Source: Hydrogenophaga sp. (GTDB lineage: Bacteria > Pseudomonadota > Gammaproteobacteria > Burkholderiales > Burkholderiaceae_C). From it: 64,000 nt of DNA. Position 1 is the stretch's first letter. Every line of letters starts with the position of its first letter. Below the pieces are notes generated by a model. That model saw only the letters and a list, made by a program, of their open reading frames with translations, was not told where the DNA came from and did not search any database. Both the position numbers and the translations under genes were made by a program. This document shows positions 1 to 64,000 of this stretch, one piece after another. The stretch covers positions 43,703 through 107,702 of the forward strand of contig NZ_JAHBZK010000019.1 of the NCBI RefSeq assembly GCF_019635465.1, written 5' to 3'.

Positions 1-1
1 G

Positions 2-844
2 GGCTTCACCATGGTGTGGGCGCTGGCGGAGCTGTTGGTCGTGCAGCTGCATCACCGCTACAGCTTGGTGCAGGTCGAATCGATTCGCTTTGCGACGCAG
101 TTCGTGCTGTTGCTGCTGGTGGCTCGTCCACGTACAACCGGCCAGGTTGCCCGGTTGTGGCACAGCCGTCGTCCGGCACTGCAGGTCTTGCGTGGCCTGG
201 CGCTGCTGGGGCTGCCCTTCGGTTTCGCCAGCGCCGTGTACTCGGGCGTCTCAATCCCAGTGGCGCTGGTGGGGCTCTGGTGCGCACCCTTGTTCACCGT
301 GGCCCTGGCGGCGTTGGTACTGCGCGAACAAGTTCAGGTGCGGATGTGGCTGGCGGCCCTGGCGGGAATGGTGGCTGCGCTGCTGCTGATTGCGCCGCCA
401 GGCCCGATAGAGCCAGCGGACCTGATCATGCCCATGCTATCGGGCCTGTCCCTGGCGCTCTTTCTGGTTCTCTCGCGCACCCTTGGCGACGAATCCGTTC
501 AGACCGGGCTTCTGTTTGTGGCCACGGTCGGTCTGTTGGTGCTGCTGCCTTTCGTGGCGGGCAAGTGGGTGCAGCCCGGCATTCGGGATGGATTGGTGCT
601 GCTGGTCGTCGCCCTGTTGGGTACTCTGGCGCTTTGGTTGATCGATCTTGCCTTGCGCTACGGGAAGGCATCCGAAGTGGCGTCGCTGCTTTACGTGCAT
701 GTGCTCGTCATGCACTGGATGCCGCCGCTGTGGCATGGCCAGACGCCGTCCTGGCGTCTGCTGTTGGCCACCAGCCTGATGGGCATGCTGGTGCTGGCCT
801 TGTGGTGGTCCAAAGAGCGGCAGCTTAGAGAGGCCATGGCATGA
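2..844 (+). CDS. DMT (EamA) family transporter, 5' partial
   Basis: Polytopic inner-membrane protein of the drug/metabolite transporter superfamily; the visible part is almost entirely hydrophobic segments separated by short loops, with the two-fold EamA arrangement. The reading frame is open to the window edge. Alignment by eye with the next gene shows that the ATG at position 11 falls inside the first membrane helix, so the true start and roughly 20-25 residues lie upstream. It ends in an ATGA overlap with the following paralogous transporter, and that gene is followed 4 bases later by an NRPS gene, so all are probably one transcript. Family members export amino acids, drugs or metabolites; a role in exporting the NRPS/PKS product or supplying a precursor is inference from position only. 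Confidence 0.85.
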   Translation, partial: GFTMVWALAELLVVQLHHRYSLVQVESIRFATQFVLLLLVARPRTTGQVARLWHSRRPALQVLRGLALLGLPFGFASAVYSGVSIPVALVGLWCAPLFTVALAALVLREQVQVRMWLAALAGMVAALLLIAPPGPIEPADLIMPMLSGLSLALFLVLSRTLGDESVQTGLLFVATVGLLVLLPFVAGKWVQPGIRDGLVLLVVALLGTLALWLIDLALRYGKASEVASLLYVHVLVMHWMPPLWHGQTPSWRLLLATSLMGMLVLALWWSKERQLREAMA

Positions 845-1761
845 GCCTGTGGTCGGCTGTCGGTGACCCTGTCCGCCTGGAGGGTGGTCGCCGGGCTTGG
901 CTGTTGCTGGCTGTGTTCGCGCTGTCGTGGACCCTGCTCGAAGGCGTTGTGGGCGCCCAGTTCCAGCACCCGTACCACCTGCTGCAGATTGTCTGGTGCC
1001 GCTATGCGGTGCACCTGCTGGCCGTGTGGGTAATCTGGGGGCGGCGCCATCCTGCGCAACTGTGGCGCACGCAGCGACCGGTGTTCCATGTAATGCGCTC
1101 TCTGTGCATGCTGGTGATGCCGCTGGGATTCGCCATGGCGCTGTATGGCGGCATGCAAATGCACACCGTATGGGCGTTGTTCTGGATGGCGCCCTTGCTG
1201 ATCCTGGTGCTGGCCCGGCTATGGCTGCGCGAACTCGTGCCGGCGTCGGCCTGGGTGGCTGCGGTGTTGGGCAGCGCCTCGGCTGTGTTGTTGCTGGGCC
1301 TGCACTGGCCAGCCCATGCGTTCACAGTGTTGTGGCCCCTGGCCATGGCGGCGTCGTTTGCGGTCTACATGGCCATGACGCGCCAGTTGCGCTCAGAGCC
1401 TGTACAGACCAACCTGTTTCATACCGCAGCGGCCGTGTTCCTGCTGCTGACGCCGATCATGCCCTGGGTGTGGACGATGCCCACACTGCACGATGTCGCG
1501 GTGCTGATCGCGATTGGCCTGGTGGGCCTGCTGGGCCTGTGGGTGCTGGATCGTGCCTGCGAAGCCGCGCCCGTGTCCGCAACCGCCCCGGTACTCTATC
1601 TGCATCTGGCCGGTATGTTCGCCATTGAAGCCTGGGGTGGTAGCGTGGCGCTGCTGGCCCGCCAGGGCCTGTCCCTGGTACTGGTAGCGATCGTGTTGGT
1701 CATCGCATGGCGGATGTCGGCCCAAGGTGCGCCGAACCCCACCAGACTGGAAAGGCATTGA
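841..1761 (+). CDS. DMT (EamA) family transporter
   Basis: A 306-residue membrane protein, full length for the DMT family (about 10 helices, two EamA repeats). It is a paralog of the gene before it: the first helix, the central hydrophobic blocks and the WxxDxA stretch near three-quarters of the length line up. Its ATG overlaps the upstream stop (ATGA at 841-844), so translation is coupled. The stop at 1759-1761 is followed at 1766 by the GTG of the first NRPS gene. Tandem paralogous DMT proteins may work as a heteromer, as small multidrug pairs do, but this is inference. Substrate is unknown; the position at the head of a biosynthetic operon suggests export of, or immunity to, the product. 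Confidence 0.85.
   Translation: MSLWSAVGDPVRLEGGRRAWLLLAVFALSWTLLEGVVGAQFQHPYHLLQIVWCRYAVHLLAVWVIWGRRHPAQLWRTQRPVFHVMRSLCMLVMPLGFAMALYGGMQMHTVWALFWMAPLLILVLARLWLRELVPASAWVAAVLGSASAVLLLGLHWPAHAFTVLWPLAMAASFAVYMAMTRQLRSEPVQTNLFHTAAAVFLLLTPIMPWVWTMPTLHDVAVLIAIGLVGLLGLWVLDRACEAAPVSATAPVLYLHLAGMFAIEAWGGSVALLARQGLSLVLVAIVLVIAWRMSAQGAPNPTRLERH
1749..1755 (+). promoter_or_regulatory. Ribosome binding site deciding the GTG start of the first NRPS
   Basis: GGAAAGG lies 10 bases before GTG at 1766 and within the end of the upstream transporter gene. An in-frame ATG exists at 1727 but would overlap that gene by 35 bases and add residues unlike a TubC docking domain, whereas translation from 1766 begins right at the docking-domain helix. 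Confidence 0.6.
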
Positions 1762-1765
1762 GCTC

Positions 1766-4700
1766 GTGTCCGAAGAACTGACGCAATGGATCGCCGACTT
1801 GCGCGCACAGGGGGTGCAGCTGTGGGAGGAGGGTGGGCAGCTCCGTTTCCGCGCGCCCTCAGGTGCGCTGTCGGCCCAGGCCCGCGAGCGGCTGGCCGCC
1901 CACCGGGACGCCCTCATCGCCTTGCTGGCCGATCGCGGTCGCCACGAGGCCGTTGCGGCGGATGCGGGTGAACTGGTTGAGCGCCTGGCGCGACTGGATG
2001 TACGGTTGTCGGTTGAAGGCGAAAAGCTCAACGTGAGTGCACCCAAGGGCGTACTGACCCCGACGCTTCGCGACGAGCTGGGCCGGCGCAAGGAAGAGGT
2101 CGTAACCTATCTGATCGCGCAACGCCCCGCCGTGCGCGCGCCAGCGGGACCCGCGCTGGTGGTTGTGCCGCGTCACGCAGAGATGCCGGTTTCGCACACG
2201 CAGCAGCGGCTTTGGTTTCTGCGCCAGGTAGACCCATCCAGCAACGCGTACAACATCCCCGCTGTCTTGCGACTTGTCGGCCCACTTGACCAGACGGCAC
2301 TGGAGCGGGCCTTTGATCTGCTGCTGATGCGGCACGAAGGCCTGCGTACGCGGTTTGTCACGGTCAACGGTGAGCCACGTTGTGTCGTTGAGCCGCAAGT
2401 GTCGCTGCAGATTGAGCGCATCGACGTCTCGCACCTGGACGGCTCTGTCCAGGTCGCGGCGTCCGATGCAGCCATGGCGGCGATCGTGCAACGTCCGTTC
2501 GACCTGAGCCGTGCACCATTGCTGCATGTGGGGCTGATCACGGAGGCGCCTGACCGTTTCGTGCTGGCTCTGGCGCTTGATCACATCGTCTCGGATGGCC
2601 TTTCCATGGGCATCTTCATGGCCGAGTTTCAGGCCATCTACAACAGCCTCGTACAGGGGCGCGAGCCGACGCTCGCGCCCTTGCCAGTGCAGTACCTTGA
2701 CTACGCCGAGTGGGAGCGCGAAACCTTTGCGCGAGGCGCGCTGCAGTCGCATGCCGACTTCTGGAAATCCGAGCTCGAAGGGTTGCCCACGCTGCTGCAG
2801 TTGCCCACTGACCGACCGCGTCCGCCGGTTCAAACCAGTCGAGGCGACCGATGCTTGCTGCTGCTGCCGCCAGCGCTGTCGCAGCGGCTCAAGGCGTTTG
2901 CGCGCGCCGAGGGTGCCACCCTTTACATGGTGCTGATGACCGCCTTCCAGACGCTGCTACATCGCTATAGCGGCGAGACGGACTTTGCGATCGGCACCGC
3001 GATTGCCAACCGCAACCGCAGTGAAGTCGAACAGGTGATCGGCTTCTTTGCCAACAACCTCGTGATGCGCGCCGATCTGCACGGTAGCCCGTCGGTTCGT
3101 GGGCTGATGGCGCGGGTGCGTGAGCGTGCGCTCAAGGCCTACCAGCACCAGGCCATGCCTTTCGACATGCTGGTCGAGCAGCTTGGCGTCAAGCGCGAGC
3201 TCGACCATCCGCCGCTGTTTCAGGTGTTGTTTGTGCTGCAGCATCTGTCGATCTCGACGATCGAGCTCCATGGACTGCGTACGGAGGCCATCAACCCACA
3301 CGTGCGATCTTCGCGCTTCGACTTGGCGGTTGATGTTTTCGACGCGCCCGCAGGCCTGCATTGCTACTTTGAGTTCAACACCGATTTGTTCGACCGGGCA
3401 ACGATCGAGCGCATGATGGCCCACTACGAACGCCTGCTGCAGGCGCTCATGGACACGCCTGACGCGCGCATCGGCGATCTGCCGCTGCTCACGCCGGCCG
3501 AAGAATCGCAGCTGTTGGTGGGATGGAACGCCACGGACGTGGCGTATCCGCGCGAACAGACTTTGCACGGGCTGTTCGAAGCGCAGGTGGCGCGCACGCC
3601 TGAGGCGACGGCACTCTGCTTTGGCGAAGGCACGCTGAGCTATGCCGAGCTCAACGCACGCGCCAATCGGCTGGCCCATCACCTGCGCGCGCAGGGCGCT
3701 GGCCCAGGCGCGCTGGTGGGGGTGTGGATCGAACGTGGGCCGGACATGGTGGTGGCGCTGTTGGGGGTGCTCAAAGCCGGTGCCGCCTACGTGCCGCTGG
3801 ACCCGGCATTCCCGCGTGACCGGCTCGACTACATGATGGAAGACGCCGAACTGCGGTTGGTGGTCTCCCAGGCCTCGCTGGCGGTGGGGCTGCCGGCGGG
3901 GGTTCAGGGCGTCTGTCTGGACACGGACGCGGCGATGCTGGCAGGGCTCTCACCACTGGATCCGCCGGCCTCGGCACAGGCGGGCGATCTGGCCTACGTG
4001 ATCTACACCTCGGGTTCAACCGGCCGGCCCAAGGGTGTGATGCTTGAGCACCGTTCGGTGGTGAACTTTCTGTTGTCCATGCAGCGCCAGCCGGGCATCT
4101 CGGCCGGCGACCGTTTCGTGGCGGTGACCACACTGTCCTTCGATATTGCGGGGCTTGAGCTGCACGGGCCGCTGACGGTGGGGGGAACGGTGGTGCTGGC
4201 CGCGCGCGCCGACGCGCTGGACGGGGTGCAACTGGCGCGGCTGCTGCAGCGCCATGAGGCCACGTTGCTGCAAGCAACGCCCGCCACCTGGCGGCTGCTT
4301 CTCGACAGCGGCTGGACCGGTCGGCCCGGCCTCAAGATGCTGTGCGGCGGTGAAGGCCTGCCTCGCGAGCTCGCCGACAAGTTGGTCGCCACCGGGGGCC
4401 AGCTGTGGAATATGTACGGGCCGACGGAGACCACGATCTGGTCGACGTTGCAACACATTGCGTCGACTCGAGAGGGGATCTCGATCGGCCGCCCGATTGC
4501 CAATACCCAGGTCTATGTCCTGGAACCATCGGGTTTGCCGGCGCCGATCGGTGTGGGTGGTGAGTTGTGCATCGGTGGCGACGGTCTGGCGCGTGGCTAC
4601 CGCAAGCGCGAGGAACTGACGGCCGAGAAGTTCGTGACGCTGGAGCTGCCCGGGGTGGGGCCCACGCGGGTGTACCGCACCGGAGACATCGTGCGTTGGC

Positions 4701-5359
4701 GGGCCGATGGGCGCCTGGAGTTCGTGGGTCGACGCGACCACCAGGTCAAGGTGCGCGGCTTTCGCATCGAGCTGGGGGAAATCGAGACCGTGCTGTCGCG
4801 CCACGAAGGCATCAAAGGCAACGTGGTGCACGTGCGCGAGGACACGCCGGGTGACCAGCGCCTGGTGGCCTATGTCGTGCCCGAGCCCGGTGTCACCCCG
4901 CAGGCCGACGCCATGCGGGCAACACTGCGAGCCCAGTTGCCCGAGTACATGGTGCCCAACCAGTTCGTGGTGCTGCCCACATTTCCGCTCACCCCCAACG
5001 GCAAGGTCGACCGCAAGGCACTGCCTGCGCCACAAGCGCCCGAGCCGGACGTGGCCGACGACGTGGCCGAGGCATTGATGACGCCGGTGCAACGGCAGGT
5101 GGCTGCACTGTGGCGCAGCGTGCTCAAGCAGGACCGCGTTGGGCTGCACGCGAACTTCTTCGACATCGGTGGCCATTCCTTGCTGCTGGTGCGGCTGCAG
5201 GCAGCCATCAAGCGGGAGTTCGGGCAGGAAATCGCTCTGGTCGAGCTGTTTCAGCGCACCACCGTGGCGTCACAGGCCGAGCGTCTATCGGCACCGGTGG
5301 CGTCCAATGCGGCGCTTGAGCGCGCGCGCGCCCGCGCCGCCAGACAGATACAAGGTTGA
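1766..5359 (+). CDS. NRPS module: TubC docking x2 - C - A(Gly-like) - T
   Basis: Single-module nonribosomal peptide synthetase of about 1197 residues. Residues 1-55 and about 65-120 are two TubC-type N-terminal docking domains in tandem (each with an L-W/S-x-E/G-x-L...AP.G.L pattern). The condensation domain spans about 135-560, with DHIVSDG near 271 in place of HHxxxDG; the second, catalytic His is kept. The adenylation domain spans about 590-1090: TSGSTGRPKG near 750, YGPTE near 883, NGKVD near 1078. Specificity residues read by alignment with GrsA are D-I-L-Q-L-G-M-I-W-K, which matches the glycine code as I recall it. The carrier domain has GGHSL near 1136. There is no epimerase or thioesterase. 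GTG 1766 was chosen for its ribosome site and docking-domain homology. It lies 16 bases before the PKS gene. The docking domains imply it accepts a chain from another synthase, probably the megasynthase on the other strand (inference). Confidence 0.92.
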   Translation: MSEELTQWIADLRAQGVQLWEEGGQLRFRAPSGALSAQARERLAAHRDALIALLADRGRHEAVAADAGELVERLARLDVRLSVEGEKLNVSAPKGVLTPTLRDELGRRKEEVVTYLIAQRPAVRAPAGPALVVVPRHAEMPVSHTQQRLWFLRQVDPSSNAYNIPAVLRLVGPLDQTALERAFDLLLMRHEGLRTRFVTVNGEPRCVVEPQVSLQIERIDVSHLDGSVQVAASDAAMAAIVQRPFDLSRAPLLHVGLITEAPDRFVLALALDHIVSDGLSMGIFMAEFQAIYNSLVQGREPTLAPLPVQYLDYAEWERETFARGALQSHADFWKSELEGLPTLLQLPTDRPRPPVQTSRGDRCLLLLPPALSQRLKAFARAEGATLYMVLMTAFQTLLHRYSGETDFAIGTAIANRNRSEVEQVIGFFANNLVMRADLHGSPSVRGLMARVRERALKAYQHQAMPFDMLVEQLGVKRELDHPPLFQVLFVLQHLSISTIELHGLRTEAINPHVRSSRFDLAVDVFDAPAGLHCYFEFNTDLFDRATIERMMAHYERLLQALMDTPDARIGDLPLLTPAEESQLLVGWNATDVAYPREQTLHGLFEAQVARTPEATALCFGEGTLSYAELNARANRLAHHLRAQGAGPGALVGVWIERGPDMVVALLGVLKAGAAYVPLDPAFPRDRLDYMMEDAELRLVVSQASLAVGLPAGVQGVCLDTDAAMLAGLSPLDPPASAQAGDLAYVIYTSGSTGRPKGVMLEHRSVVNFLLSMQRQPGISAGDRFVAVTTLSFDIAGLELHGPLTVGGTVVLAARADALDGVQLARLLQRHEATLLQATPATWRLLLDSGWTGRPGLKMLCGGEGLPRELADKLVATGGQLWNMYGPTETTIWSTLQHIASTREGISIGRPIANTQVYVLEPSGLPAPIGVGGELCIGGDGLARGYRKREELTAEKFVTLELPGVGPTRVYRTGDIVRWRADGRLEFVGRRDHQVKVRGFRIELGEIETVLSRHEGIKGNVVHVREDTPGDQRLVAYVVPEPGVTPQADAMRATLRAQLPEYMVPNQFVVLPTFPLTPNGKVDRKALPAPQAPEPDVADDVAEALMTPVQRQVAALWRSVLKQDRVGLHANFFDIGGHSLLLVRLQAAIKREFGQEIALVELFQRTTVASQAERLSAPVASNAALERARARAARQIQG

Positions 5360-5375
5360 CAGTCAGGGTTGTTGA

Positions 5376-8300
5376 ATGGATTCCAAGGACACGTTTCCCC
5401 CGCACGCCATCGCCATTGTTGGCATGGCGGGCCGCTTTCCCGATGCACAGGACCTCGACGGGTTCTGGCGCAACATCCGCGAAGGTGTCGAGTCGCTGGA
5501 GACGTTCAGCGACGAGGACCTGCGCGAGGCCGGGGTCGATCCGGCTCTGAGTGCCCAGCCACACTATGTGCGGCGTGGCACCGTGCTGCAGGATGCCGAG
5601 CACTTCGATGCGGCGTTCTTCGGGATGTCGCCGCGCGAGGCGCAGGTGATCGATCCGCAGCAGCGCATCTTCCTGGAGTGCGCCTGGGAGGCGCTCGAGC
5701 ATGCGGGCTATGCGCCAGGCGCTATCGATGCGCCGGTCGGCGTGTATGCGGGCGCGAGCATGAACTCCTATTTGCTTGCACAGATTCTTCGCAACCCCAA
5801 GGTCGCTGCGACGGTGGGGGGCTACCAGCTGATGCTGGGCAACGACAAGGACTTTCTCTGCACCCGGGTGTCCTACAAGCTGGACCTGCACGGACCGAGC
5901 ATGACGCTGCAGACCGCTTGTTCCACCTCGTTGGTGGCGGTGCAGGTGGCTTGCCGCGCACTGGAGCGCCACGAGTGCGACATCGCCCTGGCGGGTGGCG
6001 TGTCGGTGAGTTATCCGCAGCGTGGCGGCTACCTGTACCAGGAAGGCATGATCCTGTCGCCCGATGGGCACTGCCGCCCCTTCGACGCTGACGCCAAGGG
6101 CACTCGCCCCGGCGCTGGCGCCGGCATCGTGGTGCTCAAGCGCCTGGCCGATGCGCTGGCCGACGGTGACACGGTGCACGCCGTCATTCGAGGTGCGGCC
6201 ATCAACAACGATGGATCGGGCAAGGCCGGGTACACCGCCCCCAGCGTCGATGGCCAGGTCGAGGTCATTGCCACCGCGCAGATCCTGGCCGGTGTGCAGC
6301 CGCACAGCATTGGCTACATCGAGGCGCACGGCACGGCCACACCTTTGGGCGACCCGATCGAGATCGCGGCCTTGAAGCAGGTGTTCGCGTCGGATACCGA
6401 TGCAGCTGGACATTGCCGCCTGGGATCGCTCAAGGCCAACCTGGGGCACCTGGATGCGGCAGCCGGCGTGGCCGGCCTCATCAAGACCGTGCTGGTGCTC
6501 AAACACCGCGAGTTGCCGCCGCTCGTGAATTTCCAGCGCGCAAACCCGCAATTGGACCTGGCCAACTCGCCCTTCACCGCCAGTGCCGAGGTCGCGCCAT
6601 GGCCTGCTGGCGAGACACCGCGTCGCGCAGGGGTCAGCTCGTTCGGCATTGGCGGCACCAATGCGCACGTCGTGCTCGAAGAGGCACCAGAGCCTGCCGC
6701 ACGGGATCGCCACGCAGCGCCGCATCTGGTAGTGCTGTCGGCGCGCAGCGAGGCCGCGCTCGCCTCGGCGTCGCAGCGACTGGCTGCGCACCTGCACAAG
6801 CACCCGGGTGAAGCACTGGCTGACGTCGCCTGGACGCTGCAAGTCGGGCGGCGCGCGTTTGCCCACCGGCGCGCAGTCGTGGCTGGCTCGACCGCCGAGC
6901 TGGCGCAGGCCCTGGAAGCCGGGTCGCGCCCCCCGGTCCACAGCAGCCTCCACGAAGGTGGCGAACGCCCGGTCGCCTTCCTTTTCAGTGGGCAGGGCAG
7001 CCAGTTCGCTGGCATGGGTGCCGGCTTGTACGAGACGTATCCGGTCTATCGCGACGCCGTCGATCGCTGCGCCGTGCAGTTGCAGGCCACGCTGGGGCGG
7101 GATCTGCGCGATCTGCTGTTTGCGACCCAGGGCGACACCACCATCAACGAAACGCGCTACGCGCAGCCGGCCCTGTTCGTCACCGAATACGCGCTGGCCA
7201 TGCTGTGGCAAAGCTGGGGCGTTCGCCCCGCGGCCATGCTCGGTCACAGCATCGGCGAGTACGTGGCCGCGCACCTCGCAGGGGTCATGACGCTGGCCGA
7301 CGCGCTGACGCTGGTGGCCGCACGCGGGAGACTCATGCAGTCCATGGCGCCGGGTGCCATGGCGGCGGTACACATGGACAAGGCCGAGCTCAAGGCCTGG
7401 CTGGGTGCGCATGCCCCGAACCTCGAAATCGCGGCCGTGAACGCGCCCGGCCTGTGTGCCATCGCGGGCCCGCGCCAGGTCATGGACGCAGCGCTAGTCG
7501 CTCTGGCCGCACAGGGGGTCGAGGCCCAGCTGCTGCACACCTCGCACGCCTTTCACTCGTCCATGATGGACGCCGTGCTGACCCCGTTCACCGACCTGGT
7601 GGCACAACGGGTGCTGAGTGCGCCTGTCGTGCCCTATGTGTCCAACGTCACCGGCCAATGGATCACGGCAGAGCAGGCGACCTCGCCAGCGTACTACGCC
7701 GAACACCTGCGCAGCGCCGTGCTGTTCGAAGCCGGCGTGCGCACGCTGGGGGCCGACGCGTCGCTGCATTTGCTGGAGGTGGGTCCGGGGCGCTCGCTCA
7801 GCACCCTGGCGGGTCTGTCCCTGGGTCCCAAAGGTGTTCGCCGTGTGGTGGCCTCGCTGGGGGGCGCGCGCGAGCCCCAGCAGGAAGCACGTGCGCTGCT
7901 GGAGGCCGCCGGGCGACTGTGGCTGGCCGGTGCCGCCCTGGACGCGTCGGGGATGCATGCGGGTCATCACCCGCGCCGCATTCCCTTGCCAACCTACGCC
8001 TTCGAGCGGCAGCGCCATGTGATCGAGGCGGCGCCTGGTGATTCGTCGGTGGGCGTCGAGACACCCGCTTCGCCTTCGACCAGCAGGGCCTCCCGCGATT
8101 CCGCCGAGGTGACCTATCGCGCCGACGTCGGCGATTGGCTCTACGCGCCGACCTGGGTGCGTGCGCCCGACAACCGCGCCCCCGGGCTCAAGGACACCTG
8201 GCTCATTGCCGGCGGCGAAGATGCGCTGGCCACAGCCTTGGCCCAAGGCCTGCAGGCCATGGGCGCCGACGTGGTGCGCGCGAGCACGGTGCAGGAGGCA

Positions 8301-9926
8301 GCCAGCGCTGTCAGCGAAGCGCGGGCCAATGCCCAGCGGATCGAGGGGGCGTTCTCGCTGTGGGGCTTGCGCGCTGACGCAGGGCGCGACGCGCTGTACC
8401 ACCTGCCGGTGGCACTGGCCAATGCGCTGGCACCCCGTTCGTCAGAGCCGGTGCGGCTGGTGGTGGCAACCATGGGCGCGCACAGCGTGTTGGGTGAGCC
8501 GGTTCGTTGCAGCGAGGCGGCCTTGGCCATGGGGCCGGTGCTGGCGATGCCGCTGGAGTTGCCCGGCCTTCGCATGCGCCAGCTGGATCTCCCGGTGGAG
8601 GAGGTCGACAAGCAGCCGATGCTCGTGCAGGCCTTGATCGATGAGGCAACCACGCGCGACCACGAAGACGTCGTGGCACGTCGCATGGGCCAGCGCTGGC
8701 TGCGACGGATGGAGTCCTGTCCGCTGCCCAGGGTTTCGCCTGACCAGCCGTTGTTGAGCACGGGCGCCGTCGTGGTGATGACCGGCGGACTGGGTGGTAT
8801 GGGGCTGGCCATTGCGCAGCGACTTGCGCAGCGACACCAGGCGCGATTGCTGTTAACCGCGCGCACCGCACTGCCAGCCCGCGCCGAATGGGCGGCGTGG
8901 CGGGCTTCGCACGACGCAGGCGATCGCACCGCGCAGGTGATCGCCGCGCTGCAGTCCATCGAAGCGGCTGGCGGCGAAGTGGAGGTGGCCTGCGCCGATG
9001 CGGCGGACGCCTCGGCGATGGCCGAGGCCATTGAAACCGCCCGACGACGCTGGGGGCGTATCGACGCGCTGATACACGCGGCCGGTGTGGCGGGCGAGGG
9101 GACTCTGGCAACCCTGAAATCGACCCAGGCGGTCGACGCCGTGCTGGCCCCCAAGGTGGATGGCCTGGGCGTGTTACGCGATTTGCTGGCCAATGACGCG
9201 CTGGAGTGCGTCGTGCTCATGGGGTCCATCAACGCCGTGCTGGGTGCACCCGGGGTGAGCGACTACGCCTCGGCCAACGCGGTGCTGGATGCCTTTGCCG
9301 AGTCGAATGAGGTGCCGCCGAACTGGCGCCGTGTGCTTGCCTTTGACTGGGGTGCCTGGCGTGAGGTCGGCATGGCGGCCAGGCTGGAGGTGCCTGCCTG
9401 GCGTCGGGCAGCCTGGGATGCCTACCTGGCCAAAGGCATTGGCACCGAGCAGGGGTTGGACGCATTCGAGCGGGTGATGGCCAGCGCGCTTCGCCGTGCG
9501 GTCGTGGTGCCCTACGACCTGCCTGCGGCCTTGGCGCTGACGCGTGCGGCCGTGTTGAACCCCGCACACGCTCAGCCCGACCCTGCGCAACCACAGGATG
9601 CCGCCACCGCGACATCTGATCGTGCGGCCGCGGGCAAGCCCGTCGCGCCGGTGCGAACCGATGATGTGCAGGGGCAGGTGGCTGCCATCTGGATGGAGTT
9701 GCTCGGTCTGGAGCAGGTGGTTCCCGAAGACGATTTCTTCCAGCTGGGCGGTCATTCGCTGCTGGCCACCCGGGTGCTGGCGAGGGTGCGCGATTCCATG
9801 GGGGTTCAGCTCGCGCTGCGTGACATGTTCGATGCTTCGACATTGCAAGCGTTCGCAGCACGGGTGCAGGCAGGCCTGAGTGGGACAGAATCGGCCGATG
9901 ATGACCGGGAGGAGATCGAGTTTTGA
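5376..9926 (+). CDS. Type I PKS module: KS-AT(malonyl)-KR-ACP
   Basis: A 1516-residue modular polyketide synthase. KS about 10-430 with the active-site Cys in TACSTS near 182 and the two His in EAHGTA and NLGHL. AT about 530-830 with GHSIGEY near 623 and HAFH near 724; HAFH is the malonyl-CoA signature. A W-x-Y-x-P-x-W linker then a KR, with NADPH loop TGGLGGMG near 1136 and the S...Y...N set (DYASAN near 1297). The LDD motif of B-type and the Trp of A-type ketoreductases are both absent, so hydroxyl stereochemistry cannot be called. ACP has GGHSL near 1459. There are no DH, ER or TE domains, so the expected product unit is a beta-hydroxy acyl extension. The C-terminus is acidic (DDDREEIEF), fitting the short linear motif that TubC/beta-hairpin docking domains bind; the next gene starts with such a domain. 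Confidence 0.93.
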   Translation: MDSKDTFPPHAIAIVGMAGRFPDAQDLDGFWRNIREGVESLETFSDEDLREAGVDPALSAQPHYVRRGTVLQDAEHFDAAFFGMSPREAQVIDPQQRIFLECAWEALEHAGYAPGAIDAPVGVYAGASMNSYLLAQILRNPKVAATVGGYQLMLGNDKDFLCTRVSYKLDLHGPSMTLQTACSTSLVAVQVACRALERHECDIALAGGVSVSYPQRGGYLYQEGMILSPDGHCRPFDADAKGTRPGAGAGIVVLKRLADALADGDTVHAVIRGAAINNDGSGKAGYTAPSVDGQVEVIATAQILAGVQPHSIGYIEAHGTATPLGDPIEIAALKQVFASDTDAAGHCRLGSLKANLGHLDAAAGVAGLIKTVLVLKHRELPPLVNFQRANPQLDLANSPFTASAEVAPWPAGETPRRAGVSSFGIGGTNAHVVLEEAPEPAARDRHAAPHLVVLSARSEAALASASQRLAAHLHKHPGEALADVAWTLQVGRRAFAHRRAVVAGSTAELAQALEAGSRPPVHSSLHEGGERPVAFLFSGQGSQFAGMGAGLYETYPVYRDAVDRCAVQLQATLGRDLRDLLFATQGDTTINETRYAQPALFVTEYALAMLWQSWGVRPAAMLGHSIGEYVAAHLAGVMTLADALTLVAARGRLMQSMAPGAMAAVHMDKAELKAWLGAHAPNLEIAAVNAPGLCAIAGPRQVMDAALVALAAQGVEAQLLHTSHAFHSSMMDAVLTPFTDLVAQRVLSAPVVPYVSNVTGQWITAEQATSPAYYAEHLRSAVLFEAGVRTLGADASLHLLEVGPGRSLSTLAGLSLGPKGVRRVVASLGGAREPQQEARALLEAAGRLWLAGAALDASGMHAGHHPRRIPLPTYAFERQRHVIEAAPGDSSVGVETPASPSTSRASRDSAEVTYRADVGDWLYAPTWVRAPDNRAPGLKDTWLIAGGEDALATALAQGLQAMGADVVRASTVQEAASAVSEARANAQRIEGAFSLWGLRADAGRDALYHLPVALANALAPRSSEPVRLVVATMGAHSVLGEPVRCSEAALAMGPVLAMPLELPGLRMRQLDLPVEEVDKQPMLVQALIDEATTRDHEDVVARRMGQRWLRRMESCPLPRVSPDQPLLSTGAVVVMTGGLGGMGLAIAQRLAQRHQARLLLTARTALPARAEWAAWRASHDAGDRTAQVIAALQSIEAAGGEVEVACADAADASAMAEAIETARRRWGRIDALIHAAGVAGEGTLATLKSTQAVDAVLAPKVDGLGVLRDLLANDALECVVLMGSINAVLGAPGVSDYASANAVLDAFAESNEVPPNWRRVLAFDWGAWREVGMAARLEVPAWRRAAWDAYLAKGIGTEQGLDAFERVMASALRRAVVVPYDLPAALALTRAAVLNPAHAQPDPAQPQDAATATSDRAAAGKPVAPVRTDDVQGQVAAIWMELLGLEQVVPEDDFFQLGGHSLLATRVLARVRDSMGVQLALRDMFDASTLQAFAARVQAGLSGTESADDDREEIEF
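9907..9914 (+). promoter_or_regulatory. Ribosome binding site for the TTG start of the second NRPS
   Basis: GGGAGGAG sits 8 bases before TTG at 9923. The TTG overlaps the PKS stop (TTGA), and the peptide from this codon starts immediately with a TubC-like helix, so TTG is preferred to any later ATG. Confidence 0.6.
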
Positions 9927-12900
9927 ACGCGCATGAGCTGCTGCACCGGCTGCAAGAGCTCGGTGTGGAACTGGCGGTGTCCGAAGGCCGGCTGCGCGCA
10001 AGCGCCAGCCGCGGTCGGCTCGACGACGAGCTCAAGGCGGCCATCGCGGCCAACAAGCTCGAGCTGATCGCTCTGCTCGATGCGCGACATGGGGCAATTG
10101 AGTCGTCGACGCTGCCTCGGGTGAATCGCGAGGGCCTGTTGCCCTTGTCCATGTTTCAGGAGCGCCTGTGGATCCTGCAGCGGCTCGATCCACAAAGCAC
10201 CACCTACCTGTTGGCGCTTGCCTGGCCGGTATCGGGCGAGGTTCCCCGTGATCGCCTGGTGAGCGCGGTCCGGCGCGTGCATGCCCGCCACCTTGGCCTG
10301 CGGGTGCACTTTGTGCAGGAAGGTGACGCGCTGGGCGCCCGGGTGGTCGACGTGCCCGAGGTGCTGGTGCGTGACATGCGCGAGATTGCGCCTGAGGCGC
10401 GCCGGGATGCGGTGCAGTCGGCCATCGACGCCGCCGTGCACACCCCGATCGATCTGGCTGCGCAGACACCCTTGCGCTTCGAGGTGCTGGACTTCGGCCC
10501 TGATGGGCAGGTGCTGCTCGCCGTGGCACACCACATTGCGGTGGATGCCTGGTCACTGAACATCCTGCTGCGCGAACTGGGTGAAGAGCTTGTGCAGCCG
10601 CAACCGGAGCTGTCAGCTGCCGATGGCTTGCAGTACGCCGATTTCGCGGCCTGGCAGCGCACGCACCAGCAACCGCAGACGCTGGCCAGCGAGCTCGACT
10701 GGTGGAGCCAGGCACTGCAGGGCGCGCCCCAGACCTCCATGTTTGTGCCCGACCTGGTTGATACCGACGTGCCGGCCCGAGGTGCAACCGTCGACTTCAC
10801 GCTGGACGCGGAACTCACTCGCGGCCTCAAGCAATGGGTGCAGCCTCGTCACGTCACGGTCTACATGGCATTTCTGGCCGCGATCGCCACGCTGCTTCGC
10901 GTTCACACCGGCCAGCAAGACGTCTTGCTCGGTAGCCCGATGGGGGTTCGCGAGCGGCCGGAATTCGAGTCGCTGATCGGGCCATTTGTGAACCTGTTGG
11001 TGCTTCGCCTGCAGATGCAGGACGACCCCTCGTTTGCCGATCTGGTGCAACGGGCGCGTGGGGCCTTGCTTGACGCCCACGAACACCGCGCGACGCCCTT
11101 CGAGAGCGTGGTCGAGCGTGTGCGACCAACACGTTCATTCCAGCATTCGCCGCTGTTTCAGGTGGCGGTGGTGTATCACCAGGCGGGCGCGCAGAGCGAC
11201 GTGGTGGTTCACAGTGGGGGTGCGCTCAACGAGATAACCTGGTTCGCTCGTGAAGTCGATGCCTGCATTGTCTGCAGCCTGGAATACCGCAGCGACCTCT
11301 ACAGCGCGGCGAGCATGCAACGCCTGGCGGCCCAGTTGCAAGCCCTGCTGACTGCGGTGGTGGCACAGGGCGATGCGCCGCTGAGCCAGCTGCCCTGCAT
11401 GGATGCCGCCGCGCAGCGACAGGTGTTGATCGAGTTCAATGACACCGATCAGACGCTGGATGACAGGCCCTTCGTTCGCCAATTCGAGCAACAGGCGGCC
11501 AGGGCGCCGGAGCGAATCGCCGCTGCATTCGAAGGCGCGACGCTGAGCTACGAGGCACTCAACCGGCGCGCCAACCAGTGGGCGCGACAGTTGCGCGCTC
11601 TGGGCGTGACTTCCGGCGTGCGCGTGGGTGTGTGCGTCGAGCGCTCGCTGGACATGCTGGTGGCGCTGATCGCAGTTCAAAAGGCCGGCGGCGCCTATGT
11701 GCCGCTTGACCCGGGCTTCCCGGCTGATCGGTTGGCTTACATGCTCGAAGACAGTGGCGCACCGGTGCTCATCAGTACCGGCGAGGCTCTGGACATGGTG
11801 GATCCGCCGCCAGGGGTTCAGCTGTTCGATCCTGCACAACAGGCCACTGCGCTTGCTGGTCTGGATGCGCGCGACCTGGACGTTCACCTGAACCCCGGCG
11901 AGGCGGTGTATGTGATCTACACCTCGGGCTCCACCGGTCGGCCCAAGGGCGTGGCGATCTCCCATGGGGCATTGAGCAACTTCCTCGGCAGCATGCGGCA
12001 GGCGCCCGGCCTGTCGAGCGACGACGTGGTGGCGGCGGTCACCACGATCTCTTTTGACATTGCCGGGCTGGAGCTCTACCTGCCGTTGCTGGTGGGTGCT
12101 CGCGTGGAGCTCGTCTCGCGCGAGGTCGCCACCGACGGGCAGGCGCTGGAGGCACAACTGCGTGCGGCCGGTGCCACCGTGCTGCAGGCCACGCCTGCGA
12201 CGTGGCGCCTGTTGCTGGAGTCGGGCTGGCGGGGCGACCGCACGGTGCGCGCCTTCTGCGGTGGCGAGGCCCTGCCCAGAGAGCTGGCCGATGCCTTGCT
12301 CGAGCGTGTGGGCGAGCTGTGGAACCTGTACGGACCGACCGAAACGACCATCTGGTCGACCATCGAATGTGTGCCACGCGCCAGCTCGCCAGTGAGCATC
12401 GGCAGGCCGATCGCCAACACCCGCGTTTACGTGCTGGACGCTCACCGTCGTCCCTTGCCGATTGGCGTTGCGGGGGAGCTTTGGATCGGTGGGCAGGGTG
12501 TCGCGATGGGTTACCACCAGCGTCCTGAGCTCACGGCCGAGCGTTTTGCCCCCGACCCCTTTGCACCGAGCGCGTCTGGCGGCGTCGAGCCACGGATGTA
12601 TCGCACCGGCGACCTGGCCCGTTGGGATGCGGACGGGCGCCTGTACCACCTGGGGCGGTTGGATCACCAGGTCAAGATCCGCGGCTTTCGCATCGAGCTG
12701 GGCGAAATCGAGGCGCGATTGGCCACCCATCCGTCGGTGCAGCAAACCGTGGTGATGGGCAGAGAGGCAGCGCCTGGGGATCTGAGGCTGGTGGCGTATG
12801 TCGTCCCTGCACCCGGCGCCGACCTGACCGCCAGCGATGTGCGTCGCCACCTGCGTCGTGACTTGCCCGACTACATGATTCCAGCGGTGGTGGCTTCGGT

Positions 12901-13237
12901 TGACGCCATACCACTGACCCCCAATGGCAAGGTGGACCGCGCGGCCTTGCCCGATCCGTTCCGCAACGCCGTGCAGGCCTCACGTCACTATGTGGCACCC
13001 GCATCCGGAGCGGAAGAGACCATGGCGGCGATCTGGTGCGACATTCTGCGCGTGGAGCGTGTGAGCGCCGAAGACAACTTCTTCGAACTCGGAGGGCACT
13101 CCTTGCTGTCGCTGAGGGTGGTGCTGGCGGTCGAGCAGCGTCTGGGCTGGCGCATGGACGCGCGCACCTTGTTTTTCCAGAACCTGCGCCAGGTGGTGGC
13201 CTCCGCTGCAGCGGGCAAAGGAGTCGTCAAGGCATGA
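9923..13237 (+). CDS. NRPS module: TubC docking - C - A(Gly-like) - T
   Basis: About 1104 residues, starting at TTG in a 4-base overlap with the PKS gene. Residues 1-55 form one TubC-like docking domain. Condensation domain about 70-500 carries HHIAVDA near 202, with the final Gly of HHxxxDG replaced by Ala. Adenylation domain about 515-1010: TSGSTGRPKG near 668, YGPTE near 803, NGKVD near 1000. Specificity residues read D-I-L-Q-F-G-L-I-W-K, close to the glycine code but with Phe at the 299 position, so Gly is less certain here than in the first module. Carrier domain GGHSL near 1058. No thioesterase follows; instead the ATG of an alpha/beta hydrolase overlaps the stop. The acidic tail of the preceding PKS and this N-terminal docking domain form a plausible cognate pair. 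Confidence 0.92.
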   Translation: MNAHELLHRLQELGVELAVSEGRLRASASRGRLDDELKAAIAANKLELIALLDARHGAIESSTLPRVNREGLLPLSMFQERLWILQRLDPQSTTYLLALAWPVSGEVPRDRLVSAVRRVHARHLGLRVHFVQEGDALGARVVDVPEVLVRDMREIAPEARRDAVQSAIDAAVHTPIDLAAQTPLRFEVLDFGPDGQVLLAVAHHIAVDAWSLNILLRELGEELVQPQPELSAADGLQYADFAAWQRTHQQPQTLASELDWWSQALQGAPQTSMFVPDLVDTDVPARGATVDFTLDAELTRGLKQWVQPRHVTVYMAFLAAIATLLRVHTGQQDVLLGSPMGVRERPEFESLIGPFVNLLVLRLQMQDDPSFADLVQRARGALLDAHEHRATPFESVVERVRPTRSFQHSPLFQVAVVYHQAGAQSDVVVHSGGALNEITWFAREVDACIVCSLEYRSDLYSAASMQRLAAQLQALLTAVVAQGDAPLSQLPCMDAAAQRQVLIEFNDTDQTLDDRPFVRQFEQQAARAPERIAAAFEGATLSYEALNRRANQWARQLRALGVTSGVRVGVCVERSLDMLVALIAVQKAGGAYVPLDPGFPADRLAYMLEDSGAPVLISTGEALDMVDPPPGVQLFDPAQQATALAGLDARDLDVHLNPGEAVYVIYTSGSTGRPKGVAISHGALSNFLGSMRQAPGLSSDDVVAAVTTISFDIAGLELYLPLLVGARVELVSREVATDGQALEAQLRAAGATVLQATPATWRLLLESGWRGDRTVRAFCGGEALPRELADALLERVGELWNLYGPTETTIWSTIECVPRASSPVSIGRPIANTRVYVLDAHRRPLPIGVAGELWIGGQGVAMGYHQRPELTAERFAPDPFAPSASGGVEPRMYRTGDLARWDADGRLYHLGRLDHQVKIRGFRIELGEIEARLATHPSVQQTVVMGREAAPGDLRLVAYVVPAPGADLTASDVRRHLRRDLPDYMIPAVVASVDAIPLTPNGKVDRAALPDPFRNAVQASRHYVAPASGAEETMAAIWCDILRVERVSAEDNFFELGGHSLLSLRVVLAVEQRLGWRMDARTLFFQNLRQVVASAAAGKGVVKA

Positions 13238-14004
13238 CGCCGCTGTATTTTGGTGACCGCTCGCGGCGCCTCTTCGGGCTGTATACCCCGGCGCATGCCA
13301 GTGGCACGCGTGCGCGCGGTGCTGTGATTTGCGCGCCCTGGGGCGTCGAGCACTTGCGCGCGCACCGCAGCATGGCGCAGTTGGGCAAGTGGCTTGGCGA
13401 GGCCGGCGTGCATGTCTTGCGCTTTGACTACCACGGCACCGGGGACTCGGCGGGCGACATGGGCGATGCGCGACTGGACGGATGGCGCGACGACGTGATG
13501 ACCGCTGTCGAAGAGCTCAAGGACACCGCAGGTGTGCAGCGCGTGACGCTCGTGGGTCTGCGGCTCGGGGCGGTGCTCGCCGCGCAGGCGGCGGCCGCGC
13601 GACGCCGCGACATCGATGGCCTGGTGCTCTGGGACCCGGTCGTTCATGGCGCTACCTATCTGCGCGAATTGCAAGCGCTGCACGCCCAGACCTTGCATGC
13701 CCGTGCGTTGTCTGGCCAGGAGGGCGAGTTGCTGGGGTTCCCGGTCAGCGAAGGGCTGCTGCAGGACATGGCTGGCATGGACCTGCTTGAGCAGGTGGCG
13801 AAGTGGCCGAGCCGCATGCTGGTCTTGAGCAGCGGTCCGATGGAGGAGGGCCCGGCGCTTACCGAGGCGCTTCGCTCGGCCGGTCGCGAAGACGCGGTGG
13901 AATGCCTGGACGTGCAGGCCGCCTGGTTGGAGGACCGGCATTCGGGTGCCGGGGCGGTGCCGGTGAAGTTGCTCCGGCGAGTCGTCGATTGGACGATCGC
14001 ATGA
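13234..14004 (+). CDS. Alpha/beta hydrolase, exosortase-hydrolase-2-like, Ser replaced by Arg
   Basis: A 256-residue alpha/beta-fold protein that starts at ATG 13234 in an ATGA overlap with the NRPS stop. It has the strand-turn RFDYHGTGDS near 63-72 typical of serine aminopeptidase/lysophospholipase-like hydrolases. The nucleophile elbow reads GLRLG at 108-112, so the canonical Ser of GxSxG is Arg. From memory, the same GLRLGA elbow is usual in hydrolase 2 of the exosortase-A exopolysaccharide locus. It is closely related to the minus-strand gene at 15779-16582 (shared FDYHGTGDS, LVLW-(D/E)-P-V, GA-x-YL). It is followed by a GxCxG hydrolase in another 4-base overlap. A role in chain release or editing is inferred from position and from the lack of a thioesterase domain. 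Confidence 0.8.
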   Translation: MTPLYFGDRSRRLFGLYTPAHASGTRARGAVICAPWGVEHLRAHRSMAQLGKWLGEAGVHVLRFDYHGTGDSAGDMGDARLDGWRDDVMTAVEELKDTAGVQRVTLVGLRLGAVLAAQAAAARRRDIDGLVLWDPVVHGATYLRELQALHAQTLHARALSGQEGELLGFPVSEGLLQDMAGMDLLEQVAKWPSRMLVLSSGPMEEGPALTEALRSAGREDAVECLDVQAAWLEDRHSGAGAVPVKLLRRVVDWTIA

Positions 14005-14876
14005 ATGCCGTGGCCGAACAGACGCTGTTATTGGGGCCCGCCAATGGCCTGGTGGGCGTCATCACCCCTGCGCAGCCGCCGGCCGACGGTATTGGCGTAC
14101 CCGATGACAAACCCTTCGTGGTCATCCTCAACGCCGGCATCATTCATCGTGTGGGTCCCAATCGCCTGCACGTGTCCCTGGCGCGTGCGCTGTCCGCCGA
14201 TGGCTTTCCGGTGTTGCGGGTGGACCTGTCGGGGTTGGGGGACAGCGCGGCTCGCGAGGACGGCGCGGCCCCGCTCGAAGCCGCCATGGCCGACATCAAG
14301 GACGTCATCGACACCTTGCAGGCCACACGCAAGGTGCAGCGCGTGGTGTTGATGGGGCTGTGTTCGGGGGCCGACCATTCGGTCATCTACGCAGCCTCAG
14401 ACCCCAGAGTGGTGGGCGTAGCCTTGCTCGATCCATCGATCCCGCGCACGACCGGTTACTACCTCAAGCACTATGCGGGCCGATTTTTCCGCGCGCGCAC
14501 CTGGATGAATGTGGCCTCAGGGCGGCATCCCCTGTGGAAGGTCGTTACCCGGCGTCAATCGGTCGCCAGCGCAGACATGGCCGATGCACGCCCTGCGGTC
14601 ACCCTGGAGCATCCCGAGGTTCGGGCATTCCTTGAAAAGGCCTATGGCGGCGCGCTGGCCAACGACACACAGATGCTGGCCGTGCTGACGTCCGATCGCG
14701 AGCGTCAACACAACTACCGGCGTCAACTGCTCGATGCCTTTCCCGCGCTGAATTTCAAGGGGCGCCTGTTGATCGAATACTTTGATCACTGCGATCACAC
14801 CTTCACGACGCTGGCGAACCAGCAGCGCCTGGTGGCCCTGGTGCGGCGGTGGATGCAGGGCACCCGGTTTCGTTGA
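14001..14876 (+). CDS. Alpha/beta hydrolase with Cys nucleophile elbow (GLCSG)
   Basis: A 291-residue alpha/beta hydrolase whose ATG overlaps the previous stop. The oxyanion/turn region is RVDLSGLGDS (73-82). The nucleophile elbow is GLCSG at 119-123, putting Cys121 where Ser is expected, as in PHA synthases and in exosortase-associated hydrolase 1 (GLCD, recalled from the family). A His in the DHTF stretch near the C-terminus is the likely catalytic base, so an active Cys-His-Asp triad is possible. The paralog on the opposite strand (14919-15776) has the same elbow. It is the last gene of the plus operon. Expected location is cytoplasmic: no signal peptide or membrane segment is visible. Function may be thioesterase-like release or transfer of the chain (inference). 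Confidence 0.8.
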   Translation: MNAVAEQTLLLGPANGLVGVITPAQPPADGIGVPDDKPFVVILNAGIIHRVGPNRLHVSLARALSADGFPVLRVDLSGLGDSAAREDGAAPLEAAMADIKDVIDTLQATRKVQRVVLMGLCSGADHSVIYAASDPRVVGVALLDPSIPRTTGYYLKHYAGRFFRARTWMNVASGRHPLWKVVTRRQSVASADMADARPAVTLEHPEVRAFLEKAYGGALANDTQMLAVLTSDRERQHNYRRQLLDAFPALNFKGRLLIEYFDHCDHTFTTLANQQRLVALVRRWMQGTRFR

Positions 14877-14918
14877 CGGTGCTCGCACCCCTGGCGGGGG
14901 AGGCCGTGGCGGGTGTTG
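14877..14918. other. Gap between the two convergent operons
   Basis: Forty-two bases separate the stops of the two convergent hydrolase genes. A loose CACCC...GGGTG inverted repeat is present but there is no T-run on either strand, so no canonical intrinsic terminator can be claimed. Confidence 0.5.
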
Positions 14919-15776
14919 TCAGCCTTTGCGGTTGGCTGGCAACACGCGATGTTCGACCCAGCGCGTGGTCATGTCGATGAACGCCTGCTTGGCGGGGCCG
15001 CTGGTGATCAGGTGATCGGTGGTTTCGAGCAACTCGAACGCAACACGCGGCAACCAGGGTTGGCCGCGAAACATCGCCGCAAACTGTCCGCGGTGGTTGA
15101 ACCACTCCGGCTGGCCACCGCAGTAGGCAAACAGCAGCTCGACCCCCTGTGCAGTGAGTGTGTCAACACGCGCCATGAACTCATCCTTGGGCGGCGACAC
15201 CGACATTTCGCCCTTGGGCTTTTCGGGCGTGTCGTCAGGCGGCACCAGACGCAGTGCGCGCAGTGCCATCACCGCGGCCTTGCGCGTGGAACCGGCCAAT
15301 CCCGCGCGCCCGATCTTGAAGGCGAGTTTGCGCAGGCGCGATTGCAGCGTGGGGTAGGCATACATGTCCCACAGCAGAACCGCTCGCATGCGCGGGTCCT
15401 CCAGGGCGACCAGGTGACCAATGATGGCGCCCGAACACAGGCCCACCATGAAAAAGCGGTCACACCCGAACTGTGCCTGTGCAGCGTTCATGACATCGCG
15501 GGTATCCGCAACCCATTGCTCGGTAACAGAGCGCGTGTGGTTGCTGCGTTGGCTGTCGCCCAGCCCGCTCATGTCGAAGCGCACCGAAGCGATTCCCATG
15601 TCGGCGAGCGCGCGGGCCAGCAGGACGTTGATGCGATGGGGACCGCTGCGGGGAATCACACCGGAGTTGCTCAGCAGAGCGACCACCGGTACAGGGTTGC
15701 CGGGGATGGTGGCTGCTGGGGTGAAAGTGGCCACCAGATGGCCTTCCGACCCCACGATGCGGGTTTGCTCCTGCAT
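14919..15776 (-). CDS. Alpha/beta hydrolase with Cys nucleophile elbow (GLCSG)
   Basis: A 285-residue alpha/beta hydrolase, the last gene of the minus-strand operon. The start at ATG 15776 lies 2 bases after the stop of the preceding hydrolase. RFDMSGLGDS spans 66-75 and the elbow is GLCSG at 112-116 with Cys114 in the nucleophile place. It is a clear paralog of the plus-strand gene at 14001-14876: both share the NSG/NAG-(V/I)-I-x-R-x-GP-x-R stretch, LARAL, SGLGDS and GLCSGA. A late TTDH motif offers a catalytic His. No signal peptide. The conserved pairing of one GLCSG hydrolase behind one Ser-less hydrolase on both strands suggests the two proteins work together (inference). Confidence 0.8.
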   Translation of the reverse strand: MQEQTRIVGSEGHLVATFTPAATIPGNPVPVVALLSNSGVIPRSGPHRINVLLARALADMGIASVRFDMSGLGDSQRSNHTRSVTEQWVADTRDVMNAAQAQFGCDRFFMVGLCSGAIIGHLVALEDPRMRAVLLWDMYAYPTLQSRLRKLAFKIGRAGLAGSTRKAAVMALRALRLVPPDDTPEKPKGEMSVSPPKDEFMARVDTLTAQGVELLFAYCGGQPEWFNHRGQFAAMFRGQPWLPRVAFELLETTDHLITSGPAKQAFIDMTTRWVEHRVLPANRKG

Positions 15777-15778
15777 GG

Positions 15779-16582
15779 TCAGTTCAAAGAAGACAAGAGC
15801 ACCCTGGGAATGTCGGGTGGCGCGATGGCGGTTCCCATGGCCTGACTGGACATCCAGTCGGTGGGGTGTTCGACGGTGTGCAGACGAAGGGCGGCCAGTC
15901 CTGTGTGGGCGGCGAGCGGGTTGGGCCGATCGCCTCGCGTGGCACAGGTGACCTGAAGCCCGCGCCGCAGGGCGGGGAGCACGTTGAAATCGGGCAGGGC
16001 TCGCAACTCGTCCACCAATCGGGCACCGAAGGTGAAACCCAGGACGTCGCCGGGCAAGGTGGGCTCGGCCACTTTCGCTTGGCGTACCAGCTGGTCCCAA
16101 GGTTGGGCAAACATCATGGCCAGCTCGGTTCGATGGCCTTCCAGCAAGGCATCAAGGTACTGGGCGCCATTGAGCACCGGCTCCCAGAGCACCAGGTGCC
16201 TCGGCGGTCGCCTGGCCAGCAAAGCCGCACGCAAGGCGATGACCGCGCCCAGCCCCATGCCGAACCAATGCACCGGCACGTCGTCGGTGGCCACCAGTTC
16301 GTGTGCGATCAATGTGTCGTGTACCCAGTCGTCGAGTGACTGGTCTGCCTCGTCACCGAGCGAATCGCCGGTGCCGTGGTAGTCAAAGCGCAGCGATTCG
16401 ATGCCTTCGCGCGACAGCCGCTCGCCAGCGACCCGGAAGACGGCCGCACTGCGCACTGCCTCCTGCCCCAGTGGGCGACAAAGCAGGAACCTGGCGCGCG
16501 GGGGCGTTGCTCCCTCGGCGAGCGCGTGAACACCCACCATCGGCCGGTTCCATGGGCCGAAATGTCGGATGGAAATGGTCAT
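15779..16582 (-). CDS. Alpha/beta hydrolase, Ser replaced by Gly (GMGLG)
   Basis: A 267-residue alpha/beta-fold protein starting 37 bases after the megasynthase stop. RFDYHGTGDS is at 65-74. The nucleophile elbow reads GMGLG at 108-112, with Gly110 where Ser should be, so classic serine-hydrolase chemistry is not expected. It is the counterpart of the plus-strand gene at 13234-14004, and like it comes directly after the synthase gene and directly before a GLCSG hydrolase. Possible roles are a scaffold or regulatory partner of the Cys hydrolase, or carrier-protein binding; none is shown by the sequence alone. Confidence 0.78.
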   Translation of the reverse strand: MTISIRHFGPWNRPMVGVHALAEGATPPRARFLLCRPLGQEAVRSAAVFRVAGERLSREGIESLRFDYHGTGDSLGDEADQSLDDWVHDTLIAHELVATDDVPVHWFGMGLGAVIALRAALLARRPPRHLVLWEPVLNGAQYLDALLEGHRTELAMMFAQPWDQLVRQAKVAEPTLPGDVLGFTFGARLVDELRALPDFNVLPALRRGLQVTCATRGDRPNPLAAHTGLAALRLHTVEHPTDWMSSQAMGTAIAPPDIPRVLLSSLN

Positions 16583-16619
16583 GGACCCCGACGGTAACAG
16601 GCCTGGCCGGTCATCGCAG

Positions 16620-29297
<12,678 letters not shown>

Positions 29298-29528
29298 GCC
29301 CGCAGTCCCGTCTGACCAAAGCCGGTCAATCTAATACAAAAGAGCGCTACCTGATACCAACTGTAACGAAGCCATTTGCAGAATCGACCTCTTGTTGGGG
29401 GACGTTGTGTGAACTATTTGGCCTGTGCACCCCAACCCGACGGAATCTATGGCGTCGGAATGACACTGTCGGGGCAGCGGCGACCACCGTGGGCCTTCAG
29501 GGCGCCACCGGTTGGGTGCCCGAGGTGC
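29298..29528. other. Intergenic region upstream of the megasynthase
   Basis: This 231-base gap contains the AT-rich promoter candidate near 29331-29360. The rest is ordinary GC-rich DNA in which I see no gene, repeat or clear terminator for the chrA-type gene that ends at 29529. Confidence 0.5.
29331..29360 (-). promoter_or_regulatory. Possible promoter of the megasynthase operon
   Basis: Read on the minus strand, TTGGTA (29360-29355) and TATTAG (29336-29331) are separated by 18 bases in the only AT-richer stretch upstream of the start at 29297. The fit to sigma-70 is moderate and no operator was recognised. Confidence 0.3.
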
Positions 29529-30125
29529 TCAGAGCCAGCCAAGCGCGCCGAGCGCGCCGCCAGCACCCAGCAGCCAAAGCAGGTGCAAGCGGGTTCGCCA
29601 GACAAGGCCGGCACTCACCGCGGTCACCAACCACAGGCGCCAATCGCGCGCGGGCTGGTCGTGAGCGGCGGTCACCAGCCAGCCCGTGGCAATGAGCAAG
29701 GCGATGACGATGGGCGCCATGCCCGCTTTGAAGGCACGCACCACACGGCGTTCCCGGTTGCGGTGCGCCCACTGGGTTGCGGTGTAGGTCAACACCGAGG
29801 AGGGCAGCAGGATGGCCACCATGGTGGTCACGACGCCAAACAGACCCAACACCCAGGACCACCATCCCGCCTGCGGACCACCACCGGCATTCAAGCCCGC
29901 ATTGAAGCCGAGCAAGGCAATGAACAGCACGTTGGGGCCCGGCGCCGCTTGCGACAACGCGATGGAAGAGGTGAACTGCGTGTCGCTGAGCCAACCGTGC
30001 TCGGTAACCAGAAAGCGGTGCATGTCGGGCGCCACGGTGATGGCGCCCCCTACCGCGAGCAACGACAGCGTCAGGAAATGCAGGAACAGCTGCAGCCAGT
30101 CGATGGCAACAGGTGCTGCCGTCAC
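29529..30125 (-). CDS. Chromate transporter family permease, second half-size subunit
   Basis: A 198-residue membrane protein of the ChrA (CHR) family, here as a half-length protein. The family signature FLxLSLLAVGGA followed by the AAPGPN motif is visible, with about six hydrophobic segments. The start is GTG 30125 in a GTGA overlap with the stop of the other half; longer in-frame starts would run through that gene. Half-size CHR proteins normally occur as adjacent pairs that together do the work of one long ChrA. The pair is expected to export chromate, but CHR members near no other metal genes may move other anions; no regulator is adjacent. Confidence 0.85.
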   Translation of the reverse strand: MTAAPVAIDWLQLFLHFLTLSLLAVGGAITVAPDMHRFLVTEHGWLSDTQFTSSIALSQAAPGPNVLFIALLGFNAGLNAGGGPQAGWWSWVLGLFGVVTTMVAILLPSSVLTYTATQWAHRNRERRVVRAFKAGMAPIVIALLIATGWLVTAAHDQPARDWRLWLVTAVSAGLVWRTRLHLLWLLGAGGALGALGWL

Positions 30126-30703
30126 GGTGAGGCCACCTGTCTGGCCAAGCGGTGCCAGGCCCAGCCGCAGGCCAGCGAACCAAGGCCGAGCAGCACCCAG
30201 GCCAGCGGCCATCGCAGCAAGGCGACTGCCACGAAACTGGCCAGCGCAAAGCCGATGCAGGCGCCCATGCCCATGACGTTGGTGCGCAGCGCGCCGATCA
30301 TCTTTAAACCGGTGGCCGCAATCAGGCCCGCCGCTACCGCCCCCATGCCGCGCAACGCAGCCTGCACCTGAGGGGCATCGGCCAGCTGGCTGTACACGGT
30401 TGCCAGGGTCAGCAGCAGCGCCAATGGCGCCAGCAACATGCCGGCCAGCGCGGCCAGCGCGCCCGTGAGACCGAAGTGGCGCCCGCCGATCATCATGGAC
30501 AGGTTCACCACGTTGGGGCCGGGCATGATCTGCGCGACGGCCCAGTCTTCAACGAACTGCTCGCGGGTGAGCCACTGGCGTTTCTCGACCAGTTCGCGTT
30601 GCACCACGGCCAGCACACCGCCAAAGCCCTGCAGCGCCAGCCAGGTGAAGGCAGTGAACAGTTCGGCGCGAGACTGCGGTTTGGCCGGCGCCTCTTCGCC
30701 CAT
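30122..30703 (-). CDS. Chromate transporter family permease, first half-size subunit
   Basis: A 193-residue CHR-family membrane protein. It shows the N-terminal FTWLALQGFGG motif and IMPGPN, diagnostic of the family, plus about six hydrophobic stretches. It overlaps the next gene by four bases (GTGA), so the two subunits are translated together. It begins 3 bases after the stop of the response-regulator gene upstream on the same strand, so read-through from the two-component operon is possible. Confidence 0.87.
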   Translation of the reverse strand: MGEEAPAKPQSRAELFTAFTWLALQGFGGVLAVVQRELVEKRQWLTREQFVEDWAVAQIMPGPNVVNLSMMIGGRHFGLTGALAALAGMLLAPLALLLTLATVYSQLADAPQVQAALRGMGAVAAGLIAATGLKMIGALRTNVMGMGACIGFALASFVAVALLRWPLAWVLLGLGSLACGWAWHRLARQVASP

Positions 30704-30706
30704 GGC

Positions 30707-31093
30707 TCAAGCCGCCTTGAGCATGTCGCGAACCATGTCGGCCATCAGGGGTTTGATGACGTATCCCTTGATGACGGGAATCTCGCTGGCGCGCTGGCGA
30801 TCCTGAGGAGCGCCGGAGGAGGTCAGCATCATCAGGATCGTGGTGGGCTTGCCTTCCAGCAAGGGCGCGGCATTGGCCGCCACCTCGAAGCCGTCGATCA
30901 CTGGCATGTTGATGTCCAGGAAGATGCAGGTCGGCAGTTTGAGGGGGTCCTGCTGCAGAAAGCTGAGGGCGTCGCTGCCGTTGTCAAAGATCACCACGTC
31001 GCCCTTGAAGCCGGCGCGGCGGATCATGATCTCGTGGTAGACGTTGTCTGCGTCGCTGTCGTCAATCAGGATGAAACGTTCTGGCGCTGTCAT
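30707..31093 (-). CDS. Single-domain response regulator (CheY-like)
   Basis: A 128-residue receiver domain with no output domain. Acidic pair D11-D12, phospho-acceptor D60 in FLDINMP, T91-S92 switch residues and K114 in YVIKP are all in place, so it should be phosphorylatable. The ATG at 31093 was preferred to an in-frame upstream start because it begins directly at the first receiver strand and leaves a 14-base gap after the histidine kinase stop. It is probably phosphorylated by that kinase. With no DNA-binding domain, its output must be a protein interaction. Confidence 0.85.
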   Translation of the reverse strand: MTAPERFILIDDSDADNVYHEIMIRRAGFKGDVVIFDNGSDALSFLQQDPLKLPTCIFLDINMPVIDGFEVAANAAPLLEGKPTTILMMLTSSGAPQDRQRASEIPVIKGYVIKPLMADMVRDMLKAA

Positions 31094-31107
31094 GGGAGTC
31101 TCGGGAA

Positions 31108-32727
31108 TCAGGCGGGTCCGGCGGCGGCCGGCAGGTGCAAGGTAAAGCAACTACCTTGCCGGGGTTCGGACTGCAGGCTCAGCCGTCCTCTGTGCAGGTC
31201 GGCCACCCGTTGGCAGATGGCCAGTCCCAAGCCGGCGCCATCGTACTCGCGGCGGTTGTGAAGCCGGGTGAACAGGCCAAAAATGTTCCCGTGGTGCTCA
31301 TGGGCAATGCCCACGCCGTTGTCGGTGACGTGCAGCATGTCCAGGGCCTCATCCTGCGTGGCCTTGACTTGCACCACGGGCGGTACGCCGGGCCGCGCGA
31401 ACTTCAGCGCGTTGCCAATGAGCTGGTGCAAGGCCATGCGAAGCAGGTTGGCGTCGGCCATGATGATCGGCAGGCTGCCGACCTCGATGCGTCCGGCGCA
31501 AGTCGTAAGCTCGCCGTCCAGGGCTTCGCGAACCTGGCGCACGATCTCCGCGGTGTCCACGGGTTCAAGGCGCAGCGCGTGATCATCGAGTTGTGCGTAA
31601 GTGGCCAGGCCGTCAATGAGGCGGCTGATGCGCAAGCCACCCTCACGCACAAAGCCAAGATGGCGGTGGGCGGTTGCGGGCAGGGACTGCGCGTGTTCTT
31701 CCAGCAGCAGCGATGAGAAATTGTTGACGGCATTGACCGGTTCGCGCAGGTCATGCGACAGCATGTGAATCAGGCGCTGTTGCTCGAGCGTCTTGCGCTC
31801 GAGCTGGTTGACCGCTGCGTTCAGGCGTGACTCGTTGCGCTTGAGGACTTCGATGTCCCGGCCCCGCAGCACCACGCCGGCGAGTTTCCCGTCGACTTCG
31901 CGTACCGGAAGCAGGGCGACCTCCATGTGCCGCTTCCCCCGTCCCTTGAAGTCGGCCTGTCGTTGATACAACACCGACTCGCCCGACAGCGCACGCGCCA
32001 GCTGGCGCCCGACGACGTCGCGGTACAGCGCTTCGCCCACATGCTCGGCCACATGGCGGCCGATGACGTCGCTGGCGGCGCAGCCGTTGTATTCGAGGTA
32101 GGTGTCGTTGACGTGGCGGTAGATGCCGTCCGGGTCGATGAATGCCTGCAGGTCCATGCCGGCGGCGGTCATGGCCGTCAGCCGCGCGTTGCGCGTCGCG
32201 GTGTCGCGCTCGGTCTGCTCCTGCTCCAGCCGGCGCACGCCTTCGTGCTCGAGCAGGTCGCTGACGATGTCGGCAAGGCGTTTCAGGGAGGTGACCTGCA
32301 CCTCGGTGATCTGCCTGGGCTGGTGGTCGATGACACACAGCGTGCCCAGGGCCAGCCCGTCGCGTGTGACGATGGGCGCACCGGCGTAGAAGCCAGTGCC
32401 GCCCAACAATTGCGCCAGTGGGCTGCCGGCAAAGCGGGCGTCCGCGGCCATGTCCTCGATGACCATGACGCGCTCGGGCGTCAGGATGGCGTGGGCGCAG
32501 AAGGCCGAGGCCCTGGGCGTCTGTTCGTCAGGGACGCCGATGCGGGATTTGAACCACTGGCGGTCTTCGTCGATGAAGGAAATCAGCGCGATCGGCGTGT
32601 CACAGAGGGTTTGCGCCAGGGCCGCAATGTCGTCAAAAGCCCGCTCCGGCAGGGTGTCCAGGACGCGCAGGGCCCTCAGGCGGGCCAGGCGTTGCGGTTC
32701 ATTGGCAGGAGTGGCGGGGGGAAACAT
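31108..32727 (-). CDS. GAF-PAS sensor histidine kinase
   Basis: A 539-residue sensor kinase. A GAF domain occupies about 25-165 (the FCAHAIL and APIVTRDGLALGTLCVID stretches are typical), a PAS domain about 180-295 (AFIDPDGIYRHVN), then HisKA with LSHDLREPVNA near 322 and a HATPase from about 420 to 535 (N box GNALKFA, G boxes DNGVGIA and GAGLGLAI). No transmembrane helix or signal peptide, so it is cytoplasmic. It is in the same operon as, and likely partners, the CheY-like protein downstream. The LREPV form of the H box and the GAF-PAS layout resemble phytochrome-like or light/redox-responding kinases, but no chromophore Cys can be assigned. Confidence 0.87.
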   Translation of the reverse strand: MFPPATPANEPQRLARLRALRVLDTLPERAFDDIAALAQTLCDTPIALISFIDEDRQWFKSRIGVPDEQTPRASAFCAHAILTPERVMVIEDMAADARFAGSPLAQLLGGTGFYAGAPIVTRDGLALGTLCVIDHQPRQITEVQVTSLKRLADIVSDLLEHEGVRRLEQEQTERDTATRNARLTAMTAAGMDLQAFIDPDGIYRHVNDTYLEYNGCAASDVIGRHVAEHVGEALYRDVVGRQLARALSGESVLYQRQADFKGRGKRHMEVALLPVREVDGKLAGVVLRGRDIEVLKRNESRLNAAVNQLERKTLEQQRLIHMLSHDLREPVNAVNNFSSLLLEEHAQSLPATAHRHLGFVREGGLRISRLIDGLATYAQLDDHALRLEPVDTAEIVRQVREALDGELTTCAGRIEVGSLPIIMADANLLRMALHQLIGNALKFARPGVPPVVQVKATQDEALDMLHVTDNGVGIAHEHHGNIFGLFTRLHNRREYDGAGLGLAICQRVADLHRGRLSLQSEPRQGSCFTLHLPAAAGPA

Positions 32728-32853
32728 TCAGGGCAGGGCGGCGCGAAAACCCGAATTTGTAACACGCCCCGGTGACGCGGTTTGCCCACCCGGCGGGCCC
32801 GCTCGCGTCTGCGGATTCCGTCACGTCAACTGTCTAGGGAAGCATGCCTACTT

Positions 32854-33597
32854 TCACACCGACATGCCGCCGCTGACCTCGATCACCGCGCCATTCACGT
32901 AGCTGGCATCGTCGCTGGCCAGGAAGGCGTAGACGCTGGCCACTTCTTCAGGCCTTCCGAGGCGACCCAGCGGCACACGGTGCTTCATCTCGCCGATCAC
33001 CTTGTCGGGGATCGTGCCCAGGATCGGTGTTTCGATGAATCCGGGCGCCACGGCATTGACGCGCACGCCCTTGGGGCCCAGTTCGCGTGCCCAGGTCTTG
33101 GTGAAGCCGATCACCCCGAACTTGCTGGCGGCGTAATTGGTCTGCCCGTAGTTGCCATAGATGCCGACCACTGACGAGGCGTTGAGGATGACGCCATGCC
33201 CCTGCTTGACCATGGCGTCGGCCACCAGCTGGGCGCAATGGAACACGCCGCGCAGATTGACGTCGATGACGCGATCGAACTGCGCCAGCGTCATTTTTTG
33301 CAGCCTGGCGTCCTGGGTGATGCCGGCGTTGTTGACCAGCACGTCGATGCGGCCATGGCGCGCCAGCACCTCGGCCACCACACGCTCGACGGCGTCGCGA
33401 TCCGTCACGTCCAGTACCTGACCTTCAGCGGTGGCGCCCAGCGCCTGGCAGCGGTGTACGGCGTCGGCCACGGGCTCGGGCTTGAGGTCGGCCACGATGA
33501 CGGTGGCGCCTTCGCGGGCAAAGGTTTCGGCGGTGGCCAGGCCGATGCCCTGGGCGGCGCCGGTGATGAGGCAGATCTTGTGGGACAGACGGGGCAT
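32854..33597 (-). CDS. SDR-family 3-oxoacyl/acetoacetyl reductase (FabG/PhbB-like)
   Basis: A 247-residue short-chain dehydrogenase. Cofactor motif GAAQGIG (13-19), NNAG in the central part, and the catalytic Ser...Tyr-x3-Lys set with YAASK are present. The start ATG at 33597 directly precedes the first Rossmann strand; an upstream in-frame start is less likely because it would overlap the end of the FadB-like gene. It lies 37 bases after that gene in the acyl-CoA operon, so it probably reduces or oxidises a 3-oxo/3-hydroxyacyl thioester. FabG and PhbB are hard to separate from sequence alone. Confidence 0.83.
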
Positions 33598-33634
33598 GAA
33601 AGGGGATGGGTTCAAAAAGGCAGAAGAAGGTGGC

Positions 33635-35776
33635 TCAGTAGACCGACTGGAATCGGCGCAGGGCGTCGCGTGCCGCGCCGTCGAGCAGGAAGCCCGGTCC
33701 ATATCGGCGAGCCAGTTCGTCGCAGCGGCGCTCGAAATGCTCGATGCCCTGGCCATAGACGAATTGAAGCGCGCCACCGGTCCAGGCCGGAAAGCCAATG
33801 CCGAAGATGGAGCCGATGTTGGCGTCGTGGGCGCTGGTGAGCACGCCCTCGGCCAGGCAGCGTGCCGTCTCCACGGACTGCCGGTACAGCAGGCGGTCCT
33901 TGACGTCGCGCAGCTCCCAGGCGAGCTTGGGGTCCTCGAACAGGCCTTTCAGTTCGGGCCAGAGGTGCTTGCGCGCCCCTTGGGGGTAGTCGTAGAAGCC
34001 GCCGCCAGCCGCACGGCCCGCACGCTTGAGCGTCTTGACCATGCGCTCGACCAGCAGTTCGCCCGGTGAGCCTTCGTAGGACTTGCCTTCGGCCTTGAGG
34101 TCGGCGCGCGTCTGATCCAGCACATGCACCGACAGCGACAGGGCGGTCTCATCGAGCACCGCCAGTGGGCCCACCGGCATGCCGGCCTGGACTGCGGCGT
34201 TTTCGATCACCGGTGCCGGAATGCCCTCGCCCAGCATGGCGGCGCCTTCCATCACGTAGGTGCCGAAGGTTCGGCTGGTGTAGAAGCCGCGCGAATCGTT
34301 GACCACGATGGGCAGCTTGCCCAGTGCCTGCACGTAGTCGTAGGCTCGCGCAATGGTCTCGTCATCGGTCTTCTGGCCGCGGATGATCTCGACCAGCTTC
34401 ATCTTGTCGACCGGGCTGAAGAAATGGATGCCCACGAACTTCTCGGGACGGCGGCAAGCCTTGGCCAGCCCCGTGATGGGCAGGGTGGAGGTGTTGCTGG
34501 CCATGAAGCCACCGCGGGCCAGTTGCTCCTCGGCCTCGCGGGTGACCTGTGCCTTGACCTCGCGGCTTTCGTACACCGCCTCGATGATGAGCTCGCAGCC
34601 CTGCAGATCCTTGGGGTGGTCGGTGGGCGTGATGCGGTTGAGCACGGCTTGCTGCTCGCGCGTACTCATCAGGCCCTTGTCCACACGCGGCTGGGTGATG
34701 CGCAGGCTGTAGCTGCGGCCCAGCTCGGCGTTTTCGAGGCTCACGTCTTCGATCACGGTGTGAATGCCTCGGCTGGCCTGGGCATAGGCAATGCCGGCAC
34801 CCATCATGCCGGCGCCGAGCACACCCACCTTGGTGGGGCGGTACTTCGGCACGTCCCTGGGGCGCGAGCCGCCGCTCTTGACCGCGTTCATGTGGAAGAA
34901 GAACGTGTTGATCATGTTCTTCGCCACCGGACTGACGATCAGCTGCGCGAGGTAGCGGCTTTCGATGCGCAGGGCTGTGTCGTAGTCGACCTGGGCGCCT
35001 TCAACCATCGCCGCCAGCGCGGCCTCGGGCGCCGGGTACAGGCCATGGGTCTTTTGCCGCAGCATGGCGGGGGCCACCGTCAGCATGCCGGCCACCTTGG
35101 GATTGGCCGGCGTGCCGCCGGGCATGCGGTAGTCCTTGGCGTCCCAGGGGTGGTGGGCCTGGGGATGGGTGGCGATGAAGGCCTCGGCGGCGGCGCGCAT
35201 GGTCATGGCATCGGGCGCCAGCTCATGGACCAGACCCAGTTCGAGGGCTTCGCGCGGCGAAAACAGTCGGCTCTCCAGGATGTAGGGTTGCGCACCCTGC
35301 AGGCCCAACAGCCGGGTCATCTTGGTGATGCCGGTGGCCCCCGGAATGAGCCCCAGCGTGATCTCGGGCAGGCCCAGCTGGATGCGCGGGTTGTCCAGCG
35401 CGACCCGGTGATGGCCCACCAACGCCACCTCCCAGCCGCCGCCCAATGCGGCACCGTTGATGCAGCTCACCACCGGCACACCCAGGGTTTCCAGCGTGCG
35501 GAAGTTCTTCTTGAGCTGTTCGATCTCGGCGAACACGCGGGGCGCATCGCTGGGCTGCAGCCGCATGGTCCCCTTGAGGTCGGCGCCGGCGAAGAAGGTC
35601 TGTTTGGCCGACGCCAGGATGATGCCCTTGATGAGCGCCTTGTCGCGCACCACCAGGCCGGTGACGGTGGTCATGTCGCGCTGCCAGTCGGCGCACATGG
35701 TGTTCACCGGCGAGCCGGGCTCATCGAAGGTGATGGTCGCCACACCCTGGTGCAGCTCGTACTGGATGGTCTTCAT
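33635..35776 (-). CDS. FadB/FadJ-like enoyl-CoA hydratase / 3-hydroxyacyl-CoA dehydrogenase
   Basis: A 713-residue bifunctional beta-oxidation enzyme. The N-terminal crotonase part (about 1-190) has the FAGADL and [10 protein letters not shown] oxyanion segments; the dehydrogenase part begins with [10 protein letters not shown] near 320 and has the HFFSPV motif and a C-terminal GGFYDY region. ATG 35776 lies 4 bases after the thiolase stop. Together with the thiolase it should carry out the last three steps of acyl-CoA beta-oxidation in the cytoplasm. Length matches FadJ/FadB alpha subunits of proteobacteria. I do not give a symbol because FadB and FadJ are not distinguishable here. Confidence 0.9.
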
Positions 35777-35780
35777 CGGT

Positions 35781-36986
<1,206 letters not shown>

Positions 36987-37037
36987 GGCTGTCTCCTCGG
37001 TGAACACCGATCGTGCGGGGCAGTATAGACTTTTGCC

Positions 37038-37049
37038 AAGCAACTGCTT
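37038..37049. promoter_or_regulatory. Inverted repeat in the thiolase / acyl-CoA dehydrogenase divergent promoter
   Basis: AAGCA-AC-TGCTT is a perfect 12-base inverted repeat in the 99-base divergent gap. On the minus strand it lies just upstream of TATACT (37028-37023), a good -10 for the thiolase operon. A repressor or MerR-type activator of fatty-acid degradation could bind here; which family is not shown. Confidence 0.3.
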
Positions 37050-37085
37050 TCCAAAATTCAATCGTCACGTCCTGTCGGAGACATC

Positions 37086-38249
37086 ATGATCGAACGCAAT
37101 CTGTTCAGCAGCGACCACTCGGCCTTTCTCGACAGCTTCCAGCGGTTCATCGACAAGGAGATCGCACCTTTTCACGAGGCCTGGGAGGAGCAGGGCTTCG
37201 TGGACCGGGAGGTCTGGCGGCGTGCCGGGGAGAACGGCTTTCTGTGCCCGACCATGCCGGAGGCGTATGGTGGTTCGGGCGTTGACAAGCTCTACTCGGT
37301 CGGCCAGATGGAAGCGCTGGCGCGCGGCGGCTTCAGCGGCGTGGGCTTCGGTCTGCACAGCGAGATCGTGGCACCGTACATCCTGCACTACGGCACCGAG
37401 GCGCAAAAGCGGCACTACCTCCCGCGTCTGGCCACAGGCGACATGGTGGGGGCCATCGCCATGAGCGAGCCCGCCGCGGGCAGTGACTTGCAAGGCATCA
37501 AGACGACGGCGTTGCGTCAGCCCGATGGCAGCTACCTGCTCAACGGCAGCAAGACCTTCATTACCAATGGCTGGCACGCCGATCTGGTGATTGTGGTGGC
37601 CAAGACCGACCCGAGTGCAGGGGCCAAGGGCACCACGCTGTTGCTGGTCGAGCGGGGCATGCCCGGGTTCGAGAAGGGCAAGCGGCTCAAGAAGCTCGGC
37701 TTGAAGGCGCAGGACACGTCCGAGCTGTTCTTCAACGACGTACTGGTTCCGGCGGACAACGTACTCGGGGGGGCAGACTTCGTCGGGCGAGGGTTCGTCT
37801 GCCTGATGGAACAACTGCCCTGGGAGCGGCTGCAGATCGCCATTGGCGCCGTGGCGTCTGCCCAGGCCGCCATCGACTGGACGGTGCAATACGTCAAGGA
37901 CCGCAAGGCCTTTGGCAGCACGGTCGGCGCCTTCCAGAACACGCGCTACACCCTGGCCGAGCTGCAGACCGAGGTGCAGGTGGCACGGGTGTTTGTGGAC
38001 AAGTGCTGCGAGTTGTTGGTGTCAGACAAGCTCGATTCGGGCACCGCCAGCATGGCCAAGTACTGGTGCAGCGACCTGCAATGCAAGGTGATGGACGAAT
38101 GCGTGCAGCTGCATGGCGGCTATGGTTACATGTGGGAATACCCCATCACACGTGCCTATGCCGATGCGCGAGTGCAACGCATTTACGGCGGCACCAACGA
38201 AATCATGAAAGAGTTGATATCGCGCCAGATGGGGCTCGGCAGCCGCTGA
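37086..38249 (+). CDS. Acyl-CoA dehydrogenase
   Basis: A 387-residue FAD acyl-CoA dehydrogenase. MSEPAAGSD (FAD/substrate loop), the central beta domain, and QLHGGYGYM plus QRIYGGTNEIMKE near the C-terminus are present. The position of the MCAD catalytic Glu (YEG) is Gly, but LPWERL near 245 offers the base used by long-chain and isovaleryl-CoA dehydrogenases, so the enzyme should be active. Start ATG 37086 matches the family N-terminus. It is transcribed away from the thiolase operon with a shared control region, and supplies the first oxidation step; electrons would go to ETF. Confidence 0.92.
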   Translation: MIERNLFSSDHSAFLDSFQRFIDKEIAPFHEAWEEQGFVDREVWRRAGENGFLCPTMPEAYGGSGVDKLYSVGQMEALARGGFSGVGFGLHSEIVAPYILHYGTEAQKRHYLPRLATGDMVGAIAMSEPAAGSDLQGIKTTALRQPDGSYLLNGSKTFITNGWHADLVIVVAKTDPSAGAKGTTLLLVERGMPGFEKGKRLKKLGLKAQDTSELFFNDVLVPADNVLGGADFVGRGFVCLMEQLPWERLQIAIGAVASAQAAIDWTVQYVKDRKAFGSTVGAFQNTRYTLAELQTEVQVARVFVDKCCELLVSDKLDSGTASMAKYWCSDLQCKVMDECVQLHGGYGYMWEYPITRAYADARVQRIYGGTNEIMKELISRQMGLGSR

Positions 38250-38381
38250 CAAGCGCGTGCGTGCCTTGCCGGCTCTCGGTTCGGGGCTGCCGCTGAAAGT
38301 GCAATTGCGATAGGCTTCGCGCCAATTGGGTGGGCGAGGTCGTGCGGGCGGGACGCTCACCCTGGTGGAGCGCCTTGCCGC

Positions 38382-39353
38382 ATGAAGAACGTCGACATTC
38401 GTCAGTTGCAGCTCTTGTGCGAGTTGGTGGATGCGGGAAGCCTCGCGCAGGCCGCCCAGCGCATGGGCATGACCTCGTCGGCAGCGAGTCAGTCCCTGGC
38501 CCGGCTTCGCCCTGCCTTCGCTGCCGACGTGTATGTGCGCGATGGCGCTGCCTACCGATTGACCCCCTATGGCGAGCAGGTGCTGACGGGTGCCCGTGCC
38601 ATCGTGCATCGGTGGCAGAGCGTGCTCAGCCATAGCGAGCAATTCGACCCCGCTCAATGCGAGTTGCGGTTCGGGCTGGCTTGCGTGGCGCACGTTGCTC
38701 ACCCCGATCTGCTCAAACTGCATCGCACGTTTCGTGGGTTTGCGCCGCGAGCGCAGCTTGACCTTCAGGTTCCGCTGCACAACAGCGTGGACATTCTGGC
38801 GCTTCGCTCAGGGCGCCTGGACGTGCTGTGCGCGAGTGCGGCGCCCCCTGAAGATGTGCGGGATCTTCACCACGAGTTGCTGTGCACCTTCGACTTGTCG
38901 CATGTGGTGTTTCGCGAGGGACATCCACGCATTGGATCGTCGCTCACGCTCGCGCAGTACCTGGCCGAAGAGCACCTGATTGCGCACTATCGCAACCTGG
39001 ATCCGGCCACCCGAAGTCCGTTGGACGCGACTTTGCTGGCAGCGGGTCTGGGTATGCGCCGTTCGATCTATGTGCAATCCATGTGGGCCTGCGTGCACAT
39101 GGCGGCGCACACGGACCACTTGCTCACCATGACCGCCGAGGGCGCCAAGGTTCTGGTCGGCAATGTTCATGGCCTGCGCACGCTCCCCTTGCCCGATGAA
39201 TTGACGCGTGTGCGGTCGTCGCTGCACATGATCTGGCACGAACGCACGCACCGCAGCAATGCGCACCTGTGGCTGCGAGGTCTGGTCCGCCATGCCTCGG
39301 GTGAAGAACCAGCCAGGCATCAAGCCAGCGGGTTCAACGGAGTTCACGGATGA
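38382..39353 (+). CDS. LysR-family regulator
   Basis: A 323-residue LysR-type transcription factor: N-terminal winged helix-turn-helix (residues 1-65; DIRQLQLLCELVDAGSLAQA then SSAASQSLARLR) and a periplasmic-binding-like effector domain. It overlaps the next gene by four bases (ATGA at 39350), and that gene is a paralog. The nearest upstream gene is the acyl-CoA dehydrogenase, 132 bases away on the same strand; no divergent target is present, so the regulated genes are unknown. No recognisable LysR box was assigned upstream. Confidence 0.85.
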   Translation: MKNVDIRQLQLLCELVDAGSLAQAAQRMGMTSSAASQSLARLRPAFAADVYVRDGAAYRLTPYGEQVLTGARAIVHRWQSVLSHSEQFDPAQCELRFGLACVAHVAHPDLLKLHRTFRGFAPRAQLDLQVPLHNSVDILALRSGRLDVLCASAAPPEDVRDLHHELLCTFDLSHVVFREGHPRIGSSLTLAQYLAEEHLIAHYRNLDPATRSPLDATLLAAGLGMRRSIYVQSMWACVHMAAHTDHLLTMTAEGAKVLVGNVHGLRTLPLPDELTRVRSSLHMIWHERTHRSNAHLWLRGLVRHASGEEPARHQASGFNGVHG

Positions 39354-40351
39354 GCGCCATAGACATCCGGCAACTCGCCTTGCTTGTGGCGCTGTACGAA
39401 AAGCAGAACTTGACGTCGGCCGCTGAGGCCTTGCATATGACCCCCTCAGCGGCGAGCCAGTCTCTGCAGCGATTGCGTCAGGCTGTGGCGGACGAACTGG
39501 TGGTGCGCGAGAACGGCGCCTACCTGGCCACACCGGTCGGCGAATATGCGCTGGAGGCGTTTCGCGACATCTTGCGACTGTGGGAAGACATTGGACATGG
39601 GCACGCCAGCTTTTCTCCCGCCGACGCGCCTGCACACTGGCGGATTGCCTACGCCGAAGACTTCAACGAGTTGGACATCAACGCCTGTTACGCCTCGCTG
39701 GTCGCCGCCGCCCCGCGCAGTCGCATCGACCTGCTGGGTATGGATGAGGGCATCTGGCAGGAGTTGCGGGCAGCCAGGGTAGACCTGGCGCTGTCTGCCA
39801 TGGCACCGCCGGACGATGCGGCCGACTTGCACGCAGTGCACGTGGCGGACTGCGAGTTGTCTCACTGCTGTCTTAGCGTGGCTCACCCGCGCATACGTAG
39901 TTCGCTGGACTTGACGTCCTTCGCCACCGAATCACACGCGGGCCTCGCATCGGCTGAAGCAGGTTTGCAAGGTCAGGCACTGGACGCGGCCCCGGTGGAC
40001 GCGGGGCTGTCTTCGCGGCGTCTGAGTACCGTTGCGCACTTGCAGCAACTGGCGGTGGTAATTGCGACCACGGACAGGTTGGCGTCCGTCAGTCATCGCC
40101 AGGGTGTGGCGATGCTTCGTTTGTCTGAGGGACTGCGGTTGCTGCCGTTACCGCCGGCGCTTCCCCGCACGCCCTTGTCGCGCTTCATGGTGTGGCATCA
40201 CCGGGACCATCAAGTGGCCGGGCATCGATGGCTGCGCGAGCAGATCAAGCAGCATCTGAACAAGAGATCACTGAGTGAGGAAGCGCCACCCCACCTTGTG
40301 CAGGGCCGGGCTGGCGTTGGAGATGCCTTGCCCCCGAATCCCGCAGCTTGA
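39350..40351 (+). CDS. LysR-family regulator, paralog of the gene before it
   Basis: A 333-residue LysR-type regulator. The HTH region (DIRQLALLVALYEKQNLTSA, then PSAASQSLQRLR) is very like that of the overlapping upstream gene, indicating tandem duplication followed by divergence; the effector domains differ much more. The ATG is within the upstream stop codon, so the proteins are made together and might form heteromers (inference). Target genes and ligand are unknown. Confidence 0.84.
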   Translation: MSAIDIRQLALLVALYEKQNLTSAAEALHMTPSAASQSLQRLRQAVADELVVRENGAYLATPVGEYALEAFRDILRLWEDIGHGHASFSPADAPAHWRIAYAEDFNELDINACYASLVAAAPRSRIDLLGMDEGIWQELRAARVDLALSAMAPPDDAADLHAVHVADCELSHCCLSVAHPRIRSSLDLTSFATESHAGLASAEAGLQGQALDAAPVDAGLSSRRLSTVAHLQQLAVVIATTDRLASVSHRQGVAMLRLSEGLRLLPLPPALPRTPLSRFMVWHHRDHQVAGHRWLREQIKQHLNKRSLSEEAPPHLVQGRAGVGDALPPNPAA

Positions 40352-40381
40352 AGCCTGCGACGCCGGGTCGCCATGGCGGCA

Positions 40382-40714
40382 TCAGCTGAGCAGGCGATGC
40401 AGCTCCTGAAGGCGCAGCACTGCGGTGGCTGCGCCGCGCGTGCGAACGATCAGATCAAAGCACACGTAGAACTGGTCCCGCAGTTCCTCGCAGGATGTGG
40501 ATGCGATGAGGCTTTCGTAGGTGCGCAGGTCGCTCGGCGGCAGAAATGCCAGATAGGCCCCAATGGTCTTGGCTATGAGTGCACGCGCGCACGCTGCGCG
40601 GTCCGTCGAAGTGCCCGTCCTCGCAGCGTCGCTGGGTTGGCTCCGCCAGCGCTCGAGCAGCGCATCGAGCATGGACCGGGTGAGCAGCGGTTCGGCGATG
40701 GTGTTCGTGGTCAT
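40382..40714 (-). CDS. Small hypothetical protein, paralog of the next-but-one ORF upstream
   Basis: About 110 residues starting from ATG 40714; I do not recognise a family. The second half has a helical pattern with the Asp-Leu-Arg-x-Tyr-x-x-Leu-x-(A/T)-S-T-S core, then F-D-L and a repeated R-L-x-E-(L/I)-x-x-x-L end, which lines up with the C-terminal half of the neighbouring gene at 40987-41385. No signal peptide, membrane helix or metal motif. The in-frame sequence upstream of 40714 is open but looks non-coding in composition. It is convergent with the LysR genes, 30 bases from the second LysR stop. Confidence 0.55.
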   Translation of the reverse strand: MTTNTIAEPLLTRSMLDALLERWRSQPSDAARTGTSTDRAACARALIAKTIGAYLAFLPPSDLRTYESLIASTSCEELRDQFYVCFDLIVRTRGAATAVLRLQELHRLLS

Positions 40715-40986
40715 GGCTGTGTTCGAGGGCAGCGGGTGACGCGAATGTAGGTACGACCGTTGCGCCCGTCCATTTAGCGATCTGCAATTCGGGTTCAGTT
40801 TTCGTAACTTGGCGACAGGGTTATGAAAGGAGTGCATAAGACTGGCGCTTTGGCCAGAATTTGGCATACAAATGAGTGCTAAAGTACCAATTGATGGCGC
40901 TTCTGTTGATCTTGGACGGTGCCGCATGCGTCGTCTCAATGGACGCAATCGTGACCGGATGGTCGTCTGGCCGCTGAGCCGGGAGG
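40715..40986. other. AT-richer gap between the two small paralogs
   Basis: 272 bases, distinctly AT-richer than surroundings between about 40770 and 40900. It probably carries the promoter of the small gene at 40382-40714 on the minus strand, but no clear -35/-10 pair or operator could be fixed. Confidence 0.4.
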
Positions 40987-41385
40987 TTAGTGCCGCGGCG
41001 AAAGCCAGGCGTCAATCTCCTTGATTCGGACCACCGCGATGCCTTCGCCCATGCGCCGGCACAGAAGGTCAAACAGATCGAATCGCAGATGGCGTACGGT
41101 TTCGAGCGAACTCGTGCTGGTGAGGCACTGATACAGGCGCGTGTCTCGCTGTGACAGTTGGTGGCGGTGCGGATCCAGGTCACTGGCAACCAGGCGGCGG
41201 ATCGCCAGGACACGGAGGTGCTCGCTTTGAGAGGTGCGTGGGCGTCGCTCGTGTCCAAACCAGCGCTTCAACCAGCGCTCGATGACCGATGCTGGCGCGT
41301 CGTCTGCAGGCGCGGCTCCCCGGCGTTGGTCGCCAGCAAGCACCCGGTGAAGGCGGGGTGGATGAGCGAGGTGTCTGGATTCCAT
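40987..41385 (-). CDS. Small hypothetical protein with a strong ribosome site
   Basis: About 132 residues. The coding call is supported by a near-perfect AGGAGGT ribosome site 8 bases before ATG 41385 (an overlapping GTG at 41388 is possible). The C-terminal half (DTRLYQCLTSTSS ... FDLFDLLCRR ... RIKEIDAWL) is clearly similar to the C-terminal half of the protein at 40382-40714, so the two are diverged tandem paralogs. The N-terminal part is basic and low in recognisable features. Unknown function; no signal peptide or membrane segment. Confidence 0.6.
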   Translation of the reverse strand: MESRHLAHPPRLHRVLAGDQRRGAAPADDAPASVIERWLKRWFGHERRPRTSQSEHLRVLAIRRLVASDLDPHRHQLSQRDTRLYQCLTSTSSLETVRHLRFDLFDLLCRRMGEGIAVVRIKEIDAWLSPRH

Positions 41386-41393
41386 CACCGATG

Positions 41394-41400
41394 ACCTCCT
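41394..41400 (-). promoter_or_regulatory. Strong ribosome binding site of the 132-residue small protein
   Basis: AGGAGGT on the minus strand, one of the best matches to the anti-Shine-Dalgarno sequence in the window, directly abutting a stable hairpin. Confidence 0.65.
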
Positions 41401-41428
41401 TGGCGCCCCCGACCGGTCGAGGGCGCCA
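41401..41428 (-). promoter_or_regulatory. 8-bp stem hairpin abutting a ribosome site
   Basis: TGGCGCCC (41401-41408) pairs with GGGCGCCA (41421-41428); the 12-base loop itself contains the palindrome CGACCGGTCG. It lies between the end of the ABC ATPase gene (41498) and the small gene, touching the latter's ribosome site. No T-run follows, so it is not a standard terminator. It could insulate, attenuate or expose the ribosome site. Confidence 0.5.
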
Positions 41429-41497
41429 GACCGTGTGGGTCAGCGCGGGGTCGAAAGTGGCGCGGGGGGCCGAATGTAGCGCGCAAAGGCGCGTCGC

Positions 41498-42121
41498 TCA
41501 ATCCAGCGAAACCACCATGCGGGGCGCGAGTCGGCTCTCGACCGAGTGATCGGCTACCCACCAGGCGCGGCTGGGGTGGTCGGCCAGGTCCTGAAGCACC
41601 TCGATCAGGAACCCGGTCGAAGTCGCATCCAGGGCGGCAAAGGGTTGGTCCAGCAAGGTGAGCGGTGCGCCGCTTGCCAGGGCGGCGGTCAGCCACACCT
41701 TTCGCCGCGAGCCGGTTGACAGCATGTACAACGGCTTGTGCAGGTGCGCCGACAGGTCGAAGCCGTCAACCAGATCCGACAGTGCGGACGCGCTCAGGTG
41801 GGGCCAGTGGTGCGCAAGGCCTTCCAGGTAGCTGGCAGCGGGCGTGGCGTCGTGTGCCTCGGTTTGCGGGTCGATGCGAAACACCTGGGCCCGATAGGCG
41901 TCGGGATTCTCGTGGTACCAATGGCCAGCTGCGCACAGGCGGCCCTGGGAAGTGGGCAAGGCGCCGGCGGTCAATGCCAGCAGCGTGCTCTTGCCACTGC
42001 CGTCATCCCCTTGGAGCCAGTTCAGGCCGGGGCCCAGCGAGAAATTGAGGTGGTCGAACAAGCGACGACCGTCGGGCCAGGCAAAGCCCAGGTCTTGCAC
42101 GATCAACAAGGGGTCCGCCAT
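41498..42121 (-). CDS. ABC transporter ATP-binding protein, CcmA-like, Walker B Glu to Gln
   Basis: A 207-residue ABC ATPase of the short CcmA-like type. Walker A GDDGSGKST near 38-46, signature LSTGSRRK, D-loop ALD and switch His in VADHS are present. Walker B reads LTLLDQP: the catalytic Glu that normally follows the Asp is Gln (codon CAA). In other ABC proteins this change slows or blocks hydrolysis. There is no permease gene beside it; it is the last gene of the bactofilin-GspA-GspB operon, 14 bases after gspB. It may be a regulatory or degenerate ATPase, or pair with a permease elsewhere. Confidence 0.8.
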   Translation of the reverse strand: MADPLLIVQDLGFAWPDGRRLFDHLNFSLGPGLNWLQGDDGSGKSTLLALTAGALPTSQGRLCAAGHWYHENPDAYRAQVFRIDPQTEAHDATPAASYLEGLAHHWPHLSASALSDLVDGFDLSAHLHKPLYMLSTGSRRKVWLTAALASGAPLTLLDQPFAALDATSTGFLIEVLQDLADHPSRAWWVADHSVESRLAPRMVVSLD

Positions 42122-42135
42122 GAAGCGCTCGCTTG

Positions 42136-42843
42136 TCAGTAGCTCAGCCGCAGGCGTTGACCCTGGTGGTTGATGACGGCCGAGCGTTGGCCGATCGACT
42201 CAAGGGTGACGCCGGCCGCAATGTCCTGGCCCTCCTGGACCACTTGGCCATCAAGGATGAGCATGCGCAGGCTGGGCGTCTCGGCATACGTGACACCGCT
42301 GACCTTGAGCGGCGGCAAGCCAGCCCGCTGGGAGGGCGCCAGGTCGTTGATGCTGGGCAAGGGCTTGTCGCTGGCTGGCGGCGGCGTTTCAGCTGCTGCC
42401 GCCTTGGCGGGTGGTGGCTGCACCGGAGCGGGCGCCAATATGGGGCCGGTGGCCGGCGTGACAGGCGGGGTGGCCGGCGGTGCGACCGCCTCCGCGGGGG
42501 GCGCTGGCATCGCCGCAGCCGCAGCTGCCGCAGGGGGCGGGGCAGGTGCGGGGGATGAGGGGGTTTGCGAAGTGTTGACTGGCGGGCGTGCCTCCCCCGG
42601 GGTGGGCTCGGCGGGATCACCCGATGGCTTGCCGATAAGCCACCAAGCGAGCGCGGCAACGAGGGCGAGCAGCGCCAGCAGTCCCACGAGCGCTGACCTG
42701 CGCGCTGCAACGCCCCTGGCGGCGGGTGATCGACGACGCTGGCCTTCTTTGGCCCAAGTCGTTGGCGGGGTGTGCAAGCCCGGCACCTGGCCGCGCTCGC
42801 GTTCGGCATCGGCACGGCGCAGGGCGTCCAGGATGTAGGACAT
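42136..42843 (-). CDS. gspB: GspB-like general secretion pathway protein B
   Basis: A 235-residue inner-membrane protein with the classic N-terminus MSYILDALRRADAER-x-RG-x-x-PG, one transmembrane helix near 50-70, a long Pro/Ala-rich periplasmic linker, and the C-terminal GspB domain (about 165-235: LPPLKVSG-x-x-Y, LILDGQVV). In type II secretion it works with the ATPase ExeA/GspA to insert the secretin multimer through the peptidoglycan. It starts 8 bases after the GspA-like gene. The secretin and other gsp genes are not in this window. Confidence 0.88.
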   Translation of the reverse strand: MSYILDALRRADAERERGQVPGLHTPPTTWAKEGQRRRSPAARGVAARRSALVGLLALLALVAALAWWLIGKPSGDPAEPTPGEARPPVNTSQTPSSPAPAPPPAAAAAAAMPAPPAEAVAPPATPPVTPATGPILAPAPVQPPPAKAAAAETPPPASDKPLPSINDLAPSQRAGLPPLKVSGVTYAETPSLRMLILDGQVVQEGQDIAAGVTLESIGQRSAVINHQGQRLRLSY

Positions 42844-42851
42844 GGCGTGGG

Positions 42852-44618
42852 TCAGGACTTGGGCACCAGTCGGGGCTCATCCACCCCGCTGGCCAGATTG
42901 ATCTGCATGAAGGTCACCGGCCCTGCCGGTCCGCCCGTGTCGATGCCTTGTGCTCGCTGAAACGCGGTGAGCCGGGACTGCATGGAGGTGGCGCCGACGG
43001 AAATCCAGCCGCTGCGCTGCAGCGCAGCGAGCTGGGCGTCCAGCCAATCGGCGGCCGGGCCGGTTCGGCCATCGATCAGTCTCGCGGTCTGCCCGGGTGG
43101 CAAACGCCACAAGGTGGCGAACTGGCCTTGCCATTTCGTGTCGAGTTCGGCAACGGCCACGCGCCAGGTCCGGGCGCCATCGCCAAGCAGGGCTTCGTCG
43201 GCCGAGAGCCCGGTCAACAACAGCCACCCACCGTCGCCTGTGGCATCGCGCACGCGCAGAACGCCTGGGCGGTTGAGCGCCTTCAGGCCATTCAAGGTCA
43301 TGCGGTTGGTGCGGTAGCACTGGAGCCCGGCGCGCAAGGCCATGGCACACGGATCGCCAGCGGGAAGGTCAACCTGCCACAAGCTCGCCAGTTCGCGCCA
43401 GGCCTCGTCTTCCGTTGTCTGCAGGCGATCGGCAGGCGGCCAGCCGGACATGACCTGTGGCGCTGCGGCTGTGTCGGCCGGCGCAGCACTGGCGGGAGTG
43501 GGCTTCGCGGTGGGAAGGGCAGCTGCGTCGGTCGGCCCGGAGGCAGGGGCTGCCGTGGCGGCAATGCCGGTGGGCGGGCGCGTGTCGGCGCCGTTCAAGA
43601 GCGTCGCCTGAGCGTCGGCGGAAGGCGCCCTGGCGGATGAAGTGGCGCGCTGCTGTGTCCACCACCAGATGGCACCGGCGGCCACCAATGCGCCGATCAG
43701 TGCCCCCGCCGCAGCACCCACCCCCAAAGCCCGCCACCCCAGCGTGCCGGCCCGGCGACGGTTCGCGCTGACGCGGCGTTGTGCGGTGGTGCCCGCGTGC
43801 TCGCTCAGCACCTCGGCCGCGGCCTTGTCGACGGTGGCGCGCTCCACCTTGTGCTGGCCGGTGGCGTAGGCGCCCAGCATGGACCGATCGCAGAGCAAGT
43901 TGATGCGTCTCGGTACGCCGCGCGAGAGCGTGTGGATGCGATCAATGGCCGCACTGCTGAACGGTGGCGGGCCCTTGAGGCCGGCCACCTGCAATCGGTG
44001 CTGGATGTACTGGCGCGTCTCATCGGCGTCGAGCGCTTCGAGGTGATAGCGCGCGATGACGCGCTGCGCGAGTTGCTCCAGCTCGGGGCGTGCCACCATG
44101 TCGCGCAGTTCAGGCTGGCCGATCAGGATGATCTGCAGCAGCTTGCGCTCGCTCGTCTCGAGGTTGGTGAGCAGGCGCAATTGCTCCAGCACGTGGGGCG
44201 TGAGGTTCTGCGCCTCGTCGATGATGAGCAGGTTGCGCTCGCCGCGCGCGTGGCTCGCCATGAGGTAGGCGTTGAGCGGATCCAGGTGGTCTTTGACCGT
44301 GGCGGGCCCGATGCCCTCGTGCTTGACCTCGATGTGGAATTCACTGCAGATGGTGCGCAGCAAATCTCCGACGGTGAGCTTGGGGTTGAAGATGTAGGCG
44401 ACTTTGCAGTTCTCGGGCACTTGCTCCAGGAAGCATCGGCAAATGGTGGTTTTGCCGGCACCGATTTCGCCGCTGAGCAATACAAACCCGCCGCCGCCCC
44501 GTACGCCATACAGCAGATGAGCGAGTGCCTCGCGGTGGCGCTCGCTCATGTAGAGGTAGCGGGGGTCGGGGGCGATCGAGAAGGGATCGCGCTGAAGTCC
44601 GAAGAACTCGGCGTACAT
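42852..44618 (-). CDS. GspA/ExeA-like AAA ATPase with peptidoglycan-binding domain
   Basis: About 588 residues. The N-terminal AAA domain has Walker A GEIGAGKT (50-57) and Walker B LLIIDEAQ (130-137). A single transmembrane helix lies near 290-312, then a Pro/Ala-rich stretch and a C-terminal part with a peptidoglycan-binding-like end (LQRSGW ... LTAFQRAQGI). This matches ExeA of type II secretion, and closely related ATPases are also found at PEP-CTERM loci. ATG 44618 starts at the family N-terminus MYAEFFGLQRDPF; an ATG at 44630 is an alternative. Partner is the adjacent GspB. The bactofilin gene upstream suggests a link with cell-wall-associated structures. Confidence 0.87.
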   Translation of the reverse strand: MYAEFFGLQRDPFSIAPDPRYLYMSERHREALAHLLYGVRGGGGFVLLSGEIGAGKTTICRCFLEQVPENCKVAYIFNPKLTVGDLLRTICSEFHIEVKHEGIGPATVKDHLDPLNAYLMASHARGERNLLIIDEAQNLTPHVLEQLRLLTNLETSERKLLQIILIGQPELRDMVARPELEQLAQRVIARYHLEALDADETRQYIQHRLQVAGLKGPPPFSSAAIDRIHTLSRGVPRRINLLCDRSMLGAYATGQHKVERATVDKAAAEVLSEHAGTTAQRRVSANRRRAGTLGWRALGVGAAAGALIGALVAAGAIWWWTQQRATSSARAPSADAQATLLNGADTRPPTGIAATAAPASGPTDAAALPTAKPTPASAAPADTAAAPQVMSGWPPADRLQTTEDEAWRELASLWQVDLPAGDPCAMALRAGLQCYRTNRMTLNGLKALNRPGVLRVRDATGDGGWLLLTGLSADEALLGDGARTWRVAVAELDTKWQGQFATLWRLPPGQTARLIDGRTGPAADWLDAQLAALQRSGWISVGATSMQSRLTAFQRAQGIDTGGPAGPVTFMQINLASGVDEPRLVPKS

Positions 44619-44674
44619 GGCCCCGAGCATACCGGGGCCGGTGGGCCTTGCGCCAGTTGGCGGGATCGACGCTG

Positions 44675-45259
44675 TCAGGCAGCCAGCGCCATGGAGGGCT
44701 TGGCCGTGGTGCTGGCGCTTGCGCCCGAGGCCGACTTGGCGGCGCCATGGGTCGCGCACTCGACGTCACCCGAAAGCTGGCCTCCCTCTTCGATCACGAC
44801 CTTGCCGTAGCGGATGCGACCGGTGACCTTGCCCGTGGCGTGAATCACCAGCTTCTGGCGCACCGTCAGGTTGCCGTCGATGCTGCCGTGTACTTCGGCA
44901 ATGTCGACCTCGGCCGAGCCTTTGAACGCACCTTGTTGGGCGATCTGGATGACGCGCGAATCCATGGTGGCTTCAACGGTGCCTTCCACGAACAAGGTGT
45001 CGCAGTCCTGGATTTCGACGCCCTTGAGCTTGATGTTAGGGCCGACGATGAGTTTGCTGCCGCCTTCCGGGGCTGTGGTCTGCGGGGTGGCAGCGGTGGT
45101 GGCCACGGGCTGAGCCTGCGTATCGGCGGGTGTGCTGCCGGGATTGGCGCCATAGGCTGTGCCGCTCGGGTTGGTGGTGGCGCCCGGACGGGGGCTGGCC
45201 ATGCCGGAGCCAAGGGGGCGGGCGTGCTCGTTGTCGCGTTTGCCGAACTGCAGTGCCAT
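44675..45259 (-). CDS. Bactofilin (polymer-forming cytoskeletal protein)
   Basis: A 194-residue protein with a disordered Gly/Pro/Thr-rich N-terminal tail (about 1-70), the bactofilin beta-helix (about 75-170, with the repeated hydrophobic pattern around LFVEGTVEA, HGSIDGNLTV and GKVTGRIRYGKVVIEEGGQLSGD), and a Ser/Ala-rich tail. Bactofilins assemble into filaments at the membrane and localise wall or polysaccharide enzymes. The ribosome site AGGAGA precedes ATG 45259. It is the first gene of the operon with the GspA/GspB pair. Confidence 0.88.
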   Translation of the reverse strand: MALQFGKRDNEHARPLGSGMASPRPGATTNPSGTAYGANPGSTPADTQAQPVATTAATPQTTAPEGGSKLIVGPNIKLKGVEIQDCDTLFVEGTVEATMDSRVIQIAQQGAFKGSAEVDIAEVHGSIDGNLTVRQKLVIHATGKVTGRIRYGKVVIEEGGQLSGDVECATHGAAKSASGASASTTAKPSMALAA

Positions 45260-45361
45260 GGGTCTCTCCTGTGTGGTGTGGTGATGGAAGGCGCCCATGC
45301 TAGGGAACGTTTGGCTTACATTCCCACCCCTTCCGTAAGACCTGTGTCGAGATGAACGGGC

Positions 45362-46270
45362 TTATTGGCCCGGTTGGCGGCGGGATTCGATTGCACGTAC
45401 CAACGCGCGCGCTTCGTCGCCTTCGGGGATGGCTTTGCCGCTGTCTCGCCACTGCACGGCGGCCTTGAAGCCTTGCTCCTGGGCATAGCGCCGGAACCAG
45501 AGTCCCTCCGGATTGTGGCGTGTGATGCCGTCGAAGACGGTGGCCATTTGCTGCGTTTGCTCCAGGCCCATGGTCAGCATCACCTGGTTGACCACCAGCT
45601 TGTGCATGGCGAGGTGGGATTTGGGCACCCCGGCAATGCGCTCTGCAAGCTGCCGGGTTCGCTCCTCCAGTTGGTCTGCGGGCACGGCCTCGTTGGCCAG
45701 CCCCCAGGCGGCCGCGGTGCGGCCGTCGATCACGTCGCCGGTGAACATGAGCTGTTTGGCGCGCATCGGTCCCAGCCGGTACGTCCACATGGCCGTGGTC
45801 GGGCAGCCCCATACCCGGGTCGGCATGTAGCCGATGCGGGCGTCGTCGGCCATCAGCAGCAAGTCGCAGCACAAGGCGATGTCGCTGCCACCGGCCACGG
45901 CCGCACCGTGGACCTTGGCAATGGTGGGTTTGGCGCTGCGCCACAGGGTCATGAAGTCCTCGGTGTTGCGCTTCATGAAGGCGTAGTCGTCCATGGGGTC
46001 CCAGGGGTGGCGCTCCTGCTGGCAAGGGTGGTCGATCTCGCCTTCGCCGAACTGCGACAGGTCGTAGCCTCCACAGAAGCCCTTGCCGGCACCCTCGACC
46101 ACGATCACATGGACATCGGGATCCGCATTGGCCCACTCGACCGCGGCGCGAATGTCGCGCGGGGTGTCATCGGTGATGGCGTTGTAGTGCTCGGGACGGT
46201 TGAGCAGCAGACGCGCGATGCGGGGGTTCTGCGCGTCGTGATGGATGGTGAGCGTGGCGAAGTCGGGCAT
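45362..46270 (-). CDS. Crotonase-fold enoyl-CoA hydratase/isomerase
   Basis: A 302-residue crotonase. The oxyanion-hole segments ([11 protein letters not shown] and [13 protein letters not shown]) are clear. The usual hydratase Glu pair is not cleanly recognisable, so hydratase, isomerase or hydrolase activity is open. It starts at ATG 46270 with GAGGAG upstream and is divergent from a flavin monooxygenase/MarR operon, with a palindromic operator between them. The pairing suggests a pathway for aromatic or other acyl-CoA compounds. Confidence 0.85.
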
Positions 46271-46338
46271 GTGTGTCTCCTCTATGTCGATTCATGTTAG
46301 CGACGCACGGTAGGGTGGGCTGTCGCTCACGTGCGATA

Positions 46339-46356
46339 TAGTTGCGCCCGCAACTA
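46339..46356. promoter_or_regulatory. Perfect 18-bp palindrome, probable MarR operator
   Basis: TAGTTGCG-CC-CGCAACTA, an 8+2+8 perfect inverted repeat between the divergent crotonase and monooxygenase genes. It overlaps TATAGT (46337-46342), a good -10 for the monooxygenase operon, so bound protein would repress. Its size and shape suit the MarR regulator encoded at the end of the same operon. Confidence 0.65.
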
Positions 46357-46368
46357 AATGAGGTATTC

Positions 46369-47925
46369 ATGCGTTCAACGCTTGCGCCACGCGTATCCGT
46401 GGCCATCGTCGGTGGCGGCCCGGTTGGGCTGACGCTGGCCGCCTTGCTGCAGCGCCAGGGCGTCGACTGCGCCGTACTGGAGGCAGACGAGGGCTACTGC
46501 ACCGGCAGCCGGGCCATCTGCATGTCGCGACGCTCGCAGGAAATCCTCTCCTGGGTTGGTGCCCACGCGCCACTGGTGGCCAAGGGGCTGGGCTGGGTGG
46601 GCGGTCGCAGCCACTTTCGACAGAGCGAGGTGCTGCACTTTCAGATGCCGAGCGAGACGACGCAGCGATTTGCGCCGATGGTCAACATCCAGCAGTTCTA
46701 TGTGGAGGAATACGCCCACCAGGCCATGAGCGACGTCAAAGCGCTGCATTGGGGGCACCGCGTTGAAAACGTCGAACCTGTGGAGGATGGGGTGGTGCTG
46801 AAGGTTCGGCACGGCGAGACCTTGCACCAACTGCATGCCAACTGGCTGATCGCTTGCGACGGCGGACGCAGCACCGTCCGTGAGCAATTGGGCTTGCAAC
46901 TGGAAGGCACCCAGTACGAGGGGCGGTATGTCATTGTGGACATTCGCCAGAAGACCCGCCGACCGGTGGAGCGGCTGGCCTGGTTCGACCCACCGTCAAA
47001 CCCCGGCTCCACCATCCTGATGCATCGCCAACCGGACGATGTCTGGCGCATCGACTACCAGATCCGCGACGACGAGGACCCGGTGGAGGCCGTCAAGCCC
47101 GAGAACGTCCTGCCCCGTGTGCAGAGCCACCTGCAGATGATTGGCGAGATCGAGCCCTGGGAGCCGCTGTGGATCTCGATCTACAACGCCAAGTGCCTCA
47201 CGCTGCCCAGTTACCGGCACGGCCGGGTGTTCTTCGCCGGCGATGCCGCGCACCTGGTGCCCATCTTCGGTGTGCGTGGCCTCAACTCGGGGCTTGACGA
47301 TGCCGGCAACCTGGCCTGGAAGCTCGCTCGCGTAATCGCCGGCACCTCGCCAGAGGCCTTGCTGGATTCGTACAGCGTCGAGCGGGTGCACGCCACGCGC
47401 GAAAACATCGCGTACGGCGCCAAAAGCACGGAGTTCATGGCGCCACCGGACTTCGCCTTTCGCCTCATGCGCGAGGCCGCGTTGCGCCTGGCGATGGACG
47501 ACCCGCAGGTGCGGGGCCTCATCAACCCACGGCAATCGGCCGCCATTCGCTATGTGGGCTCACACCTGAACGGACCGGATACGCCGGGCTGGGCCAGTGA
47601 GGAGGCAGCGCCCGGCGCGCCTGCGCCAGAAGCCTTGCTCAGCGGGCCCCAGGGGGCATGGCACTTGAGCAGCATGTTCGGCAAGGGCTTTGTCGCGCTC
47701 GTCTTCGGTGGCCAGCGCCCGGACTTGCCAATCGATGTGGTGGGCGTCGAACTGAGCCCCGACACGGATGTCGCCGGCCAGGCCTGGCGTCGCTATGGGC
47801 TCGGCAGTCCCACCGACCAGGCGCTGATCCTGATCCGCCCCGATGGCTACGTGATGGGCCGCTGGCGTGGGCTCGATCCCACCGCTTTGAAACAAACCCT
47901 TCTGACCACCGGAGTCTGCGCATGA
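46369..47925 (+). CDS. FAD-dependent aromatic monooxygenase (MhpA/PheA-like)
   Basis: A 518-residue class A flavoprotein hydroxylase. FAD motif VGGGPVGLT at about 14-22, the DG motif ACDGGRSTVR near 170, and GDAAHLVP...GLNSGLDDAGNL near 290 are present, and the C-terminal thioredoxin-like part fits the MhpA type. It probably hydroxylates a phenolic or related ring with NAD(P)H. ATG 46369 follows AATGAGG. It overlaps a small gene (ATGA), and the MarR gene comes next, so the three form an operon whose palindromic operator overlaps the promoter. Confidence 0.86.
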   Translation: MRSTLAPRVSVAIVGGGPVGLTLAALLQRQGVDCAVLEADEGYCTGSRAICMSRRSQEILSWVGAHAPLVAKGLGWVGGRSHFRQSEVLHFQMPSETTQRFAPMVNIQQFYVEEYAHQAMSDVKALHWGHRVENVEPVEDGVVLKVRHGETLHQLHANWLIACDGGRSTVREQLGLQLEGTQYEGRYVIVDIRQKTRRPVERLAWFDPPSNPGSTILMHRQPDDVWRIDYQIRDDEDPVEAVKPENVLPRVQSHLQMIGEIEPWEPLWISIYNAKCLTLPSYRHGRVFFAGDAAHLVPIFGVRGLNSGLDDAGNLAWKLARVIAGTSPEALLDSYSVERVHATRENIAYGAKSTEFMAPPDFAFRLMREAALRLAMDDPQVRGLINPRQSAAIRYVGSHLNGPDTPGWASEEAAPGAPAPEALLSGPQGAWHLSSMFGKGFVALVFGGQRPDLPIDVVGVELSPDTDVAGQAWRRYGLGSPTDQALILIRPDGYVMGRWRGLDPTALKQTLLTTGVCA

Positions 47926-48122
47926 CCGACAGCGATCTGGACACGAGCTACACAGCCCTCTGTCATGCCCTGGGTGAAGTCGGCGAATCGCAGGCGCCGG
48001 TGCTGCTGGCCATGCTCAGCCTGTCGCTGCTGGCGCGCCAACCCGACGCTGCGTCGGCGCTGAGCCTGATCAACCAGGCGCGATCGCGCTGCCTGAAGGA
48101 GCCCCTGCATGGCCCCGCGTGA
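47922..48122 (+). CDS. Small protein, DUF2783-like
   Basis: A 66-residue soluble protein that overlaps the monooxygenase stop (ATGA) and the MarR start. It contains the pattern L-D-x-x-Y-x-A-L...(14-20 residues)...L-x-x-x-L-L-A, which resembles the short DUF2783 proteins often found behind MhpA-like flavin monooxygenases. The family identity is from memory of the pattern and genomic context, so moderate. It may be an accessory or stabilising subunit of the monooxygenase. Confidence 0.6.
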   Translation: MTDSDLDTSYTALCHALGEVGESQAPVLLAMLSLSLLARQPDAASALSLINQARSRCLKEPLHGPA

Positions 48123-48570
48123 CGCATCCAGCGCCTTGGCCGCGCAGCTGACCTGGCGTCTGCACCGCCTGGGCAAGCTCACCGACCGCGTCACGGCGGC
48201 CGCCTACCAAGCCGAGCTGGGCCTGGGCGTGGCCGAGGGCAGGGCGCTGGCCGCCGCGGGCGCCTTCGGCCCGCTGTCGGTGAACGACCTGGCCGCCCAC
48301 GCCCACCTGGACAAGGCCCAGGCCAGTCGGGCGGCGCAGATGCTGGTCGAGCGCGAACTGCTGGCCAAGACCGCCAGCGAGCACGACGCGCGCGCCGTGG
48401 TGCTGAGCCTCACGCGGCGCGGCGCGGTGCTGCACCAGCGGGCGATGGCGCTGATCGAGCGCCGCAACCAGGAAATCATGGCCTGCCTGAGCGCGCCCGA
48501 GCGCAAGACCTTGCTGCAGCTGGTCGATCGCCTCGTGGCGCATGCGGGCATCGCCGCTGAAACAGATTGA
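48109..48570 (+). CDS. MarR-family regulator
   Basis: A 153-residue MarR winged-helix protein with the central HTH (SVNDLAAHAHLDKAQASRA near 55-75) and wing (KTASEHDARAVVLSLTRRG). It starts inside the end of the small gene, so it is the third gene of the monooxygenase operon. It likely represses the operon and perhaps the divergent crotonase through the 46339-46356 palindrome, and is released by an aromatic ligand (inference from family). Confidence 0.88.
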   Translation: MAPRDASSALAAQLTWRLHRLGKLTDRVTAAAYQAELGLGVAEGRALAAAGAFGPLSVNDLAAHAHLDKAQASRAAQMLVERELLAKTASEHDARAVVLSLTRRGAVLHQRAMALIERRNQEIMACLSAPERKTLLQLVDRLVAHAGIAAETD

Positions 48571-48598
48571 AACCCGCAAGGCCGCTATAAATCGCGCC

Positions 48599-49207
48599 AT
48601 GCCGAACAAGCCATCCACTTCTCAGAGCGCTTCCCAAAGCGCTGGCCAGAATTTCGAATCCGACGACTTGTCGGTGAAGGTCTCCGAACTGCTGGTCGCC
48701 ACCGCCGACCAGTCCGACGAGGCCCTGGACCAATCCATCCGCGAGGTGCTGGCCCTGCTGCGCGAGCGCATGGCCATGGACGTGGTGTTCGTCTCCGAGT
48801 TTGTCGAGGGCCAACGGGCGTTTCGTCAGGTGGCGCAGGCACCCGGTGTGAAGCTGCTCACCGAGGGGCACAGCGATCCGCTGGAGGCGTCGTGGTGCCA
48901 ACGCGTGGTCGATGGGCGGCTACCGCAGTTCATGGCAGATGCACGCCAGCACCCGGCCGCGGCCTTGCTGCTCAAGGACCTGTCCCACCCCATCGGCACC
49001 CACATCAGCACCCCGGTGGTCTTGTCCAGCGGTGAGGTGTTCGGCACGCTGTGCTGCTTCAGCTTCCAACCCAATGGGCAGTCCAGCATCGAGGACCTGT
49101 CTCGCCTGAAGATGACGGCCCGGCTGGCTGCGCACCGCCTGGAGCAGCGCCGTCAGGTGCGCCCGGCGCCGACCGAGGTGCCGACCTGGACGCTCAAGCC
49201 CAAATGA
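48599..49207 (+). CDS. GAF-domain protein
   Basis: A 202-residue cytoplasmic protein: Ser/Gln-rich start (1-25), a short helix region, then one GAF domain (about 45-185, ending with the ISTPVVLSSGEVFGTLCCFS strand set). No kinase, cyclase or HTH domain is attached, so it is a stand-alone sensor or partner protein. ATG 48599 is preferred to an upstream in-frame start that would overlap the MarR gene. Ligand unknown. Confidence 0.8.
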   Translation: MPNKPSTSQSASQSAGQNFESDDLSVKVSELLVATADQSDEALDQSIREVLALLRERMAMDVVFVSEFVEGQRAFRQVAQAPGVKLLTEGHSDPLEASWCQRVVDGRLPQFMADARQHPAAALLLKDLSHPIGTHISTPVVLSSGEVFGTLCCFSFQPNGQSSIEDLSRLKMTARLAAHRLEQRRQVRPAPTEVPTWTLKPK

Positions 49208-49279
49208 GTGCGCGCCAGAGGGCGCGCCGGTAGAATCTGCGCCTTTGTCTGGCACCGCCCCGCGGGCGCTGGCCCCGCC

Positions 49280-51562
<2,283 letters not shown>

Positions 51563-51659
51563 CGCACCTGTTCGTCGCGCCTGCGCGTCAACCGCCCCGC
51601 TCGCGTTCAATCGCCGTGCCGAATTGCCGATACTCGCGGCAGCTCCAATCGCGCACGCC

Positions 51660-52334
51660 ATGAAAAAGTCTGGATCCATCGTCCGCTGGGACCCCGAGCA
51701 CCAGAGCGGCTACATCCGCAGCCCGCAAACCGCCGCCGAGGTCTACTTCCACCTGCGCGACTACGAAGGCCCACACCCGGTGACCATCGGGACCGAGGTG
51801 GTGTTCGACGAGATCGTGATTGGCGGCAAAGGGCCGCGTGCCCTGTCGGTGAAGTTGCCGCCGCCACCGCCGCTGCAGGAAGCCGCCGCTGCGCCGCAGG
51901 TGGCCGCCGAGCCTGTGCTCGAAGCGAGTGCGGGGGTCTCGGCCGCCGCGCGCTGGCGCGAGCGACGTGACGAACGCCGGCGCAATCTGGTGGCGACCGG
52001 CCTGCTGGGCGCCTGGTGCCTGTTGTGGCTGATCGGCATTGCTGCAGGGCGCATGCCCTGGGTGGTCATCACCGGCGTGGTGCTGGTCAATATCGCCACC
52101 CTGTTCTTGTACTGGCGCGATAAGCACGTGGCCGAGGAGGGCGGCTGGCCCTGGCCGGTCGAGCATTTGCACGCAGCCGCGGTGCTGGGTGGCTGGCCCG
52201 CGGCCTGGGTGGCCCAGCACGCCCTGGCCCACCGCCTGGAAGAGGCGAGCTTTCAACGCACCTTCCTCGCCTGCTGCGTGGTCAATGCGCTGGGCTTGCT
52301 GCTGTGGGTGACCCTGCCGTTGTGGGCGGGTTGA
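51660..52334 (+). CDS. Cold-shock domain / DUF1294 membrane fusion protein
   Basis: A 224-residue protein with an N-terminal cold-shock-like OB fold (1-68: GSIVRWDPEHQSGYIRS, VYFHLRDY, TEVVFDE), an Ala/Pro linker and basic segment, and a C-terminal DUF1294 membrane domain (about four hydrophobic helices; LYWRDK and GGWPAAW motifs). This fusion is common in beta- and gamma-proteobacteria. The nucleic-acid-binding part would lie on the cytoplasmic face. Confidence 0.88.
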   Translation: MKKSGSIVRWDPEHQSGYIRSPQTAAEVYFHLRDYEGPHPVTIGTEVVFDEIVIGGKGPRALSVKLPPPPPLQEAAAAPQVAAEPVLEASAGVSAAARWRERRDERRRNLVATGLLGAWCLLWLIGIAAGRMPWVVITGVVLVNIATLFLYWRDKHVAEEGGWPWPVEHLHAAAVLGGWPAAWVAQHALAHRLEEASFQRTFLACCVVNALGLLLWVTLPLWAG

Positions 52335-52356
52335 GAGGGGACGGTCCCCGCGTCGC

Positions 52357-53241
52357 TCAGGCCAGTGTGTGCAGCGGCAGATCGCGCTGGCTGGCAAGCT
52401 TGTCCAGCGCAGCCCGTTTCTGACCCGCAAAGAAGGCCGCCATCGCAGCGTGCGTGGCAGGTGCAAACAGGGTAGCGACGCCGCGCATGGGCACGCCGAC
52501 AGCGTCGCACAATGCTGCTGCGAAATGGGGCTCCAACGCCGCCACGGCCACACGCCCGTCCTTGCAGTCGTACACGCGGTAGCCCGCGTGGGCACCGCCG
52601 ACGGCCCCCTTGGGCTGGGTGAGACCCCAGCTGCGGGGCAGCGCCAGCCAGGCGGCCGCGTCCGACAGGGCCACCTCCTGGAAAACGCCCTTGCCTTGCG
52701 TGCGCGCACACAGGACCGCCTGCAATGCGGCATCGGCCGCCATGAGGGCGCCCCCCATGTCGGCAAACAGCGTGGGCGGCAGGTCCCGGCCGGTGATCAA
52801 GCCGGCCTCGGCCAGATACGTGAGGTCATGGCCTGGCTCTTCGGCACGCGCACCCGGTGCGCCCACGATGGCGACCATCGACAGGTGCGGATGCGACTTG
52901 CGCAGTGCTTTCCAGGACAGGCCGAGTTTGTGGAGCGCGGAGGGTCGAAACGAGGTCAGCAGGACGTCGGTCTTGCCCAGCTCGCGCTGCAGCGCAGCCT
53001 GGCCCCGGTCGCTCTTGAGGTCCATGGTGACCACGCGAACGCCCTCGTGCAGCACGGCATAGGCGCCTGGGTTGTACTGCGCCATGGGGTCGCCGCTGCC
53101 GCCGTCGCGCCCGGGTGGCTCCACCTTGCGGCAGGTGGCGCCCAGGGCGCGCAGACGCATCAGGGCGGCCGGACCGGGCAGGTTCAAGGCGAGGCTGAGC
53201 ACGCGCACGCCGCGCAATGGCTTGAGGGTGGTGCTGGTCAT
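52357..53241 (-). CDS. CaiB/BaiF-type (family III) CoA transferase, short
   Basis: A 294-residue family III CoA transferase; usual members are 380-430 residues, so this is a short type. The Rossmann-like start (LRGVRVLSLALNLPGP), LKSD-x-G and the catalytic Asp in GHDLTYLA near 138 are visible. It ends abruptly without the usual C-terminal extension, yet the frame is clean and no frameshift is visible. It is convergent with the cold-shock/DUF1294 gene and lies 84 bases from the pobA stop on the same strand. Related short proteins act like alpha-methylacyl-CoA racemases; substrate unknown. Confidence 0.82.
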   Translation of the reverse strand: MTSTTLKPLRGVRVLSLALNLPGPAALMRLRALGATCRKVEPPGRDGGSGDPMAQYNPGAYAVLHEGVRVVTMDLKSDRGQAALQRELGKTDVLLTSFRPSALHKLGLSWKALRKSHPHLSMVAIVGAPGARAEEPGHDLTYLAEAGLITGRDLPPTLFADMGGALMAADAALQAVLCARTQGKGVFQEVALSDAAAWLALPRSWGLTQPKGAVGGAHAGYRVYDCKDGRVAVAALEPHFAAALCDAVGVPMRGVATLFAPATHAAMAAFFAGQKRAALDKLASQRDLPLHTLA

Positions 53242-53325
53242 CGGATCACCGGGTGGTCGAGTAGCCGGTGACTGTAGTCGCCAAGCGCGCGCCGCAGCGG
53301 CAAGTTGGCGACAGCGCGAATGCGC

Positions 53326-54561
<1,236 letters not shown>

Positions 54562-54605
54562 CTATGCGCACTCCTCGACACACTCAACGGCGGTTCGGGA
54601 ACTTT

Positions 54606-54640
54606 GCGCGATGATCGCGCAATGTGTGCGATCATCGCGC
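54606..54640. promoter_or_regulatory. Inverted-repeat operator between pobA and its IclR regulator
   Basis: GCGCGATGATCGC (54606-54618) and GCGATCATCGCGC (54628-54640) are perfect 13-base inverted repeats with a 9-base spacer. Each arm is nearly self-palindromic: GCGCGAT-G-ATCGCGC spans 54606-54620. This geometry suits an IclR tetramer. It lies 19 bases before the regulator start, so autoregulation is likely. Confidence 0.7.
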
Positions 54641-54658
54641 GCTTGTTGGAGCAGGGCG

Positions 54659-55435
54659 ATGAGACAGACAGGCATTGCGCGCGCGGATTTCATCGAAGGC
54701 CTGGCCAAAGGATTGGCCGTGCTGGAGAGCTTTGACACCGAACGCCAGCGTTTGAACGCGACGCAGGCCGGGGAGCGGGCTGGGCTGACGCGCGCCGCAG
54801 CCAGGCGCCACCTCTTGACCTTGGCAGATCTGGGCTATCTCGAATCCGATGGCCGCCACTACTGGCTGTCGCCCAAGGTGCTGCGCCTGTCAGGCAGTTA
54901 TCTGGCGTCGTCGCGGCTGCCTCGCCTGGTTCAACCCACCTTGAACCGATTGGCATTGGTGGCGCGAGAGTCTTTCTCGGTGGCGGTGCTCGATGGCGAA
55001 GAGGTGGTCATCGTGGCCCGCAGTGCTTCGCCTCAGGCGCAGCGTCTCGTCCCCTATGGATTGCATCTGGGCACACGCATGCCTGCGCACGCGACGTCGA
55101 CTGGGCGAATTCTCCTGGCGGCCATGCGGCCGCAGGCATTCGCGGAATGGATGAAGGGGCGCGAGTTGCAGCGACTGACGCCGATGACAGCGATTGATCC
55201 CAGGAGCCTGCGCGCCGCGGTGGCGCAGGTCCGGCAGGAGGACCTGGCGGTCGTGAGGGAAGAGCACGAGTTGGGCGTGCTGGCTCTGGCGGTTCCGTTG
55301 CGAAACATGAAGGGCAGCACGCTGGCTGCCCTGAATGTCGTGGTTTCCCCGGATCGAATGGACGCTGTTCAGCTCAAGTCAGAGCTTTTGCCCCTGTTGC
55401 TGGAGGCCTCTCGCGAGCTGCGGTCGCTCCTTTAG
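54659..55435 (+). CDS. pobR: IclR-family regulator of pobA
   Basis: A 258-residue IclR protein: winged HTH (about 15-75; LNATQAGERAGLTRAAARRHLLTL) and effector domain (about 90-258, with PAHATSTGRILLA and EELGV-like EHELGV). ATG 54659 fits the family start and lies just after the inverted repeat. Divergent orientation to pobA matches IclR-type PobR of Acinetobacter and other bacteria; the effector is expected to be 4-hydroxybenzoate. Confidence 0.85.
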   Translation: MRQTGIARADFIEGLAKGLAVLESFDTERQRLNATQAGERAGLTRAAARRHLLTLADLGYLESDGRHYWLSPKVLRLSGSYLASSRLPRLVQPTLNRLALVARESFSVAVLDGEEVVIVARSASPQAQRLVPYGLHLGTRMPAHATSTGRILLAAMRPQAFAEWMKGRELQRLTPMTAIDPRSLRAAVAQVRQEDLAVVREEHELGVLALAVPLRNMKGSTLAALNVVVSPDRMDAVQLKSELLPLLLEASRELRSLL

Positions 55436-55443
55436 ACCTCAGC

Positions 55444-57609
55444 TCATCGAGGCACGATGGCCCAGGTGGGGTCGGAGGGCAGGTTGGCGTCCATGGCGGA
55501 GGACAGTGACTTGACCTTGTTGTAGGCGGCCAGGCCATCGCTCATGCCTGCGTTGTAAGCGGAGGCCATGGAGGCACGTGCCATGGCGGACATGCCATCG
55601 GGCTCGCTGGGGTAGGCCTCCTCGTTGAGCGGAACCTGGCTGCAGGGCTTGCCGGCGTAGGAGGCGAAGTTGTAGTTGAACATCTCGCTCCAGGTGGTGA
55701 TCCACTGGCCGGAGCCGTTGCGGCTGCTCTGGTCGTAGGTGAGTGCCTTGGTGGGGCAGTAGCCGTTGGCCTCGTTGAGGAAGCGCCCGACCTGGAACTT
55801 GCCGATGAGGTTGAGGGCGTCGGAGGCCTTGGCCACGTTGTTCTCGGTGAGCCAGCTGTAGACGACGGTCATGAAGTCGCTCTGCCAGGGCGTGAGGAAG
55901 CCGGGGTAGTCCTTGAGGTGCAGGCCACCGATGGGCGAGTACTGGGCGGAGCTGCCGTAGTAGGCCATGTTGTTGAGCAACACGTTGTTGTAGTAGCTCT
56001 TGAGCGGATGGCTGTCGGGCGCGGCGAAGGCGGCCTCACCGATGGAGCGCAGCGACCAGGCTTGGGCGCGGGTCTGGTCGTAGTAGATGAGACCCTTGCT
56101 CTGCAGGCGGGTGCCTTTGTCGCTCATGCCGATGTTCCAGCTGGCCCAGAACATCATCTCGTCGAGGTAGAAGGCGTCGCCCGTGATGAGGTAGGGCAGG
56201 TAGGCGAAGGAGGGCTGGTGAGCGCGATCGGGCGTCCAGACGGTCGAGCCCGAACCGGAGGGCACCGCCGGCTGCGAGCTGCTGTACTGCAGCTCGACAT
56301 TGGGTCGGGTCTCCACGCTCAGGGGCTGATCGGTGTCCTCATCGCGGTAGTGCACGGGCACACCGGCGGCGGCATTGGCGTTGGCCAGCATGGCCGCCAG
56401 GGCGCGGTCGTCCTGGGTGATGAGATAGAGCACGGACCACTGGGGCAGGATGGCGATGTCCGGGCGTGCGCCGGTCATGGGGAAGTAGGTCTGCACCAGC
56501 GCCGGGCCCATGGGGCCGGTGTTGGAGCTGGCCAGGCGGCTGGCGAGGTTGCTCAGTACGGTGGAGGGCACGCTGATGCCCAGGTCATAGTTGAGCACGG
56601 CCTTGCTGGCCACGACGTAGGGCATGTTGTGGCGCAGCCGGTAGCTGGGGGCAGTGCCGTTCCAGACCACCTTGTGCCAGCGGGCGTGGTGGTAGTGGGT
56701 GAAGGAGGGCTGGCTCAGCAGGGTCTGGCCGTTGGCGGTGACCGAGAGGGAGTAGGTGATGTTGGAGGGACCGCTCTTGAAGGTCCAGTTGTTCTCCATG
56801 ATCACGTCCGTGCGGATGCGCGCGCCGCCTTCGTAGAGACGGGTGTGCAGCCGTGCGACCAGGTGCGGGTGAGCGGCGCCGGTGGACTGGTTGACCATCG
56901 GGGCGACGATGTTGAACTCGCTGGCCACGCTGCCGTTGAGGCGGCGGTTGGCGCCCGAGGCGATGGCTTGCTGCAGCGCGGCCTGCGGGCTGGCCACGAG
57001 CTTGGTGCCGTCAGCGAGGGTGGCGGTGACCTGCAGGTTCCAGTTGGGGTTGGCGGGCAGGCTGGCGCTGGAGGAGGACTTGGCCGCGGTGTAGAAGTTG
57101 ATGATGCGCGGGGTGTTGGCGGCCAGGTTGGGGACCTGGGCGCTGAGCACGGCAAAGCGCACCGAGCCGTCGGCGTGGGTGGAGAGTTCATCGGCCTGCA
57201 GGGGCACGGAGGTGCCGCTGGCGTCGCGGGCGACCAGGCCCTGGGTGCTGGACCAGTCGCCTTTGCGGAAGGGCTGACCGAAGGTCACAGGCACGCTGGT
57301 CTGCGCCGTGCCGCTGGAGACTTCCACGCAGGTGATGGCACCACTGGCGCACGCGAGACCTGCAGCGCCTGCCGCAGGGGCCGGACTCGGACTCGGGGAA
57401 GGACTCGGACTCGGGGAAGGACTCGGACTCGGGGTAGGACTCGGACTCGGACTCGGACTGGTCGTCGGCGCCTGCGCCTCACTGCCTTGGGCAACGTCTT
57501 GCGAGGCGCCCGATCCCCCGCCGCCGCCACATGCGGTCAGAGCCAAGGCGGCAAAAAGCGTGCAGAGCATGCGGTGATTGACCTGATGAGATGAGTCGAG
57601 CGAGTCCAT
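55444..57609 (-). CDS. Large lipoprotein with RIFT-barrel-like N-terminal domain
   Basis: About 721 residues with a lipoprotein signal: start at ATG 57609, hydrophobic MLCTLFAALALTAC, lipid-bearing Cys near 27, then a Gly run, and a Ser-Pro repeat linker (about 50-75). The next part (VPVTFGQPFRKGDW, VPLQADE, DGSVRFAVLS) resembles the N-terminal RIFT barrel of rhamnogalacturonan-lyase-like PcRGLX/YetA proteins. The remainder looks like an alpha/alpha-barrel (repeated Trp/Tyr-rich helices), as in polysaccharide lyases. It is divergent from the polysaccharide polymerase-like gene, so it may act on the locally made polysaccharide (inference). Later in-frame ATG 57570 would leave no basic n-region. 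Confidence 0.7.
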   Translation of the reverse strand: MDSLDSSHQVNHRMLCTLFAALALTACGGGGGSGASQDVAQGSEAQAPTTSPSPSPSPTPSPSPSPSPSPSPSPSPAPAAGAAGLACASGAITCVEVSSGTAQTSVPVTFGQPFRKGDWSSTQGLVARDASGTSVPLQADELSTHADGSVRFAVLSAQVPNLAANTPRIINFYTAAKSSSSASLPANPNWNLQVTATLADGTKLVASPQAALQQAIASGANRRLNGSVASEFNIVAPMVNQSTGAAHPHLVARLHTRLYEGGARIRTDVIMENNWTFKSGPSNITYSLSVTANGQTLLSQPSFTHYHHARWHKVVWNGTAPSYRLRHNMPYVVASKAVLNYDLGISVPSTVLSNLASRLASSNTGPMGPALVQTYFPMTGARPDIAILPQWSVLYLITQDDRALAAMLANANAAAGVPVHYRDEDTDQPLSVETRPNVELQYSSSQPAVPSGSGSTVWTPDRAHQPSFAYLPYLITGDAFYLDEMMFWASWNIGMSDKGTRLQSKGLIYYDQTRAQAWSLRSIGEAAFAAPDSHPLKSYYNNVLLNNMAYYGSSAQYSPIGGLHLKDYPGFLTPWQSDFMTVVYSWLTENNVAKASDALNLIGKFQVGRFLNEANGYCPTKALTYDQSSRNGSGQWITTWSEMFNYNFASYAGKPCSQVPLNEEAYPSEPDGMSAMARASMASAYNAGMSDGLAAYNKVKSLSSAMDANLPSDPTWAIVPR
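57383..57459 (-). repeat. 18-bp tandem repeat encoding a Ser-Pro linker
   Basis: Three near-identical copies of GGACTCGGACTCGGGGAA plus a partial fourth, all in frame in the lipoprotein gene (Ser-Pro repeats). Such repeats often vary in copy number by slippage without shifting the frame, since the unit is a multiple of three. Confidence 0.85.
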
Positions 57610-58001
57610 CAATGATGTCGAGGTGGCGTTCGTCAGGCAAACACTCGGTCGTGCAGCGCCAGCGATGACGCCGAAGACCAGTTGCGGGAATTCGGGAAGA
57701 TGCCGGGTGTTCCGTATGGCTTTTCGCCCACGGGCCACTGCGGCGTGCGTATCGTTTCATGCCTTTGTGACCGACCCAATTCAGGATGTATGAGCGGACC
57801 CCTACCCGGACTCGCCCGCATAGGCCGGTTTTCCCTCTGTAGGAAGGCGAGTCGTGGCAGGTATCACGCATTGGCAAGGCGTTTCCATTTGATACATTGA
57901 TCTGCCTGATTCAGTCTTTTTATTTATCTAGTGAAGAGTCCGATTGCGCCCGCTGCCCAATCCGCCTGCAACGACATGCGTTGTGCGGGTTTGCAGCCGT
58001 G
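57610..58001. other. Divergent intergenic region before the polysaccharide genes
   Basis: 392 bases without a convincing gene. It must hold promoters for the lipoprotein (minus) and the polymerase-like gene (plus). The right third is markedly AT-rich (TTTTTATTTATCTAG) in contrast to the GC-rich surroundings. An in-frame TTG at 57897 could extend the downstream gene but the added peptide looks non-coding. Confidence 0.5.
57897..57926 (+). promoter_or_regulatory. Possible promoter of the polysaccharide genes
   Basis: TTGATC (57897-57902) and TATTTA (57921-57926) are 18 bases apart in the AT-rich stretch, about 75 bases before the chosen start. Moderate sigma-70 fit only. Confidence 0.35.
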
Positions 58002-59906
58002 ATGATGCCAAGTGTGGCGTCCGCAGGAATTGCCCGTCCAGTCTGGCTGGGTGGGGCATTGGTGGCTTGGGCCGCTGCGCTGGCATTGGCGGCGTCGCAT
58101 CCCCTTTGGCCAGCAGGCTGCGTGGCCGCTGTATGTGGCGTCGTCGCCCTGGCAGCGCGCAGGCCGCTGCTAGGGGTAACCTTGCTCGCGGCTTTGCTGC
58201 CTATGGCGGATGCGAGCATCTGGCGTGGCGAACACTGGGTCGATGAGATTGACCTGCTGTCTCTGGCCTTGATAGCCGGTACTGCGATGGCCAACGCGTT
58301 TGCCACGGCCCGTCCACCGGTGGACGGGCGCCGGCTTTGCCTGGTATTGAGCTTGCCCGCCCTGGTATTGCTTGGCGGGTTGACGGCCATGGTGGCGCAG
58401 GATCGGACCTTCACCGACCCAGTGGCCTGGCTTGATGCCTGGCGTGGATCAAAAGCGTTGTTGTGGGCTGTCCTGCTGCTGTCAACCTGGCTGGTGGCCG
58501 AAAGGGGTGAGCCGCTCGGATTGGCCCGCCACTGGATTCTGGGGTGCCTGATCGGACTGTGCCTTGTGTGCCTGACCGTGTTGTGGGAGCTGCTGCTCGA
58601 TGGCGGGCGTCTGATGCCTGTAGGGGGGTATCGCGTGGCAGCCATGTTCTGGGAGATGCGCCTGGGAGGCGGCGCGATCGATGTCTACCTGGCTTTGACG
58701 CTGCCCATGTTGCTCTGGTGCCTGGTGCGCGAATCGGACAGTCGGCGGTGGTTCATTTTGGCGTTGCTTGTATTGCTTGCCGCGCAGACATTGGTGGCAA
58801 TGCAATCGCGCGCAGTGCTGGGCGCAGCATTGCTGGCGTCAGGCGCCATCGTCGCCCTGGTGTGGCACTCGCCAGCGCTGTGTCGATGGCAGCCTCGCCA
58901 GCGGCGTCAAGCGGTCATCCTGACCTTGGCCCTGGCTCTTCAGGTGGGTTGGGCCATGACACAAGGGGGCGACATGCCACGTCGTCTCGACGCGGTTGGG
59001 CGGGATTTTCAAGCCCGCCTCGCGCATTGGCACAAGGCTTGGGGCTTGTTGCAAAGTGACACGGAAAAGTTGCTTGGCCTTGGTCCCATGCAATGGACAC
59101 ACCGGTATGGCAACTCTCCAGGGCCCGGGTCCTTCGGTGGCCAACTGGCGTGGCGTCAAAGCGCCAAGGGGCAATGGGTGATGCGATTGCAGGGACCCAT
59201 CGACGACCCGCGTGCCGGGCCACTCTTTGCCGCCACCCAGCGGGTCAAGGACGCGCAGGTGGGCTCGTATTCCGTGCGCTTGCAGCTACTTGCGCCTGAG
59301 CCGGTGACCATCCTGGCAAGTTTGTGCGAGCGCTACCTGATCTACGACCGGCGCTGCCAATGGAGAAGATTTCAAGTCGGGGGCCAGGAACACCAAGTGC
59401 AATCTGTGGCATTTGACTTGAAGGGGAGCGACTTCTCCCCTGACGCTTGGCTGGCCCGTTGGCGCCCTCGGACCTTTGCCATTTCGGTACTGACGCCGGG
59501 AACACGAATTGAGGTGAGACAGCTGAACTTGGACTCGCCAGACGGCGTCGACGTCCTGGTCAATGGCGATTTCTCTCAGGGCCATCGCTTCTGGCTGGCT
59601 GCGGCTCAGGGCCGATTTGAGCCCTGGCATCTTGACAACCAGTACCTTCAGTACTGGCTTGAGGGCGGGGCCCTTGGATCGATGGGTTGGGTGATTGCGT
59701 GGCTATTGGCACTTCGTCAGTGCTGGCGGGTTCGTCACGAAATGGCCGACGTTGCGCCAGCGTTGGCGGCCAGCGTGCTGGCCGTGGCAGCGCTATCCGT
59801 GTTCATCAGCTTCAGTGAGCTGTCCCGCCTGAGCCTTGGGGTGTGGCTCACGCTGGGCACAAGTCTGCTGCTTAGGCCAAAAACATCACACATCAGCAGG
59901 ATGTAA
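58002..59906 (+). CDS. O-antigen ligase/polymerase-like membrane protein with soluble insert
   Basis: About 634 residues from ATG 58002 (start uncertain). Roughly ten hydrophobic helices in the first 330 residues, then a soluble region of about 220 residues, and three to four further helices at the C-terminus. The layout (many helices, a large external loop before the last helices, and QSRAVLGAALLASG) fits the Wzy/WaaL O-antigen polymerase-ligase superfamily. The loop (about 350-560) includes a beta-rich part (GSYSVRLQLLA ... VLVNGDFSQG) resembling a carbohydrate-binding jelly-roll, which is unusual. Followed by the EpsB-type glycosyl-1-phosphate transferase, so a role in exopolysaccharide polymerisation is likely. 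Confidence 0.7.
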   Translation: MMPSVASAGIARPVWLGGALVAWAAALALAASHPLWPAGCVAAVCGVVALAARRPLLGVTLLAALLPMADASIWRGEHWVDEIDLLSLALIAGTAMANAFATARPPVDGRRLCLVLSLPALVLLGGLTAMVAQDRTFTDPVAWLDAWRGSKALLWAVLLLSTWLVAERGEPLGLARHWILGCLIGLCLVCLTVLWELLLDGGRLMPVGGYRVAAMFWEMRLGGGAIDVYLALTLPMLLWCLVRESDSRRWFILALLVLLAAQTLVAMQSRAVLGAALLASGAIVALVWHSPALCRWQPRQRRQAVILTLALALQVGWAMTQGGDMPRRLDAVGRDFQARLAHWHKAWGLLQSDTEKLLGLGPMQWTHRYGNSPGPGSFGGQLAWRQSAKGQWVMRLQGPIDDPRAGPLFAATQRVKDAQVGSYSVRLQLLAPEPVTILASLCERYLIYDRRCQWRRFQVGGQEHQVQSVAFDLKGSDFSPDAWLARWRPRTFAISVLTPGTRIEVRQLNLDSPDGVDVLVNGDFSQGHRFWLAAAQGRFEPWHLDNQYLQYWLEGGALGSMGWVIAWLLALRQCWRVRHEMADVAPALAASVLAVAALSVFISFSELSRLSLGVWLTLGTSLLLRPKTSHISRM

Positions 59907-60001
59907 ACGATTGTTCTGACTTGTGTCGCCCGTTATCCTCGTTCGAGCTACAGGAGAGGCGCTACCCCCGTTCCGTTTGTGGAGCGGTCAGGCGACACCG
60001 T

Positions 60002-61396
60002 TTGATCAAGATATTCAACCATTATTTCGACCGTCGCACCCTGATCCAGCAGATGCTGGATGTGCTGTTGGTGGCTGGCGTATTTGTCGGTGCGTTGGTC
60101 GCACTGTCGGAGCCGGAAGAACTGACCTCGGCCCAGATCGGGCGAGGGGTGATCCGGGGCTTGGTCATGGGCCTGGGCTTTCTCGCCATCAATTCGGCGC
60201 TCGGGTTTTACGACCGGCGCGGCGCACTCAGCCCTCGCCAAGCAATTGCCCGCTCGGTCGTGTCGTTCATCACGACCTCGCTGTTGTCGTCAGCGATTCT
60301 GCTGCTGCTGCCGCTGCATGCGTTCTATGGGCGAACCTGGTCGGTCGTGCTCATCATGATGGTGACGGCCGCCTTGCTGATCTATCAGGTGGTTGTCGGC
60401 GAGTTTCTGCCGCGCACGGTTGCGCGCCGCCGCGTGCTTGTGTTCGGCTCTGGCGATCGGGCACAGGCAGTGGGCCGTTGCCTTGAGCACACGGGTACCA
60501 ACGCCGAGCTGTTTGGGTACATGGCCGGCCCCAATGAACGCGAACCGGTTGTGCAAGCCAATGTGGTGTTGCCTGCGGAGCGCAAGCTGGACGAATTCGT
60601 TCGCTCACAAGGCATTGATGAGGTGGTGGTCGCATTGTCTGAGCGCCGTGGCGGCAGCATGCCAATGCGAGAACTGCTCGATTGCAAGCTGGGCGGCGTT
60701 CGGGTAACCGATATTGCGACGTTCTATGAGCAAAACCTTGGCCAGATCCGACTCGACGCCGTGTCGGCTGGGTGGCTCATTTTTGGAGAAGGCTTCAATC
60801 AAGGCGTGGTTCGAACCACCATCAAACGGTTGTTTGATCTGGCTGGTGCCAGCGTGCTCTTTTTGCTGGCGCTGCCCTTGATGGCCATCACTGCCCTGGC
60901 GATCAAACTTGAGAGCCCCGGTCCCGTGCTTTACCGGCAGGAGCGTATCGGGCTCAATGGGCGTCCGTTCAATGTCGTCAAGTTCCGCAGCATGCGCACC
61001 GATGCCGAAAAGGACGGTGTGCCACGTTGGGCCACGGCTGGCGACAGCCGCGTCACCCGGGTGGGCAAGGTCATTCGCAAGATTCGGGTCGACGAATTGC
61101 CCCAGCTGTTCTCCGTGCTCAAAGGAGACATGAGTCTCGTGGGGCCGCGCCCGGAACGGGGATTCTTTGTCGACAAACTGGTGCAGGAAATTCCCTTCTA
61201 CGCTGTTCGCCACAGCGTAAAGCCAGGGGTGACGGGTTGGGCTCAAGTTCGATACCAGTACGGATCTACCGTGGAGGACACCGCTGAGAAGCTTCAGTTC
61301 GACCTCTATTACGTTAAGAATCACTCGTTGTTCCTTGATCTGGTGATCCTTTTTGAAACCGTGGGTGTCGTATTGACCGGCAAGGGGGCCCAATAG
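60002..61396 (+). CDS. Polyprenyl-phosphate sugar-1-phosphate transferase (EpsB/PEP-CTERM type)
   Basis: About 464 residues from TTG 60002; an upstream in-frame TTG (59921) is possible, but IKIFNHYFDRRTL at this start matches the family N-terminus. Four to five N-terminal helices, a nucleotide-binding CoA-like domain (VLVFGSGDRAQAVGR), then the catalytic sugar-transferase domain: ALAIKLESPGPVLYRQERIGLNGRPF, KFRSMRTDAE, DELPQL and GPRPER. This is the TIGR03013-like, PEP-CTERM/exosortase-associated transferase. It starts repeat-unit synthesis by transferring a sugar-1-phosphate to undecaprenyl phosphate. No exosortase gene is visible in the window. Confidence 0.9.
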   Translation: MIKIFNHYFDRRTLIQQMLDVLLVAGVFVGALVALSEPEELTSAQIGRGVIRGLVMGLGFLAINSALGFYDRRGALSPRQAIARSVVSFITTSLLSSAILLLLPLHAFYGRTWSVVLIMMVTAALLIYQVVVGEFLPRTVARRRVLVFGSGDRAQAVGRCLEHTGTNAELFGYMAGPNEREPVVQANVVLPAERKLDEFVRSQGIDEVVVALSERRGGSMPMRELLDCKLGGVRVTDIATFYEQNLGQIRLDAVSAGWLIFGEGFNQGVVRTTIKRLFDLAGASVLFLLALPLMAITALAIKLESPGPVLYRQERIGLNGRPFNVVKFRSMRTDAEKDGVPRWATAGDSRVTRVGKVIRKIRVDELPQLFSVLKGDMSLVGPRPERGFFVDKLVQEIPFYAVRHSVKPGVTGWAQVRYQYGSTVEDTAEKLQFDLYYVKNHSLFLDLVILFETVGVVLTGKGAQ

Positions 61397-61417
61397 GGCG
61401 CTAAACCGCGCAGAGCG

Positions 61418-61447
61418 TTTACTTTTTGCTACAGAAACCCGTAAAAT
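61418..61447 (+). promoter_or_regulatory. Possible promoter of the Tat protein / HPr-rel-A type operon
   Basis: TTTACT (61418-61423) and TAAAAT (61442-61447) with an 18-base spacer, 56 bases before ATG 61504. The leader between also contains the 10-base palindrome TGGGCGCCCA. Confidence 0.4.
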
Positions 61448-61503
61448 CGCGTCGAAGTCCAGTCACGCCAATGGGCACTGGGCGCCCAATCAGTGAGGCC
61501 ACT

Positions 61504-62115
61504 ATGTCTGACCATATGAACGATTCCGCCCAAGCGAAGTCACCCGCCGAATCCCCTCAAGGCGGGTTGTCACGACGCCATTTGGTGCGAGCCGGCCTGA
61601 GCGCTGCGCCTGTGGTCGCGGGTCTCAAGAGCAATTCGGTGCTGGCCGGCGATCACACCTGCATCCGGCCGTCGTCGTTCTCATCGCTGCGTGCCGCGAA
61701 CATGAAGGTTAGCTACCAGCGCGACATCAAAACGGACTATGAGTGCCGCTCGCATGGTTACTGGAAGCGCCATGGTGATGGCCTACCCGCCGACTACAAG
61801 AAGAACACGAAGTTCATCTCCAGTGAGACCGGATTTACCGCTAACCCTGGCAGCGCCTATACCGGCAAAAGCCTGCAGGACGTGCTTGACATGGGGGGCA
61901 ACCAGTACAACACGGCGCTCGCACGCCACGTCGTAGCGGCGTTTCTAACGGCTGTCGCCTACCAGAACGATCCGTCGATCGTGATGCTCACCAAGGCGCA
62001 GTGCAAATCGATCTGGCAGGGACAAGGTTCGTGGCAACCCTTCGCGGGTGCGACATGGAGTTACACGGACACCATGGCCTACTTCGATATGGTGTACGGA
62101 CCGGCCTTTCTCTGA
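61504..62115 (+). CDS. Tat-exported protein with GYWKxH-type domain, unknown function
   Basis: A 203-residue protein. The N-terminus has a twin-arginine motif SRRHLVRAG at 23-31, a hydrophobic stretch (LSAAPVVAG) and likely cleavage after VLA near 48, so it is exported folded. The mature part contains C-R-S-H-G-Y-W-K-R-H, an echo of the TQGYWKNHP motif of diverse secreted surface proteins, followed by the same kind of order (short loop, Y/L-rich stretch, LARHVVAAFLTA helix). Three Cys remain. No PEP-CTERM, LPXTG or lipobox signal at the end. It is followed 9 bases later by a PqqD-like gene and then a kinase, so it may be a partner or substrate of that system (inference). Confidence 0.72.
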   Translation: MSDHMNDSAQAKSPAESPQGGLSRRHLVRAGLSAAPVVAGLKSNSVLAGDHTCIRPSSFSSLRAANMKVSYQRDIKTDYECRSHGYWKRHGDGLPADYKKNTKFISSETGFTANPGSAYTGKSLQDVLDMGGNQYNTALARHVVAAFLTAVAYQNDPSIVMLTKAQCKSIWQGQGSWQPFAGATWSYTDTMAYFDMVYGPAFL

Positions 62116-62124
62116 TCGGGCGTG

Positions 62125-62409
62125 ATGCCCGCCTGCCACTGGGTCTGCCGTTACCCTGACACGCTCGCGCTGAAGGTCTGGTCAGAGGGCGCGGTGGTGT
62201 ATGACGCCACCGACGCAAGCCTCCACGCCTTGACGCCGGTTGGCGGTGACATCATGCAAGCGCTGCTTGACGGCTTTCCCCACGATGCAGGAAGCCTTGC
62301 GGCGGAACTGCTCGGCGAGGCCCCGACTTCGTCCGATGTGGATCAAGTAGTGCGTCAATTGGCGCAGTTCGAACACCTTGGGCTGATCGAACGCTTGCAG
62401 TCGACATGA
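62125..62409 (+). CDS. PqqD-like peptide chaperone, HPr-rel-A type
   Basis: A 94-residue protein with the PqqD pattern: short N-terminal beta region (VWSEGAVVYDATDASLHALTPVG) and a C-terminal winged helix (DVDQVVRQLAQFEHLGLIE). PqqD proteins bind precursor peptides for a modifying enzyme. ATG 62125 was chosen; a GTG at 62122 is equally possible. Its stop overlaps the ATG of the kinase (62406), giving translational coupling. This gene order is that of the HPr-rel-A system (PqqD-related plus HprK-related kinase), whose function I do not know to be established. Confidence 0.7.
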   Translation: MPACHWVCRYPDTLALKVWSEGAVVYDATDASLHALTPVGGDIMQALLDGFPHDAGSLAAELLGEAPTSSDVDQVVRQLAQFEHLGLIERLQST

Positions 62410-63317
62410 GCGACGCGCCAAGTCTCAGCTCCCTGACCGAGTCCGAACTCTCCTCCCGCTTGAACGGCGCAGGGCTGGTCGTTTCCATTCCGCCGTTCAA
62501 GATACAGATCAAGAGCCCAATACCCGTAGTGGCTGAAGGCCTTCGCGCCCTCTATGGCGCGTACGGCCTGGTCAACGAGCCGGATTCCTTCCGGGACTTT
62601 CACCTGGGGTTGGTTCCCCGAATGGGATGGCGCCGGCCATTGTGCGAACTCGACGTCGATGGCATGCGGCCGTTCACGCCCTTGGCTCGCGGCGAGGCGT
62701 TTGCGCTGTTCGAGTGGGGGTTGAACTGGTGCATCACCAGCCATTGCCACAATTGGCTGACGATTCACGCCGCCGTTGTGGAGCGCAACGGCTTGGCAGT
62801 GATCATGCCGGCGCCGCCGGGGTCGGGGAAGAGCACGCTGTGCGCATGGCTGATGCATCAAGGGTGGCGCTTGCTGTCGGACGAGCTGGCGCTTGTCGAT
62901 CCGCAATCAGGGCTGTTGACCGCTTGCCCACGCCCCATCAGTCTCAAGAACAACTCGATTCAGCTGATGAAAGGGCTCCTGCCCAAGGCAGTGTTTGGAC
63001 CGATTGCGCATGACACCAGCAAAGGTACCGTAGCGCACATGGGGGTCAGTGACACCAGTCTGCAGCGGGCCAGCGAGTCGGCATTGCCCCGCTGGATTGT
63101 GTTTCCCCAGTACACGCCGGGTGCGCCTTTGTCCGTGCATCAGATCGAGCATCCGCAGGCGCTGGTGGAGCTCGCGTCGAACAGCTTCAACTACCACGTG
63201 CACGGCCGTTCCGGTTTCGAGCGCCTGGCGGCGATGATCGACAACTGCGATGTTGTCCAACTCACCTACAGCCGCCTTGACGAGGCGACGGCATGGTTCG
63301 ATGGATTGAGCGGGTAA
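62406..63317 (+). CDS. HprK-related kinase A
   Basis: A 303-residue protein with the HprK/P-type nucleotide site: Walker A APPGSGKST near 138-146 (with the preceding HAAVVERNGLAVIM strand) and the downstream LLSDELALVD acidic motif. The family is related to HPr kinase but lacks the usual N-terminal HPr-kinase domain and acts in a different context. It is coupled to the PqqD-like gene and followed 5 bases later by a nucleotidyltransferase-like gene. Its phospho-acceptor is unknown; the Tat-exported protein upstream or the PqqD-bound peptide are candidates only by position. Confidence 0.82.
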   Translation: MSDAPSLSSLTESELSSRLNGAGLVVSIPPFKIQIKSPIPVVAEGLRALYGAYGLVNEPDSFRDFHLGLVPRMGWRRPLCELDVDGMRPFTPLARGEAFALFEWGLNWCITSHCHNWLTIHAAVVERNGLAVIMPAPPGSGKSTLCAWLMHQGWRLLSDELALVDPQSGLLTACPRPISLKNNSIQLMKGLLPKAVFGPIAHDTSKGTVAHMGVSDTSLQRASESALPRWIVFPQYTPGAPLSVHQIEHPQALVELASNSFNYHVHGRSGFERLAAMIDNCDVVQLTYSRLDEATAWFDGLSG

Positions 63318-63322
63318 GACTG

Positions 63323-64000
63323 ATGCACCCAAGCCTTCATCTGCTGACACAGTCATTGTTTGACCATCGAGCTGCTGCGCAACTCTCTCCCGGTCAGTGG
63401 GATCTGGTGATTCGACTGGCCAGGCGTGCAGATGTGCTGGGGCGAATGGCCAGCACGATCGGTCGCCACGGCGCAATGGCCAAGTTGCCCGTTGAAGTGA
63501 CCCGCCATTTGCGGTCATCGATGCTTCTGGCTGATCGTCAACATGAAGAGATCAGGCATGAGGTGCGGCGATTGCAGGGATTGTTCGCGCCGATGCAACT
63601 CCCCCTCATCTTGCTCAAGGGGGCTGCATACGTGATCGGGGAGCTGGATGCCGGCCATGGACGCATGGTGTCGGACATCGATATTCTGGTTCCTCGAGAT
63701 CGACTCGCCGATGCGGAGTCAGCGCTCATGCGTGCTGGCTGGGTGTCCACCAAGAGCGATGCGTACGACCAACACTACTACCGCACCTGGATGCACGAGC
63801 TTCCGCCACTGCGGCACATGCGCCGCGGCACGGTGCTTGATGTTCACCATGCGTTGGTGCCCTTGACCGGCTCGCTTGCATCGGGTTCAGACGCCATACT
63901 GGCCGCTGCTGTCCCTGTGCCGGGGTGGGCCAATGTGCGTACCCTCGCACCCGCCGATATGGTGCTGCACAGTGCGGCGCACCTGTTCACTGAAGGTGAG
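63323..64000 (+). CDS. Nucleotidyltransferase-like protein, 3' partial
   Basis: The frame is open from ATG 63323 to the window edge (226 codons visible). An NTase-like core is seen: LLKGAAY (about 97-103) then a conserved SDIDILV (120-126), with later VLDVHHALV. This matches the family of nucleotidyltransferases found with the HprK-related kinase/PqqD pair. Acts in the cytoplasm; the acceptor is unknown. The end of the gene lies outside the window. Confidence 0.78.
   Translation, partial: MHPSLHLLTQSLFDHRAAAQLSPGQWDLVIRLARRADVLGRMASTIGRHGAMAKLPVEVTRHLRSSMLLADRQHEEIRHEVRRLQGLFAPMQLPLILLKGAAYVIGELDAGHGRMVSDIDILVPRDRLADAESALMRAGWVSTKSDAYDQHYYRTWMHELPPLRHMRRGTVLDVHHALVPLTGSLASGSDAILAAAVPVPGWANVRTLAPADMVLHSAAHLFTEGE

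Follow-up and report, generated by a model that had tools for sequence, protein, structure and literature searches.

Paired Cys-elbow and nucleophile-lacking hydrolases at the ends of NRPS/PKS operons in Hydrogenophaga: a candidate two-subunit enzyme for unloading the last carrier

Two hydrolase pairs at the ends of convergent operons

The window, meaning the whole 64,000-nt stretch of Hydrogenophaga sp. DNA analysed here (GCF_019635465.1, NZ_JAHBZK010000019.1, positions 43,703-107,702, forward strand), contains two NRPS/PKS operons, recognised by Pfam, each of which closes with two alpha/beta-hydrolase genes. On the + strand an NRPS gene (1727..5359; TubC dock-C-A-PCP) is followed by a PKS gene (5376..9926; KS-AT-KR-PCP) and a last NRPS gene (9923..13237; TubC dock-C-A-PCP), with domains assigned by Pfam and, in the last gene, by its tail and motifs as well. 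The last NRPS ends 9 residues past its PCP stretch, and neither Pfam nor the tail length gives a terminal thioesterase in it. Its stop overlaps the start of the first hydrolase gene, A1 (13234..14004, +), whose 256-residue translation resembles exosortase-associated hydrolase 2 (hydr2) and lacks a nucleophile, the elbow GLRLG having Arg110 (codon 13561-13563). A2 (14001..14876, +; 291 residues by translation) overlaps A1 by 4 nt and resembles exosortase-associated hydrolase 1 (hydr1); the elbow GLCSG supplies a Cys nucleophile, Cys121 (14361-14363), and the protein also has Asp144 (14430-14432) and His266 (14796-14798). Judged from sequence, A2 is the candidate catalytic subunit and A1 its candidate non-catalytic partner.

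The opposing operon has a 4225-residue NRPS/PKS (16620..29297, - strand) directly upstream of B1. Its domain order, from Pfam and the tail, is A-PCP-KS-AT-PCP-AMT-C-A-PCP-C-(degenerate A)-PCP, for which Pfam gives four PCP and two A stretches; no terminal thioesterase is found in the 35 residues past the last PCP stretch. The degenerate A domain of the last module covers residues 3713-4126 (computed as 16920..18161, - strand): in the motif test the last C and last PCP are 415 residues apart, and none of the A3, A5, A7 and A10 motifs is found in the region. B1 (16582-15779, -; 267 residues by translation), the hydr2-like partner of this second operon, has the elbow GMGLG with Gly110 at 16253-16255. 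After a spacing of 2 nt comes B2 (15776-14919, -; 285 residues by translation), a hydr1-like Cys hydrolase with the elbow GLCSG, Cys114 (15435-15437), Asp137 (15366-15368) and His255 (15012-15014). The two operons converge with 42 nt between them, and positions 14700-15100 show no terminator-like site.

The original prediction of four hydrolases with non-Ser elbows is confirmed: the genes span 13234..16582 exactly, the elbow residues of A1, A2, B1 and B2 are Arg, Cys, Gly and Cys, and both operons close in the same order, an Arg- or Gly-elbow hydrolase followed by a Cys-elbow hydrolase. The cluster had also been called thioesterase-free, which it is not, as the + operon is headed by a stand-alone PF00975 thioesterase (273 residues, 150.8 bits; contig C11:5625-6446) about 37 kb ahead of the window start. 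In two other Hydrogenophaga genomes the contig with the pair likewise encodes such a protein; the whole genomes of three out of six relatives (G587, G589, G592) give no PF00975 match above 31 bits.

Family assignment and active sites

TIGR03101 (hydr2_PEP) is the best match of A1 (114.8 bits) and B1 (76.3 bits), and TIGR03100 (hydr1_PEP) of A2 (97.4 bits) and B2 (48.9 bits). The proposed kinship to the exosortase-associated hydrolases is thus borne out in the choice of model for each protein and not in the scores, all four of which lie far under the cut-offs of 202.75 bits (TIGR03101) and 168.45 bits (TIGR03100). A positive control locus, L049, exceeds both (274.3 bits for TIGR03101, 278.3 bits for TIGR03100), and its ligase, scoring 713 bits, is likewise over cut-off; no TIGR03101 match above cut-off occurs in the window's genome, which is 88% complete. 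The families and the gene order are those of exosortase A hydrolases 2 and 1, an adjacent pair with an Arg elbow in hydr2 and a Cys elbow in hydr1, beside an AMP-forming ligase. The A pair has the same Arg/Cys arrangement, and the B pair keeps the order and the Cys, with Gly replacing Arg in B1. The setting is different, being NRPS/PKS genes for window-type pairs and the ligase alone for exosortase A pairs. The residue after the elbow Cys is Ser in 92 of 94 NRPS-clade rows and Asp in all 20 exosortase-type (Xrt) rows, a group that was set by this Asp; position 144 is Asp or Glu in NRPS-type rows and Asn in 20/20 Xrt rows.

All four proteins pass the 27-bit threshold of the S33-type family PF12146 (A1 52.3 bits; the others 36.4, 34.3 and 32.8), and none matches the thioesterase family PF00975 at E up to 1, in which they differ from NRPS thioesterase domains. 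A typical S33 hydrolase with a Ser nucleophile is rejected, since Arg, Cys, Gly and Cys occupy the nucleophile place in these PF12146-matching proteins. Dienelactone hydrolase (PF01738) was also rejected: A2 reaches 18.7 bits against a threshold of 21, and the other three have no listed match.

By phmmer, A2 Cys121 and A1 Arg110 fall on the Ser at the elbow of S33-type hydrolases of solved structure (PDB), so the elbow calls are not alignment slips. For A2 His266, a match to the His in a DHTFS segment of these structures comes only from a second, weak alignment (-0.5 bits); this His is better supported by its invariance over 124 rows. In the AlphaFold2 model of A2 (pLDDT 85; 87 for A1), the Cys follows strand 5, Asp144 follows strand 6 and His266 follows the last strand.

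A recurrent pair with one conserved nucleophile

A first survey set comprises 124 pairs from 119 fetched loci and the window (118 different rows; 94 pairs in the NRPS clade, 20 Xrt rows and 10 fused), and a second set adds 37 pairs from 36 more loci. The gene pair, always in this order, thus occurs at 161 places, six of them repeats, which excludes chance. Pairing of the homologues, as anticipated, is nearly universal, with one clear exception: the first set has two hydr1 genes without hydr2, one at a contig edge and the other, in locus L088, with no hydr2 within 3.1 kb of upstream sequence. Three settings recur, namely NRPS/PKS lines, exosortase-A-type loci and fused genes adjoining amino-acid:carrier-protein ligases, so that the expected proximity to carrier-protein systems extends to three kinds of system. 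A and B are not the recent duplication first supposed; they are old paralogues (A1 and B1 28% identical, A2 and B2 27-28%), and A2 and B2 fall in separate deep clades.

Of 162 hydr1 stretches, 160 retain the elbow Cys (124/124 in the first set, 36/38 in the second); the conserved His is present in 124/124 of the first set. The fused gene of L196 has Gly at the Cys place and lacks the His. The hydr2 elbow is Arg in 136 and Gly in 25 of the 161 pairs (109 and 15 of 124 in the first set, B1 being in the Gly group) and never Ser or Cys (0/124 and 0/37), and no His is found among the 22 hydr2 positions with at least 85% conservation in the first set. Retention of both nucleophile and His in hydr1 alone supports the idea that only the Cys partner would be catalytic. 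An Asp or Glu stands just past strand 6, as placed by the model, in 94/94 NRPS-type hydr1 rows; this is the acid position of most solved NRPS thioesterases according to the available part of PMC11298585. The acid proves no catalysis, because hydr2 keeps one at the matching place in 94/94 NRPS-clade rows.

Fusion of the two genes, hydr2 always first, is seen in at least two lineages at two separate places of the tree, and in L061 and L071 a single protein scores above both TIGR cut-offs. Fused proteins carry both domains on one chain in the window order, with the hydr1 Cys and Arg or Gly in hydr2, and differ from the window in being a single polypeptide, in having Asn at 144 (10/10, first set), in lacking an assembly line and in forming a separate clade. 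Their neighbours are genes for the ligase PRK07080 (NF005479), the carrier protein PRK07081, DUF1839, and GH2-like and acyl-CoA-dehydrogenase-like proteins. The distances of hydr1 and hydr2 correlate with r 0.92, against 0.62 and 0.55 for each with the neighbouring C domain at the same 71 loci.

Proposed unloading of the last carrier and its alternatives

An assembly line precedes the pair on the same strand for 72 of the 94 NRPS-clade pairs, and all 72 lines stop 3-69 residues past the last carrier (PCP) domain, tails too short for a terminal thioesterase. Six more pairs have an NRPS/PKS gene that is never upstream on the same strand, and for the other 16 no such gene was found in the fetched stretch (7 stretches under 13 kb, 9 of 19-21 kb). 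The pair is probably one enzyme that frees the finished product, a job normally done by a release domain. On a modest balance of probability, A1 with A2 and B1 with B2 would each form a two-subunit Cys enzyme, an acyltransferase or thioesterase that unloads the last carrier of its own line; loading is less likely. In this mechanism hydr1 would act as a Cys-His-Asp alpha/beta-hydrolase: its attack on the thioester of that carrier would give an acyl-S-Cys intermediate, from which the chain would go to an acceptor, most likely its own amine or hydroxyl (cyclisation), an amine or sugar on another molecule, or water. Hydr2 would be a pseudo-enzyme of the same fold, whose probable role is to dock the carrier protein or to complete or cap the active site.

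Cys alpha/beta-hydrolases that take the chain off the last carrier are known as thioesterase domains of NRPSs in ObiF, SulM and AB3403 (PMC6668435, PMC11298585, as far as their available text goes). Hydr1 is likened to them by fold and Cys, from sequence, and shares with AB3403 a conserved acid after strand 6; they are single domains in cis, and the available portions of these papers name no second hydrolase-like subunit.

The last A domain is absent or degenerate in 46 of the 72 lines (32 C-PCP and, by the motif test, 14 C-(degenerate A)-PCP, the window's - operon included), which raises the possibility that the terminal carrier has to be loaded and not unloaded. It is possible, if fairly unlikely, that the pair works as an acyl shuttle between carriers and charges such a carrier with an amino acid or with a finished chain taken from another carrier, the last C joining the two pieces and release falling to the C domain or another enzyme. 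The AMT aminotransferase, which should leave a free amine on the chain, accompanies 42 of these 46 lines against 15 of the 26 with a working last A, and fused pairs often adjoin amino-acid:carrier-protein ligases, whose aminoacyl-carrier must be passed on. SyrC and CmaE are aminoacyl shuttles of this kind, alpha/beta-hydrolases with a Cys nucleophile that work in trans from one carrier to another, and SyrC serves a last module without an A domain; hydr1 may resemble them in this mode of action, though neither is known to need a pseudo-enzyme partner. Against a shuttle, the pair is still present at the 26 lines with an intact C-A-PCP end, among them the window's + operon, and no stand-alone A-domain gene is seen in the gene lists of the fetched stretches for the lines without A.

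A broader proposal, speculative and rather unlikely, makes hydr2/hydr1 a general two-part carrier-protein Cys acyltransferase with an obligate pseudo-enzyme, common to NRPS/PKS, amino-acid:carrier-protein ligase and exosortase-A systems. In lines without a working last A it would park the finished chain on the last carrier, where the last C would couple it to another one; applied to the window, the scheme might go as far as linking what the two convergent lines make.

Transfer of carrier-bound acyl or peptidyl groups to exopolysaccharide or another surface glycan is distinctly unlikely. Exosortase systems are exopolysaccharide-associated according to the title of PMC1569441, in whose text hydrolase, acyl carrier and ligase do not occur. 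In Variovorax paradoxus VAI-C, genes for NRPS, PPTase, hydr2 and hydr1 run directly into polysaccharide export, tyrosine autokinase, sugar transferase and glycosyltransferase genes; GT2 and Wzy_C genes adjoin the pair at Thiomonas-type loci; and Bcam1334, with a TIGR03100 prediction, lies within a biofilm EPS cluster (PMC3584217, in the part available). An EPS core marker is nevertheless present in the stretch of only 15/88 NRPS-clade, 3/20 Xrt, 0/10 fused (first set) and 4/24 later loci (23 fused and one two-gene), counts from a marker set that misses much, as the low Xrt figure indicates. The window's only sugar-transferase match is weak and 45 kb away.

An editing, type II-like thioesterase clearing misloaded carriers is very unlikely. 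Stand-alone alpha/beta-hydrolases beside assembly lines often edit, RifR being one such type II thioesterase named in PMC11298585 and PMC6668435; here, however, the + operon and the two other Hydrogenophaga genomes already have the stand-alone PF00975 protein, which makes a further editor less likely, and every line would still be without a release enzyme. Ordinary hydrolases that act once the product is free (in resistance, maturation or turnover) and are paired by chance of inheritance would suit the fold and the nearest solved structures, which are general S33 esterases and lipases, but are highly improbable given the near-obligate pairing, the fusions, the nucleophile missing in one partner of every pair surveyed and the link to carrier proteins across unlike systems.

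Implications

For lines without a release domain, annotation has no release step to assign. If unloading by the pair is correct, one uncharacterised pair, filed as exosortase-associated, would account for how the product leaves lines found in Variovorax, Hydrogenophaga, Aquabacterium, Thiomonas, Corallococcus and others. A testable chemistry would follow for exosortase-A hydrolases 1 and 2, and the amino-acid:carrier-protein ligases, for which no next enzyme is known, would be tied to this step as well. The need of an enzyme for a dead copy of itself would then be a new way of building a thioesterase.

Two convergent assembly-line operons

The window (C11:43703-107702, C11 being the draft-genome contig NZ_JAHBZK010000019.1) contains two NRPS/PKS operons that converge at 14877-14918; a terminator between them was considered and rejected, as none was detected. 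The + operon starts upstream of the window. An EamA transporter gene (11-844, +) and a gene (841-1761, +) that matches nothing in Pfam (E 0.001) or NCBIfam (E 1e-5) overlap each other inside it, and are followed, according to Pfam, by genes encoding C-A-PCP, KS-AT-KR-PCP and C-A-PCP and then by two hydrolases, A1 (13234-14004, +) and A2 (14001-14876, +). In the − operon, a single NRPS/PKS protein of 4225 aa (A-PCP-KS-AT-PCP-AMT-C-A-PCP-C-(degenerate A)-PCP) precedes B1 (16582-15779, −) and B2 (15776-14919, −); motif patterns are absent from its last-module A domain (16920-18161, −). This arrangement confirms the two inverted hydrolase pairs of the original prediction. The cluster had also been called thioesterase-free, which is false at the scale of the operon: a run of PKS genes lies on the + strand ahead of the window, with a stand-alone thioesterase gene (C11:5625-6446, +; PF00975, 150.8 bits) at its head. 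Elsewhere in the window, two LysR-type regulator genes stand in tandem (38382-39353 and 39350-40351, +) with a 4-nt overlap.

The four hydrolases

All four proteins pass PF12146, and PF00975 gives no match to any of them at E up to 1. The exosortase-associated models proposed for them, TIGR03101 (hydr2_PEP) for A1 and B1 and TIGR03100 (hydr1_PEP) for A2 and B2, are indeed the best match of each partner, but all four score below the cut-offs. The place of the nucleophile is occupied by Arg110 in A1, Gly110 in B1, Cys121 in A2 and Cys114 in B2, and in alignments Cys121 and Arg110 fall on the elbow Ser of solved S33-type hydrolases. AlphaFold2 predicts an ordinary alpha/beta-hydrolase fold for both A1 (pLDDT 87.4, pTM 0.89) and A2 (pLDDT 85.2, pTM 0.83); structure searches find esterases, lipases and a small number of thioesterases, their scores being tied. 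The Ser of the GLCSG motif was rejected as the nucleophile: it comes after the Cys and is Asp in 20/20 rows of the exosortase-A type (Xrt) group, a group defined by that residue (D/E after Cys) and not by exosortase genes, yet whose rows also cluster on the hydr1 tree.

Pairing across genomes

The pairing of hydr2 (the partner with an Arg or Gly elbow) and hydr1 (the Cys-elbow hydrolase) is near-obligate. Among 200 genomes sampled from the same family, 71 match A2 at E 1e-8 and 69 match the hydr2 profile at E 1e-18. A first set of 119 loci plus the window yielded 124 pairs (118 different, with repeats at L090, L117, L119, L120, L125 and L128), always on one strand with hydr2 leading; stretches of ≤40 bits were dropped here, and of ≤45 bits in the second set. 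Results against the pairing are two loci of the first set where hydr1 lacks hydr2, one at a contig start (L112) and one where it is truly alone (L088), and an unpaired hydr2 stretch in L093 that is weak (40 bits). At L085, two hydr2-hydr1 pairs follow in succession (5902-10987). In a phylum-wide sample of 398 genomes, hydr1 occurs in 30 at E 1e-25, four of which had already been read; in the other 26, the pair is present in 27/27 fetched loci, 17 of them as one reading frame. The second set, comprising these 27 loci and nine from the family, adds 37 further pairs.

The two partners also share their history. Their tree distances correlate at r 0.93 across 124 pairs, against a maximum of 0.10 in 1000 permutations, in a Mantel test that includes shared descent and for which the condensation domain serves as control. 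At the same 71 loci, r is 0.92 for hydr1-hydr2, compared with 0.62 for C domain-hydr1 and 0.55 for C domain-hydr2, so the pairs travel as a unit more tightly than with their line. On the trees, which are quick and carry one support value, the nearest named relatives of the window's pairs are Hydrogenophaga, and the A and B pairs each have their own separate relatives. The duplication of the original prediction was rejected as a recent event, since A2 and B2 lie in different starred groups of their tree, as do A1 and B1 of theirs. The convergent double arrangement is shared by H. intermedia, H. borbori and a Hydrogenophaga MAG.

Conserved residues

In the first set, hydr1 retains Cys and His in 124/124 and the Asp before the His in 122/124, whereas the hydr2 elbow is Arg in 109 and Gly in 15, with no other residue. 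The second set has Cys in 36/38 hydr1 stretches (the exceptions being one fragment and one Gly), and Arg in 27 and Gly in 10 of 37 hydr2 elbows. Because Gly occurs in two unlike hydr2 groups, that of B1 and the fused proteins, this place holds only Arg or Gly among the pairs read. Just after strand 6, hydr1 has Asp/Glu at residue 144 in 94/94 rows of the NRPS clade, to which the window's pairs belong, and Asn in 20/20 Xrt and 10/10 fused rows. The Gly exception, a fused gene of genome G139 (L196, 9173-11182) that also has no His in the aligned stretch, speaks against a two-part Cys enzyme; it is possibly a decayed or repurposed copy. Two further loci count against it: hydr1 is split into two pieces at L195, and a second hydr1 at L189 ends before the His.

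Association with carrier systems

As anticipated, pairs recur beside NRPS/PKS genes. An NRPS, PKS or AMT gene is present in the stretch for 78 of the 94 NRPS-clade pairs and lies upstream on the same strand for 72 (68 of these within ≤1 kb), compared with any such gene for 1/20 Xrt and 1/10 fused pairs. The share beside NRPS genes is biased upward, as 80 of the 119 loci (39 + 80), the best 80 of 176 relatives, were found with an NRPS-linked query; the family and phylum samples are broader. The 72 lines, each the nearest same-strand upstream NRPS gene (68 within 1 kb, the farthest at 5.5 kb), hold repeats too, and a PPTase gene often lies between line and pair. A link to EPS was rejected as a general rule, being seen at 15/88 NRPS-clade loci only. 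In Variovorax paradoxus VAI-C (L198, CP063167.1, 6015-37595), NRPS, PPTase and pair come first in a set of genes for polysaccharide export and sugar nucleotides, a layout suggesting that a polysaccharide carries a peptide or lipid part.

Pairs in one reading frame (10/124) keep the order of the operon, hydr2 then hydr1, every time and occupy two places on the hydr1 tree, eight together and two (L061 and L071) within the Xrt group. Among Xrt rows, the TIGR models were run on L049 and these two fusions: each single fused protein passes both cut-offs, and at L049, of exosortase-A type, pair and ligase lie above those of TIGR03101, TIGR03100 and TIGR03098. The neighbours of the other fused type are genes for a carrier protein, an amino-acid:carrier-protein ligase, DUF1839 (termed papain-like and guessed to process glycans in PMC10318531) and GH2-like and acyl-CoA-dehydrogenase-like proteins. 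This locus is conserved at L052, L055, L058, L165, L173, L189 and others, mostly with the ligase and often with a PPTase. In the family sample of 200, fused pair and ligase share the fetched stretch in 12/14 ligase-bearing genomes; G104 (76% complete), with a ligase and no fused pair, has no hydr1 or hydr2 match, and in G053 an Xrt-type fusion lies ~21 kb away. In the phylum sample, 11/27 genomes with a ligase over cut-off have no hydr1 match and the sole hydr1 of another (G528) is part of an NRPS-type pair, so the ligase also exists without the fused pair. One contig (L157, 2-16608) carries a carrier protein with a fused pair and, ~3 kb further along, a second pair, made of two separate genes, that converges with an NRPS/AMT line.

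Possible unloading or loading of the last carrier

The line protein ends 3-69 residues past the last PCP stretch in 72/72 lines, too short for a thioesterase domain given the 226 positions of PF00975, and Pfam scans of five such ends and the window's two found no thioesterase. Six named relatives were scanned as whole genomes: two Variovorax and one Xenophilus have no PF00975 match >31 bits, another Variovorax has one (109 bits) on a different contig number from its large NRPS genes, and two Hydrogenophaga have a stand-alone PF00975 protein on the pair's contig. Weak matches in these relatives (26-31 bits, above the Pfam cut-off) are read as other alpha/beta-hydrolases.

Within the searches made, hydr1 and hydr2 were found as named families with no function assigned; the alpha/beta-hydrolase fold and Cys chemistry are already known. 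SyrC loads the last carrier of its line, and a SyrC-like loading role for the pair is a real rival to one in release, a rival raised by the A domains missing from last modules. Across the 72 lines, the window's two included, the last A domain is absent in 32, degenerate (motif patterns not found) in 14 and intact in 26, and AMT is present with 42/46 missing or degenerate-A lines versus 15/26 intact-A lines, counts that treat related loci as independent. The 14 degenerate-A lines correspond to the Gly-elbow NRPS group (14/15 rows; the fifteenth, L102, has no line in its stretch).

ObiF and SulM are Cys thioesterases acting on the last carrier (PMC6668435, PMC11298585), and changing Cys to Ser in either moves the outcome to hydrolysis, so the Cys goes with ring closure in these enzymes. 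The acid after strand 6 of NRPS-clade hydr1 matches its place in most solved NRPS thioesterases (PMC11298585); hydr2 also keeps an acid there, which calls for caution in reading that of hydr1 as catalytic. On this basis, the pair is probably a two-part, trans-acting Cys thioesterase or acyltransferase on the last carrier. The evidence supports the two-part enzyme of the original prediction well, both as a unit and in its link to carriers. Its proposed chemistry would pass through acyl-Cys in either role, with one acceptor in release and another in loading.
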